This document shows, one piece after another, positions 1-64,000 of a stretch of 64,000 nucleotides of DNA (positions are counted from its first letter, which is position 1; every line of letters starts with the position of its first letter). Origin of the DNA: Agrypnia vestita (lineage: Eukaryota > Arthropoda > Insecta > Trichoptera > Phryganeidae). Made by a program: the position numbers and the translations under genes. Where the stretch lies: contig JADDOH010023735.1 of the NCBI GenBank assembly GCA_016648135.1, positions 168,166 to 232,165 on the forward strand, in the 5' to 3' direction. Below the pieces are notes generated by a model, which was not told the DNA's origin, searched no databases, and saw nothing but the letters and a program-made list of their open reading frames with translations.

Positions 1-549
1 CACTCAAAATTTTTCTTATAACTTAGGCATGTTAAGAATTATATAAAAAGAAAGAATAAAGAATTTAAACCAAAGAAAAAGATACTTAATTATTAGCAGA
101 AAAACATAGGCATATTGAAAATAATACAAAAAGAATGAACAAGAGAAAAAGAGACTTAATTATTAAGTAGAAAAAAATTATATATATAAATTATATATAT
201 TATATTTTGGAAAAAAATACAACTAATATTTATCTGATAGAATATTTACCTGTGATATATTAAGATCTAAATAATATAATAATATTTGTCTTATTCTTTT
301 GCTCTATCTGTTCGATGGAAGTTGGCTGACATCACTTTATATTGCGGCCCGGAATAGCTCCTCAGTAGGCTGGCCAAATTATTGTTTCAGGTTTTTCAGC
401 CATGACGTTCTCTGACGTTCTCCTTCTTCCAGGACTTCCAGCTATCTAACACAATATAACAATCTCTCCGTATATAAATAAAAAAATTGATTCTGCCAAC
501 AGAGGGATATTAATTATCAATTAAGATAAATCATAGAAATCTCAAGCCG
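1..549. other. AT-rich stretch without a recognised gene
   Basis: Very AT-rich DNA with a short TATA-type run near 180-205. The part at about 300-440 is richer in GC and may be the worn end of a retroelement, but I cannot place it in a family. No open frame here looks like a gene. Confidence 0.5.
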
Positions 550-875
550 TTTGTATGAGAAACCTGTACGCCAGTCTTTTATAGGGCGGCCCAGGGCTTA
601 CAACCTGTGTGAGCTGGCTTAAGTGATCACTCTACACAATGCAACGTTTACCGGTTCCGTCTGTGTAAGTTTCAAGTAAAAATATAGAGGTATCTTTACC
701 GGCTGCGCAATCTATGTATATTATTTCATGAGGCGGACCACAGATGTCTTTAGCATGGTCCCTTCAAATATATGGAAGGTTGCATTGTGTAAAGTGATCG
801 CTTAAGCCAGCACGTATATGTCACGAGCCCTGGGCCACCCTATAAAGACTTCCATACATATTTCTCATATAAATA
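550..875. repeat. F2 foldback element, copy 1
   Basis: Arms of about 95 bases at 550-645 and 780-875 are inverted copies of each other; both carry the words AGCC(C)TGGG, TGGCTTAAG and GTGTAAAG/TTACAC. The centre is unrelated. Parts of the same sequence recur at 14511-14898 and 35339-35637, so this is a dispersed family. No coding capacity is seen. The transposition mechanism is unknown. Confidence 0.75.
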
Positions 876-1014
876 GCTTCATCTCTCTGGGACTATATAA
901 TTTCTTAATTCCAATAACTCTGTCCATCCGTTTGTACTTTCATTCCATAAAATAATATTAAGAATACATAGAATTAGGCCAATCACATTCGTAATCCAAG
1001 GTTGAGATCATTGT

Positions 1015-1268
1015 ACACTCAACGATAAGAAACATAAACAAACAATATCTACACAACCGCACCCAAACTAATTCGTACAATATATCTTCCCTTTTACTCC
1101 CGTCCCACATTCCCCTCCACCCTCTCCACTCGCTGTTAAAGTAAGTTAAAGTAAATTACTATATTCAGTGGAAAATTTGTAATTGGCATAATTTTAAAAA
1201 CCATTATTTTATACTTGTTAAGATGTTGATCTGCTGTTAATTTTCCCCAAAATAAAATAAATAAATAA
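1015..1268 (+). mobile_element. Non-LTR retrotransposon 3' tail (family C)
   Basis: Near-identical to 28740-29010 over the last coding words and the 3' UTR, and ends in a simple AAAT repeat (AAATAAATAAAT), as expected of a 5'-truncated LINE. Reverse-orientation pieces of the same tail occur at 47312-47398 and 48870-48975. Confidence 0.75.
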
Positions 1269-1436
1269 ATATAATTTTAGTAATTTGTAACCCCCCTCTC
1301 CCCCACGTCAGCAAAAGTAAACAAAGCTCTCACTCCCCCTCCTGTGCTTACGTAAACATTGGTATATATTTTTTAAATTCTGTTCGGACTTCTTTATTAT
1401 CATGTGCAGCAGTTGTCAGGTCTAGAAATAAGGAAT

Positions 1437-1745
1437 TTATTTATTTATTTATTTGTTTATGCCCATTAGGTATAGGCTTTTACATAAAGAATATAATATA
1501 AATTTCAAAATGCACATACATTAAACGATATCTGTATAGCACCAAAACATGAGTATAAAAATTAAAATATTAAGTAAAGAGCAGCAATGCGTATAGGCTT
1601 TACATAAAAAATATATCATAAAATTAAAAAGAACATACTTTAAACAATATTAGTTATAAGTAGAAAAAATATAAAAAGTATCAGGAATTGCACCAAAACA
1701 TGAGTATAGAAATTAAAAATATAAAGTACAGAGCAGCGATGTGTA
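1437..1745 (-). repeat. LINE-like tail with a diverged tandem duplication
   Basis: Starts with TTTA repeats, the reverse complement of an AAAT tail, so it is probably a LINE end in minus orientation. It then holds two diverged tandem copies of a unit of about 125-145 bases, at 1472-1596 and 1597-1744. Both contain TAGGCTTT(T)ACATAAA, CACCAAAACATGAGTAT and AGAGCAGC. No coding frame remains. Confidence 0.6.
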
Positions 1746-2514
1746 TGAAAAATGTATATTACCCACCATTACATGTATATATTAACAGTTGAAGTCAGTA
1801 ACGAAACAGTATTTTAAACTTTACTTTCTCCAGACTGTCGTCGAAAATGTCAACCATACAACCATATTCATTACCAGTCCCCAATATTCTGTGTATCACA
1901 GAATTTGATTGATAATTAGTACTGCAATTATGGAAATGGAAAGTGACAATTCGTCGAGTTCTATGTATCGAAGGGATATTATAATCGATACATGCTATAA
2001 GACTATAAAGTGTTGATATTTTTTTTATGTCGAAAGTTAACGTTTACTAACGCAACACTAAGAAATATTTCTCTTCCGTCTGCAGAAAAACACTTGGAAA
2101 ACTACCGTTATGTTTGCGTTAACCGCTTACTACTTGCTGCAAAACACTTGGGTGAGTGCGGTGTAAGCGTATAATTTGAAGACAAACTCGGCACGCGAGT
2201 TTGTTCTGTTTTGTGTAAACTGGCCCCGCTATTGTTTTCATTTCTGCTAACAAAGCACACGCGCACCGAAATTACAACACCGTTCCGCATTACCCTCCGT
2301 GCTCTGCTCGAAACTTTCTTTTGTTCCCGAAACAATTGTGTCTACAACAATGAAATTGTTTTCCGAATTTTTTCATTTTCGTTTCAATATGTTTATATAT
2401 TTTTTTTTTGAATTTCGGAATGTATTTTTCCCGCAAGATTAAAAATTATATAGTTTTTATTTTTCGCAATGCAAAAGAAAATCTGGACATTTTATTTTTG
2501 TTCAAATATGTATG
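1746..2514. other. Unrecognised AT-rich interval
   Basis: Short antiparallel open frames around 2108-2411 look like chance. There is no splice context, no recognised domain and no repeat partner that I can see in the window. Confidence 0.4.
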
Positions 2515-2516
2515 TA

Positions 2517-3042
2517 CAGGGTGTACCAGAGCTAGCAGCAGAAACTTGGCCGGTAGATTCTTGACTATGTTACTGCCTAAGTCTAAAATTTTCAAGCAAC
2601 CATGGCCTAATAATATCAATACTTATGGAGATATGCAATATTAAAGTTTGCATTTTTTTTTTCAATATTTCTGATTTATTTTTTGCAAAAATTAATTAAC
2701 TAATTAACAAACTAAATAACTATCAGTACAGTAACTTATGTATATTATGAATAAGTGTAATAAAATGATTAAAACCTTGCAAAAATTGAAAAATGTTTTT
2801 TTTTTACAAGGTTTTTATCATTTTATTCGGCTTGTACGAAAGCGAATGAATTTTTCATAATTGACATAAGTTACTGTAATGATAGTTCAACTTTTTGCAA
2901 AAAATAAGTCAGAAATATTTTAAAAAAATGCAGTCTTTGACAATGTATATCTCCATAATTATTGATATTTAGATCATGGTTGCTTGAAAATTTTAGACTC
3001 ATAACATAGCCAAGTTTCTGCTGCTAGCTCTGGTACACAATG
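2517..3042. mobile_element. M1 foldback MITE, copy 1
   Basis: The element begins CAGGGTGTACCAGAGCTAG after TA and ends with the inverted match CTAGCTCTGGTACACAATG. The whole body folds on itself: words such as GGAGATATGCAATAT, TTTTTTGCAAAAA and TGATAAAACCTTGTAAA recur inverted around a centre near 2790. It has no ORF. The TA duplication is clear only on the left; other family copies show TA on both sides. The type member of the commonest repeat in this window. Confidence 0.9.
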
Positions 3043-3669
3043 TTGAAGTTGAAAAAGTTATTTAGAATTATTCATGCAAAACACAAATTTAATATTCTAT
3101 AACTTTATTAGTTTTTTGCGATTTGTTCAATTTTAAATACTAATTACTAATTAATTTTAAATATTAATTAAAATTATAATTAAATTTTAATTACCGTTCG
3201 TTGAAAAAAAAAAGGGAAACTTTTCCATTCAGTTAGTGTCTCATTAAAAATGAAACATTAAACTATCGTCATTTTCTATATTGTGTGTTTGTTGAATTGA
3301 TGCGGGCGCTTGGTTCTGTAATCGCCCCCGGTACACAATAGAGCATCATGTTTGTTCCAATACATTCTCAGCCCCAACTGTGTACCGAAGTGTACTTGGC
3401 AGAAACTTGTTGAAAGTTTCTATTGTATTCTCTGTAAAATCGATGCGCCGCCCGCCTGTACTAAGAGCATTATGCAAGTCATTTAAGGGGTTTACACCAT
3501 CTTGACATTTTCGAAAAATCTTAAATAATTTGAGTCATCCTTATTCGAAAATTCCAAAAATTGGCTGAGTTGTATCAATTTGACGCTAGCTTCAATGTAG
3601 AAGCGGCTACATTGGCTTCGCCTGCCACAGCGTATAAATTTAAAACTCTGATGGTGCACAAAAGTTGTC
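3043..3669. other. Unrecognised interval
   Basis: AT-rich with a moderately GC-rich segment at about 3295-3480. No gene, repeat partner or structured RNA recognised. Confidence 0.4.
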
Positions 3670-3901
3670 AAAGAAATGCACCACAATATTTTTTGGACAG
3701 TATCACTGGAAGGTGGCTCATCCTGCGATCAGCTAAATCGGAGGCTCTCTGCAAGCCGGTAGTACCAAGGAGACCTGGAGCCACCAAGTTTGCGGAATGT
3801 GCTTTCAGCATTGTGGGCCCCAGCTATTGCGATCCACTGAGAATCGAGAAGTATTTAATAAGAGTCTAAAAACTCACTGTTTCAAGATGTCTTATTTGTA
3901 A
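3670..3901 (+). pseudogene. Non-LTR retrotransposon, C-terminal reverse transcriptase fragment
   Basis: The frame reads AFSIVGPSY preceded by LRSAKSEAL and PRRPGATKFAE. This matches the conserved LINE reverse-transcriptase terminus, which has the layout RSLRS...P.TR..GDRAFSV.APRLWN. A change of frame then gives FNKSLKTHCF and a stop near 3899, matching the usual FKSRLKTHLF ending. It is a broken, 5'-truncated copy of a CR1/L2/Jockey-like element; the exact clade is not resolved. The frame open from 3561 is not a separate gene. Confidence 0.7.
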
Positions 3902-5357
3902 AGCGCCCTTGAAGCGTCTCTTACGCAAAGACGGCACAGTAAAAATTATCATAACCATAGCATGGTAGGTGCGTTTTTAAATGAATTACATTATTGTGTT
4001 GCGTTTTTCTCCAAACTCCCTTTTTTGGAATTTCGGAGGCGATATCTCAAAAACCATAAGACCGATTTTGTTCAAAATTTACACACCTCGCTAATCACAT
4101 TATCTAGCATGTGGCGTATGATTTTTTTTGGTTGAATGAGCCGTTTATAATGAATTTCAAAAGATGGTTCGCGAATTCTGTGAAATTATTATTGGGACAT
4201 CTTAAATGTTCTAATATTAAAGTTACATGCCATTTTATGTATTCAAAAAATGCCGAAAATATGGTGGTATCGAAACGGGTACATGTAAAGTTATTCCAAG
4301 TGATTTATACAAAGTTTATGGTAAATTAAAAATAATGATTATATTCAACCACAAGGTTAACGCTATAAACACTAAAAATATTTATTTCAGTAATGTTAAC
4401 AGGATATTTTGCATAACAGCAAGAAATAATAAATTATTAGTTGACTAATTATAAAGATTTACAACATAAAATCGGACATAGAGAACTAAACGATATGGAC
4501 AGAAAACAGCCGCAAGATATGTGTGGTGTTTTCAACCAACCTCGCCGGTCTCGTGTGTTGAAGTGCTCTTCTAGTCCTCCGCCAGGAAATTCCGGATCTT
4601 GAAATCAAATACCGGAATATCTTCCAGTCGGGGATGGAAGACGTGGTCACATCCATGCGTCTTCCGTCCCTTTTTACATGGTTGACGACCTTTTTAACTC
4701 AATGGTCAAAAAAATAAATATTATAATTTTGAAATAAAAACAAAAAAATTCTAAATCTTTGTTGATATTCCTGATTTTAGATATTTAATCAAGACACAAC
4801 GTATTTATGACACAAAATGCAGTTGCCTTGATTAAATAGTTAAAATCTGAAATCTAGAATAAGTTTTTGATTTTTTAAATATTAATTTTACAATTTTAAT
4901 TTAACAATAATGTCTATTCCTTTAATTTTTTAATGAAAAAAGTTATCAATTATCTAAAAAGGGTTGAAAAACACATAAAAATAAAATATTATAAAAAACA
5001 GTGTTTTTTAAAATTGTATGTAAACAAACTGAAAGATTTTGCAATAATTCTAATAAATTTAGGATAATCGTTTACTATAAAATATTATTGTAAAAAAATA
5101 CATCTCATGAGGCCATTCAGGCATAAAATGCCCACAAAGTGGAGCAATTTTCTTCATTTATAAAGCATCGAAGATTTGGTAATTTATTAATCAGTTATAT
5201 AATTTAGGTAGTTTGTGTCATTTTAACAAGATATCTGTATTTATAATATGTGTAACCTGATGAATATATTTTAAAGGAGATATATTTCTATATACAAATG
5301 TGATAACAAACACAAGAGAAGATATGCTCACTGCCGGACGATCACGTTAATTAGTGA
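3902..5357. other. Unrecognised AT-rich interval with one GC-rich patch
   Basis: No gene seen. About 4505-4690 is clearly richer in GC and contains a 12-bp hairpin (GGATGGAAGACG and CGTCTTCCGTCC, about 4632-4672). An imperfect inverted repeat lies near 4770-4865. Both may be remains of an unidentified element. Confidence 0.4.
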
Positions 5358-6257
5358 TTGTTTGGCCCGAATACAGAGCCAACGCTCAACAATTCAATGG
5401 CTAAAGTACGTTTCAAAAGCGCAACTTGCAGTGCAAATTACACTCACCCTCACCCCCAACCCAGCTACGTATCGACTCCGCCCTCGGGCCTTGGTGTGCC
5501 TGTGCCATGGAGCGCCTGTTATTGTTCCGGCATTTGCCTTACAGCGGAGGGAACCATGGAAAACCTCCACTGGAACAAGGTGAAAATGAAGTGAAGTCAA
5601 TGGAGTGTGATAAATGAAACGAATGGTCGGATGAAAGAGAACAGGTCGAATGACAGGGAGTGAGTCAAACGATATTGCAAGACTAAAAGAAAACAAAAAG
5701 ATGGATGACATGTAAACAGTCGCCAGGTTTGGTTAGCTTAGGTTAGGTTAGGGTTGGGCCTTGTGAATCCAATGGGTCTATGAATAAACTCATTTATAAA
5801 CATAGAAAAATAAACATACAAGTTCATTATGACTATTTTAAAACTCCCTGTATTAGTCGCTTCCTTCAACATTTTGCCGCAAATATTTTCATTTCAATGA
5901 AGGAAAATGATGTTTCTTGTAAATATAAAGTGTTTATAAAATTAAATTTTAATGTTTACTAATCATATTCTGTGTTTGTTTTTGAAAAAACCTGTCTTGG
6001 AAGATAAAAATGATATCTGCTACTTAGCGTTATTTTTGTCCCCATTTGGCTCGCTTCGTGTTAGTGTTTGTGAATGTGTGTGTGTGTATCTGTTTACATT
6101 AAGCACAGGAAAATATTTTGAGGCACAAATATACATGTGATGTCATTTAATAGCCTGTATTTTGTGTCTGGTTTTTCAATCAAGGTTTAATGTCTAGCGA
6201 TAGTAATAATGTCATTTCAAAAATGTATACATTTTTAGAACGTTTAAGTGTAGGACC
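5358..6257. other. Unrecognised interval
   Basis: Several overlapping short open frames in different phases at 5358-5711 reflect a stop-poor, GC-richer patch rather than a gene. No domain or splice pattern is recognisable. A short telomere-like run lies within it at 5731-5755. Confidence 0.4.
5731..5755 (+). repeat. Short TTAGG-like run
   Basis: Reads GGTTAGC then TTAGG, TTAGG, TTAGGG. TTAGG is the ancestral arthropod telomere unit, so this short interstitial run fits an insect genome. It is too short to mark a telomere. Confidence 0.5.
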
Positions 6258-6382
6258 TGAATTCATAGTCAATACTTAGATGATTTAAAGGTTAAGGTAC
6301 ATCTTAAAAGCGTAACTTTCAGTACAAAATAACACTTTTAAGGCATACCTTAACCTTTAAATCAACTATTGACTCTGAATTT
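6258..6382. repeat. 125-bp hairpin-forming inverted repeat
   Basis: Arms 6258-6318 and 6323-6382 pair over most of their length (for example GATTTAAAGGTTAAGGTA against TACCTTAACCTTTAAATC) with almost no loop. The size fits a miniature foldback element or a long precursor hairpin. A diverged one-arm relative may occur near 5395-5430. Confidence 0.7.
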
Positions 6383-6819
6383 GAACCCGAGACTGATGCA
6401 AATGTTCTTATCTTAAGTTGGACATTATTTATTGTCAGTTTTTCAAATAGTCATTGTATAGGGTGTCTCATAGCTAGTAGCAAAAACTTTACGGGAGGAT
6501 TTATGCATTGATAATGAGTCGAAAATGTTATCAATAATTATGGAGATATGCAATATCAAATTTTGCATTTTTTTTTTCAATATTTGACATATTTTTTGCA
6601 AAAAGTTGAATTATCACTACGCAGTAACTTGTACTTGATTATGAAAAACTTAGTTGTATAATTCATACAGCTCAAATAAAATAAAAACCTTGTAAAAAAT
6701 TATTTTTTCCATTTTTGCAAGGTTTTTATAATTTTATTTGACTTGTGAATGGACGAAAACGAATAAATTTTTATAATCAATATAAGTTCCTGTAATGACA
6801 ATTCAACTTTTTGTAAAAA

Positions 6820-7323
6820 TCAATATATTTATATAAAAAGAAACCCGTGTTTCCCTACCCGCCAAGTTTTCTCCACAACCAGCCACAACCTCCCACCGGT
6901 TGTTATGGTGGTGGACAGCCCTTGCTGTCACATCGAAAATATGCGAGTTTGGTGGGGGTGGCTGTGCGTGGGTGGAAGTGGGCGATGAAAATGTGCTTTC
7001 TAGCACATTGTTTTGTTATGGGAAGGCCGCAAATACTTCAGATTGTTTCAAAATAGGCGCGCTGACCGTGTCGGTCAGTCTAGAAGGTTCTGGAAAAACC
7101 TGCTCTAGAAAGTTCTGGAAGGAGAAAGTTCTAGAAAATTCCTGAAAGTAGTATAAGGTTCTATGAGTGGCGGAATGTGTCGGTGTGTCTAGAAGGTTCC
7201 CGTACATTTGAATTTCTTGAAAGTTCTGGAAGGAGAATGTTCTAGAAGGTTCACGAAAGTTCTATGACGATCTAAACAGTGTTCTAAAAATCTACGCGTG
7301 CGAAGCCGCGCGGGCACCGATAG
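6820..7323 (+). mobile_element. Non-autonomous Helitron inserted in M1
   Basis: The left end TCAATATATTTATATAAAAA resembles the TCTATACTAATATATAAAG start of the second Helitron at 37150. The right end has a GC-rich hairpin (GTGC...GCAC) followed by CCGATAG and a host T, close to the canonical hairpin-CTRR-T terminus. Insertion is exactly between A and T of the M1 host sequence, with no duplication, as rolling-circle elements do. No Rep/helicase ORF is present. The 3' half is a tandem duplication with a period of about 110 bases, packed with heat-shock-element pentamers. Confidence 0.85.
7083..7262. promoter_or_regulatory. Dense heat shock element array
   Basis: Alternating GAA and TTC triplets spaced every 5 bases form six in-phase runs: 7083-7095 (3 units), 7108-7120 (3), 7124-7146 (5), 7192-7199 (2), 7214-7231 (4) and 7235-7262 (6). 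That is 23 pentamers. Three or more alternating nGAAn units are the established binding site of trimeric heat shock factor. The array is inside a Helitron, with no recognised gene next to it. Activity is inferred from motif geometry only. Confidence 0.75.
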
Positions 7324-7571
7324 TAATTCATAAATATTGAGATAAAAAATGCAAAATTTGATGTTGCATGTCTTCATAACTATTATTAGGTCACGGTTGC
7401 TTGAACATTTCGAACTCATTATCAAGATAGGAGTCCGCTACTAGCTATGAAACACCGTGTATATTTTTTAACTAGGTATGGTATGTTGACATCTACCTTA
7501 CACAGCGAAATATGACACCTAAAGGAAGTGATGGAGTTTTATTGCCTTTTTTTGCAAGTAACAAAAAGTAA

Positions 7572-7905
7572 GACAAAGATGTAAAATTAGACAAAATACA
7601 CGAAAAACATCAACACAACACTAGAATGGCTCAAAACTATCACATAACACACGCCAAAACAAAAACAGGACAATCCCGACTAATTTGCAACGGACTAAAA
7701 CTATACAATGACCTGCCACAACAGACCAAACAACTGACCACTGACAAATTCAAAACAGATGTGACAAAAATATTAAAACTCAGCCAACTATAAAAAAATT
7801 ACTTTGTATCTAAATTATATTATTATATTTTCTTATATTGAATCATGTAAAAATGTTACCCATAAACCTCTTAGGTTTCCATTACCTTTTAAATAAAAAA
7901 AAAAC
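7572..7905 (+). pseudogene. Non-LTR retrotransposon 3' end (family A)
   Basis: An open frame from 7572 to the stop at 7791-7793 encodes ...GQSRLICNGLKLYNDLP... FKTDVTKILKLSQL. This is the terminal layout of LINE reverse transcriptases (short basic stretch, LYN.LP, then F...L). A roughly 100-base 3' UTR follows and ends in a run of A near 7905. The copy is 5'-truncated and dead. Confidence 0.75.
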
Positions 7906-8334
7906 GTAAAATATGTTAATACCTGTCCTGCACTTGTATGCTAGTCGAGCTATATGCGTATTAACACCCTTCCACAGAAGAAATGTAAAATTTTATAATT
8001 CTTACATTTCGACATTGGTTGTAAAACCTGGCCCCGAAGCCACTGGGTCACCCAAAAACGTGCGTATTTCTGGTGTAATGGTTAATACCTCGGAGACGAT
8101 GACAGTGTGTTGTGGTGATCATGATCAGGGTGTTGAGTCAGGCAGTTTATAAATAATGCGGAGTCATCGCGCTGTTGTGTTTTAAATACATTTACAATGA
8201 AATTTTACACATTGTTTTTTTTTTTTGTATAGCTCGCCAGCATAATAAACAATGATGTTTGCTTTACTTAACATTTTTTCTTAATTGGATTGAATTTATT
8301 GTGTTCCCTTGTCATTTTTATTTACTTATTTATT
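7906..8334. other. Unrecognised interval
   Basis: AT-rich with a 79-codon open frame at 7913-8152 that has no recognisable features. No repeat partner seen in the window. Confidence 0.35.
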
Positions 8335-8890
8335 TTATTTATACGGTTTACACCTATTACAATAAAATAAGAAACTTATATATATCTAGATAACAGTGCA
8401 CATTATAAATGTGAATAATATCTGCTTACATGATCTTTTAAAAATGTATCCATATACATACATACGTCCTTATGAAATTTATAAAACAATATCTATTCGT
8501 ACGAGTACATGAATCACAAATTAAGTAAAGACAATTATAACGTGTATATCAGTAAGAACAAGACATGTATTCATATATGTATTAACAAAGTTTAATCAAA
8601 TAAATCAACGGTAAAGTGTTCGTTGAGGAGATTTCGGTAACGACTTAAGTTAATGTTGAGAATATCTGCAATTTGTGCGTACTCGTTTCCTAGGATGGAA
8701 AGTCTGTTGATCGTGGAGTACTTTTGGTGAGATGTGTTGCTTTTGTTGCAGTGAAAGAATGCTTGTGAACGGGTATTTCTGGCCGGTATATGAAAAGATT
8801 TGGATTATAAGAGTTCCGGAGAATCCAAGTTATAAGAATTGTCGCTAGTTCTGCTACTCTTATTCAATTGTGGTTGTTTAATCAGTAGTA
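8335..8890 (-). pseudogene. Non-LTR retrotransposon 3' end in minus orientation
   Basis: Reading the minus strand from about 8880, the frame gives FHIPARNTRSQAFFHCNKS, then RLSILGNEYAQIADILN and ends at a TAA near 8595. This matches the end of a LINE reverse transcriptase. Sequence from 8595 down to 8335 is its 3' UTR, ending in TATTT-type repeats. One internal stop is present in the coding part. Truncated and inactive. Confidence 0.6.
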
Positions 8891-9018
8891 AGTGTTGTGG
8901 TTAAGAAAAAAGCATAGATTTTTTTTTTTCATCAATGAGACAACCTGTTTTCGTAAAAATTTGCGATCAAACAACCTAAGAGGTAACAACATCTTGAGGC
9001 AATATTTTATTATTATTT

Positions 9019-9190
9019 TATAAAAGCAAAGGCAGCAATATCTAAAAATTAAAAAAAAGTGTTTTGAAGATTACTAATTGAGAGTGCACTGAATTATAGA
9101 TTTTATCTATCTATTTTCTATAAAATCATGAAGTCAGTACATTCAAAGTTAATAATCCTCAACGGCTGTATGCCTTTGCTTTTATACCCC
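9019..9190. mobile_element. M3 MITE, short copy
   Basis: Left end TATAAAAGCAAAGGCAGCAATA and right end TTGCTTTTATACCCC are inverted copies of the ends of the 560-bp element at 52623-53182. Only 172 bp, so most of the interior is deleted. Confidence 0.65.
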
Positions 9191-10252
9191 ACATTTGTAT
9201 ATTTTGCCTGACCTTAACACATCAGATTCTTCTAGTGAGACAAGAATAGTACAATAATAACTGCGTACAAATTAGTATAGTATTAAATAAATAAAATAAA
9301 ATTATCACAGTGCAGTTTGTGCATCGTTCTGGAGTGCGTTCCGACATAGTTAACGCATTACCGAGGCACCGAATCGAGCCGATTGCACGAATCTGGACTC
9401 ATTCAGGTCGTAAACCACGTTTATCTCTCTGTAAGGTACTGAGCAGTGTGAACGTGATTTATTACTCTACTTGTATACTGTCACACCTTCAGATAACCCG
9501 TGTTGTGCGTAAATACTAGCCGAAGTGGTATTGGTTGCAGCACTGAACAGTTTTATCTGTGCACTTGATGGTGTGACACGCTTGCGCAATCTTACACCTC
9601 TATCTGCACCAATACCGACAGGACAGAAATACCTCCCATTGGACACACCCAATCCATTCGCCGTTAACTACGTCTTACACAACTTTGATGCGGTTTTATC
9701 TCAGGGGAGCTCAACCTAAAGATTACTATTAAATCATTTTATGCATGTAAACAATTTTTTGTTTATATTTTGAAGAAACCAAATTTTATGGAGAAGTTGC
9801 GATTTTAAACCGTGGTGGTTGTATGACAGTTTAGTCAATTAGAAAGATGCATGCCGAAAACCTATCTATATTGTTTTTAATATAAACTATATGTTTGTGA
9901 TATTTTTTAATTTTTTAACGTAGAATATGTTTATTGATTGTGTACCCCAGTAAATTTATCAGACAAACTATGACAAAAATAACATATAAAAAAAAATACA
10001 AATATTTTTGTATACTATAACTTTTACATAATCTTTTATTTTCATATTTACTTAAATATTTTTGAAATTAAATGGTTTTTTGAGGCACTGAGTGTTGATT
10101 CCGATACCTGCTCAAATGTGCTGTTATTCTGCTATTCTCCTTATAGGGTATCCAATCACATAAGTGTTTAGTGATTTATATTTGTGATATACTTTAATGT
10201 TCATACATTTTTTAATTTATACACTATATATTTTAAAAAATTTAAAAATGTA
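9191..10252. other. Unrecognised interval with a stop-poor patch
   Basis: The stretch 9310-9720 has balanced base composition and two successive open frames of 69 and 64 codons, but no recognisable domain, splice site or repeat partner. The remainder is AT-rich with nothing seen. Confidence 0.4.
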
Positions 10253-10720
10253 CAGAGCTAGTCCACAATACTTGACGGGTGGATTCCTCGCTTGAAAATG
10301 AGTCGAAAATGTTCAAGCAAATATTACATCGTATCAATAGTTATGGAGATATTTGACCTCAAAGTTTGCATTTTTTTTCTCAATATTTCTGACTTATTTT
10401 TTGCAAAACTTTGGACTATCATTACTGTAACTTATATCTGATATGTAAAATTCATTCCATTTAATACCAATTGGAAACCTGATTTTTTAGTTTTTAAATT
10501 TTGTTTAACTTTTATTGAAACGAATGAATTTTTCGTAATTGATATAAGCTACTGTAATGATACTTCAATGTTTTGTAAAAAATAAGTCAAAATATTGAAA
10601 AAATGCAAACTTTGATATTGCTTAACTCCATAACTATTGATATTAGGTCATGTTTGCTTGAACATTTTTGACTCATAATCACGGCAGGAAAGTGTTGTGG
10701 ACTAGCTCTGTTACACCCTG
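10253..10720. mobile_element. M1 foldback MITE, copy 3
   Basis: Begins CAGAGCTAGTCCACAATACTT after TA and ends GACTAGCTCTGTTACACCCTG before TA. The left tip lacks about ten bases (GGTGTAACA) compared with the right. The body shows the family foldback with TATGGAGATAT and its inverse. Confidence 0.85.
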
Positions 10721-10794
10721 TATATAAATACATACACAAAACACGTGTAATCAACATTTTTACTGTTTTTGGTATACTTTATATTTTATACATT

Positions 10795-11870
10795 TTTAAT
10801 GTGAAACTTTTGAAAAATGGTCGACCCCCATAGGCCACCAAAATATATAGACATGAACTAACGTAAATTTCTTGGTACACTACTTGGTGCAAGGGCTGGT
10901 TCCAAATAATTTTGACTTGTTGACTTTTCTAAAAAAATTACTGACAGCTTTTAAAATTTTAAATAATTATGAAAAGATCAAAGTGAATACTCTTTTTAAA
11001 AGTATAATGTTAAAGTATAATAACAAATAAGTCACGCTTTACTACAAGAAAACGTTTTTACTCGAGAGACTTGGTTTGGTGTGGAATTTAAAAACTATGT
11101 TTATTTAAAAAAAAATGTTTTGTTTATTAGTGGATTTAATTATGCAATAATTAATAGAGGAATAATAAATGTGTCTTAACCGGTCGGGTGCTGGAGTGCA
11201 GATCTGCGCTCCCTAGACATGTATGCGAATTCGGCCTATTTTACCTGCGTTTATGGGTTTTTAAAGCTTATCATTGGTTATATCTCAAGTTTTTGAATGA
11301 ATGAATAAGTTCTATTTGTCAAGTAACCTCATTTGCCGCGCAAACCGGACAAAAAATCATTCCAAATGTTGTCTTTGAACTGCGCATTGTGTTGTTTATC
11401 TGTTAAAAAAAGTGTTTTATTTTTTTAAATTAAAAAAGTGTTAAAGTTAAGTATTTTTATATTCTTTGATATATTTAGAACAAAACTTTTGAAATACAAT
11501 ATATTTAGTGTTATTGCTTCCAATGTTTTATTCGATAAACATGTGCGTACATTTCTGACAGTAAATTTCGTTATTTATTTTCATAATTAATGATGAATAA
11601 GTAATTATTGTACAAGTTATTATCGTACAAGTAATTATTGAAATATAAGTAATTATTAAAGTCTGTATATTGAGAAACTGTTGAGAAATTATTGAAGTCT
11701 GTATATATTGCAACTTCTTAGTTATTATTGTTGATTTTTACATGAATATAACCATCACAAAAAAATGTCTAAAAAACAGCAATCGCGCGCAAAATCGCGC
11801 AGCATCGGACCGGTTAAACACCGTTTTCTAAAGAACGGGTATAGATTTCTTTCTAAATTTTTATGCCGTG
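10795..11870 (+). repeat. R5 dispersed repeat, copy X, split by a TTAA element
   Basis: 10795-11179 matches 30975-31290 and the reverse complement of 25630-25960. Shared features include CATGAACTAA, AATTATGAAAAG, GTTTTTA...GAGAC and a TATGCAA-AATAA motif. After the insert at 11180-11813 it resumes (CTAAAG.A.GGG, TTTTTATGCC), matching 31330-31375. Origin unknown; no coding frame. Confidence 0.65.
11180..11813. mobile_element. TTAA-flanked piggyBac-like MITE
   Basis: TTAA occurs at 11176-11179 and 11814-11817. The ends are inverted repeats, CCGGTCGGGTGCTG at the left and CAGCATCGGACCGG at the right. Subterminal palindromes are present: GGAGTGCAGATCTGCGCTCC on the left and GCGCGC/CGCGC on the right. 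It is 634 bp with no transposase and an internal TAAGTAATTATT-type tandem run near 11600-11660. TTAA duplications and CC-ended repeats are the hallmark of the piggyBac superfamily. Confidence 0.8.
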
Positions 11871-12425
11871 TCCGCCCCGGTGAACTTGTAACAAGCTAAT
11901 ATTATAAAAGTGCTTAAGGTATTATAAATTGTCATCTTCACATTGCGGTGGTAAGAATCTACCTGCGATGTGTAGACTGGGTTTTGGTCCCTAGTGGGGT
12001 CCCTATATGCTAATTTTATTTACTTAGCTGAATTTATGAATACATTATTGAATTTGAATCAGAAAAACACGCTCCGTGTGTCTGGGACATGTAAAAAAAT
12101 AAGGCTTGCACGTATCCAAAATATTACATATTTTTGTTTATTACATATTATAAAATTTACTAATTGAGAATAGACTCAAAAACGTATTTGCCTCTGGAGA
12201 TGAATCTGCCTTTACAGACAATGTGTAATCAAGACGCGGTTAGCTGAGAGGAAATGGGGGAAAATGCATAATTCATCAACTCGGGGTCGGTTTACTCCCG
12301 GACGCTCTTGCTGGCCGGGATCAATTTGTGAATCCGACTCCTCTCCATGTTAGCAAAGCTCCATTCTCTTTGTTCCGGACAAACAACAAACCTACAATGA
12401 CAATCAATTTGTTTTCAAGTTGTAT
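11871..12425. other. Unrecognised interval
   Basis: No gene or repeat partner recognised. A segment near 11940-12010 (GGTGGTAAGAATCTACC...) is GC-richer than its surroundings and unexplained. Confidence 0.35.
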
Positions 12426-12426
12426 G

Positions 12427-12588
12427 AGGGGTATAGAAGCAAAGGCGGCAATATGCCACTGAGGTGTTTCTGAGATAAATACAAAAGACCCGTCACTAAT
12501 CGAGGAAATTTCTCCGGAATCTATCAAACCTACATCTTATTGGAAATTAGGTTAAAAAAACCAATGCCATCTTAGTTTTCCTTAAATA
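12427..12588 (+). mobile_element. M3 MITE, left-end fragment
   Basis: Begins GGGTATAGAAGCAAAGGCGG and continues GTGTTTCTGAGATAAATAC and GAAATTTCTCCGGAATCTAT, as in the copies at 39126, 52623 and 57049. The right half is missing; an M1 copy follows at once. Confidence 0.7.
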
Positions 12589-13173
12589 CAGGGTTATTTG
12601 GAAAACATTAATAATCTTGCAGGACATAGTCCTGTGAGTATAAACATAAATATAAACATAAATATTCACATAAACATTAATATTCCTGCTTTAATTATGA
12701 GTCGAAAATGTTCAAGCAACCTTGATCTAATATCAATAGTTATGGAGATGTGCGTCATCTAAGTTTGCATTTTTTTTTTTTCAATATTTCTGACTTATTT
12801 TTTGTAAAACGTAGGACTGTCACTATAGTAGCGTATATCGAATATGAAAAATTCATTCCCTTTAACACAAGTCAAATAAAATAATAAAAACCTTGGAAAA
12901 CATTCCAATTGGAATTTCTGCAGGGTTTTTATAATTTTACTTAACTTGTATTGAAACTAATGAACTTTTTGTAATCGACATAAGTTACTGTATTGATAGT
13001 TCAACGTTTTGTAAACAAACAAGTTAGAAATATTTAAAAAAAAAATGCAAACTTTGATGTCGCATATCTCCTTAACTGTTGATGTTAGGTTGTGGTTGCT
13101 TGAACATTTTCGACTCATAATCAACGCAGGAATCCACCTGTAAAGTGTTGTGGATTAGCCCTGTAACAACCTG
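12589..13173. mobile_element. M1 foldback MITE, copy 4
   Basis: Left end CAGGGTTATTTGGAAAAC follows TA; right end CTGTAACAACCTG precedes TA. The two tips belong to different M1 end types (left like 16359, right like 10720), so the copy looks recombinant. A tandem run (ATAAACATAAATATAAACAT) sits near 12640-12690. Confidence 0.85.
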
Positions 13174-13396
13174 TATATCAACAAATATATCAAAATGGTT
13201 TTGTTTTTGACCTACTTTTAGATATGCATGTGATTGGTGGAAAATCTACCGTGGAACCGCTGTTAAGTTTTGTATGTCTCTGTGTGCAAAATATACATTT
13301 TGTAATTTAAAGGTTCAATGCCATCATTTGTGCACTGGGAGAGAGATAAAACAAACATTAGTGTTATAATTCTGTTTTATTCAAGGCATTTCTAAT

Positions 13397-14040
13397 AGCG
13401 AAGGGAAAAACTACATTTCAAAATAAAGACTACAACACACACACGTTCATTAGTTGGAAGACTACAAAGTGTACATTACATTTGTAATAAAAACTATATG
13501 AAGTGAACTAACTGTGGTACTAATGAAGTGAAGTTATTGCAGTACTACTAAATTGTAGTACTAATGAAGTGAAGTAATTGTAGTACTACAAAATTGTAAT
13601 GACCTGCAAGAAGTGCTTTTTGAAAAGTGTACGTACTACTAGAAAATTTTCAGGGGTTGTTTCAGTTTCCAGAGATTTATTCGTCCTGTCCCAAAATTTT
13701 TCAAACCATTTGGGGTTGTTTCAGTTTCCAAAGATTTCTTTGTTTGGTCCTAAAATTTTTCAAACCATGGGGGAAAGAGTGTTTCTATTTCCAAAAATGT
13801 CTTCATTTATCTACATTGACTTCCAAAAAATGTACTATTTGAAGTATGTACTCGTACTTTCGATACCTTTGTCGTGTTCGCTTTGAAATTAAGTGTACTA
13901 TTTGAAGTATGCACTTTCAATAACTTTGAAGTGTGCGTAGTTTGTAGTGTGCATTACACTTCAAAAGGTGTGAAGCGTACACTTAAATGTAATATAGTAC
14001 TACATTGTAGTAGTGAGTACAGAGCGGACCCGTCACTAAT
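13397..14040 (+). repeat. R4 ACTAC-rich dispersed element, copy 1
   Basis: Starts AGCGAAGGGAAAAACTACAT and ends GAGCGGACCCGTCACT, the same ends as 40133-40673. It is full of GTAGTACTAC-like words and holds a tandem duplication of a unit beginning GGGGTTGTTTCAGTTTCC (about 13653 and 13714). Open frames at 13599-13886 lie inside the repeat and are not genes. The class is unknown. Confidence 0.7.
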
Positions 14041-14315
14041 TTCTAAGAAATTCTTGTAAAAATTTGTATGCGCGCTGTGTTGGAAAATCGTCTGTACACG
14101 TGCGCAACTTAAAGGGAATATTGCTTGGAACTCTGCTCTGCTGAAAAAATATTTTGTTACCACCGGGACACGAACTAGGAGCATGCCCAATCTAAGGAAC
14201 TGCGATAAACCGATTTCACCATGTTAATTATGAAAAATTTAAGACACGTCTAGTCTTTCATAGAGGATGCAGCTGTTATTCTAATTTCAAAAAATATTTA
14301 ATTAATGCACCGCAC
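14041..14315. other. Interval with a weak tRNA-like segment
   Basis: On the minus strand, 14158-14225 holds a possible B box (GTTCGTGTCCC) downstream of a weak A-box-like region, suggesting an old SINE. Nothing else recognised. Confidence 0.3.
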
Positions 14316-15027
14316 AACACAACTCAAACAAAATGATTAAAAACCTTATGAAAAAATTCCATCTTAAATTTTTGCAAGGTTTTTAACCATTTTATTTGAC
14401 TTGTGTTTAGCAAATGAATTTTACACAGTCGAAATAAGTTTCTGTAATGATGGTTCAACGTTTTGCAAAAAATAAGTCGGATATATTGAAAAAAATATAC
14501 AAACTTTGATTGAGTTTGTCCAAATTCTTCAGAACTCAGTGCTACTGAATTTTGTCCCAGGGACATCATTAATCAAGATATATTATAGAATAGATATATT
14601 ATGCCAATCAAAAATAGATATCTCATTAGTGACATCTGTGTTTAATTAAGGGGAATGAAAAAGCTTTGGATGCCCGTCGCGCTAATAATAATTACAACAT
14701 ATGGAACGAGTTTTAAAACTTGAATATATATACAAATGTCTAAAAAATTGATAGATGTGGTATTCTATCATGGGTGGAAATGGTGAAAATTTGTGTAAAG
14801 TGATCACTTAAGCCAGCCATACGATAGGTCGTAAGCCTTATGAACACCCAAAGACTTGCATACCTACTTTCCCATAGTAAGACATCTATAATAAATCTTA
14901 CAAACTTTGATATTGCATATCTCCATAACTGTTGACATTAGGTCATGGTTGCTTGAACTTTTTCGACTCATTATAAGGCAGGAGTCCACCTGTAAAGTTT
15001 TTGCTGCTAGCTATGAGACACCCCGTG
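14316..15027. mobile_element. M1 foldback MITE, copy 5, left-truncated and split by F2
   Basis: The M1 interior runs from about 14316 to 14510 and resumes at 14899 (TACAAACTTTGATATTGC), reaching the right end CTAGCTATGAGACACCCCGTG at 15027. The left terminal arm is missing. Confidence 0.8.
14511..14898. mobile_element. F2 element inserted in M1, with a 13-bp duplication
   Basis: The insert is flanked by identical 13-base copies TACAAACTTTGAT (14498-14510 and 14899-14911), present once in intact M1 copies. Its sequence matches 35339-35637 in reverse order in part (TGTCCCAGGGACATCATTAAT; GATATCTCATTAGTGACATC) and shares the GTAAAGTGATCACTTAAGCC motif with 550-875. No ORF. Confidence 0.75.
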
Positions 15028-15127
15028 TAATAAGTAAAGCAAAATTATATAAAATTGATGTGAAGATGTGGATATTGATAAATAATGTTGAAACAATTCA
15101 GTTAAATAAGCTTTAACTCATCTGGCC

Positions 15128-15365
15128 CGAATTACTGATGCGCGAAAACATTAGCCATTGTGAGCCTCTTCTGGGAGGGACGGGCATTAGTATTCCGGCC
15201 GTGTCATTTCAACGGAGAGGAAGTATCGGTCATGAATCATAATCCCGGCGGCCTGGAAATTATCACATTATTTTCATTACGGATTACGCCGAGCCGCGCG
15301 CCAAAACCGAGGCTGTACAATCGGCACCACCTTCCCGAGTGACTTGATGCATGAACGGCCACCCA
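15128..15365. other. GC-richer unique island, possible cis-regulatory sequence
   Basis: Base composition shifts sharply from the AT-rich surroundings, no repeat partner is seen, and the open frame at 15160-15342 shows no protein features. If intron 1 of calsyntenin spans this region, the island could be an intronic regulatory element. This is inference from composition only. Confidence 0.3.
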
Positions 15366-15472
15366 TTCATGAGACCTCTTTATTTTTGTTGTTTGTTGAT
15401 ATTTATGGTGTTTTCAATAATCCTGGTCGTTTCCAATATGAGATTATGTGGAAAAACATTTTTTTTTAATGC

Positions 15473-15531
15473 CATAATTATAAATACTAGTATTTATATA
15501 TTTATATAATACTAGTATTTATAATTATCAT
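15473..15531. repeat. Perfect-arm AT palindrome
   Basis: ATAATTATAAATACTAGTAT at the left is repeated inverted at the right end, around a short AT centre. It abuts an ATC repeat (15529-15545). Confidence 0.7.
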
Positions 15532-15720
15532 CATCATCATCTTCTTCCCCTTGTCCTAGTAGGGTCGGGGGCCCAAAGACTCGACAAGGTGCTTCCATGA
15601 TCCCCTGTCTTGTGCTGCTTCTGCTCGAGTCAACCAGTCCAGACCCATTCTGTTTTCAAATACATTTTTTTGTTGTCTCTCCCAGCTTAATCTGAGACGA
15701 CCCACCGGCCGTCTCCCTTT
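15529..15720 (-). pseudogene. RTE-type LINE fragment with ATC/GAT tail
   Basis: An ATC repeat (GAT repeat on the minus strand) is followed by a GC-rich segment with weakly coding-like sequence on the minus strand. This looks like the 3' end of an RTE-like element with a GAT microsatellite tail. A shorter relative may be the GATGATGATGATT tail near 22975. Confidence 0.45.
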
Positions 15721-16274
15721 ATAATTATGTTATATGTATCTAATAATTAATAAAATTAAACACACGGCGAAAAAACACAAAAAACCCAAAACTTTGCACA
15801 ATGTAGTTACTGCCTTCTTCCTTGAAAGGGCAGTATATTCTTCCAACTTCCCGTAAGAGAAGCATTTTATTTAAAAAACCTAAGCTCAATAGTAATCTGC
15901 TTTGCCACTAGGTCAACATTTTTATCCGATGCTTGCCCGGCTTGAGTGTCAGCCGGCTCATCCCGCATCATTTGCTGGAAGCAATTTTGCAATGATCGTT
16001 GCACTCACACACACACGCATTTGAATGTGCACGGATCGTCTAAGTGTACAGTTAACGGCATGACCAATCAACAATTGTTTCAGTGTAATAGAGTGATTTG
16101 ATGCAAGCTATGTGGCAGGGGCGATGAATCTTTTCAACAATACTATATGTTACGCCCACCCAAATACAATACCCAGCTGCCGAAAACAGGTCCTAATTAA
16201 TTTATTGCTCATGGAACTGTATTTTTTTTTCATTATTTAATTTACGCAAACATACATATAGTTTTTTACATATA

Positions 16275-17055
16275 TATATTCTTTTTAATTTAGCTTATGC
16301 TTTGGTATTTTATAATATCTACATGTTGTTACTATCCATACATATGATTCTTTACATACAGGGTTATTTGGAAAACATTAATAACCTCGCAGGACTATAT
16401 TCCTGCCTTGATTATGAGTCGAAAATGTTCAAGCTATTATGACCTAATATCAATAGTTAAGGAGATATGCGACATCAAAATTTGCATTTTTTTTTTCAAC
16501 ATTTCTGATTTATTTGTTGTAAAAAGTTGGACTATCATTACAGTAATTCATATCGATTACGAAAAATACATTAGTTTCAATTCAAGTTAAGTAAAATGAT
16601 AAAAACCCTGAAAAAATTCCAATTGGAATGTTTTCCAATTGGAATTCAAGGGTATTTATTTTTTTATTTGACTTGTATTAAAGGGAATGAATTTTTCATA
16701 TTCATATAAGTTACTGTTATGATAGTTTAACGTTTTACAAAAAATAAGTCAGAAATATTGAAAAAAAAAATGCAAACTTTGATGTCGCATATCTCCTTAA
16801 CTATTGATATTAGGTCATAATAGGTTGAACATTTTCGACTCATAATCAAGGCAGGAATATAGTCCTGCGAGGTTATTAATGTTTTACAAATAACCCTGTA
16901 TATTCTTTTTAATTTTGCCATTGCTTTGGTATTCTATAATATCTACACATTGTTACTATCCATACATATGATTCTTTACATATATTATTTTTACTTTCAC
17001 TGTTGCTTTTGTATTTAATAATACCTACTGTTTTTACTATCCACATTTTATATTT
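16275..17055. repeat. Minisatellite (about 85-bp unit), interrupted by M1
   Basis: The unit reads TATTCTTTTTAATTT..GC..TGCTTTGGTATT, then AATATCTACA, then ACTATCCATACATATGATTC. It occurs at about 16275-16358, 16899-16985 and, more diverged, 16986-17055. The first two units are separated by an M1 copy. Confidence 0.75.
16359..16898. mobile_element. M1 foldback MITE, copy 6 (near-complete palindrome)
   Basis: 540 bp, TA on both sides, ends CAGGGTTATTTGGAAAAC and ATTTGTAAAACATTAATAAC (read inward from each end). Terminal arms match over more than 80 bases. It is the best example of the GGGTTATTTG end type. Confidence 0.9.
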
Positions 17056-18163
17056 ATATCCAGACAGCAGTGGCGGTCGGTGACTTTTGATATAAGGGAT
17101 GCTGGATACTAAGTTTATACCTACCAAATATAGATTAGCTCATGCAACTAGTAACAAAAATAGTCTGTCAAATAAGCTTTATAAATCCTTTAAGTTACGC
17201 TTCAACAATTTTCTATTCAATTTCATGCGTCATTCGTACCTATTTTAAAAAATCCATTACATACCTGACTTTTCATTTATTTAAACTTAAGCTCGATTCG
17301 ACGCTCTTTCTTTATAAAATCGTTGTGAAATTTTGTCTTCTCTTTTAAAAACAGTAGGAGTGTTTTCTCAATATAAATGATAGCAAGGGAATAAGTCAGT
17401 TTTCGCCTAGTGTGCTTCGGTTGTAGTTTTTTTTTTAGTTTTAGTTTAGTCCTTTTCTTTGTGGAAAATTCACTAAGGAAAATTGCAAGTGTGTTTAAGA
17501 TAAGATAATATTATGTTGTGGAGAGTACTTTCCTAGTTCTTGAAAGAGTGTTCAAACCGTTTAATGTAATTTAATTTAAATGATTATTTAAACAGATAAT
17601 TGAACGACACTCAATGTTTCAATAATTCGGTTTCAAGTATTCAAATACGTCACACAAACAAAATTCTCAAAACAATCCGCTCGTTTCGTAATATGTCTCG
17701 GCCCTTCAGCCGTGGCTCCTCGGCTACGTTCGGCTGTCCTCGGGTGACTCCGTTGGATGCTGTTTTCAAGTCCGTATCCACTATCCGAAGATCCCGACAA
17801 GCAGAAATGAATGCGCATGCGCGAAAATCAAATTTTTGAACTCTGTGTGGATACGGAATTCGTTACAGATTCCATCGCTGCTGGTGGCTGTGTTTACGTG
17901 ATTCATAGATGTTCAATGTTGAGAATGTATATGTATTTCGAGTCGCTCCGTACGGGCGCCTTGTCGTAGTATGTGTTACGACTGTTTTCTAAAATACTGA
18001 ACTAATTTATTTTCTGTAGTGCTGTATTCGGCTGGAAACAAAAAGTCTAAAACTTTTTAACTCTAGACACTAACACAAGGGATGCGGAGCATCCAAAGCA
18101 TGTATGAAGCGACCGCGCCTGCCAGACAGACTAATAACGAAATTATTATGTTTAATATTATTT
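17056..18163. other. Interval bounded by possible hAT-like ends
   Basis: CAGTGGCGGTCGGTGACTT at about 17068 and GAAGCGACCGCGCCTGCCAG near 18105-18124 are loosely inverted and resemble CAGTGGCG-type hAT termini. The interior has no transposase. GGGATGC words occur near both ends. A non-autonomous hAT-like element of about 1.05 kb is possible but unproven. Confidence 0.3.
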
Positions 18164-18345
18164 GAGTAGCTTGTTGGTCTTGTGGTTGGGACTCTGGCCT
18201 CGTGATCTAAAGGTCGCGGGTTCGAACCTCACTCCATACCAGCACGTTGGTCCTATTTTCACAGCACAAGAGTTAAGCATAGTTTGAAAATAGTAAGAAT
18301 ATTGATGCGACACGTATTCTGTGTTCGCAATTCTATTTAAAAAAA
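18164..18345 (+). mobile_element. S1 tRNA-derived SINE, copy 1
   Basis: The head 18164-18235 is tRNA-like, with GTGGTTGGGACTCTGGCC and a near-perfect B box (GGTTCGAACCT). It is followed by an unrelated body ending near GATGCGACACG and an A run. Three minus-strand copies share head and body (30350, 39690, 54060). Anticodon-arm pairing is poor, so this is a SINE and not a working tRNA gene. Confidence 0.8.
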
Positions 18346-18412
18346 AATATTCCATAAATATTGAAGGAAAATGCAAACTTTAATGTTAAATGCAAACTTA
18401 TACAGGTGTGCC

Positions 18413-18926
18413 TAGAGCCTAGAGCCAGAGCTAGCAGCAGAAACTTGGCTGGTAGATTTCTGCCTATGTTATGAGCTTAAGATGTTCCAGGAAACATGAC
18501 CTTATATCAAAAGTTATGGAAAGAAGCAATATCGAAGTTTGCATTTTTTCTCAATATTTGTCTTATTTTTTCCAAAAAGTTGAACTATCATTACATCGAT
18601 TATGAAAAATTAATTTGTTTCCATACAACTTAAATAAAATGATAAGAACCTTGTAAAAAAACTTTTTTCAAATTTTGAATTTTTTTTATCATTTTATTCG
18701 GCTTGTATTAAAGCAAATGAATTTTTCATAATCAACATAAGTTATTGCAATGATAGTCCAACTTTTTACAAAAAATAAGTCAGAAATATTGAAAAAAAAT
18801 GCAAACTTTGATATTGCATATCTCCATAACTATTGATATTAGGTCATGGTTGCTTGAACATTTTAGAATCATAACATAGGCAGAAATCTACCGGCCATAT
18901 TTCTGCTGCTAGTACTGGTACACCTG
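18413..18926. mobile_element. M1 foldback MITE, copy 7
   Basis: 514 bp with TA at 18411-18412 and 18927-18928. Ends are CAGGTGTGCC and, inverted, CAGGTGTACCAGTACTAG. Interior foldback as in copy 1. Confidence 0.85.
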
Positions 18927-19611
18927 TATATCCGTTACTGTCGACATTATACTCAAAGTCTAAATAATATTTTCTATTATTCAAAATTGAATGAAGAAGT
19001 TTTTGCTACTAGTTATTAGACATTGTGTATCGGCTTTTTACAAATTTAAATACGTATTTCTTGAAAAAAATAATAAAAATAATGCCTCCGATTATTGATA
19101 GTTTAACTGTGCTTAATTAATTATTGTTTAGTGATTAATTAAACAAGCAATATTTTTTGATCTATTTTATTTTAACTACTTTTTTCCGCATCGAATGCCA
19201 GCAATTTTAGGCATAAATTATGGTTGTTGAAAACTACGTAAAATGGTGAACATTTTTTCCCCCTCCACATTGCATGTTCTCCATTACACGGAAAGCACCC
19301 GCCGTACATTAATAATTAATCATCGTTAAACATCCCAATGTCGTGACTGGCGCTCTTGAATATTTCACACCTCACACTTGTTGCCCAATTGGTCGTCATA
19401 AAAAGTCGTCCCTTTGCGTGAATAATACATGGCGCAAACATGCGTAGACCTCGTCACAACAAGCCTACCTATTAATTAACCTTTCCGATACTGTGACAAA
19501 ATTGAAATACGCATTTCGGAGCTGTAAATTCAACGCGTTTGTAGACATTTTTTGACTTTTTAATCTGAATAATATTTAACATAGATTAATCATTAAAATA
19601 AAAGTTGATAT
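18927..19611. other. Intronic or intergenic interval with a unique GC-richer island
   Basis: A tiny M1-like scrap (TTTTTGCTACTAGTTATTAGA) lies near 19003. From about 19255 to 19500 the DNA is GC-richer, unique within the window and rich in TAAT words. It could be a regulatory element but nothing proves it. Confidence 0.3.
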
Positions 19612-19770
19612 GCAGGATGTATCATAGGTAGTAGCAAAAACTTCAGAGAGTCTTCTTCATTAAATTTTGAATAGAAAATGTTCTTTAGATGTTGAGTGAA
19701 ATGTCGACGGTTAGGGAGATAAGAGTTTTCATATTTTTTCCATATTTCTGGTTTATTTTTTATAAAATGT
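19612..19770 (+). mobile_element. M1 variant, left-end fragment (copy 8)
   Basis: Begins GCAGGATGTATCATAGGTAGTAGC and continues with GTCTTCTTCATTAAATTTTG and ATGTCGAC as in the copy at 33735. The rest is absent. The 103-codon frame on the opposite strand is chance. Confidence 0.7.
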
Positions 19771-20894
19771 GTGAAGTGTCCTTTGGATTGCACACTGGGA
19801 ACACTTAATTTTTTTGGATAATTTTTAACTAGCCTCTCGGCCATTACCAAACTCGCTAGATATATAGAAATATCTGTTCTGAAGTAGGTAGCTTTTTTAA
19901 ACATTTTATCCCCTTAGATCGACATCTCATATATTTATTTATTTTCTTAAAAAAACTTTTTTTTTTCCACTATACATATATTTAAATAAATTACTATGAA
20001 GAATTTACGGACGTTACATGAAGTTACGGGGACAGACAGACATACGGACGGACGAAGTTATTATAATTAGGATCATGAGAGATGCAGGAAAAAAATTGAA
20101 ATAAATCAAAAATTATAGTTTTATATTTCTTATCAAAACAACGTCTTTCATATAGATCTACAAAAGCAATGGCAAGCTAACTAAAAGTATAAGAAAAAAA
20201 GAATAATAAATTGGAATGATTGATTGAATTCATTAATTTTAAATCTGTCAAGCTTAAAACATTCATTTTCTAAACGATGACCTGAACCTATAGATCCATT
20301 AAATCAATCATTTATTAAATACTAATCGCACTACATTCAAACACTAAATATACAATACACATAAATGTACATGTAAAATATACTCAAATGCAAAAATACA
20401 TGTTACTAGAACGTGCCAAAGACACTTGTAATTGGGATAATGGGTATTTATAATGTTTTATTATTAGAGTATCATGTACTTATTATCCTGTTTATCTAAT
20501 AAATATATAAAAAAAAAAAAACTACTAAATTGACGGGATCACCATTTTATACAATAACTGTCAAGATACAGATATAGCAATATTGCTTATTTCAGAATAC
20601 GGCCGAATGTCAACTCCAATCACATCACCGGAGAGGAAAGATTAAAAAAAATTTAAGACACATGTTTTGTTTTTCTGAACACACTCAAAACAAATTATGT
20701 CCTTTTAAAATTGATGATGCGATGGAAAGTGTTTATATTTTTTTAACAAGCGGAGAAAACAGAGTGGTCGATATCAGTTTCCTAGGAATATGCAACGCTA
20801 ATGCAAATCTAACATTACATCACATTTGTGGGAATCAAGACAATGATATCATGGATGTGTGTCACAAAACTACACGGCGTGCTTTATCTTTTTC
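19771..20894. other. AT-rich interval with one shared repeat
   Basis: A segment near 19975-20040 (AATTTACGGAC.TTACA, GAAGTTACGGGGACAGACAG) is shared with 32455-32505, so it belongs to a dispersed element of unknown type. No gene seen; the frame at 20662-20973 has no features. Confidence 0.4.
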
Positions 20895-21300
20895 TGGATG
20901 TAGTGGGAGACCTTCTGCATCATCAATTTGTCATAGAACTTACTTCCCATTACGCTGTTTCCCCGGAGGGTAGGCAGAGAAGATAGAGCGCCATACTCTT
21001 CTGTCCTGACAACTCTCGCCTCATCTACATTCATACATCTTCGCATGCAAGCCCGACGGTTGTTGAGGCTTCTAAAGAGACCGTCTTCCAGTATCTGGTT
21101 AATCCAGTCGTGCCACGTGTTCCGCGGTCGCCCTCTCTTTCCGGCACATTCGCTCAACATGCCCAAACCACCTGAGCGACCCTTTTTTAATTCTATGAAT
21201 TATGCTAAGATCAGCTTTACATTCATTCCTAATATCTTCGTTCTTTACTCTATCATAAATGGTTTTGCCACATATATGTCTAAGGGATCCTTTTGTCATA
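20895..21300 (-). pseudogene. LINE reverse transcriptase C-terminus, frameshifted
   Basis: The minus strand from about 21299 encodes KTIYDRVKNEDIRNECKA and GSLRWFGHVERM, then shifts frame to GRPRNTWHDWINQILEDGL and RRACMRRCMNVDEARVV. These are the typical end of the RWFGHV...GRPR.TW class of LINE reverse transcriptases. A related, still open terminus is at 63373-63577 and a more diverged one at 43155-43710. This copy is broken. Confidence 0.75.
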
Positions 21301-21478
21301 GAATGTAATAATAAATTAGTAAAGGATTGTTCTTCCTGACGCTAATGATCTTCTGCTTCTTTGCATTAAAATAGGGCATACGTAAATATATACACTTGAT
21401 CTAGTATAAACACAATATTCATCATTTTATAACTTACCAGCTGAACCCGGCAATGTTTTGCTAATGCTAGATTTGAGT

Positions 21479-21662
21479 ATATAGGGTGTCTCATAGTAAG
21501 TGGAAAAAACTTTACAGGTGGATCCCTACCCTGGTAATTAGTCGAAAAAAAGCAACCATGCCCTAATATCAATAGTTATGGAGATATGCAATATCAAAGT
21601 TCGCATTTTTTCTCTATATTTTTTACTTACATTTTGCAAAAAGTTAAAATAGTATTATCGAC
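21479..21662 (+). mobile_element. M1 MITE, left-half fragment (copy 9)
   Basis: Starts TAGGGTGTCTCATAGTAAGT after TA, and carries ATCAATAGTTATGGAGATAT and TTTTGCAAAAAG. It stops near the family centre. Confidence 0.75.
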
Positions 21663-23028
21663 CTTATACAATATTAGTCGACCTTGGCCTGTTACTAAAT
21701 AAGCTTCTTAGCGATGCATTATTGCTGAAGTGTATTTTATGGGATACTTTACATTCTAAAATCTATTACATACTAATATACCATCCATAATAACCTACAT
21801 ATTTACATTTACATCTAATTTAATGTATGGTACAATCTATAATATAATAAATAATACATCTTATGCTCTACAATTCTATACTATTTTTACAATAATTTTA
21901 CAATAAAGAATACTATAGATCACTTCTCACACATCGGTAGGTACTTTCTTGAAATATTGTCGCTGGAACACACGCGCTAGCAACACAGCTGCCGCACAGA
22001 TTCGCTTCTATGGCGTCAGCCCGCCGTCAACAATAACAATAATTCTATGCAGCGCTTTTTCGATGCTTCCAAAATCCCGTGGACTATCCCGGAACCTTCT
22101 AGTGATTTCCAATGTAAAAGGCGTGCTGTAAAATTATCAATTACGTGTAATTTCTGATTCTACCATCTCATGACAATAAATTGAAAGTTTTAAAATGTTG
22201 CGTTTTTGGAAATATCGAAGGCTTCTTCAAAATTATTTTAATAGTTAGCCTCTGCACCATCTGTACTCTCCACGGCAACTTATCAGATTTAAAAGCCCCA
22301 CCCCATCCAACTACTCCGTACTGTAAAATGTACGTACTTTTCCTTTTTGTCTTTATTTGGAATCCTATTATTACACAAGGTTCCAAGGAAAAAGACTTCC
22401 ACTTGAGTCGTACTGTGTGTATTGTATGTTTCACACGTATGTGTGACTCGACTCTGATGATAAACGGGTTTAGTATTTTTAAATAAAAGATGTTAAAATT
22501 TCACGCAGAGTTTGATATCATAGAAATTCGATACCAGGAAACTTACAGAATGAAGGCAGTTTATAAAATTATTTTTCATAGTGTTGTTTTTTCTAAACTT
22601 ATCGCTCTCTCTGTTGTGAAACGGACGGTACAGTCTTATTCAAAAAGATTAAACAGACTTGAGTGGATGTCTGAGCGGTGACAAATGAATATCGGATTAG
22701 CGCGTGCTGATTAGTCATTGGTGACTGTACACTGCGTGTTATTATTAGAAGAAAGGGCGCTCGCCTGTGTTGTTGCACGTTGTTCAGCAAACTCTCTTCC
22801 CCGCCGACCTCTGTAGCCGGTTTCAAAAGTTTTATTTTGTAAACTGGTTGAATTCTCCCCCTGTTTGTTAAACCTCTTTGGTTTTGTTGAACAATGGACA
22901 CATTCTAAGTTTCATTAATTAATATTATCAATAACAATAACTAGCACCTCCTTGACCCTACAAGGGGATGAAGGTGATGATGATGATTAACAATTATAAA
23001 ATTATATAAAAATTTTCTTTAACCACGA
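21663..23028. other. Unrecognised interval
   Basis: Contains several short open frames without features and a GAT-repeat tail near 22965-22990 that may end a LINE scrap (22935-22990). Nothing else recognised. Confidence 0.4.
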
Positions 23029-23120
23029 ATTTTAAAACTGTTCATAGATGAACTAAACCCCTCCTTTAGGCCAGGGGATTGGGAAACAGCGGAAGTATGT
23101 CCCCCATCTCGTATATTTAA

Positions 23121-25625
23121 CCCGATCACTGCCGCGACCGGATAAATCCGCGCTGCCGCGCAGTACCCCACACGCCGCGAACGGATAAATCCGCGCACAT
23201 CTTCACACAATTTTAGACGCGTAATAAAACATGAAATTGAAACGTCTCTTTTTGTATCGCCTACCGCCATCTATGGGGATTAATTTTAAGAATTTACTGT
23301 CACTCATATTGTTTCAAAAATGTTGTAATCTACATTTTTGTAAATTATTCCATCTGACAGCCGATAGAGCTCGCAAGGGTCATCACTTATCTTAATTTAT
23401 TACGGGGCATCCCGGAATACGGAAGTGTCGCTGTCGGATTCTTTGTTCACAGAGAGCTTTTTTTTTGATAAAATCAAACGTTTGCCGGTATTTTCTCGCA
23501 CTTGTGTTGTTTTCTTGTAAAGTTAAGGGATTATGTATTATTATAAATAAGTTTTCAGCGTTATAAGTGTGTTTATTATCAATTATTGTGAAGTGATTTT
23601 TATTATCTTGGAATTGGTTCACTTGTTAGTTTTTCTAAGTATTATTTTTTGAATTTAGGTTTATTACAATGGCAGAATTTTCAAATAGTGATTATGAAAT
23701 TCTTCAAACTGCCGAGTCTGATAACAGTGACGTAGAATTTGAATTGCCGGAGTTTTACGAGCCCTTTGAAGACGACGCCGAAATGGTCAATGATAATGTT
23801 GAATCAGGGAATGTTGACCAAGATAATTGTGGTGACAGAAGACCCGTCTTTCATTGGGAAAGTGATGCATTTTTACCGCAAGTGCACAATTTTGATTCTT
23901 CCTTTTCCGGCGCTAAATTGCTTACAAATGAAGGTATGCAAGAGGTTGATTTTTTCAAAATTTTTATGCATCAAACATTAGTTGAGCTCATTGTAGCCGA
24001 AACTAATCGGCAATATATAAATATAAAAAACAAGAGCACCTCAATAAGCTATAGAATGCAGCAATGGATCGATACAACCGTTGATGAAATGTATATTTTC
24101 ATGGGTCTCTGTATACTGATGGCAAGAAATACTAGAAACACCATTGAAGAGCATTGGTCCACGGATATTTTATTGCATTCGGCGATTTTTTCCGATGTTA
24201 TGCCAAGGAATCGCTTCCAAATTTTATTGAGTATGCTCCATTTTTGTAATAATGAGGAACAACCGCCTGGAGATAGACTTTTTAAAATAAAAGCAGTGGT
24301 GGACATGATTACAGCTGTATTCAAGGAACAAATGTATCCATACAAGAATGTGTGTATAGACGAGAGTTTGATATTATTCAAAGGTCGGCTGGCTTTCAAA
24401 CAATATATTCCAAACAAAGCAAGTCGTTTTGGTATAAAACTCTTTGTTATTTGCGATTGTACCACGGGATATGTGTTGAATTTTATTATTTATACGGGAT
24501 CTACCACTATTTATACAAGGCATGAGGATTTGGGAGTTTCTGGAAGCATCGTGATGACACTAATGGAGCCATACTTAAATCGAGGTCATTCTTTATTTGT
24601 AGACAATTGGTATACAAGCCCGTTATTATTTCAGTCACTGTTTGATAAAAAAACAAATGCATGTGGGACTGTCCGCAAAAATAGAAAACAGATGCCAAAA
24701 TTTAAGGAAAAACTTAAAAAAGGCGAAATGGAGGCTTATCACACAGACTCTATGGCGGCACAATTATGGAAAGATAAAAAAGATGTTACAATGCTTACAA
24801 CCCTTCACCCAAGCACACTTGCAGAAACAGGAAAAACTCATTATGCTACCAATGAACCAATTAAAAAACCTGAGAGCGTAATAGATTACAACAAAAATAT
24901 GGGGGCAGTGGATAAATGTGACATGGTGCTATCATCGGTTCATTCTTCAAGAAAGACAATGAGATGGTACAAGAAGATTTTTTTCCACCTTTTAGATCTT
25001 TGCCTCTTGAATGCACATGCCATATACCGCGAAAAGACCGGAAACCGTAAACCCATTGCAGATTTTCAATTAGAAATCAAACGTCAACTTTTTTATCAGC
25101 ATCGACAATCATCTGTGCCGAAAGCAGAATCTATGAGGAAACGGAAATCTGAGTTGCCATCTCGATTAGTAGAGAGGCATTTTGTGGGGAAATTTCCTGA
25201 GACCGCACAGAAACAACCAGCATCCAAAAGATGTGTGGTGTGTTCAGCAAAAAAGAAAAGACGAGAATCGCGGTATAGATGTAAACAGTGCGACGTAGCT
25301 TTATGTGTGGAACCATGTTTTGAACTGTATCATACGCTGGAGGATTATAGTAGGTAGAAGATAGTGTTTTAGAACATAATAAAAAAAAATCTTACTTTAT
25401 TTTGTGAACTTGTGACAACCCTGTTTCTATATTTGTGCCAGACAATTTTAGTGATTTAAGTGAAGAAAATGGTATTAATATTTCGTAAAACATCGTAATA
25501 TGGTGAGTTTTCACATTTTTAAATATAAGCTGCTTTTAAATTTCTCAATTTTATTTTTTTAAATTTGAAAAAAATGCCCGGCATACGGGGATGGTTAGAG
25601 TTTTGTATGGCCGGCAGGGAAAAGG
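23121..25625 (+). mobile_element. Complete piggyBac-family transposon
   Basis: 2505 bp between TTAA at 23117-23120 and TTAA at 25626-25629. The ends are short imperfect inverted repeats of the form CC-6 bases-CTGCCG. The left end carries two 23-base direct repeats (23131-23153 and 23174-23196, one mismatch) with the near-palindrome CGGATAAATCCG. The right end carries CCCGGCATAC and, inverted, GTATGGCCGG. A full-length transposase gene lies inside with 548 bases of leader and an AATAAA-type signal near 25377. Intact gene and flanks suggest recent insertion. Confidence 0.92.
23669..25357 (+). CDS. piggyBac transposase
   Basis: A 562-residue, uninterrupted protein of the DDE_Tnp_1_7 (piggyBac) family, which cuts and pastes DNA at TTAA in the nucleus. 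The N-terminus (residues 1-60) is strongly acidic, as usual for the family. The catalytic core follows, with the three aspartates at D231 (CIDESLILFKGR), D312 (FVDNWYTSPL) and D415 (MGAVDKCD). The conserved YIPNKASRFGIK block follows the first aspartate. The C-terminus (about 521-555) is a cysteine-rich domain with C522, C525, C538, C541, C546, C550 and H555, the zinc-binding domain that recognises the element's ends. Length is in the normal range (Trichoplusia piggyBac is 594). The ATG at 23669 is the first in frame and has a leader typical of these elements. No stops or frameshifts are seen, so the protein may be active. Whether it is an expressed transposon or a domesticated copy cannot be told here, but the TTAA borders favour a transposon. 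Confidence 0.95.
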   Translation: MAEFSNSDYEILQTAESDNSDVEFELPEFYEPFEDDAEMVNDNVESGNVDQDNCGDRRPVFHWESDAFLPQVHNFDSSFSGAKLLTNEGMQEVDFFKIFMHQTLVELIVAETNRQYINIKNKSTSISYRMQQWIDTTVDEMYIFMGLCILMARNTRNTIEEHWSTDILLHSAIFSDVMPRNRFQILLSMLHFCNNEEQPPGDRLFKIKAVVDMITAVFKEQMYPYKNVCIDESLILFKGRLAFKQYIPNKASRFGIKLFVICDCTTGYVLNFIIYTGSTTIYTRHEDLGVSGSIVMTLMEPYLNRGHSLFVDNWYTSPLLFQSLFDKKTNACGTVRKNRKQMPKFKEKLKKGEMEAYHTDSMAAQLWKDKKDVTMLTTLHPSTLAETGKTHYATNEPIKKPESVIDYNKNMGAVDKCDMVLSSVHSSRKTMRWYKKIFFHLLDLCLLNAHAIYREKTGNRKPIADFQLEIKRQLFYQHRQSSVPKAESMRKRKSELPSRLVERHFVGKFPETAQKQPASKRCVVCSAKKKRRESRYRCKQCDVALCVEPCFELYHTLEDYSR

Positions 25626-25960
25626 TTAAGACACATAAGTTAAAGTGTTTATTCTTGCATAGTTATATCCAAAACATATTTTTTACAATAGGCGTTGTTT
25701 TTAAAAATACTTTTATTTTGTTCAGAAGCCAGTCTCTTCAAATGAAAATGTATTTTTGTAACAGAGCGTGACTTAGGAGTCATTTCCTTAAGTTCGCAAT
25801 GTTAAATTAAATTCCAGTGTAGGACCGAATGAAATTTGTGTAAAGCGCCATTGAGATGAAATTTTTACAAAAATGGAGCTATACAAATTATCCTTTTTTA
25901 TTTCATTATTACTGAGATGATTGTTTTAAAATTTGCAAGTTAGCATTAATTTTTTAAAAG

Positions 25961-26410
25961 TCAAACTTAATGAAACCAGCAAGATTTTTAATTATTTTTC
26001 TATTTTATACATTCAATATTGTACTTTCATGCCGTACAGCTGTGTGCGATTATGTGTATTTTTTCAAATTAGGAGTTGTGTGTTTGTAATTATTTTACAA
26101 GTTTTTATTCTACGTTCCCAGATAATCAAAAGTCTACTGTATGCAAGCTAATTAACAAAAATTATATATTTTTGAAAGTGTAGTGTTTTCACAATTTGGG
26201 AATACGGGATTGTTTTAATGAAAGACCAGGTGGTAGTAATTACCATTCCGTTTTGTTGTATAAATACGTGTGCGGACCGGCATTAGCTACCGTGACCTTG
26301 GAGAAGAGAGTGCGCCCGTGTGCTCTCACCTTTTTATGCTGACCCCTCTTCCTCTCCTGGGTCAGGGTGGCCAGCCTCAAAACACCACAGAAAATAATTA
26401 AGTTTATTTA
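25961..26410. other. Interval with an isolated TATA-like site
   Basis: At 26259-26266 TATAAATA is followed by a GC-rich stretch to about 26390. That is a promoter-like arrangement, but no open frame follows and a Harbinger-like MITE begins at 26411. It could be part of an old LTR or a pseudo-promoter. Confidence 0.3.
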
Positions 26411-27010
26411 GGCCTGGTTGCGCCATCTAAAGTAAAGTTACTCGAGTAACTTTTTTTTACTAAAACGGGTTGCGCCATTGATGATAAAAAATATTTTACT
26501 CGCCGAATTACATACATGAGTAACTTTTTTTTACTCTCTAATATCGGTGGGTAAAGGTAAAAAAAACGTTGGTAAAAAAAATGGCCGTCCTCTCACAGCC
26601 TATTTGAAAATGTGACATTTGTCCGTATAGGTACTTGTCATTTGAATTTTGTTGCTGTCATTGTCGTATCGAAATTTGTAAACATTAAAATGAATCTTTT
26701 AATTTCGCGTTATTTTAGCGATGGTTTGACGTTTGTTTCGTAGAATAGAGTGGTTTGTTTGAACTGGTTTTGAACCGCAAAAGTACGTATTGCCAGTGGT
26801 AAAAAACTAAAATAAATCAAATTCCATAGACATATGCGGTATTTGAGGTTTATTCTGCTTGGCACCCTATTAGCCTTATTATTGGTTTGACAGTGGTAAA
26901 ATAGACGTTTGTGCAACCCGAAATCGAGTTTACTCTCAGCTGATGGTAAGAAAAGTTACTCGGGTTAATTTTACTCAAGTAACATTTACTTCAGATGGCG
27001 CAACCGGGCC
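26411..27010. mobile_element. PIF/Harbinger-like (Tourist) MITE
   Basis: Exactly 600 bp between TTA at 26408-26410 and TTA at 27011-27013. The ends are inverted: GGCCTGGTTGCGCCATCT at the left and AGATGGCGCAACCGGGCC at the right. Inner copies of GTTACTCGAGTAAC-like words occur on both arms. A 3-bp TTA duplication plus GGCC-type ends is the PIF/Harbinger signature. No transposase inside. Confidence 0.85.
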
Positions 27011-27013
27011 TTA

Positions 27014-27403
27014 CAACAAGTTTCGTTTCGAGACTTCGTTGGAATTTGTACCCAGATTCAACCAGCAGTAGACGGCGATCCAGCAATTTACTGCACTAAC
27101 CAGCATCGCTCATGCTCTTGTAATTTACAACATTGTGCAGTGCGGGGGCTAAAAAGATTGGCACAAAAATTGAACAAAATTTGGCTGCATTGAAGAGCAC
27201 GCACATTTGTTAAAGAAGACACCACGTGGCTACTGTAAACATTACAAATAAAAATAATTTGACAATGACATCTATATCCTTGATTGTTCTTGTGTATTCT
27301 TCTACTATATGCTTCGCATATTCACAATTTTTTATTTTTATTTAATTCGGTCATCCAAAAGGGAGACACCATCATTTGGTGAGATGAAATACAAAAAAAA
27401 ATA
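27014..27403. other. Unrecognised interval
   Basis: No gene, repeat partner or RNA recognised. Confidence 0.35.
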
Positions 27404-27735
27404 GTTAAATGTCTCCCACAATTAAAGGATAAGTTTATATACAGTTTACAAAATCCCTTACGTATAAACTCGCGCAATGACATTTTTCTTCCCACACATG
27501 TGAACACAAACACGAACACATAAAAACACAAATACACACATTCACACAAACTCACTATTTGACATGTTTTTTCTTATTTTTTCCTATCTGATCCTAGTAT
27601 AATATTATTGTATATATGTGTTTTCTTGTAATTGGCCCAAGACTCTGTACATTAATTATTGTTTTTTTTCAAGATTGATTTATTATATGGCTGTAAGAAA
27701 ACCAATAAATGAAAATAAAAAAATAAAAAATAACA
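27404..27735 (+). pseudogene. Non-LTR retrotransposon 3' end (family B)
   Basis: A short reading frame LPQLKDKFIYSLQNPL near 27404-27480 fits the F...L ending of LINE reverse transcriptases. The 3' UTR ends GGCTGTAAGAAAACCAATAA followed by an A-rich AAAT tail. The same 3' UTR occurs in minus orientation at 47118-47310. Confidence 0.65.
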
Positions 27736-28559
27736 CAGATATGACATAACCATAGATAAGTCAATTTGACAATGACAGATAAAACATCATTTAACCGATT
27801 GTTCCAAATTTAACTCTAACATAGTCATAAAGGGGATGTATATAATATGCATGATCAGGGAGGGGGACGAGTTTCTAGTATCCGCCTCACCACATGACAA
27901 TGTATTTGTGTGTACATGAATAACACAATGTTAAAAATTCATTTACTCATCCGGTACAATCCATCATATTATTATTCGCAACTTTGGACAGAATCCAATA
28001 TTTTCAGTGTTCAATTTTCTCTTATCTACTGGCAGTAATCCATCAAAATGTGATATATCGCAACCGGTACACGTATCGGAAGTTTTATTTTTGTTCAACT
28101 GACCATCGGCCACGGGGGATTCTAGAAAAATCATTTACATCGCCGATTGCTGTCTATAATTTCATTTTATACAAGGTTTTGTATCACTATATCTGTTGAG
28201 AATGCAAGAAAATAAATTTATTAGGGCCGGTTGAATCAACTTGGTTTATAATAATCTTTCATTTAAACCATTCCACAAATCACACAACCCGTTTTCGTAG
28301 AAATCTACGATTTTTACAAAAGAAAAACACCTCCGACTGTTTGATTTCGTTTTCTTAACCGTGAATTCGATCGAAATAATGGACATTACAACGAAATTAT
28401 TATAATTGGGATTTAAATAATTTTAGTGTATTTCAAAATCAATCAAATTAAGTTTAGATTCAGTGCAGGCATAACCCAGCGAATCTGGTATTATAAAGTA
28501 TTGAGCTACATACTTGAGTCTATCAAACAACACTGCAACTCAATGTAAATAATCTAACA
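27736..28559. other. Unrecognised AT-rich interval
   Basis: No gene or repeat recognised; the 71-codon frame at 27984-28199 lacks any feature. Confidence 0.35.
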
Positions 28560-29010
28560 AATATTGAAACTATAAAACTCATTCATAACATGAATATATG
28601 CATTCATTCTATTCATACTCATTCATATTGCAATAACAGACATTCACCTACTTTTCATCTCTCCTTTTGTAAGACCAACTCAAAACAAAATTCCTTTATG
28701 TACAGATCCACAAATTCATTTAACACAAACTATCACCACATTGACATTTTCAACTCAATAATAAGAAACATAAAACAAACAATATCTACACTACCGCACC
28801 CAAACTAATTTGTACATTATATCTTCCCTTCTACTCCCGTCCCACATTCCCCTCCACCCTATCCACTCGCTATTAAAGTAAGTTAAAGTAAATTATTATA
28901 TTCAGTGGAAAATTTGTAATTGGCATAATTGAAATAAAATTTCATATTTTTATGATAGTTGTTTTGCTGTTAATTTTCCCCAAAATAAAATAGATAAATA
29001 AATAAATAAG
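28560..29010 (+). pseudogene. Non-LTR retrotransposon 3' end (family C), best copy
   Basis: The frame ending at about 28808 reads MYRSTNSFNTNYHHIDIF then TISTLPHPN and a stop, an eroded LINE reverse-transcriptase terminus. Its C-rich 3' UTR and AAATAAATAAATAA tail define family C. Copies: 1015-1268 (+) and, split by a TTAA element, 47312-48975 (-). Confidence 0.75.
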
Positions 29011-30121
29011 GTTATTTATTAATGGCCAAAAACAAGTATGACGACTCTTGAAAAAATATTTAAAAACCATCAACACTTTATATATTTTTTTAACGTTGAA
29101 TACAGTTTTATGACAATTTTTTTTCTAGTCTATTAAAACTATAAGGATACATACATTTTATCGCTGTACCTGTCCAAAAAGAGAGTAACTCTTGTGCTTG
29201 GACAGTGACTTACACTTTTAAATTACATATTATTTAAAAATATATATAGTTTAATTGTGTTTTTTGTAGGGTTCATTTAATTTAATTTTTTTAAATCTCA
29301 GTTATCTTGTTAATTTCTGTAGGGAGGCTACTGAAATTTTTGTTCCTAAATATATATAATTTTGCTGATATTGTTTGACGTTGCATTTTGGTATTTTTAA
29401 ATTATTTTGAAATCTCAGGTGAAAGTGTATATGACTTACCACAATAGGTATGACATTAAAAAAAAAACTTAATGAATTGATAACACAATAACGTATTCAC
29501 AAAACTTATATACTTTTGAGTATATTAAGTAAGCAGATTTACTCAGAACACAAGGTGCCATCAGTAAAACGGTAAAAAAAAAATCCAAGTGTTACAGGAA
29601 GTAAAATAATCTAAGATGTATGTCATGAATTTGAAATCAAAGAAAAATTAACCCAGTGACACATTAGCTGTTAAACCGTTGTGTTTCACTTGTCAGCCTG
29701 TTTGAAAGAGAAAATGCCATTTCTATATGTATAAAACATTGGTTCGCTTGATTACTTTTAACTGGCTTAATATCAAATATAAATCATAAAAAAAATTATT
29801 GTTCTTCCCTCTCTTGAAACGTGAAAATTTCGTAGATAGGTTTTTGTGTTTACAAGACGTGGAATTATCGTTAGGATTGACGCGAAAGTGAAATCTGCAA
29901 CGATCTCTGCCACTAATGGCTGACTATCTACATGGGTAATCAAACATCTATTTATAATTTGTATTTGCCGATGCTTGAATTGTGTTCATCTGATAACTGT
30001 CGCTCTGAGACCGTTGATTGATATATTTATATTCAACTTGATTGATTTTACTGCAAATTAAGTTATTTACGGAGTGAAATCGGTTTCAGTGAACTAGATG
30101 TTAACATTTCGCAATATTATA
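29011..30121. other. AT-rich interval with a scrap of LINE family D
   Basis: Near 29095-29145 ACAGTTTTATGACAATTTTT and CTAGTCTATTAAAAC match the reverse complement of 39365-39395, so an old relative of the LINE tail at 39225 lies here. Nothing else recognised. Confidence 0.4.
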
Positions 30122-30882
30122 CAGGGTATCACTGAGCTAGTCCACAATACTTTACAGGTAGATTTCTTCCTAAATTATCAGATAAAAATATTTAAGCAAC
30201 AATGTCCTAATGTCAATAGTAATGGAGATAGGCAACTTCAAAGTTTTCATTTTATTTTTTCATTATTTATAACTATATTTTGAAAATGTTGGATCATTGG
30301 ACTATCATAATATTTACTAAAATTTTTTTTTTTTTTTTTAAATAGAAATGAAATCATGGTGTGCGTGTCGCATCAATATTCTTACTATTTTCAAAATAAG
30401 CTAAAAGCTTGTGCTATGAAAAAAGACAACCAGATCACTGGGCGAGCGTCATGACCAATACACCAATAAGCTACTATACTAGAATTGAATTTTAAAAAAT
30501 TCGTTCACTTCAATACAAATCAAATAAAATTATTGAAAGCTTGCAAAAATTCTAGTTCTAATTTCTAGCTATTTAAAGGAATGAATTTTCAGCATACTAT
30601 ACAAGTTATATTTATGATATTACAATGTTTTACAAAAAAAGGCAGAAATATTAAAATAATAAATGCAAACTTTGAAGTCTCTATAATTATTGATAATCGA
30701 TATAAATTACTGCAATAATAGTTCAACATTTTGTAAAAAATAAGTCAGAAATATTGAAAAGAATTGATATTGCATAACTCCATAACTATTGATATTGGAT
30801 CATGGCTGCTTGAACATTTCGACTCATAATCAAGGCAGTAATATAGTCCTGTGAGGTTATTAATATTTTCCTAATAATCCTG
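30122..30882. mobile_element. M1 copy 10, composite and split by a SINE
   Basis: The left end CAGGGTATCACTGAGCTAGTCC follows TA. The right end belongs to the GGGTTATTTG end type (GAGGTTATTAATATTTTCCTAATAATCCTG). An S1 SINE sits inside and the centre is partly duplicated, so two M1 copies probably fused. Confidence 0.75.
30350..30482 (-). mobile_element. S1 tRNA-derived SINE, copy 2 (deleted)
   Basis: Minus-strand copy: GTGTCGCATCAATATTCTTACTAT and AGCTTGTGCTATGA match the S1 body, and CACTGGGCGAGCGTCATGACC the tRNA-like head. The middle, including the B box, is lost. Confidence 0.75.
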
Positions 30883-30974
30883 TGTATATATATATTTTTT
30901 TAAATTAATTTTATTCTTATTTATTTGTTTATTTTAACCGATTCCGCGTGTTACCGTCATTTAAGATTTATATC

Positions 30975-31380
30975 GATGGATTTTTTTCCACAGGCCACCA
31001 ATATGTAAAGTCGTGAACTAATATAAATTTCTACCTGGTTCCAAAACATTTGGCTTATTTAAAAAAATTACAAGCTTCAAATTTTGAAACAATTATGAAA
31101 AGGTCTAAAGTATAATGTCTTAGTGAATAAGGCGCACTTTATTACAAAATTATGTTTTTATTTAAAGAGTCTCGGTTTGGAACGAAAATTTTAAAAATTA
31201 AAAAAAAAACAATGCCTGTTGTAAAAAATACGCTTTGGATATAACTATGCAAGAATAAATACTTCAACTGCATTATAAAATTGTGCAGGGGGCATACTTT
31301 GGCTGTGCCCCAGTTCCCTCGCCTTAGGAAGGGGTCTATTTCATCTCTGTATAATTTTAATGCTCTGATTTTCACCAATA
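30975..31380 (+). repeat. R5 dispersed repeat, copy Z (no insert)
   Basis: Uninterrupted relative of copies X and Y. The point that matches the TTAA insertions reads ACTGCATTATAAAATTGTG near 31280. It is therefore the reference for the empty sites of both TTAA elements. Confidence 0.7.
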
Positions 31381-31399
31381 TTTGATGATCAAATTCTAA

Positions 31400-31800
31400 A
31401 ACGGCAAATGTGTGCTATCTTTACAAGACAAACTCCGAGCTATTATCGTGCACTCCGAGCGTTAACACGGTGTGCACACAAGGCGGAGATTATGAGAGAG
31501 GTTCAGCCACGGTGCACGCTGCCTTAACATATGCAAATATTTGTCTTTGAAACTTCTCTGCCTTGTGTCCTGTGGCACGAATACTAATCGGTCCTCTCCT
31601 CTCACTTCCTCCGCCGGTCGCGTCTGTTTGCACGCGCATACTAATCCACCAGCTATGTACGTCCGCTAATGTTGTATCTCGTCGGGGCTCCTTTTGTGCA
31701 GCGTAAATGATTAATTATTATTGTTGATGTCATAAAAGAACTTGGAACAGATTAAAGCAACTTCGACTATTACTCATCTCTTTGAGGTGTGCGTGTGCCT
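31400..31800. other. GC-richer unique island, possible regulatory sequence
   Basis: Composition is close to 50 percent GC in an AT-rich setting. There is no repeat partner, and no open frame above 50 codons stands out. Words such as ATGCAAAT (octamer-like, near 31532) and TGATTAATTATTATT occur. A conserved non-coding element is plausible. Confidence 0.3.
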
Positions 31801-31827
31801 GGTGTTTGAAAGTTGAGAAATGAATAT

Positions 31828-32211
31828 ATACAATTTTATTTGACTTGTACTAATGGGAATAAATTTTTCGTTATCGATATAACTCACTGTAACGATGGTT
31901 CAACTTTTTGCAAAAAAAAAAATGCATTCATGCAATGCATCTGTGTCAAAGAAAATGACAAAAAAATTTCCAACGTTTTAATATTATATTTGAATTGTAT
32001 CAAAGCAAATGAATTTTTATATTCAATATGAATTGATTTCATTATACTGCAATGTTTAACAAAAGATAAAGCAAAAATATTGAAAAAAAAATGCAAACTT
32101 TGAACGCCTATCTCCATAACTATTGTTGCTATTGGTTGCTTGAACATTTTCGACTCGTTATCAAAGCGGAAATACACAGGTAAAGTTTTTGCTTCTAGCT
32201 ATGACACCCTG
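31828..32211. mobile_element. M1 copy 11, left-truncated and rearranged
   Basis: Holds the central TTTTATTTGACTTGTA motif twice and the right arm to GCTTCTAGCTATGACACCCTG. The left terminal arm is missing. Confidence 0.75.
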
Positions 32212-32595
32212 TGTGTTAATATTTGTCGAAATTAAGTTGATACAGCTGAGATTTTTAAGAATAATGACAAACAAAATACTAATTAAAATAATTAGAGTTA
32301 TATTATGCTTTACTATTTATTTTAATTTCTAGATGTAACCCGTCAAAGATTATGGTACTTTTACATGTCGGTTCCTAAGGAATAAGCATGTATTTTTTTA
32401 AAAAAAATTGGAAAAAAAAAATTGAGAATTTTATTTTTTTGGAAAAAATATTTAACTATAAAAAATTTACGGACATTACACGAAGTTACGGGGACAGACA
32501 GACAGACATGCCATTTTTGATACGTCATAGTCTAAGAGATTAATAATTTAATAAATATGTTGTACTCACAGATCACTTGCATTCTTTTAGGTAAT

Positions 32596-33381
32596 AAATT
32601 GAAGACCCCATGGCAAGAAGTTGTTAACTAACATTGAAGTACATTTGAGATAATTAGACATTTGCATTTCGCCCTTGAAAAATATGTTTTATTGTTAATT
32701 CAAGATTAATTTTTATTGATTTATGTCACTAAAATATCAAAAAAGTATTTCCAAAGTAAAAAAAACGCATTTATGCACAAAAAATAATAATATACTACTT
32801 TTTCCTAAAAAAATGTAGTTAACAACCATTTTATCGCCTCTGGAACTCATTTTTAATAGAATAACACCTTTTTAAAATTGGTAAAACACGAACATCAAAC
32901 AACCCTTCAAATGTTATCCTTTTTTACAAACCATTGTCCAAAATTACAAAACACCTGGCATGTTAATTAATAATACAAAACATGGTATGTATCATTTAAA
33001 ATTATTGAAAAATAATATTTAAGTACTTATTATAATAGTCTTCAAATAAAAACAAATACATATATGACAGTACTGCCAGATTAAAATTTATATTAACCAT
33101 AAATATTCCAATCAAATTAAAAGGCTTGTTAATTTCAGAATGATGGCATAAACATGTTATTATTGAAGATAACATGTTCTTCCCATTAGTAACTGATTTG
33201 ATTTTTATGAAAAAGTGTAGTTAACATATTCATCCCTATGATTTGAACATGTTCTAATTATTTTTAAGTTCTGAACTTATTTCCAGTGGAAAGAGCGTAC
33301 AATATTTAGTTTAGAGGGCTTATTAACTCATTTTTGACAAAAATTTTAGTTAACAACTTCTTGCCGTGGGGTCTTCGGTTA
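32596..33381. mobile_element. Unclassified DNA element with GAAGACCCC ends
   Basis: The left end GAAGACCCCATGGCAAGAAG and the right end CTTCTTGCCGTGGGGTCTTC form inverted repeats of about 30 bases (extended by TTGTTAACT and AGTTAACAA). The interior, about 780 bp, is AT-rich and non-coding, with further TAGTTAAC words. The target duplication is ambiguous, so no superfamily can be assigned. 32212-32595 before it holds only the GACAGACAG repeat shared with 20020. Confidence 0.65.
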
Positions 33382-33734
33382 TAAGTAAGTTTTATGTGAA
33401 AACTGTCTGAATCATTATTGTCAGCAGTCATTATTGGCCTCCACGAGGTGTCTGTCCACATTACCCAGCAAAACCTATTGACAAAGCGGATTGCTTTCTG
33501 CTACAAGTATAACGATACCAGATGAATGTAATAAAGCAGTGCTCAAAGATTATTTTTTTAGATGCTCATAAAAATGTAAATTACATTTTTTATCGACACT
33601 TCGAGGTATTTATGTAATTTTTTTAAAAATATAATTTTAGCTGTAATTAGTATGTGCGTCATAAATTGTACAATCCAGGATGCATTTGTTATTTTAATTT
33701 TATTATTTTTAAAATAGTCTATACTTAAAATATA

Positions 33735-34194
33735 CATGACTAGTAGCAAAAATTTTCAGGGAAGTCTTCTTCATTAAATTTTGTATAGAAAATATTTTTT
33801 TTTTACACTTGGATGAAATGTCGACAGTTACTGAGATGAGCGACATAAAAGTTCGCATTTTTCCTTTAATATTTTAGATTTTTTTTTCTATAAAACTTTG
33901 GATTGTTACTGGAGTAACATATATGGAATATTAAAAATTCATTCACTTTTGGACATGTCAAAGAAAATTACAAAAACGTTTTAACGTTTTAATCATTTTA
34001 TTTGACTTGTATCAAAGTAAATGAATTTTTTGTATTTAATAAAAATTGATTTCATTATACTGCAATGTTTGACAATAGATAAACCAAAAATATTGAAAAA
34101 AAATTGCCAACTTAGACGTCACCTAATATTTCCTATTCAAAATTCAATGAAGAAGACTTCTCGAAGTTTTTGCTACTAACTACAAGACACGATG
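33735..34194. mobile_element. M1 variant, copy 12
   Basis: TA precedes the left end CATGACTAGTAGCAAAAATT and follows the right end TTTGCTACTAACTACAAGAC ACGATG. Inner arms share GAAGTCTTCTTCATTAAATTTTG and its inverse. Together with copies 8 and 14 it defines a diverged M1 subfamily. Confidence 0.8.
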
Positions 34195-34238
34195 TACATA
34201 AAAGCTCAAATTTTAACACGGTATTCAGCAATTTATTC

Positions 34239-34405
34239 TACAAAATACGTTTTCTAAATTTTATTTTCATTTTAGACACTTTTGTTTCTTTCGTTTTGCA
34301 CCTAGCTTTTTGAGACTCACGCTTCTTCCTGAACGGTTGTCGTATTCTATCTCGACTTTCACTGTCTATGGTAATTGCCGGTGGATCCGTATTCTTTATT
34401 TTATT
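34239..34405 (-). other. Short basic open frame, minus strand
   Basis: Reading the minus strand to a TAG at 34239-34241 gives about 55 residues ending with DSESRDRIRQPFRKKRESQK, a basic stretch and KFRKRIL. It is richer in coding-like codons than its surroundings, and an AG dinucleotide lies just upstream after an A/T-rich tract. It could be the terminal exon of an unknown gene or a transposon remnant. I do not recognise it. Confidence 0.25.
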
Positions 34406-34734
34406 TTTTTCCTTTTTTTTTTTTTATTAGTAGAAACAGTCCTTTGATGGGGGAAATGCTGCTCATAAATCCTTTACTCACCTCTTATCTATATAAGTAT
34501 GACATTTAAATTTGTTTCCAGCAGAGAGAAATGTATCATAAATCTGAACAAAGCGGTAATAAAATTCTCTCGGAGTTCTTCATTTTGGTGATTTCTTAGT
34601 TATTTCTAAGTTATTTCACATTTTCAGTGTTGAGCGGTAAAAACACTTATGTAATGCTTTATTATAAATATATCATTCAACAGAAAATATTGTGTTCATT
34701 CGTATTCAAGTTAAATCGTCTGTTAATTTGCGGT

Positions 34735-34905
34735 AGGCTCGCTCACTCGACGTGCGGCAACTCGAAAGGTCGGGGGTTCAATCTCAATGTCACCGAGTGT
34801 CACATCCGCCAGGTCCGACTCGGCGAGTCCCGGGCGAAATTAAATGTTGACATTGGCAAAATAAATATTTTAACGAACCAGGTGACAATGTGGATTTGAA
34901 ATTTT
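34735..34905 (+). mobile_element. S2 tRNA-like SINE
   Basis: GGTAGGCTCGCTCACTCGACG followed by GGTCGGGGGTTCAATCTCAA resembles tRNA A and B boxes (GGTTCAATC). A GC-rich body to about 34850 and an AT-rich end follow. Only one copy is seen here, so the assignment is tentative. Confidence 0.4.
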
Positions 34906-35338
34906 TTTAAATACAGAAATTAATCATATTTGAATAAGTGTTAAATAATCCTTTGTAATTATTGAATGAACAAGGGGGTACTTTTGTTTTTTGAGTTTTA
35001 ATTTGGAAATGCTCTGCACACGTTTCGTACTCTTTCGAGGCCCTGACTTATACTTAATTCAATGGTCTCTACGTAAACTAAGACATCTACAAAATTTTTT
35101 TTACAGGAGAGCTGTTTGTAGTTTGACTTTACTTTACAAAATGAGCGTATTTGTACGCTTTTATGTCCGTTTTGTTCTGAAAAAGTAGAAACATTTTTAT
35201 TTTGTATTTTTGTATTTTAACGAGCTTTTTTTTAATTTTTATGTTTTTTGTTTTACTTTTTGAAGTAGAGCTGTTCATTCAAGTTTTGGCTTTACATACA
35301 AAATGAGTATATCCTAGCAAGGATATTGCTTTAAAAAA

Positions 35339-35637
35339 TTCCAATCAAAAATAGATATCTCATTAGTGACATCTGTGGTTAATTAGGGGGAAAGACAAAG
35401 CTCTGAAGGCGGTCGCGTTTATGATAATTACAATACACACATGAAACGGGTTGTAAAACTTTAATATATACAACTTCCAAAGAAAATTGATAGTTACATT
35501 GTGTAAACAAAGACTTCCACACCTACTTTCCCATAAATATATAATTTGTCCCTATGTGACATCTACAATATATCTTGATTAATGATGTCCCTGGGACAAA
35601 ATCCAGTACTGTGTTCTGAAAAATTTGGACAAATTCA
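35339..35637. repeat. F2 element, copy 3
   Basis: Shares CAAAAATAGATATCTCATTAG with 14613-14640. Its right part, TTGATTAATGATGTCCCTGG to TTTGGACAAATT, is inverted relative to 14513-14575. It abuts the M1 copy at 35640. Confidence 0.7.
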
Positions 35638-35639
35638 AA

Positions 35640-35939
35640 ATATTCTGAATTTTTAATATTCATTATAAGTTACTTTCATGTTAGTCCAATGTTTTACAGA
35701 GGATAGGTCAGAAATATTAACCCTTTTAGTGCCATAAATATTTTGTCAAAATGTGCTAAAAATGCCAGTAAAAAGTGCTTTTTAATAGATAATTTATATA
35801 AACACCAAAAACACTTACAATTTCTGTTACAAAACACTAATTTTCATAATTTTTTCAACATTCTCTTCAGAAGATTTCAAACTATGGTAATAAAACCACA
35901 GAAATTGAATACTACATATTTATTGACAAGAAAATTACA

Positions 35940-35972
<33 letters not shown>

Positions 35973-36529
35973 TGTCACTCCCGCTATCGCAGTTTTCGAA
36001 TTGTTCTGTCATTTCAACATCCATATCGGAACTTTCCCTCGTGTTCGACATTTTGAAATCAAATTCAGGATTATAGAAATAAATAATAATAACAGTGTTT
36101 TTAGAAAAAAGTGTGATTGAAAAAAGTTAGAACGCACTGATGCACGCCAAAAGTGAACTGTCGAAACGCGCGCTACGGCGAAGCTGGCATTTTTCGCATA
36201 CCTACCTATGAGAAAAAAGTGTGATTGAAGTAAGTTAGAACGCAATTTAATGAATAAAAATATGAACGCGGGAACACGACCGTTACTGACGCGCGCCAAA
36301 AGTGAGCTGTTGAAACGAGCGCTATCGCGACGCTGGCATTTTTCGCACACCCACCTACGAGCGCCATGGCGCTTTTCGGCACTATAAGGGTTAAAAAGAA
36401 ATGCAAGCTTTGAAGTCCCTTATCTCCATAACTGTTGACATTATGACACATTGTTGCTTGAACATTTGACTCATAATTTAGGTACGAATTTACCTGTAAA
36501 GTATTGTAAACTAGCTTTCTTACACCCTG
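35640..36529. mobile_element. M1 copy 13, left-truncated, split by a TTAA element
   Basis: The M1 interior (AAGTTACTTTCATGTTAGTCC, GGTCAGAAATATTAA) is interrupted at 35721-36390 and resumes AAAAGAAATGCAAGCTTTGA. It ends at CTTACACCCTG followed by TA. Confidence 0.8.
35721..36390 (-). mobile_element. Internally deleted piggyBac-like element
   Basis: 670 bp between TTAA at 35717-35720 and TTAA at 36391-36394. The ends are inverted: CCCTTTTAGTGCC and GGCACTATAAGGG. On the minus strand an ATG at 36049-36051 opens MSNTRESSDMDVEMTEQFEN, acidic like piggyBac transposase N-termini, and runs into a TA repeat at 35950-35973. The rest of the transposase is deleted. A tandem duplication (about 36102-36210 and 36211-36360, shared AAAAAAGTGTGATTGAA) forms the leader. 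Confidence 0.8.
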
Positions 36530-36594
36530 TACAAAAATTTAACATAATTGTCTATCACGCCACCTCTGACACAGTTCTTTTGACAAATTCCGCC

Positions 36595-36965
36595 GAATTA
36601 GTTGCTGAATTGACATTTTGTTAAAATTTCACAGCCCGTTTTTAAAATGTCTCGCTCGGTGCGGCCCAGCATATTCCGCTCATTGTGGTCGGAAAAGAAA
36701 TTATCTTTTTGTGTATTTAATTCCCCATTCATGGTCGCCCCCATTGTGTATCTTTGAGGACTGCCTTCTTTATTATTAAAATGTTTTTTTTTTTATCTTC
36801 CCATCCACTTGCCCGCCGTGTTTTCTCAGCGACCACCGAGGGGCAGTTGTTAAATTGTGGATTTATGAAGGACCCTCGCGGCCATTAACGGCCTGAGAAA
36901 ATTAATTTTCTCTCAAATGTTTTTATGCTGTTTGTTTTAATGTTTTTTCACGGCGTGAAATTACG
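36595..36965. other. GC-richer unique island, possible regulatory sequence
   Basis: No repeat partner, no gene-like frame. Contains palindromic words such as GGCCATTAACGGCC near 36877. It lies about 2 kb upstream of the first calsyntenin exon seen, probably in the preceding intron. Confidence 0.3.
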
Positions 36966-37149
36966 CCCTCTTAATGGGATGCCACTTGATAAAATATATC
37001 ATTTAATATCTTCTTTTTAAATCTCCCCTACGGTCGTGCAGAAGAAGTATTAACTCTGCAGTTATCTAAATTGGACCAATGATCCCAAAAATTACTAGAC
37101 CGCAACTTTCAAGAATTCAATAGTTAATCTCTTTCGGTTTTCAAAATTG

Positions 37150-37559
37150 TCTATACTAATATATAAAGAGGTAATGTTTGTAAGTTTGGATGTAGGAGGT
37201 TATCTCCGAAACTACTCATCCGATTTCTTAAATTCTTTCACCAATATTTAGAATGGACTTTCATGGTGTACGTAGGCTATATATTATCCCGTTAAAATAA
37301 AAGGGCTTTTCATGGTTTCCTATTTTACAACTAAAGTTGACGAAAAAATGGTTGAACGATGCGTTTTTTTACAAACGGTAACGGTAAGAGATATTTAAAT
37401 ATTTTCTATAGAGAGGTGTAAAACTCAAAACGTTCTATAACTTTAAATAAAAAGCCCGCGACGACGTGTATCTATATGTCAAGGTTAATACACAAATTGA
37501 TAAAATATGACTAAAAGTTGCTAAAAATCTATGCGTGCAAAGCTGCGCGGATAAGCTAG
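37150..37559 (+). mobile_element. Non-autonomous Helitron, copy 2
   Basis: Begins TCTATACTAATATATAAAGA, a 5' end widely seen in insect Helitrons. It ends with a GC-rich hairpin region (GCGTGCAAAGCTGCGCGG) and GATAAGCTAG before T. About 410 bp, no ORF. Its 3' tip matches that of the Helitron at 6820-7323, but it carries no heat-shock array. Confidence 0.8.
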
Positions 37560-38831
37560 TTATTAAATAAAATTAAAACATCGACTTTATGCTTTTTTCA
37601 TAAAATACTCTGCATTAAATTTTTTTTTATAAATATTTAGATCTCTTTTTAAATATTTCAGATTAACGAAAATTAAAACTAAGAGTGCATCCATTACTAC
37701 ATCGCATATGTCATTGGTACTAATCATTAATAAATTTTCAATGTAACAATAATGATGAGATGTATAAAATGAGGTACAAAAAAGTATAATCCTCCTCATA
37801 ACACTGTCCGTCACTAATGCTGCCAGATGACTCAAATAATACAAATGAGGTATAAGAAGCAAAAAAGCATAATTGTCTATTTAATAATTAATGTCCGTCA
37901 CTAACATTTTCAAGACGCCACATTACTCTAGATAGCTCTGTTCTCACAGTTTACTCATAGCCGAAATGTATTGTCACATGTCGTGGCTGCAGGGGGAATT
38001 AAAGAAAACTATTAAATGTAACTATTATATGTAACGCTATTCATTAAATTAACTATTTCGTAAATTTATCATTCGTAAATGGACACCTTATGTTCGCTTT
38101 AACACTTTATTCACCATTCACTAGAATATTCCATCCAATTTTCGCTTTTAATTTCGCTTCGGTTTATTTCGCTACGTAAGAAGTTCCCAGAATATTCGCT
38201 GTCCTGGAAACTCGCGACTCACGGCAATCTTCGCTTCTATTATTGCTGTCAAACGCGCACGTCCAAAACAATTGACTCGTCCTTACTCCCTAATGCTGAC
38301 ATAGAAATTCCGAGACGTTTCCCACTTTTTCGAGAAGTTCCTCGCGGTTTCCAGACTTTTGGAGATGTTTCTCGATGTTTATCGTAAGCCGTAGATTATG
38401 CTAGGCCGTTCTGGAATCTTCGGTAGTATTGTAATCATTTCAAACAACTGTCTCTTGACATGAGTGCGTGATTCTTTTTAGCCTCGTTACAACATATAAT
38501 AATATATTACAACATATAATAATAGTACGTCAGTTTTTAGTTGTTTGCCCGTCTATGTTTTACGGTCAATATTGATCATGTTGGTTCATTTGAAAAAAGT
38601 GGCTTTTACAGGATTTTTTTGAAGCCTCTTTCCCCTGTCTTGCGATATTTGGAACATCTTGCAGTTCCCAGTGTTCCAATTTTTTTAATCTACTCGATTC
38701 TCTGTTTGAATTATCATGTATCGGGCCGCAAATATCGCAATATAAAGGCATTGAACATTACATAGTATGCAATAAAAATATTAGACGTGTAAAGATATTT
38801 TTTGTCTAACAGTGGTGTTTTTTCTTCACAG
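37560..38831. other. Intronic interval upstream of the first calsyntenin exon
   Basis: Contains scraps resembling M3 (GAGGTATAAGAAGCAAAA near 37847) and a GC-richer patch at 38100-38430. No upstream calsyntenin exon or signal peptide was found in it. Confidence 0.4.
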
Positions 38832-38992
38832 CTATCCCGTACCTGGATCTGGTGGACCTGGAGAACGGCTATCATGGCCTGATCAAGGAGAACGAGACGG
38901 TGGTGGAGGTGACCCCTCCCATCCGCGCCAAGGGGGACATCTGCTCCTTCCTCATTCTCAACAACAAGCACCACGGAGAAGCGCCCTTCGAG
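38832..38992 (+). CDS. Cals: Calsyntenin exon (first cadherin repeat, N-terminal part)
   Basis: 161 nt that start with two bases of a split codon after TTTCTTCACAG and stop before GTAACT. The frame reads PYLDLVDLENGYHGLIKENE, then a CSFLILNNKHHGEAPFE block. This fits the start of mature calsyntenin, where YHG.I.EN...V...PP.....G.IC.F is conserved from fly to human. Calsyntenins are type I membrane proteins of the neuronal Golgi, vesicles and postsynaptic membrane that bind kinesin-1 light chain. The exon is GC-rich in an AT-rich genome. The preceding exon with the signal peptide is not visible within 38 kb upstream, so intron 1 is probably long. Identification is by recalled family similarity. 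Confidence 0.9.
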
Positions 38993-39224
38993 GTAACTCT
39001 TCATAAGTAACTAACCTACTCACCATCACCCCCCATCACTGCGGGGGTAGCCTCTTCTGTCCCGACGCAGAACCCTCAGAAATCTTCCATTTATCTGGTC
39101 ATGTCAAGTCCCTATTTCACTATTAGGGGTATAAAAGTAAAGGCAGCAATATCCCACTGAGGTGTTTCTGAGATAAATACTGAAAACTTGTCACTACTTC
39201 TCTGGAATCTATAAAAACTATATT

Positions 39225-39620
39225 TTTTATTATTTATTAACGCCCTACAGGGCTTTTTACTAACAAATAGGTAAAGTGTACATTTATAAAATGGATAGTT
39301 TAATAACAAAATAATAATGACAAAGTGTTTTATTTTATATAAATTATGTATTTTATTGTTTTAATAGACTAGAAAAAAAGTTGTAATAAACTGTATGCAA
39401 TACTAAAATAAATGAAAAAAAAATGCAAATATATAAAGATAAATATAATATAAAGTAAAAAGCAAGTATAAAACAAAGCAGAAGCATAAGGAAAACAATA
39501 TAATTAAAATTCAAAAAATAAAAAATAAAAAGTAGTAATATACAGTGAAAAGTAATAGCACAAGCTTAGAAAATCATTATATAGTAAAAATGTTACATAA
39601 CAGTTAATTATCTCACTCAA
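39225..39620 (-). mobile_element. LINE 3' tail (family D), minus strand
   Basis: Starts with TATTATTTATT (AAATAATA tail inverted), then GCCCTACAGGGC, and an A-rich UTR follows. M3 sequence flanks it on both sides, so it is an insertion. A relative lies near 29095 in plus orientation. Confidence 0.5.
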
Positions 39621-39689
39621 CCAAAAATCAAAACAATAAATAAATATTTAACTTTTAATTACGGAAATCACTGCATTTTTAAAAGAAAT

Positions 39690-39866
39690 AGAGATGTGAA
39701 CATGGAATTGGTGTTGCATCAATATTCTTACCATCCTCAAACTAAGCTAAAACGCTTGTGCTATGAAAATAGGATTGTCTTGCCGGTGTTCTGGAATGTT
39801 ATCGAACCGACCGCCACATCACTAGGCGAGTGTCAAGACCATTGCGCCAACAAGCTACTCAATTTG
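39690..39866 (-). mobile_element. S1 tRNA-derived SINE, copy 3
   Basis: Minus-strand copy: TGTTGCATCAATATTCTTACC body, then TTCTGGAATG, degraded B box (ATCGAACCGACC) and CCAACAAGCTACTC head. Inserted in M3. Confidence 0.8.
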
Positions 39867-40132
39867 CCTTCAAATAGCGGACATTGCCGCTTTTGCTATT
39901 TACATAATTGAATATTGCTGTCTTTTCGTCTAAAATGGACGTCAACTCTCACTTTAGTATGAAGCGGTCATTTTGTCACGTGACACATCCTCGGGAGTTA
40001 TTTGGTTGAAGTGGATATTGCTGCCTTTGCTTTTAATAGCAATTTGATTGAAAACGTGATTTTGGAAGGAATGGAGCTGTATCTCCTATAAAATCTCCAA
40101 ATCTTAATTAGTAATCTTCGGTGACTGCATTT

Positions 40133-40673
40133 TAGCGAAGGGAAAAACTACATTTCAAAATGAAGACAACACGCACACTTTTATCAGTTTGAAGGCTACA
40201 GAGTGTGCGCTACTTTTGTAGCAGGTACCGAAACATTACACACTTCATCTACTTCAATAAACTACATGAAGTGAACTAATTGAAGTATTACAAAATTGTA
40301 TCTACTACAATGACCTACAAGAAGTACTACTTGTAATGTGTACTACTACAAAATTTTCAAATCCATGGGGGGGGGTTGTTTCAGTTTCCAAAATTTTCTT
40401 TATTCGACCAACACAAATATTTCAACCATTTTATCCACATCACAAAATCTCCGTCAATTATTTATTTTTATTTACATCAACTTCGCAAAAATATCGACCA
40501 AAATTTTCACATATTAAAATAAGTCACACTTCAATATCAAATTTGAATGTACGATTTGAAGTTTGTGTTGTTTGTAGTTTGCAGTTCACTTGCAAACGTG
40601 TGAAGCGTGCACTTCGGTATAATGTAGTACTACATTGTAGTTAGAGTACTTAGTACAGAGCGGACCCATCACT
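40133..40673 (+). repeat. R4 ACTAC-rich element, copy 2
   Basis: Same ends as 13397-14040 (AGCGAAGGGAAAAACTACAT; GAGCGGACCCATCACT). TGCAT occurs just before and just after the element within M3 sequence, a likely 5-bp target duplication. Contains a run of nine G. Confidence 0.75.
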
Positions 40674-40698
40674 GCTGCATCAAAACATTTTATTACAT

Positions 40699-40844
40699 CT
40701 TCTGGTTTGGGTCTTCTGGGGTATTATGCTGTGTTATTACGACCTTTCTGGCTTATTACGACGTTTCGGATCCCATTGCAGGGTCCATCGGCCAGAAAGA
40801 TCATAATAACACGGCATAATATCCCAGAAGACCCAAACCAGAAG
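40699..40844 (-). repeat. Foldback with a degraded hammerhead-like core
   Basis: Arms of 41 bases (40699-40739 and 40804-40844) are inverted copies (CTTCTGGTTTGGGTCTTCTG and its complement). On the minus strand the centre carries GGATCCGAAACGTCGTAATA preceded by GGCCGATGGACCC. It is the same layout as the CTGATGA...GAAAC motif at 44891, with the first core box mutated. Outer TTCTGGC/GCCAGAA words pair as stem I would. Confidence 0.55.
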
Positions 40845-42591
40845 ATTCTAAGTTGTGAAAACCTAAGAACATTCTTAATTTTTTTTTTACATTTTTTTTT
40901 AAATATATTGCTACCTTAGTGTATTGGACAGGTAGAATTATGATGGCAACATCATAAGACGACGTGATGGTGATGATGACCCGTCTGAAGTTGTGAATGT
41001 TGGCCCTTTCTGGGGCCCAGGTCCGTTGTATGGGCGAATGCCGTACGTGGGGACCCACCTCGCCTCCAAGCGGATAGTCAGCGCGGGCAGCGAGCCGGCG
41101 TTGCGATCCTAGCTGAGAGGATACTGCACCGACGCGATGTGTTGACATCTCCGACGGAGGGCGTTGGAAAAATTCCACGAAGAAATTGCATTTTTTGGTC
41201 TTATATTTGGCCGTTACTTACAACCTCGGCCTTCGGAAGCAAGCTTGATGACACCCGCGCAAATTTATCAGTTCCCGTGCGGAACACTTAGCTTCCACAC
41301 ATCTTTATTACCACTCTCTCCTCATTCATTTTTTCAATATGATCAAACCACCCAAGCGACCCTTTTTTAACCGTGTTCAAGATCAGCTATTAATAAATCC
41401 ATCCTCAATTTTACCATTGGCATGTCGCCAACCGGAAAGTTGATTGTTATAGCTCTGTTATCAGGTTAAGATTTCTAAACATTGTGGGAGAATGCTACGC
41501 AATCTTCACCGACTGCTTCTTCAATAGACATAAGTACGAGGGTTATTATAATTATGAACTACATTTTCCCATCTGCATTCTTTTTTACTCCCTTTATATT
41601 AACTCGTGGCGTCTGCTTGCTTGCTTGCCGTCGAAAAAACTTTGGATCGATTTTTAACCCTTTTCCCGTGATCCAATCGAGCTGAAACTTTGCAAGCAGA
41701 CACGTGGCGACGATCAAGAAGATCTAGCAAATTTTCGTTAAAAATAATAATAATCATAGTATAATTTTGGATTTTTCAAATTTTTAATGGTTTCTTCATA
41801 CAAGTTGTTTGGAGATTCCGACGCATATGGTAGACACGAAACCCGAAAATGAGAAAGGGAGTATTGTAAAAACTTGGGTTTTTATGGGTTACTTTTTTTA
41901 AATAAATTTTACCCGGCATGAATGAGGCGAGAAATTGTTACACCAGCTATTAGAGCTTTGCTGTCGAATTTTTGATACTATAATTGTGTATTAAGTATTA
42001 TTTACTTGGGATATTAATTATAGTATCTATTCAACAAGATAAGTAAATGAAATACTATGTTTAAGGTTGAAAAGAGTTTTTTTTGATTTTGTTTGAAACA
42101 GCAGTGTCCGTATTTTCTTTGAAAAGGTACAAGTTTTGGTAGTTTAACATTTTTTTCTTATAAAATTCTAACAAAATTACAACTTCTTTTATCAACATAA
42201 CTATAATTTTATTTTTCAATTGATTGAGCAACATTGTAGATAGACATTTTTAAAAAAGATTGATTATTCTATTTGTATATATTATTAGAAAATGATCACG
42301 GTTTTGATAAAAATGTATGACTTTCTATTTTACACATAAATAATTTTGGTCTGAAATTGAATAATTTAGAATCATTAGAAATTAGTAAAGAATGCGATAG
42401 TAAACAAAATATTATTAATAATCAATTGGATTTGACTACCAGCCCAATTCTAAAAATTTTTCCAATAATTGCGAGTAATCAAGAAATTCAGTAATAATAT
42501 TTAAAAAAAATATATTTTCAAATAATTTGGAAAAACAAGGAACAAAAGACATTTCATTAGAATTTTTTGACAGTTATACAGCACCCTGATG
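40845..42591. other. Calsyntenin intron interval with retroelement scraps
   Basis: Includes a GC-rich segment with a GATGGTGATGATGA tail (about 40960-41170), a degraded LINE fragment on the minus strand (41285-41400, matching the GSLRWFGH region) and the repeat at 41545-41890. AT-rich DNA with no features follows to 42591. Confidence 0.4.
41545..41890 (+). repeat. Dispersed repeat paired with 53645-53905
   Basis: Inverted relative to 53645-53905 (shared: TTGGATCGATTTTTAACCCTTTTCC, AGCTGAAACTTTGCA, TAATAATAATCATAGTATAATTTTGGATTTTTC in short blocks). It lies about 700 bp before the hammerhead-like motif at 42592, while its partner lies about 400 bp before the motif at 54315. It may belong to the same Penelope-like element. 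Confidence 0.6.
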
Positions 42592-42622
42592 ATGGAATGG
42601 TAATTTCTGAAACATGTTGGTG
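42592..42622 (+). ncRNA. Hammerhead-ribozyme-like motif
   Basis: CACC-CTGATGA, a 5-bp hairpin (GGAAT with loop GGTA and ATTTC), GAAA, a short palindromic stem III (ACATGT), a UU cleavage site and GGTG, which pairs perfectly with CACC as stem I. This is the order of a type I hammerhead with a minimal stem III, as in Penelope-like elements. One extra T flanks stem II on each side. Catalysis is not shown. Confidence 0.55.
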
Positions 42623-43154
42623 AAAAAAACTCGCATAAAAGTAGATATATGCAAATAAAATAATCAATATTTTTTATAACTATAAATACTCGTAAACTTA
42701 CTGTCAACACTGCACCTCTCCCCCCACTTCCTTACCATCAGCTAATGTGACGACGGAATTTGCATCACAAAAATAACATTAAAAAATCTGCGTCTGATAA
42801 CTTCTCGGGTACGACATACCCGACCTCACCCATGCCGGGTTATATAAGAAATCATTGTCACGGGATTGTAGCTGGGGCCAGTGGAAATTAATTATCGATT
42901 TATTAATTTAATTAATTCTTCTCCACTTGTTGATTAAAAATTGATATGTTAATTTGTTTATGTTGATTTTATGTGTGATTCATCGTTTAATTATGTTGCG
43001 GTACGCAGTATATGCAATTCTGATTTGTATTGTTTGATTTTGTATTTGAATATATCTGTGTTGCGTATTCTCTGTGAAAATAAATTAGATGCACAGTCTC
43101 ATGTAGTCTCTAATGGAGGGATTTACGTAACTAATTAACCATGCTGTCATCATG
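42623..43154. other. Unrecognised intron interval
   Basis: Contains a modestly GC-richer part at 42715-42880. No repeat or gene recognised. Confidence 0.35.
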
Positions 43155-43710
43155 CCGTTTATCTACAGGGGTAGGCAGAGAGGATAAAACGCTTTTGCTT
43201 TGGCCACATTCATACATCTTCTCATATGATTCCTCCGATTCTTGTAGTATCTGATCGTGCCAGGTCGTGGACGCCCTGCCCTCTATTCATGTTGCCTTCA
43301 ACACTCGCCCCATATATTTTTTTAACCACCCTTTCCTCACGCATACGTTTTACATGACCAAACCATCTCAGCACTCCTTTCCTTATTCCATCTACCACTC
43401 CACTGCCAGCATTACATTCACATCTAATTTGCTCATCTCTCACTCTATTGATCAAAGATTTTCCACACAAGCGTCTTAGTTAATTTTAGTTAATTTCCAC
43501 TGCATTCAGTCAACTTTCATTCCTTTTTTGCCATTTCCAGGTTTCACTTCCATACATCAGGGTTGTCACTTGAACACCATTATGTACCGCTAGTCTTGCT
43601 TCCTTTGACAGGTTCTTATTGGACATAATTGCATTTAGAGCACCATTTACTTTGACACCCGCAGTCACTCTCTTTTCGGTATTGATTAGTTCAGCTCTGT
43701 ACAATTTTAT
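43155..43710 (-). pseudogene. LINE reverse transcriptase C-terminus, broken
   Basis: Minus strand: MYRAELINTEKRVTAGVKVN, then LVYGSETW-like TLMYGSETWKW at about 43525, a frame break, and MCGKSLINRVRDEQI with VLRWFGHVKRMREERVVKKI at 43222-43470. YGSETW and RWFGHV are hallmark motifs of this LINE class. Antisense to calsyntenin within its intron. Confidence 0.75.
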
Positions 43711-44119
43711 ACCGTGGAGGGTACTTGCAACGTATTAATAATTGTTTGTGTGATTATTATTCAAATTAAACATTTAAATTTTCTATAAATGCATGTGCAA
43801 CATTTTTGACGATGGATTTATACGTCCCTCAGACTCAGACCGATATCCTGTTGCAAGTTTTCTTTAAATACATTATGGAGGGTGTGCCTGTTTAGTCTGC
43901 AGACAGTCGGGGCGAAGGGGGGGCTGAGTGTGACCGGTGCGAGGGAGGGGCGTTGATTCAGTGTGACATTACCCTCATTGAGTGCAATATTTACCACACG
44001 GAGAAATGGGGGCGGGTCCGCCTGGTGTTGTCTGTGAAACACCAGAGTGTTGTAAGCGACGTAATAATTTACATATTATCGCATTTTTTAAAATGTGCTA
44101 GTTCTTTTAAAAATGTCGC
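43711..44119. other. Unrecognised interval
   Basis: A G-rich, GC-richer segment at 43850-44050 has open frames on both strands but no recognisable protein or repeat. Confidence 0.35.
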
Positions 44120-44576
44120 AGTGAATTCAATAAATTATTTCATTTGACGTGTATCGAAGCAAATGAATTTTTTATACTCAGTATAAATTTCTTTCACCAT
44201 GGTCCAACATTTTATAAAATATAAGTAAGAAATATTGAAAAAAAAAAACAAATTTTGATGTCACCTGCTTAACTATCAACTGTGTAAAAACTTGTGATGG
44301 TTAAACCGTTATTTTAACTGGTTATTTTAGGCAGTTATTTTGGATTTGCATCTTATTGTAGCGATGATTGATAATTAACATAGTAACGATGTTTGCCTGT
44401 CGAATTGCAAAAATCAGTTGTACATAATCAAATACAACTCTCAAATAACCCCGTTAGTGTGTCACCGGATAAAAAAACATCACTAGTAAAAACCCAAAGT
44501 GCCAACAATATTTTTTATTCCAAATTGAACGAAGAAAACTTCCCTGAAGTTTTTGCTACTAGCTATGAAGCACCTG
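44120..44576. mobile_element. M1 variant, copy 14, rearranged
   Basis: Holds the M1 interior (TTATTTGACGTGTATCGAAGC) and the right end TTTGCTACTAGCTATGAAGC ACCTG before TA. About 185 bases near 44300-44485 are foreign. The left arm is missing. Confidence 0.75.
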
Positions 44577-44851
44577 TATAAGAACTATACACAAATGTAT
44601 ACAAAAATTTCTAAAAAAGGCTTGTTATTATTAATCATATAACTATGTAGTATTGATATGAAACAAGTAATATTTTTGAACTATTTTATTTTTAATAAAA
44701 TAATGTGTGTGTCGTAACTTTTCGTCAGACTACCATGAAAGTAACTCGTGTCGAATATTAAATATTAAAAATCCATTCGCTTTGCTACAAGTTAAATAAA
44801 AGAATTATAACTTTCAAAAATATTCTTAGGATTTTCACTGCCATTAAGAAA

Positions 44852-45103
44852 CTTCTGGTTTGAGTTTTCTGGGTTATTCTGCCGTGTTTCTACGACATTT
44901 CGGATCCAGGGTCCATCATCAGGCTGATGTGTTGTAACAACACATTCTAGGGGTCCTAGTAGTGAAGGAAATAACTCATAATATCCCATTGCAGGATCCA
45001 TCGTCAGGTTTGATGAGTTGCTACAACACATAAACCTGATAATGGACTGCACAGTGGGATCAGAAACGTCAGCCAGAAGGGTCGTAGAAGCACGACAGAA
45101 TAA
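44852..45103 (-). repeat. Foldback with hammerhead-like motif
   Basis: Outer words TTATTCTGCCGTGTTTCTAC and GTCGTAGAAGCACGACAGAA are inverted. On the minus strand 44891-44926 reads CTGATGATGGACCCTGGATC CGAAATGTC: a CTGATGA box, a short stem II (GGA/TCC), GAAA and a GUC cleavage triplet. Stem I pairing is weak. Related to 40699-40844. Confidence 0.5.
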
Positions 45104-45337
45104 TATATATAAGAATATAACTATCTTTCTGAGACGGCATATAACCATAATTTGTTAATGAATACTATTAACCAATGTATGCCATGAATAATGATAATAA
45201 AACAAATTTTATTCGTGCAATAGTTACATTAATTTAAGAAATTTTTAAGAAACATCATTTTCTATTGTGAGCAGAGAGTTCAAAGTACTGTAATATTCAT
45301 TTGGCGAGGCACTTCTAACGACGATTGCACGTTTCAG

Positions 45338-45459
45338 GTTGTGGTGACAAACGGATATGAAGCGACTCTGCGCGTGCGCCACACCCTCAACTGCGAGAAG
45401 AGACGCAACTACAAGTTTGACATTGCCGCCGTGGGCTGTGACGGAAGCTACTCCAACAC
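45338..45459 (+). CDS. Cals: Calsyntenin exon (first cadherin repeat, C-terminal part)
   Basis: 122 nt after GTTTCAG, beginning in frame and ending before GTAAGT with two bases of a split codon. It encodes VVVTNGYEATLRVRHTLNCE, KRRNYKFDIAAVGCDG and SYSN. The LNCE...Y.F.I.A..CDG pattern is the conserved second half of the first calsyntenin cadherin repeat. Its frame joins exactly to the exons at 38992 and 50849. The intron before it is 6.3 kb and full of transposons; an M1 fragment begins only about 25 bases after the donor. Confidence 0.92.
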
Positions 45460-45482
45460 GTAAGTTGCACTGTATTGACACT

Positions 45483-45635
45483 GATGAAAAATGCAAACAT
45501 TGATGTCGGACATCTCCATAACTATTGTGACATGTCGGACATCTCCATAACTATTGTCATGGTTGCTCGAACATTTTCAATTAAAAATTAAGACGAATCC
45601 ACCTAAGTATTGTGGACTGGTTCTGTTATACCCTG
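45483..45635 (+). mobile_element. M1 right-end fragment (copy 15)
   Basis: TGATGTCGGACATCTCCATAAC is present twice in tandem, followed by the right arm ending CTGTTATACCCTG. It sits immediately downstream of a calsyntenin splice donor. Confidence 0.75.
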
Positions 45636-46387
45636 TGGTGCATAACAAATGGAATTGCAGGAGGAAGGATGCTAGCATATATCTTTTTCTGGATGCTGGT
45701 TCCGGATTCTTCTTCCCCTGCAAAGTTTCATCATAAAAACGTGGGGCGAGGTGTTTCCTTTCCAATAAAAATGTCCCGGGAACACTCGTGGCGGTAGTGA
45801 TACTTTTTCATAAGCGGTTTATGAGGCGGAGTAACTCAAACTGTGTGTATGCGACGCATAGACGGCATAATTCTATTGCTAGCGGATCGGCAGGTGAAAA
45901 AAGGTAGATAGGTAAAGAACAAGGATTCGTTGGAGCGGGAACAATCTAAACTCTAATTTTTATTCCACGTTTTAAACAACGCTATATTTTTTTTATCATT
46001 CCATATATTTTCTTTACTATCTTCTTTATATTAGTAAAAACCAGAATAATTTATCTTTTAGGGGAAAAATATTTTTTTTTACGAACCTCTTTTTAAAAGT
46101 CCCATTTTTGCCTGTCGTTGCAAATAATATTGAGCCTAGATACAAGATGGTGGCAGATAAAAGTAAAATAAAAATTGTTTCGAGTTTCACACTGATGGGG
46201 TTACCTATTGTGAAAAAATGAAAAATATCCGAAAGAGGCATGATGACAGATTTTGAAATAATCTTCTATAATGTAGGCACACGTCTCCTATTATTGAAAA
46301 TAACATTAATTCAGTAATAAATTAAGTTTTTACGCAAATAATTGCATTCTCATCTACCAAAACGCCTCTGGTGCCATGGCGACTATG

Positions 46388-46470
46388 TGACGTCAAGTCT
46401 TGGTAAACATTGCATTGTGTCTATGACAACAGTTCAAAGACACGGTGATGGGTGCTTAGGCGTGACGTCA
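46388..46470. promoter_or_regulatory. Pair of perfect CRE sites
   Basis: The full palindrome TGACGTCA occurs at 46388-46395 and again at 46463-46470, inside a short GC-richer unique stretch of a calsyntenin intron. This is the consensus for CREB/ATF dimers. Two full sites 75 bases apart are unlikely by chance in AT-rich DNA, but function is not shown. Confidence 0.4.
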
Positions 46471-46884
46471 TTCGCTCTGACCGGTGTTTCAGTTAAAATG
46501 GCCAATTGCAGAATTTTATACTTTTATTGAAAATCTTATTAATCTCAATGAGTATATTAAAACTGGATCATTTTTTAGAATCCTTTCAAAATATATTCTT
46601 CTCTAAAATCACTTATTCTTTAATTCTGTCATCATGCCTATTGTCAAGCAAACACATCCGGGCGATTTCTCATGAAAATGACTCTGAATAAATAAAAATA
46701 AAATTCTACATGTAAAATTCAACTATTTGTTTTATATTACTGTAGTTATGTGTAATCGTGCAAATATTCAGTGTGATTATTTGAAATGTTGCATCGCAGA
46801 AATCTTATTCAGCAGCTCTGGTAGATGTTTGATTTTGTGGAATGGTGCATTATTTAAATGATAATATTTTGATATTTGCATCCG

Positions 46885-47045
46885 TTGCAGAATATCTCGG
46901 TCGAGTTAATTCCACCTGCGGCCGGCATTAAACTCGTTTCCCGACATGTTTCGCATTTAATTAAATCTAGAATGGACAAACAGACACCCGTTGCGGCCCG
47001 GGGTTTGTTTTGTAACGTTTAATAATTTGGGTCAACCGCGCAAAA
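46885..47045. other. GC-richer unique island
   Basis: Unique, GC-richer, with TTTAATTAAAT and other homeodomain-like words; possible intronic regulatory element. The rest of 45636-47117 is AT-rich with nothing recognised except the CRE pair. Confidence 0.3.
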
Positions 47046-47117
47046 TATATACTCTGCCGTGGTAAATAACGGTACAATCGAATCAATGTAGTTTTATTTG
47101 TACTGAATTGAATCAGT

Positions 47118-47310
47118 GCAGTTTTATTTTATTTTTTATTTTCATTTATTGGTTTTCTTACAGCCATATAATTAATCAATCTTGAAAAAAAACAATAATT
47201 GATGTACAGAGTTTTGGGCCAATTACAAGAAAACACATATATACAATCGATAAAAAAATAAGAAAAAACATGTCCAATAGTGAGTTTGTCTGAGTGTGTG
47301 TATTTGTGTG
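47118..47310 (-). mobile_element. LINE 3' tail (family B), minus strand
   Basis: Reverse complement of 27480-27735: A/T-rich tail, then TTGGTTTTCTTACAGCCATAT, TTGTAATTGGCC (inverted) and ACATGT. Directly followed by a family C tail. Confidence 0.7.
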
Positions 47311-47311
47311 T

Positions 47312-48975
47312 TTATTTATTTATTTATTTTGTTTTGGGAAAAATTAACAGCAAAACAATCTTAAAAATTTTCCACTGAATTTAAAAATTTACTTTAAGGC
47401 GGCACAGCCGATTCATAAACATGCATAGCTGTCAAATTACATTGATAGATCATGTCCTTTCAAGCCGTGCGCGACATGTCATCTGAGCGCAAATCGAGTG
47501 AAAATTACACGTTCGTTACATGTTTATGGTACATACGTTGCTAAAACAGTAAGGTTTGATAGAAAGAGATGGTCGTATATTCTTTGCTTTCGTCCGCGTC
47601 AGGTATCCCCACAGAAGTACCTCACGTATCAAAATATTTACTTATTTAACTTTAGACAAATAATCTTATATTATTTGAGCCGACTTATTATTTTCCGTAA
47701 ATAATTTAAGAATCGTAGTAATAATTCTGAACTCCTTTTTAAATCAATGCATATCGTAATATGACAATACAAAACAATCACGTAGCCCCACGTGCGTACT
47801 GCGTATATCAAAATGTATTATTTTATCTATCGACAAATTCCTGTATTTTATTTTCGTCCAATAATTACTTACTGAATAGAATTTAAAAAACATATTAATA
47901 ATTCTGAAATACTTTTCATGTCATAATGAATACCTTTAATATTAAACAAGAAATAAATATATGGGAGACGCGAACGCGCATGCGCACGGCGCGTACAGTA
48001 TGTATCTTGATACCTCAAATGATCTGGAACAATTGTTGAATTAGGATAATACCGAAACTGACATGTGACGCAAGTTCAAAGTTTAAAAAGGATGAAACTG
48101 TTCAAAAATTCATATAAAACCTTAATATATGGGAGATATCAATTGCTTTTGAGCGTATTATATAATAATAATTCATATAAATGTCAAATTTGGCGTAAAA
48201 GTACAAGGAATAGTGAAATAAACGACGAGGAATATTCGGCTACATGAACACGACTGACCCCTGCCGTGGCCAGACGGCATCTAACATGGATTCTGACGTT
48301 AACGATGTCGTTTTTCATACTTTAGAATTTTTATTTAAAAATAATAATTAACGTGTTTTTTATAAAAAATTTAGCTTTTTAATAGTGAATGAAGACTCAA
48401 AGTGCGAATATAGATACAATATATCGTTTAAAATCATCTTTTTATATGAATAAACAACGTTTGAAAATGACCAAAAAACGTAAATATTTAAGCATGTTTC
48501 AAAAATTATATCTTTTTTAATATTGAATATTTCTTAATTTCCTACGTACGGATTCTAGATAATACAGCAAACTTTATATGTATAAAAAAAACATAGTATG
48601 CTTACATACAAATTTTCAACGAACGAATCGTCGCCCGGGAACATTAAAAACGTTTTTTTTGCCGCGGCCTGTGGATTAATGCTTATATTTTTCTTATTTA
48701 TTATAAACAATGTTCAGTTTATTACTTTTATATAAGAACAAAGGTTCTATCTAAGTTATCGCCCTAAAAAAATTGCAATCTACCATATAAATTCTGATAT
48801 AAATGAATAATGAAAACCCACATTTTCGTAAAAAACGCCGAAATATGCATTCGCAGTGAATGTACCGCCTTAACATACATTAATAGCGAATGGGAGGGTG
48901 GAGGGGAATGTGGGACGGGAGTAGAAGGGAAGATATAATGTACGAGTTTTGTATGTATCGAGTTTTGACATTGTG
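47312..48975 (-). mobile_element. LINE 3' tail (family C), minus strand, split
   Basis: 47312-47398 and 48870-48975 together reconstitute the end of family C as at 28780-29010. The break is exactly at a TTAA that is now duplicated around the 1471-bp insert at 47399-48869. Confidence 0.8.
47399..48869. mobile_element. TTAA-flanked non-autonomous element
   Basis: TTAA at 47395-47398 and 48870-48873. The tips are inverted (GGCGG and CCGCC), with looser matching beyond them (GCGG.ACA, ATGCATA inverted). The interior holds GC-rich words such as CGCGCATGCGCACGGCGCG near 47975, but no transposase. Clean interruption of a LINE tail defines the borders. Probably piggyBac-like; short tips make the family assignment tentative. 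Confidence 0.75.
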
Positions 48976-49116
48976 GGTATTCCAGCAAATTACTAATATC
49001 GACCACCTCTATCGATAATGCAGAAATGTGATACTCGTTTAGTGGCAAGAACACTCCGTAGGGGTGAAACGAAAGACCAAAGTATTATCTGACACTTTAA
49101 TCAAAATTCCTTGAGA

Positions 49117-49343
49117 TTTAAAATATGTTTTACTTTACTTTGTAATACACACACACAATATAAGCTATTAAATTACAACTATAGTTTCGAGAGGAGCAGT
49201 CCCTCTCATCATCAGGTACTAATAAATAATAGTTATTATCTGTACCTGATGATGAGAAGGAATGCTCCTCTCGAAACTATAGTTGTAATTTAATAACTCA
49301 TATTGTGTGTGCATTACAAAGTAAAGTAAAACATATTTTAAAT
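49117..49343. repeat. 225-bp palindrome with two head-to-head hammerhead-like motifs
   Basis: Arms 49117-49206 and 49239-49343 are nearly perfect inverted copies. Each arm carries, reading outward, TAC-CTGATGA, a strong stem II (GAGAGG...CCTCTC or GAGAAGGA...TCCTCTC), GAAA, a palindromic stem III (ACTATAGT), a UU cleavage site and GTA pairing with TAC. One motif is on the + strand (49243-49287) and one on the - strand (49174-49218). Stem I is only 3 bp and one extra U precedes stem II, so activity is uncertain. Confidence 0.6.
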
Positions 49344-50164
49344 TATAATGTTGCACCACGAAGTATCTGCCAAATCTTTCAATAATATTCCTTGAGATTG
49401 TTCCGCATGCATGCAGGTAGGTACTTTTTAAAATGTGTTTATATTTGTTCGGAAAACCAATAGCTAACAATAATTAAGTAAATATAAAGAATGGGAAACA
49501 TAAAAGCCAATTACAGGTTTTCACTGGTAGTGACAAAATATTGTATTTGCGTGGTGTACATACATAAATGATAAGTATATTGATGAAACTATATATAATT
49601 GATTTAGTGGAAAATAATAACATATATTTTATTTGAAAAATGGATCGGATAGCGAGCGTCGCACATGAGTAGGGTTATTTTGAAATAAGTCTAAATTGTG
49701 CTATTCTGTGAGTGCATTAAATTTGTTACTAGTTCGCCACAAGTATGAGTTTTGCCTGCAGTTAGTAGAAACAAGGGGAGTAAAAAGACGGTACTCTGGT
49801 ACTTAAATCGCCAGTCGCCAATACTTTCATCAATTATGTTACGGGCATGTTTAATTTCTCCACAGTTTAGGAGATGTCAAGAAAACTATGTTTTATTTTA
49901 GTAGCAATTTTAATCATTTTTAAAATAACTGCCGGTTTGAATGGAAAAATTAATGTTTAAAACATTGAAATTCAGTTTCTGTTTGATCTTAATGTAGGAT
50001 GATACCTGGTTATAAGGGGGTGATTAAACCTTGTGTTTTTACCTACATCCAATCCGAGTTCTTAACTTACTAGCAACGTTCCTTCTAACCTGTGCATGTG
50101 ATTTGCCAACATAAAAAATTTTAACAAACCTAACAAAAATAAAAATTGACTGCTCATAAAGTTC
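49344..50164. other. Unrecognised intron interval
   Basis: AT-rich calsyntenin intron sequence with no gene or repeat recognised. Confidence 0.35.
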
Positions 50165-50415
50165 ATATAGTGTTTTTGTGTGCTCGCCACCCGTGGCTCG
50201 AGGCGCGGGATTGGTGAGGAGGCGAGCGCATAAAACCGGGGATGCTCGGGCGCACCGGGCTCTTATTCCCGGGTCATGCTTTCGATAGACAGGCTCTAGT
50301 AAGCTCGGTCGGCAGCGAATCATATTGTTGTAATAAACTGGAGTAGTTACGAGAATGTGTTTTACTCCACCTGAAATCCCATCACTGCGTTCCCAGAATA
50401 CACTACAGTTCATCA
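50165..50415 (+). other. Possible solo LTR or promoter-like fragment
   Basis: A GC-rich segment has a CATAAAA box (about 50229) about 30 bases upstream of CTCTTATTC and an AATAAA at about 50333, in the order U3-R-U5 of an LTR. Neither a TG...CA border nor a target duplication could be fixed. The 128-codon frame on the other strand at 50039-50425 has no features. Confidence 0.35.
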
Positions 50416-50454
50416 GAAATGTCAAATCAAAATTAATTTAATAATATGTATGTA

Positions 50455-50713
50455 TTAAAATATCATTTTATTTTACTTGTATTAAAGGGAATTAATTTCT
50501 CATATTCAACATAAGTTACTGTAATGATAGTCCAACGTTTTACAAAAAATAAGTAATAAGAAGTATTTGAAAAAAATGCAAACTTTCATGTCGCATATCT
50601 CCACAACTTTTGATATTAGGTTATGGTTGCTTGAACATTTTCGACTCGTAATTAATCAATACTTAACAGGAATCCACCTGTTAAGTATTGCGGACTAGCT
50701 CTGTTACACCCTG
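50455..50713 (+). mobile_element. M1 right-half fragment (copy 16)
   Basis: Runs from the centre (TTTTATTTTACTTGTATTAAAG) through TCTCCACAACTTTTGATATTAGG to GACTAGCTCTGTTACACCCTG before TA. It includes a small duplication AATCAATACTTAACAGG. It lies 135 bp upstream of the next exon. Confidence 0.8.
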
Positions 50714-50848
50714 TATATTACTTTCTCTCATAGTGCTCAAATTAGACTTTCAAACTGCGGTAAGTTTTTTTTTGGCAACACAGTGATCCAAAGAGTTAAG
50801 GGTATTCAGCGCCACGTGTATAATATAAAATATTTTGTATCACCGTAG

Positions 50849-51057
50849 CGCCGTGGTTCACATCACGGTGGTGGACATCAACGAGTACCCGCCCGTGTTT
50901 GAAGAGTCCTCGTACGTGCGCGAGGTGGAGGAGGGCCGCCTGTACCAGGAGATCGTGCGCGTGGAGGCCACGGACCGCGACTGCACCCCCAAGTACGGGG
51001 ACGTCTGCAAGTACGAGATACTGACGGCGGACCAGCCCTTCCTGATTGACAATGAAG
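50849..51057 (+). CDS. Cals: Calsyntenin exon (inter-cadherin linker and second cadherin repeat)
   Basis: 209 nt after CACCGTAG, starting with one base that completes the split codon and ending with one base before GTAGGT. It encodes AVVHITVVDINEYPPVFEES, then EVEEGRLYQEIVRVEATDRD and CTPKYGDVCKYEILTADQPF. DINEYPP is the DxNExxP calcium-binding linker of cadherins, and ATDRD supplies the DxD motif of the second repeat. The pattern ..C.P...D.C.YEI.T...PF is specific to calsyntenins. A 98-codon antisense frame here is a shadow of GC-rich coding. Confidence 0.95.
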
Positions 51058-52082
51058 GTAGGTCTGATGAAATATAAACATCACAACACCAAAAACATTT
51101 TTTTTTACATTATTTTTTCCTACAATTTTTATGTATAAATGTGTAATACCACAATCTTCCAAATGATTTTCCATTGATTAAAACATATTATTGCACAATA
51201 CAGAAATGTCCAAGTTTGATAAAATAAATATTAGATTACATTTTATACTTATAAAGCCATTAACTACTACAATAATCTTTTCACTGAGATACGCTGCATT
51301 GACCTTTCAAAACAAAATAAAAATTTAAAACCTTCTTAAAATCCAACTTAAATTTGTAAATCGTTTAAATTTGAAGCTTTTTTCTAAATACTTAAATATT
51401 ATTAATTATCTAATTATCTTCTATTACCACCCGTATTATTAAATGATTCACATATGTACCTATATACGAAATAAGAACCGAGGCTCAAGAGCTTCTCTTC
51501 ACTGATGAGATCTACATGACAAAAGTCTAAAAAAAATGTCAATTTAATTTTCAATTTTTTAATTTCAATTTATTTATTTTTATATTAATATGTTTAATAC
51601 GTAAATATTATTAACAAGTGAGACAATATACAAACAACAAAATATCAAACGTATATAAATTCTTTTTTTTTTCAATTGATTCATAAATTAAATATTTCTA
51701 TAAGTGTTTTAGATTACTAAATAAGGAAATCGTTTGATAGTAAAAGGAACATTGACAAAATCGGATCGACAGATTTTTTTTTTGCTCTCTTGTAAACTTC
51801 TAAATAATCACTACGCCCTTTTGGCTTTCTACCCTCGATATGGTCTTCTGAGCGTCTCTGGACGCGACCATACCATACTCTTCGGTTAATATAATTAAAT
51901 ACATTAACAGAAAATATGACACAAAGTCAATGACCAACTATAAATTTTTAAAAAACTTGACAGCAATCTGGTCGTAATTTTACGATAAAGATTGAGAAGA
52001 ATCGTTAATTGTAATCTGTAAACTTGACTTTCTCAAATGGCGATGCTAGATAAAGGTGTTAACATCCTCCATTCTGTTGCAG
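51058..52082. other. Calsyntenin intron
   Basis: AT-rich. A short scrap at about 51790-51895 (ACTACGCCCTTTTGGC, CTGGACGCGACCATACCATA) resembles LINE-type 3' sequence. Otherwise nothing is seen. Confidence 0.5.
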
Positions 52083-52229
52083 GAGTCATCAGGAACACGG
52101 AGCCCCTGGACTACGAGCGCTCGCACAACCACATCCTGTCGGTGGTGGCCTACGACTGCGGCATGCGCCAGTCTGTCCCGGTCATGGTGACCATCAAGGT
52201 CAACAGACAGTGCAACGCCGGCTGGAAAG
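52083..52229 (+). CDS. Cals: Calsyntenin exon (second cadherin repeat, end)
   Basis: 147 nt after TGTTGCAG, with two bases completing a split glycine codon and one base left before GTCGGT. It encodes GVIRNTEPLDYERSHNHILS, VVAYDCGMRQSVPVMVTIKV and NRQCNAGWKG. The words DG.I.NTE.L.Y...H.....AYDCG and C..GW.G are conserved in calsyntenins and lead out of the second cadherin repeat. The donor is GTCGGT, weaker than the GTAAG/GTGAG donors elsewhere in the gene. Confidence 0.95.
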
Positions 52230-52622
52230 GTCGGTTCACTGCGCTATCATATTATTAACCACGTATTTGCGTGTTATCAGGGGCGTGCAGTGAGATAGAT
52301 GTCTTTCCTTAAGCATATATTTTTGAAAAGCAAACTAAATAAGAGGTATATCTCGTAATATTTCTGTCACAATAATTAACGTATTATTCAGATTTTAATA
52401 TTTTGTAATATTCTGCCAGATAAATATTTAATTTAGATATTTTTCCCCAAATATAAATATGCTTAAATAAAAGCCATGTTTTGTTCTCACAGCACGCCCC
52501 TGCGTGTTATTAACTATTTGAATTGATTAATATTGCTTGCGAAGTGGACTGTGTATCTTTTTAAGATAGAATATGTTATATGTATCTTAATACTAAATTA
52601 CTTTAAAATTTTTGTAATATGA

Positions 52623-53182
52623 GGGGTATAAAAGCAAAGGCCGCAATATCCCACCGAGGCGTTTCTGAGATAAATACAAAACAACCACAACTATTCGGGG
52701 AAATTTCTTTGGAATCTATAAAACCTACATTTTATTAGAAATAAAACGATTACCACCTCAGTTTTCCTTTAATATATGTGAATAAATAAATATTTGACTT
52801 TTAAATATGGATATTGCTGTGTTTGCTACCGAATAGTGGACATGTTGCTTTTGCTATTTTTACATAATTGGATATTGCTGTCTTTGCTGTTTCAGTCTAA
52901 AATCAACATCAACTCTCACTTTAGTATGAAGCGGCCTTTTTGTTATGTAATACAACATCCTTGGGGTTTGATTGGTTGAAGTGGATATTGCTGCCTTTGC
53001 TTTTTACACTACAAGGATATTACTGTCTTTGCTTTTAATAGTGATACGGAAGCATGATTTTGGAAGGAATAGAGTTACATTTCCTAGAAAATCTCAAATT
53101 CAGTACATTCTAAATTAGTTATACTCCGTGACTGCATTCAAAACATTTCTTTTTTGTATTGCTGCCTTTGCTTTTATACCCC
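52623..53182. mobile_element. M3 MITE, full copy
   Basis: 560 bp with inverted ends GGGGTATAAAAGCAAAGGC and GCCTTTGCTTTTATACCCC. Inside are four or more copies of GGATATTGCTG(TC)TTTGCT-like words, probably transposase-binding repeats. It fills most of the 1-kb intron between two calsyntenin exons and ends about 90 bp before the next acceptor. Confidence 0.85.
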
Positions 53183-53274
53183 ATATATGTAGGCTCTGAG
53201 ACTAGTGACGCATTTTTTAAATTTCAATCAGTCTTGTTATTAAACCAATTTTCTCTTGATTCTCTCTCGACCAG

Positions 53275-53481
53275 GAGTGGCAGAGCGCGTGGACTACCCT
53301 CCCGGCGGTGGCCCCCTCTCCCTGTTCCCCACGGCCAATTTGGAAGAGTGCGTTTCCGCCAAATGCGGCGTGGACTCCATTCCCCAGCGGCTGCGGGCCA
53401 CCGTCTCGCTGCGCAGTTCGCACATCGGCAAGGGCTGCGACAGGGACACCTACTCGGTGCACAGCCAGAGGAGGATATGCG
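53275..53481 (+). CDS. Cals: Calsyntenin exon (linker into LamG-like domain)
   Basis: 207 nt after TCTCGACCAG, phase 1 at both sides, donor GTGAGT. It encodes GVAERVDYPPGGGPLSLFPT, NLEECVSAKCGVDSIPQRLR, ATVSLRSSHIGKGCDRDTYS and VHSQRRICG. The block SSHIGKGCDRDTYS is nearly invariant across calsyntenins. It follows the YxPGxGxxxLFP segment and marks the start of the LamG/concanavalin-like domain. Three overlapping shadow frames reflect GC-rich coding. Confidence 0.97.
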
Positions 53482-53644
53482 GTGAGTAATTCAATATTAG
53501 TCTCGGCATTAGTGTTTAGTGCAGTACAATTCTATTCCACTCTTCTTAAATAAATGATGTTTAACTCAACTTAAGATGTTTAAATAGCAATAACTATTCC
53601 TAATTTCTAAACATCTTTTGATTTTTTTTTTGATATTTGAGAAA

Positions 53645-53905
53645 TTTTATATAAAAAAAACCTCACCCAAGTTTTTATTATACTCCCTTTCTCATTGAAA
53701 CAGGTTTCGGGCTCGAAAATTAAACAATATATAAATTGTTAAAATTTCGAAAAATCCAAAATTATACTATAATTATTAAATTTTTTTAAATGAAAATTTG
53801 TTGGATCATTTTTATCATCGCCACGAGTATGCCTGCAATGTTTCAGCTTGATTGGATCACGGGAAAAGGGTTAAAAATCAATCCAAAGTTTTTCGTCAGA
53901 CAAGC
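53645..53905 (-). repeat. Dispersed repeat, inverted copy of 41545-41890
   Basis: Shared blocks: CCAAGTTTTTA..ATACTCCCTTTCTCATT, TCGAAAAATCCAAAATTATAC, GGATCACGGGAAAAGGGTTA, all inverted relative to 41545-41890. The 89-codon frame at 53790-54059 lies in the repeat and is not a gene. Confidence 0.6.
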
Positions 53906-54059
53906 CATAGAATTACAGATAGATAAATTAGAAATTTTAGAAATAATAAAAAGTGTAAGCAAATTAAATATTATAAATAATCGCAAATATTTTTTATTTT
54001 TTTATTTTTTATTTTTATTTTTAATTTTTTTTCACATTAGTTTTTTTTTTAAAATATAG

Positions 54060-54229
54060 ATGCGAACACGAAATGCGTGTCGCGTCAATATTCTTACTAT
54101 TCTCAAAATAAGCTAAACGCTTGTGCTATGAGGATAGGACTAACTTGCTGGTATCCTGGAATGGGGCTCGAACCGCCGACCGTCAAGATCACTAGGCGAG
54201 CGCCATGACCACTACACCAACAAGCTACT
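54060..54229 (-). mobile_element. S1 tRNA-derived SINE, copy 4 (best minus copy)
   Basis: Minus strand: head GTAGCTTGTTGGTGTAGTGG with B box GGTTCGAGCCCC, then the S1 body to GATGCGACACGC/ATTCG. It is the best preserved tRNA-like head of the family. Confidence 0.85.
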
Positions 54230-54314
54230 CTTTTTAAATTCTTAGTTATTCAACTTCTATATTTTTGTTATTTTTAATGTCTACACTTCCATTTTTAATT
54301 TTAAGTATATGTTG

Positions 54315-54361
54315 TATCCTGATGAAGGTACCCGGGTCATCGGTTCCGAAACACATTGATA
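54315..54361 (+). ncRNA. Hammerhead-ribozyme-like motif
   Basis: TATC-CTGATGA, stem II GGTACC...GGTTCC (one mismatch), GAAA, a short stem III region ACACAT, a UU cleavage site, and GATA pairing perfectly with TATC as stem I. Layout as at 42592. It lies in a calsyntenin intron, sense to the gene, so a working ribozyme could cut the pre-mRNA; that is inference. Confidence 0.5.
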
Positions 54362-54553
54362 ATTCAATAAATAGTAGTTTCATACAAATTCTGTTTTTTT
54401 TTATCAATACCAATCTTTCTTGTTTGAATCATCAAGAAATATTGTATAACTTAATCATTATTCTTGTTTAATCATATATTATTTGAAAAAAAAAAACAAA
54501 TGATGGGTAAGGAAATTATAGAAAATAAAAAATATAATTTTGTATATTCTCAG

Positions 54554-54634
54554 GAGCCAGCTCTCAATCTGTTGATCTGCTGCCCAGCCCTGGGGTGGGA
54601 GCCGAGTGGACCAAGACCCTCAAAACTGATGAAG
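54554..54634 (+). CDS. Cals: Calsyntenin exon (short LamG segment)
   Basis: 81 nt after TATTCTCAG, phase 1 on both sides, donor GTAGTA. It encodes GASSQSVDLLPSPGVGAEWT and KTLKTDEG. It corresponds to the ELLPSPS...W...L.TD.G stretch between the CDRDTYS block and GHDSDQ in other calsyntenins. Being a multiple of three with symmetric phase, it could be skipped without frame change. Confidence 0.9.
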
Positions 54635-55322
54635 GTAGTAATTAGAATTGCTTATGGTTTTTTCAAAATTTTAAATGTAACCGATAAAAGTCCAATGTTC
54701 ACTTTAATATGTAAGATACTTAATGTTGGTTAAAACGACCAGTGCTTGCATACATAAATGAGGTTTTTTCAAAGTAAAATTTCGAGGCATGTCTTTGGAC
54801 CGGTTTTAGATTATGCACTTTGACGCAAGCATTAAAATAATTACCTCAAGACTTTGTGTAAGGAGTCAAATTTATAAAATTGGGAAGACTTCGGTAGTTG
54901 GGTTATGTGGAAAAATCGACTAAACAACTTCAAAAGTCCCTGCTGAATACACGATCAATATGGCAAAGGAGCTAAGGAAGGTTGTAAACATGATGGAGTG
55001 ATGATATTTTAACTGTATTTGTATCTGATTGTATCAATGATTGGTAACCGATATTCAAACGTATGACTATCAGTACTAGATTCGGTTATATCTCGCCTAG
55101 CAATCATCGATATAATGAGATATTATACATATAAAATAACAGTTTGACCATCAATAGTGAGAGGAATGGAAGAAGACTCTTGAGGAGGCGAAGACCCACC
55201 AGGGGTCATAAAGCCAACTAGGTATGATACACTAATTACGGCTGTTATTGTAAAATAATGCATTCCATCGTAAAATAAATCATGATCACATTTTAATCCG
55301 ATGTATATTTATCCCCATCTAG
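54635..55322. other. Calsyntenin intron
   Basis: A scrap at about 55160-55215 (GAAGACTCTTGAGGAGGCGA, AGACCCACCAGGGGTCA) looks like the worn end of a LINE. Otherwise nothing recognised. Confidence 0.45.
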
Positions 55323-55505
55323 GCCACGAGTCGGACCAGATATTCTCCTTTGACGGAGTGACCACGGCCGCCGTTATCCCGGAGACGGTGTTGAACCACT
55401 CCCTGTCCAGCACCTTCTCCGTATCCACGTGGATGAAGCATCAGGAGCACCCCGACATGGACAAGCACCGCAAGGAGCACATCATCTGTCTGGCCGATGA
55501 CCACA
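55323..55505 (+). CDS. Cals: Calsyntenin exon (LamG-like domain)
   Basis: 183 nt after CCATCTAG, phase 1 on both sides, donor GTTAGT. It encodes GHESDQIFSFDGVTTAAVIP, ETVLNHSLSSTFSVSTWMKH and QEHPDMDKHRKEHIICLADD. GH.SDQ.F.F.G and FS.S.WM.H are the conserved strands of the calsyntenin LamG fold; ..KE.I.C..D leads to the next exon. Confidence 0.97.
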
Positions 55506-55816
55506 GTTAGTATACTTAAAATTTATAGCTTCTGGGATCTTAGGAAGAACATATTACTCCCTCCGAAAATTAACGTGAAATTATTGTTTATGAATAATCG
55601 TATCCACATAATTCTTTGACATAAATTTCTATTTAACCATATTTTTGTGCCTAGATTATAGAACTGCTTTAACACGGTTTAAAATGTCTTAGAGCTGGAT
55701 AAATTTTTACATTTATCGCTGAGCATTTTGAATGGTTTTTGTCCACCTCTATCAAACAAGTCGCGGGAAATTTTATTCTTGATGGATTGATGTCAACCTT
55801 TGTCATCTTGTTGCAG

Positions 55817-55944
55817 AAATGAACCGCCACCACTACGCCCTGTTTGTCAGGAACTGCCGCCTGATTCTCCTGCTCCGCAGAGACTTCACCGAGGGTGACG
55901 TCAACATTTTCAGACCCGCCGAGTGGAGATGGAAGATTCCGCAG
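55817..55944 (+). CDS. Cals: Calsyntenin exon (LamG-like domain)
   Basis: 128 nt after TTGTTGCAG, two bases completing a lysine codon, ending in frame before GTCAGG. It encodes MNRHHYALFVRNCRLILLLR, RDFTEGDVNIFRPAEWRWKI and PQ. MNRHHY.L.V..CRL is a signature of calsyntenins. The intron before it is only 311 bp and free of transposons. Confidence 0.97.
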
Positions 55945-56254
55945 GTCAGGATCGTCGCGTCATTTATCTGCTTTGCTATAATTTCGACAACACGATTTTC
56001 CTGTAAAAATTTTTCTAAATGGCCATACAATTTACGTTTGTAAAAAAGTGCAGAAAGTATAAATGTGAGATATTTTTATTCAAGTAAGAATTCTATGATA
56101 TAAAAAATAATCAAAATAATAAAATGAAATGCAGACAAAGTAACTAGAAACACACAGTCCCAATCTAGAACTCTCAGCAAGATAAATCAGTGCTCATTGG
56201 ATTACAAGATTTTGCACTTGTTATATTTTAACTTATTTAGTTGTAATTTGTTTT

Positions 56255-56695
56255 GAAACCAAATTAATTAATCAATTAGAAAGACATAAAGAAAAATCTA
56301 ATCCACGAAAAAATATTTGGCTACTACCGGTATTCGAACCCGGACCACCTCCTTTCCGGGGCCGGTGCTCTAACCATTAAGCTATAGGAGCCTTGTATAT
56401 TTCCATGAATACATCGACCTTATATGTAAGTCTTATTTTATTGATTGATTAATTTTTTATTACTGTCCATTTTTAGAAAAATCCACTTTTTTCTGATACG
56501 GGAGTTCAAATTACTTTGCAACACTGCCGCTAGATGGACGCTAGAATTAACCATTTAATACAACAGATATTATATTCAAGAACGGAATAAAAAAGGAGGT
56601 GGTCCGGGTTCGAATCCCGGTAGCAGCCAAAAATTTTTTTCGTGGATTAGATTTTTCTGTATGTCTTTCTGATTGATTAATTAATTTAGTTTTAA
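56255..56695. repeat. S3 tRNA-like repeat pair, head to head
   Basis: On the minus strand 56323-56398 forms a tRNA-like unit: GGCTCCT start, GCTTAATGGTTAGAGC D-arm-like segment, GGGTTCGAAT B box, AGTAGCC end with 6 of 7 acceptor pairs. A 5'-truncated + strand copy lies at 56593-56695 (GTCCGGGTTCGAATCCCGGT). Both are followed by the same roughly 65-base tail (CGTGGATTAGATTTTTCT). It is a SINE pair or a foldback built from a SINE, not two tRNA genes. Confidence 0.65.
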
Positions 56696-56775
56696 AATTT
56701 TCACAGAACTTTCTTCTGAAAAATTACAACTTCACAAATGTGAATGTGTTATTGGATATAGTTTGCTTTGTTTAG

Positions 56776-56953
56776 GTGTGCGACAACGAATGGCACCACT
56801 ACTCGGTGAACGTTCGCTTCCCGAATGTAGACCTGTTTGTGGACGGCAAGGAGCACAAGGCTGAGCCCAAGAACCCGGAGGTCATCGACGACTGGCCGCT
56901 GCACCTGACCAAGGGCATCACCACCACCTTCACAGTCGGAGCCTGCTGGCAAG
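56776..56953 (+). CDS. Cals: Calsyntenin exon (LamG-like domain)
   Basis: 178 nt after CTTTGTTTAG, starting in frame and leaving one base before GTAACG. It encodes VCDNEWHHYSVNVRFPNVDL, FVDGKEHKAEPKNPEVIDDW and PLHLTKGITTTFTVGACWQ. VCD.EWHHY..N..FP.V.L.VDG and VGACWQG are near-invariant in the family. This is the last exon visible. The next, expected to complete LamG, is absent from the 7 kb to the window end, so the following intron is long. Confidence 0.97.
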
Positions 56954-57048
56954 GTAACGGCCTTCAATATATCATTTTTATAAAATATCGTTTGGGAGAA
57001 TGGATAATCCTGATTTCAAAATAAACCTTTTTAGAGCGTATGACGGGT

Positions 57049-57180
57049 ATAAAAGCAATCGCAGTATATTCCATTGGGGTGTTTCTGTGATAAATACACT
57101 ACTCGAGAAAATTTCTCTGGAATCGATGTAACCTACTAATTAGAAATAAGTTTAAAAAAACAATTGGCACCTCAGTTTTT
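57049..57180 (+). mobile_element. M3 MITE, left-end fragment
   Basis: GGGTATAAAAGCAATCGCAG, then GGTGTTTCTGTGATAAATAC and ATTTCTCTGGAATC as in full M3. It ends against an AT microsatellite. Confidence 0.7.
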
Positions 57181-57189
57181 AAATTATAG

Positions 57190-57340
57190 ACTATATCTAT
57201 ATATAATATATATATATTTATTATATATATAAACTTTATTTACATATAGTTAGTTTATATATACTTTAGTCTATATATATATACCATAATCTAGACATAC
57301 TTTATACTATATATATATATATATATATACTTTAGTTTAC

Positions 57341-57366
<26 letters not shown>
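57190..57366. repeat. TA-rich microsatellite
   Basis: Mostly TA dinucleotides broken by CTTTAG/CTAAAG words, so the tract is self-complementary at several scales. 57367-57749 after it holds nothing recognised. Confidence 0.85.
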
Positions 57367-57371
<5 letters not shown>

Positions 57372-57749
57372 CGCTACCTATTGTGCGTCCTTTTATTTTG
57401 CATTATTGTGACGTCCACCAGTTCCACTAAAATTTCACTTATTTTTACATCGAATATTAGTCACTAAGGCAATACTATAAGTCCTTTACAACTTATTTTT
57501 CTGAAATTTTTACATTTTATTGATATACAAATATTCGTATATTAACAAGCGTAGTGTAATCAATTTGGACTCCAATCCACATTATCAATTATCGGGCGTC
57601 CCATGATATACATAATTTTATTTACATTTTCCTAACTATCGCAACTCCTCGTAAACAGTGCGACGCGCGACGTTGCCGCTTTTACCAATTACACTTTTTG
57701 TGCGGGATGCCGAAGGAAGATTTATTATTTTATGCTCTCTGGGGATGCC

Positions 57750-58165
57750 GCTACCGGGTCACTAGTACGTGTAGCGGGCGAAATACTTGCACGTATCATT
57801 TAGTGCATTTGATAATAATATTATTTCAGAAATCGTGATATTTTTTTCTGAGCTCATTTCTTCTGTTACGTCTTTAAAATATGAGAGCAATTCACAAGCA
57901 GAAGTGAGCGTGTCTATGTCTTCATTTATCAAATTAGGCGTTTCAGGATAATATATCGCTAATGTAGACATTAAACTTTTTTTGATAGTTAGAACCCTCT
58001 CGAACATATCATACGTATAGATATGGGCAAACATCTTGAAATTTGACGGCGTAGTGGGAGGAAGTTTGCGCATGTACCGTTCCACCGACGAGACCCAAAT
58101 TTTGTCTTCTGCGCATTCCCCCACTACGGTTAAGAATTGAAATGGCTGTAAATTGTACAAAATAT
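57750..58165 (-). pseudogene. hAT-family transposase fragment
   Basis: A 132-codon minus-strand frame ending at 57762 contains MFERVLTIKKSLMSTLAIYY, TLTSACELLSYFKDVTEEMS and SEKNITISEI. It matches the hAT/ZBED core region (W..T..ML.R.......L, then L.PF...T..LS......S..). It lacks the RW..T motif in frame, the zinc finger and the dimerisation end, so it is a fragment. No terminal repeats were found. Confidence 0.7.
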
Positions 58166-58895
58166 AGAAATTAAAGTTATTTTATTCAATAAAAATTCAA
58201 AGAAAAGGTTAAGAATTGAAATGTCGAGTTTTAACCGGATGTAAGCCCAGTATATTCTTTGTCAAGTGAACTTCTTTTACTTTGAAGGTATATTTTATTT
58301 ATTTCAATTTTGAATATTTTACCTGTGACGAAACTTATCGTCACGTAAGTTCTATTTTTTCTACTACTATTTTTTCACTTTGATATAAATTTACACATTT
58401 ACACAAAAACTATTATTCTAATATTTAGATAAAGTATGGTACTACTGCAAATTTCCAAAATACAAATATTGAAATCGGCAGATTTCCTCGTTATTTTTTA
58501 CACACATTTAACTTCAGCAAAATGTACCTTCCTTTCAATCTCTAATAAAATACTGCATTCTCCTCTTACGTATCAATTATCAAACAGACAACCTCACATA
58601 TGAGCTGTGCCTAATTATTTACTAGGTACATAAAGGACAGGAAGACAAAAGAGTACAGTGGACATAATATATCGGGATTTTTTATCTACCTACTGTAATA
58701 AATACTTGGAAATTTTTATTGTTTTTTCAGGTATCATGTAGGTAAATAAAACAAATATACAGATCAGATATCGCACGTTTAATGAGGTAGATTTTACATT
58801 TGCAAGTAAACATAATCATTGATAATATAATATATCTAGACTAGATATATATTAGGGTTATAATCACGCACATTTGATAATGTAGGTATATAGAA
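58166..58895. other. Unrecognised AT-rich intron interval
   Basis: No gene or repeat partner recognised. Confidence 0.4.
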
Positions 58896-59168
58896 TGTAA
58901 CAGAACTGGTCCACAATATTTTACAGGTAGATTCCTGCTATGATTATGAGTCAAAAAAAATATTTTTGCAAAACGTTGGAATATCATTACAGTAACTTAT
59001 ATCTAATACGAAAAATTCATTACCTTTAATACAAGTCAAATAGTATAATAAAAATCTTCCAATCTAATGGGGAAACATTCCAATATTTTGCAGGGTTTTT
59101 GTTATTTTATTAAACTTTTATTGAAACGAATGTTTTTTATGTAATCGATATAAGTTACTGTAATGATA
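58896..59168 (+). mobile_element. M1 copy 17, truncated and deleted
   Basis: Starts near GTAACAGAACTGGTCCACAA, carries AGGTAGATTCCTGCTATGATTATGAG and then jumps to the centre (TTTTTGCAAAACGTTGG), ending at CTGTAATGATACTTCG. The right arm is lost. Confidence 0.75.
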
Positions 59169-59686
59169 CTTCGTACGTACGTTTGAAACCTTTGAACGTT
59201 TGAAACCTTTTAATTTGAACTCACAAAGAAATAAATATGTACCTACATCTCAAGCAAACCACTCGGCAACGATGATCACTCTGCGAATGTACCTACTTGT
59301 ATTTATACATCCGCTAAAACATGAGGTCTAAAAATAGACTTGAGCTGTTAAAATTTTAGCTACTGGATAAAAGTATAATTTAGTCATAAAAAAGGGCCGA
59401 ACGTTTCATACGACCTACAGGATTAAAAGGCTTTTGTTTTAGTCCGAGCCACAAAATTATATTCACATTTATTATTTAAATGGAGCTAACTTGCACGTGT
59501 CCATCCGAAATAATAATCGACTTCTTTTGCAATAATGAAATAAGACTCGCGACATCCTCAAACGATTTGTGTTTTAGCGGTGTTTATCTTAAAGACGCAA
59601 TTTGCATGTGCGGGCTATCGATATATCGCATATATGTGTGAGTGTACGACAAAATGCGGCCGAATTCTTTCCCACTGCCCTCGAAT

Positions 59687-59722
59687 GACAAAACGCTGTA
59701 ACCCGGGTTACAGCGTTTTGTC
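59687..59722. repeat. Perfect 36-bp palindrome at the transposon's left end
   Basis: GACAAAACGCTGTAACCC followed by its exact reverse complement, centred on CCCGGG. Related but imperfect copies follow inside the left end and one lies at the right end. They look like multiple transposase-binding sites. Confidence 0.9.
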
Positions 59723-60113
59723 GGAATACGGCTCAATCAATTCTATTTGTCAAGACCTATAGATATGTATTTTTTAAATTATTTTTTTTCTTTCCGTTAA
59801 GTATTTAATAGTGTTCAAAATTCGATGCATCGTGCGAAAAAAATGTATTTTTATGACTAAACAACATAACCCATACTTGCAGTGTTTTGTCGTTACATTA
59901 CAGCCCTTGTCATACTATCCCTAAATGACTAAACGCTACAACCTATGCTTGCAGCGTTCTATCGTAACACATGTATAAGGTTACATCGTTTTGTCATAAC
60001 ATTGCACCCCGCTCCTGTGTCACGCGGCCGCAGGTTATGACCTGTCCGTACTGTAGTAAACGAAAATCATAACAAAAAAATATACCTCATAAACACTTAT
60101 TTAAAATATTGCA

Positions 60114-62585
60114 ATGCCGAAAAGCCGTGGTCATTTGTTATGTGAATTAGCCCGGCTAAAAAAAGCGGAGGATATGATTTCTCCAAATGAGGTAAGGCAA
60201 TATTTTAAAGGTACTTAATTTATTAACGTCAAATGATTTTCTTCGTTGCATACATGTATTCAAATATAAATATATTTTTAGGGACGTGAATTGCTTATTG
60301 ATTCACGATTGCATCCATCTTGTTCCGATTATGCAGAAGATCTTCAGCCAACAGACAGCGTACACCCAACCAAGTTACTAGATGTTCAGCCCTCCAATAG
60401 CACACAGTCTAGAATTTTGCTTGATATTTCTAACAAGACGTGGTTGAATTATGCTCCGAATTTGCCTGAAAAGGATCTTTCTTTCTCACAACTTTCTGAG
60501 AATCTTCTTGAATCAACTTATACCGATTATGCTGAAGATCCTCAGCCAACGGATAGCGTACACCTAACCAAATTAATAGATGTTCAGCCCACCAACAGCA
60601 CACAGTCTAGTATTTTGCTTGATATTTCCAACAAGACGTGGTTGAACTTTGCTCCGAATTTACCAGAAAAGGATCTTTCTTTCTCACAACTTTCTGAGAA
60701 TCTTCTTGAATCCACTGAATTTGTTCAATCAAATGCAGATATTTCTGAGAACATACCTTTTGTTGGACCAAATATAACCAAACCAGTTAAAATTAAACCT
60801 AAAGATAAACAGCAACACCACAAAACTAAACACCCACTTTTGCCACCTTGCAAGTCTACGTGCAGGAAAAAATGTTCAATAAAAATTAATGAACCGGAAA
60901 GAATACAAATATGGGAATCTTATTGGAAATTAGACATGCAGAAACGTAGAGATTTCATATCGCGTCATGTTTTAAAGGAAAAAGTGGCAGTTAGATATTC
61001 TGCAACCACTAAACGAAATAATACCTTGATTTGGAATTTATTAGGTATACAAGTCTGCAAGACCATGTTTTTACATTCGATTGGATATACAAACGATCAA
61101 GTCGTTCAAGCTGTGCTCAAAGCCAATTTCAAAAAAGGCATTGGTGCAATATCTGCAAGTATATCAGCTGCCCCAGATCTGAGAGGCAAACATAATCCAC
61201 CTCACGCATTTACGGAGGAATATGTCAAAGAAATAGATGAATTCATCGAAAGCTTTAGACCGATGTCATCGCATTATAATCTAAAACATGCACCGAATCG
61301 TCGATATTTGCCCATTGGCTGTACATTTTCCCTTATTTTTGAAATGTTAACTGAGCAACTCATCAATGAAGGGAAGAATAAATGTAGTTGGGCTTCATTC
61401 TACAATATTATAAAAAAAAAAAAAATATAGCAAAAGCATGCCCCGTTCAAGACATCTGCACCAAATGCAAAGAACATAGCGTTTCCCATCCAAATGCAAG
61501 ATCTGCTCTCCGAGAAGTTGAACAGGAAACAAATCAAGATGTGCAGGAAACAAACCAAGATATACATGATGTTCACAACTGTTCCGAATGTACCAACTGC
61601 GACATCTGTCGAAAATTTCCTCAGCACATTTTTAATAAAAAAATATCAAGAGAGCATTTGCTTGAAGATCAAAAAAATTGCAATCCAATTGTGATCCAAT
61701 TAAAAAGACTGTTATGTATACAGTGGACATGCAAAAGGTGATATCTTTGCCAAAATTATCAACAAAAGATTTCTTTTTCTCGAGAAAACTTGTAATGTTT
61801 AATGAAACATTTGCCCAACCAGGAGTAAATAAATCTGCAGTTTGTTTACTTTGGCATGAAGGTGAATCAGGCCGAAAGGCTTTCAATGTAGCCTCTACTT
61901 ATATTTTGTTCATTAAAAAGTATTGTCGGGATTTGGATAGACTTATCTTGTACGCGGATAACTGTAATTCGCAAAACAAAAACAAAACCTTATATTCTGC
62001 TCTTTTAAGAGTAATAAATGACCGCAACATGGAACTTAAATCAATAAACTGGAATACCTTGAACCAGGACATACATTTATGGCAGCTGACAGTGTACATG
62101 CATGTATTGCAAAAAAACTTAATGCAGATGGAGATCTATTCGATTTTGAGGATTATGTATCAATTATTAAAAAATCCCGTCGCAATTTAGAAGTGTACAG
62201 TTTTGATCACCGGGAAGTAATACTTTTTAAAGATGAAATGATACGTGCCTTTCCTCGGAACTACAATATTCAAAAATTTAAGATCGTAGAATTTAGGAGA
62301 GGTGAAGTAAACCTTTTTGTAAAAACGAATTATGAGCAAGAAGAATTTGAAAAACTAAATGTTTTCAACAAAAGTTTACAAACTGAAATGCAGAAAACCA
62401 TATCTAACAACTTTTCTGAAAATACAATTACGAATCAACCTCTGCAGTCAACACCTCAAGGAATATCAAAGGAAAAGAAGAAGGATATTATGAACCTTCT
62501 AAAGACAATGCCAATTTCACGGCGTACATTTTTTGAAAAGTTAGAAGTGAACGATAATACTCCCCAGGATGATCTTGATATGTAG
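60114..62585 (+). pseudogene. DDE-type transposase with one intron and three frame changes
   Basis: Exon 1 is 60114-60191 (ATG, MPKSRGHLLCELARLKKAED..., donor GTAAGG). A 90-bp intron follows; exon 2 starts at 60282 after ATTTTTAG. The frame then runs to a 14-A run at 61411-61425, where it shifts. It shifts again after an A7 run near 61675-61690, and again at GGAATACC near 62052, ending at 62583-62585. The joined reading shows a HNPP/RGKH block, paired cysteines (CPVQDICTKC), and an RNase H-like core. Candidate acids are D at 61726 (YTVDMQKV), D at 61957 (LYADNCNSQNKN) and D at 62088 (after EPGHTF). ADNC.GQNKN is typical of a transposase family common in arthropods, which I place tentatively near Sola. 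Three single-base shifts, no internal stops. Confidence 0.75.
60327..60722 (+). repeat. 198-bp in-frame tandem duplication in the transposase
   Basis: 60327-60524 and 60525-60722 are near-identical units of 66 codons, each encoding TDSVH.TKL.DVQP and LPEKDLSFSQLSENLLEST. The duplication keeps the frame and lengthens the N-terminal, probably disordered, region. Confidence 0.9.
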
Positions 62586-63019
62586 TACATATATTTATTT
62601 TTGATATTCCTATTATAGATATAAGGTTTTCAGTTATTTTTAAATCCTTTATATTAGTTTCGCCGCCGGCTGTTCTTCTTGCTGAAAATTTTTGGAAGTA
62701 AAAATTAACACACTTTCTCTCATTCGATCAGAAATGCCTGCATACTTGGTGTTAAAATTTAAATTGTTATTTTGCTTTATATATATTTAAATTGCATTAT
62801 AAATATAATTAAATTAATTTCACAGAAATACCTTTTTTACATATACCTACAGTAATTTATAATTACGTTATAATGTTTTTCAAATATTGTTGTCGCTTTT
62901 TTGTATTTGCTATTTTACATTTTAAAGATTCTGTTTTATTTTGTAAAATAAATCCATAAATACATGTCTTTCATCGATATTTTTCATGATTTTTTCATTA
63001 TATCGACTAACTGTGTCAT

Positions 63020-63056
63020 GACTAAACAATGCAACCCTAGGTTACATTGTTTTGTA
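63020..63056. repeat. Right-end palindrome of the transposon
   Basis: GACTAAACAATGCAACCC and GGTTACATTGTTTTGTA form an imperfect palindrome centred on CCTAGG, clearly related to 59687-59722. Confidence 0.75.
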
Positions 63057-63372
63057 ATAACAACATACGCATTTTACTTTAAATAATATTCCGACAAAAC
63101 ACGTTTTGGCCTAATTTGGATATACAGATGTGATTTTTTAGTTTACAGTCTTCTAATAATTTATAAAATAAACTTACAGCTATCATACGAATGTTATTTC
63201 AAGTTTCTAGGCCTACCCGTTTAGATTTCTGAACCCTTTTAAAAACAAAAACTTTAAACGCGATTATGATGCAGCAATCAGTGCTTCTTACGAAGTTACT
63301 TTCAAAAGCAAGCATAAAAGACAAACATTTTTTAAAGTAACTTCATTGTTGATGTTGATTATGATTACTTAC

Positions 63373-63577
63373 TTACTTACCATCACGCCGTTTCCCCTGG
63401 GGGTAGGCAGAGAGGATAGAGCGCCACACTCTTCTGTCCTGACATACAAATCTCGCCTCAGCCACATTCATACATCTTCGCATGCAAGCTCGCCGGTTGT
63501 TGAGCCTTCTAACGGGACCATCTTCCAGTATCTGGTTGATCTGGTCATGCCACGTTTTCCGTGGTCGCCCCCTCTTT
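63373..63577 (-). pseudogene. LINE reverse transcriptase C-terminus with intact end
   Basis: The minus strand reads an uninterrupted GRPRKTWHDQINQILEDGP, RRLNNRRACMRRCMNVAEAR and CQDRRVWRSILSAYPQGKRR, ending DGK and a TAA at 63373-63375. It is followed by AAGT repeats (TTACTTACTTAC on +). It is a better preserved relative of 20895-21300 and identifies the true C-terminus and AAGT-type tail of this LINE. Only the last 70 or so codons remain. Confidence 0.75.
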
Positions 63578-63589
63578 TATACGTATTGC

Positions 63590-64000
63590 TTATTATGTTG
63601 ATTATTTCTTAAAAAACTTTAATTACCTTTTGAAATACGGTGATATTAAAATTATTTTCCTTTTTATTTATCTTTAACAACAAGTAAGTATTACAAAAAG
63701 CAAGTAGGTACCATTTTATAACTTTTGAAATTAAAATAATTATTAAAATTTAATTGATTGTATGCGAGATTGATAGTATTGATTTCGCGAGATTGCATTT
63801 CCTAGTGTATACTTACCCATCTACAAAGCCAGGAATGTAGTGAAGATTCGTGTTTTGAAATAGTTGCTAAATTATATTTACAACACACTTATTTCACAAA
63901 CACTGCGTGTACGCCGAAAAAAAAGTCCCGGGGAAAAAGGAACAGAGTATCGTACACTATTGTAAGAATGAGTATGTTATTTTAGGCACCGTGACTTCAA
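63590..64000. other. Unrecognised AT-rich interval
   Basis: Window end; presumably still within the calsyntenin intron after 56953. No exon or repeat recognised. Confidence 0.4.

Follow-up and report, generated by a model that had tools for sequence, protein, structure and literature searches.

The window analysed here, 64,000 nucleotides of the caddisfly Agrypnia vestita with a GC content of 33.2%, raises the question of why a short mobile element should carry a dense array of GAA and TTC triplets, and whether these are HSF binding sites that serve the element, its host or neither. As a trimer, HSF recognises arrays of inverted nGAAn units, and a heat shock element (HSE) array is defined by at least three such units at 5-bp spacing. 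The initial annotation had read six runs of 3, 3, 5, 2, 4 and 6 units, 23 in all, at a 5-bp step between positions 7083 and 7262, which is exactly what was found on the forward strand. The array opens with two runs of three pentamers (7083..7095 and 7108..7120) and one of five (7124..7146; six in the family consensus), after which a run of two (7192..7199) starts the second repeat unit and is followed by runs of four (7214..7231) and six (7235..7262). Five of these runs, three to six pentamers long, thus qualify as HSE arrays under the definition above. The two tandem units cover 7061..7277 on the same strand, and their measured spacing of 109-111 bp agrees with the period of about 110 that had been proposed; long relatives of the element contain more of them. 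The array lies in the right half of the 504-bp element and makes up a third of this short form.

That the arrangement is beyond chance was borne out when the 180 bp were put through 20,000 dinucleotide shuffles, none of which produced a run of five or more pentamers. Units in runs of at least two averaged 0.75 in the shuffles, with a maximum of 9, against the 23 observed. Alternating GAA/TTC pairs in the array stand exactly 5 bp apart in 17 cases, 4 bp apart in one and 6 bp apart in none, and no run of four or more pentamers occurs in the 64-kb window outside 6820-7323.

The carrier had been described as a Helitron at 6820..7323, and both its nature and its limits held up, as aligned copies with their flanks stop matching at those ends and the family shows insertion between A and T, a 5' TC and a 3' CTAG. 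The copy in the window is a whole non-autonomous element on the forward strand, 504 bp long, lying between an A (6819) and a T (7324) and 94.9% identical to the family consensus. Its 5' end (6820..6857, forward strand) comprises the TC terminus, an AT-rich tract and a conserved 20-mer, AAGAAACCCGTGTTTCCCTA (6838-6857), while its 3' end (7294..7323, forward strand) has a predicted GC-rich hairpin and a terminal CTAG that has decayed to ATAG. In the aligned copies, the family begins, after an A, with TCAATATA(TA)n...AAGAAACCCGTGTTTCCCTA and closes with the predicted GC-rich hairpin and CTAG, followed by T. Across 69 scanned loci, the base before the 5' end was A in all 38 recognised ends and the base after the 3' end was T in 39 of 40; these are Helitron ends. 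The 3' ends of both the short family and its long relatives fold into a hairpin, the former no better than shuffled sequence (z -0.46) and the latter better (z -2.32). No gene is evident in the element: the longest stop-to-stop frame overlapping the window copy has 102 aa, and in three long copies whose ends both lie near, the longest frames reach 81-109 aa. Elsewhere in the window, a 40-base remnant at 37521-37559 matches the 3' end of this Helitron at 85%. At two further loci, L009 (G000:C149) and L016 (G000:C19169), paired Helitrons adjoin head to head or head to tail 7 bp apart, which suggests insertion into or beside earlier copies.

The extent of the family was assessed in the species' own assembly (1.32 Gb; 1,321,690,220 bp in 19,947 contigs). 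With the element as query, and 40 candidates scored among 5,246 found at first look, at least 43 matches were obtained: besides the element itself there were 39 copies of full or nearly full length (92-94% identity), a further match at 79% and two fragments. The 5' 20-mer is matched exactly at 2,206 + 2,213 = 4,419 places in the genome, and its reversed control at none. The check on other copies that the initial annotation had called for was carried out on the first 40 of 100 listed 20-mer places, taken in contig order and picked by the 20-mer alone, a sample biased towards less diverged copies because an intact 20-mer was required. The in-phase array was kept, with a run of at least three pentamers in 36 of these 40 copies and a run of five or six in 25 of them, runs being counted through all 701 fetched bases in copies lacking a recognised 3' end. 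In the four copies without an array (L053, L068, L075 and L079), similarity to the family ends before the array begins. The consensus of the 30 best matches has runs of 3, 3, 6, 2, 4 and 6.

Perfect six-unit HSEs number 8,508 in the genome, with none for the reversed pattern, and perfect four-unit HSEs 28,809, with 78 for the reversed pattern, the four-unit count including overlapping windows within one longer run. All of the first 15 six-unit sites listed, which fall in about 12 elements, belong to the HSE Helitron family or to a long relative. On the measure applied to Caenorhabditis, Helitrons are therefore the main source of strong HSEs here as well, with membership followed site by site for those 15 six-unit sites. 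As a rough check on decay, the mean divergence of 5.1% predicts that 39% of the 18-base cores and 35% of the 20-mers survive intact. If every element had two six-unit runs, 4,419 20-mers would then correspond to about 9,800 such runs intact, and 8,508 were found. A single scan of viral contigs for the array pattern gave no matches. The array is a family-wide trait present at thousands of sites, an extent that the earlier description of one copy had understated.

The short form shares its 5' end with a long form that has many units of about 117 bp and a 3' part of its own, about 170 bp long, ending in GAGCGAAGCCGGGCCA..CAGCTAG before a T. Its members include L044, one of the 15 six-unit sites, and several of the 40 sampled copies; a search with the long-form 3' part gave 1,191 first-look candidates, of which 40 were scored and 10 of those fetched. 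The long relatives measure about 1.8-2.2 kb and hold 95-123 pentamers each, and the array constitutes most of the element. Three have both ends recognised: L100 (2,169 bp) with 112 pentamers in runs of at least two and 84 in runs of at least three, L105 (1,899 bp) with 115 and 77, and C26 (1,778 bp) with 95 and 67. A fetched stretch that starts inside its element (L099) has 123 pentamers, and another whose 5' end was not found (L106) has 124 across its whole length. The remaining six of the ten fetched stretches, four of them with no recognised 5' end, have 22-69. Between 10 and 13 units were recognised in each of the five richest stretches, and the consensus of 110 long units contains 13 pentamers in runs of 4+3+6. 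The array may have grown inside the element, or the short form may have been cut from the long one. About 0.7 kb downstream of the long array-bearing Helitron at L044 (G000:C4:129655-132682, ~2231-2350) lies an open frame, rich in CpG, that has an early Met and a putative splice donor and is a candidate heat-induced gene.

Whether the GAA and TTC cores have been under selection was addressed at three levels, and the answers differ. Comparison of the short-family units with the long-unit consensus, in which a core pentamer removed from unit A by an 8-nt deletion was left uncounted, found changes at 1/75 core, 10/38 spacer and 12/98 other positions (core against the remaining 22/136, p=0.0004). 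By base, the same comparison gave 0/25 against 9/63 at G/C positions (p=0.055) and 1/50 against 13/73 at A/T positions (p=0.008). The two halves of the short consensus likewise differ at 2/39 core and 21/73 non-core positions (p=0.003). Among the 110 long units, conservation was 0.884 in cores, 0.772 in spacers and 0.862 elsewhere; spacers were less conserved than cores (p=0.0017; p=0.01 when stratified by base), and this difference shrank or reversed when the labels were slid along the unit. Cores did not differ from all non-core positions, either over all units (p 0.21) or in five single elements (0.12-0.30). G is thought to be the base that HSF needs most. At G/C positions, however, no extra core conservation was seen among the units (core 0.793, spacer 0.818, other 0.842), and within the pentamer conservation is lowest at the G/C position (0.78), the two A/T positions scoring 0.94 and 0.91. 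An early reading of constraint inside the long arrays was weakened by these position-wise and base-wise analyses.

Changes that arose after insertion were followed in 54 copies, namely the 25 of the 40 in the 20-mer sample that reach nearly full length, together with the 30 best matches less L008, a duplicate of L007, which left 29. Singletons per non-CpG site amounted to 0.64 in cores, 0.71 in spacers and 0.70 outside the array, and these similar rates give no support to host-level selection on present copies. Since the tests of core retention favour selection, and the G/C and singleton tests oppose it, we consider that selection on the cores was likely, though not proven, in the lineage that spread, while in today's copies it is, as judged from the singletons, absent on average and decay after insertion is neutral.

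We put at about two in three the probability that the element in the window belongs to a large non-autonomous caddisfly Helitron family whose HSE array is a predicted target of HSF, that this binding helped the element while it spread, and that its copies then decayed neutrally. The genome has three matches to an HSF DNA-binding domain, and the C. elegans HSF-1 domain binds four- and five-unit HSEs cooperatively, according to the available text of PMC9148306. Upon heat, trimeric HSF would bind the arrays cooperatively and might open the chromatin or start transcription at the element. The retained GAA/TTC cores suggest that such binding favoured the Helitron itself during its spread, despite its having no evident gene. 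Each inserted copy would then have decayed neutrally, and what remains would be a stock of strong predicted HSF sites spread across the genome, of which some may render a neighbouring gene heat-responsive. Because the element has no evident gene to drive, any benefit would have had to act in cis on its copying or by way of a partner transposase. A more specific version, which we advance tentatively, is that HSF binding is a cis requirement or booster of transposition in this gene-less Helitron. HSF would open or unwind the element for a transposase supplied in trans to nick and copy it, and the best arrays would have won, giving arrays of more than 100 pentamers and leaving many thousands of strong predicted sites.

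Several points listed above could also be read as the mark of neutral cargo, in which an HSE-rich repeat that the Helitron had captured or grown by chance, an hsp promoter being one conceivable source, hitchhiked to high copy with no effect on transposition or host. The neutral decay of present copies, the unconstrained G/C core positions among units and the lack of an evident gene all agree with this account, which we nevertheless think unlikely, given that cores were kept relative to the rest in the amplified lineage and that neither of the two hsp70 promoters examined could have yielded the array by simple copying. The latter conclusion follows from two of the six full-length HSP70 matches: neither 4.8-kb locus, 1.5 kb of upstream sequence included, has a perfect run of three, and the unit has a single weak match there, 24 bp long (E 0.005) and in an HSE-like stretch. 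Simple copying from hsp70 promoters was rejected on these grounds for the two loci; other short matches in this comparison, which involve the fetched stretches of long elements, span 21-90 bp. The HSEs at the two loci read are imperfect only. HSP70 genes also form clusters at G000:C554 and G000:C1099, each with several long matches that are intronless in the matched part.

The contrast of 28,809 perfect four-unit matches with no perfect run of three at two examined hsp70 loci lends some appeal to the idea that the many thousands of strong predicted sites act as a sink, titrating HSF so that the heat shock response is buffered or delayed, or gathering into heat-induced nuclear foci. We judge this improbable, as there is no sign of selection keeping the sites after insertion and most copies may be hidden by silent chromatin. 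It is more improbable again that the window copy acts as a local enhancer making calsyntenin heat-inducible, as the initial annotation supposed when it placed the Helitron upstream of that gene or in its first intron. A strong predicted site does share a contig with forward-strand exons at about 38,840 to 57,000, which we take to be calsyntenin and for which cadherin matches give support. However, the nearest recognised coding exon, at about 38,840, lies some 31.5 kb downstream of the Helitron, no first exon, promoter or start site was located, and the window copy is one among thousands of insertions, 5% diverged and with one six-unit run reduced to five. The link to calsyntenin is unsupported, and this copy is most likely an incidental member of the stock of predicted sites; the Helitron, the array that fits the HSE definition, the in-phase copies and the insect setting are the parts of the original interpretation that stand. 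Finally, the repeats could act as DNA hairpins or be a plain minisatellite and not HSF sites at all, since TTCTAGAA is palindromic and Helitrons can contain tandem repeats. The strict 5-bp phase with variable two-base spacers, the lack of any alternating pair at 6 bp and the change of spacers while cores stay make this scarcely credible. STAT sites have a 3-base gap and were set aside, the gap here being 2 bases.

A partner for the family was sought among 102 Helitron_like_N matches in the genome. No autonomous source similar to the family consensus was present in the stretches around five of them (C401, C6958, C19569, C53 and C19526), and no HSE run of three was found in C401 or inside the element at C19569 and C19526. 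Two of these places, L047 (G000:C19569 ~84,086-89,640) and L093 (G000:C53), hold copies of an autonomous Helitron that are 99.9% identical over 2.1 kb, with an open frame of 1,567 aa, a 3' hairpin and CTAG before a T, and no similarity to the HSE family. By the near-identity of its copies, this Helitron is recently active.

The initial annotation pointed to Caenorhabditis as the established case of Helitrons with HSF sites, and this agrees with the available text of PMC6927752 (Garrigues et al. 2019), in which HSE-bearing Helitrons are bound by HSF-1 and rewire heat responses. There, 61.4% of C. elegans HSEs (11,527/18,766) come from Helitrons, each of eight HelitronY4_CE copies has more than 100, and a scan of UCSC genomes with annotated Helitrons, using the motif printed as NGAANNTCCNNGGAN, found enrichment only in its three Caenorhabditis species. 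For an insect Helitron with HSEs, search listings of the open PubMed Central literature gave no precedent; the word 'helitron' is absent from the main text of the A. vestita assembly paper, as far as available (PMC7936034), and from a Trichoptera genome-size paper (PMC8881205), which has one 'rolling circle'. The caddisfly family resembles the worm Helitrons in its dense HSE clusters and in supplying most HSEs of its genome. What is new is the insect host, apart from Caenorhabditis as had been anticipated, a non-autonomous family with the array in 36/40 sampled copies, an array that forms most of the long element, and very high numbers of predicted HSF sites. Autonomous copies whose HSEs drive their transposase belong to the Caenorhabditis pattern; in the caddisfly, no HSE-bearing autonomous copy was found in the stretches examined around five of the 102 matches.

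Human satellite III, the repetitive HSF-binding DNA of nuclear stress bodies, forms heat-induced nuclear foci. It too is repetitive DNA with HSF sites, predicted ones in the caddisfly, but consists of satellite arrays at few loci and not of dispersed transposons. ONSEN of Arabidopsis belongs to the LTR retrotransposons, and the genes driven by its sites are its own. The caddisfly Helitrons would share with ONSEN, as presented in the available text of PMC8376061, the exploitation of the heat response by a mobile element, and differ in having no evident gene. For the same reason, two ideas that are confounded in worms come apart in this family, one in which HSEs serve as a transposase promoter and one in which they influence transposition in cis. 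The association of Helitrons with HSF sites had been regarded as possibly confined to Caenorhabditis, and a second, distant case would mean that the heat shock response has been taken up repeatedly by Helitrons. A natural genome with repeat-borne perfect HSEs far above chance is also useful for learning how HSF finds its proper targets.

Three other features were observed along the way. At 23639-25357 of the window lies a 572 aa open frame of a piggyBac-like transposase, its best match 57% identical over 88% and a shorter one 72% over 58%. A 198-bp tandem duplication (91%) at 60325-60716 lies within a long open frame that gave no Pfam match. Outside the window, G000:C1261:119252-123364 (L107) has mitochondrial-like ND2, COX1, COX2 and COX3 with a broken COX1 frame in a 141-kb contig, and is probably a nuclear copy.
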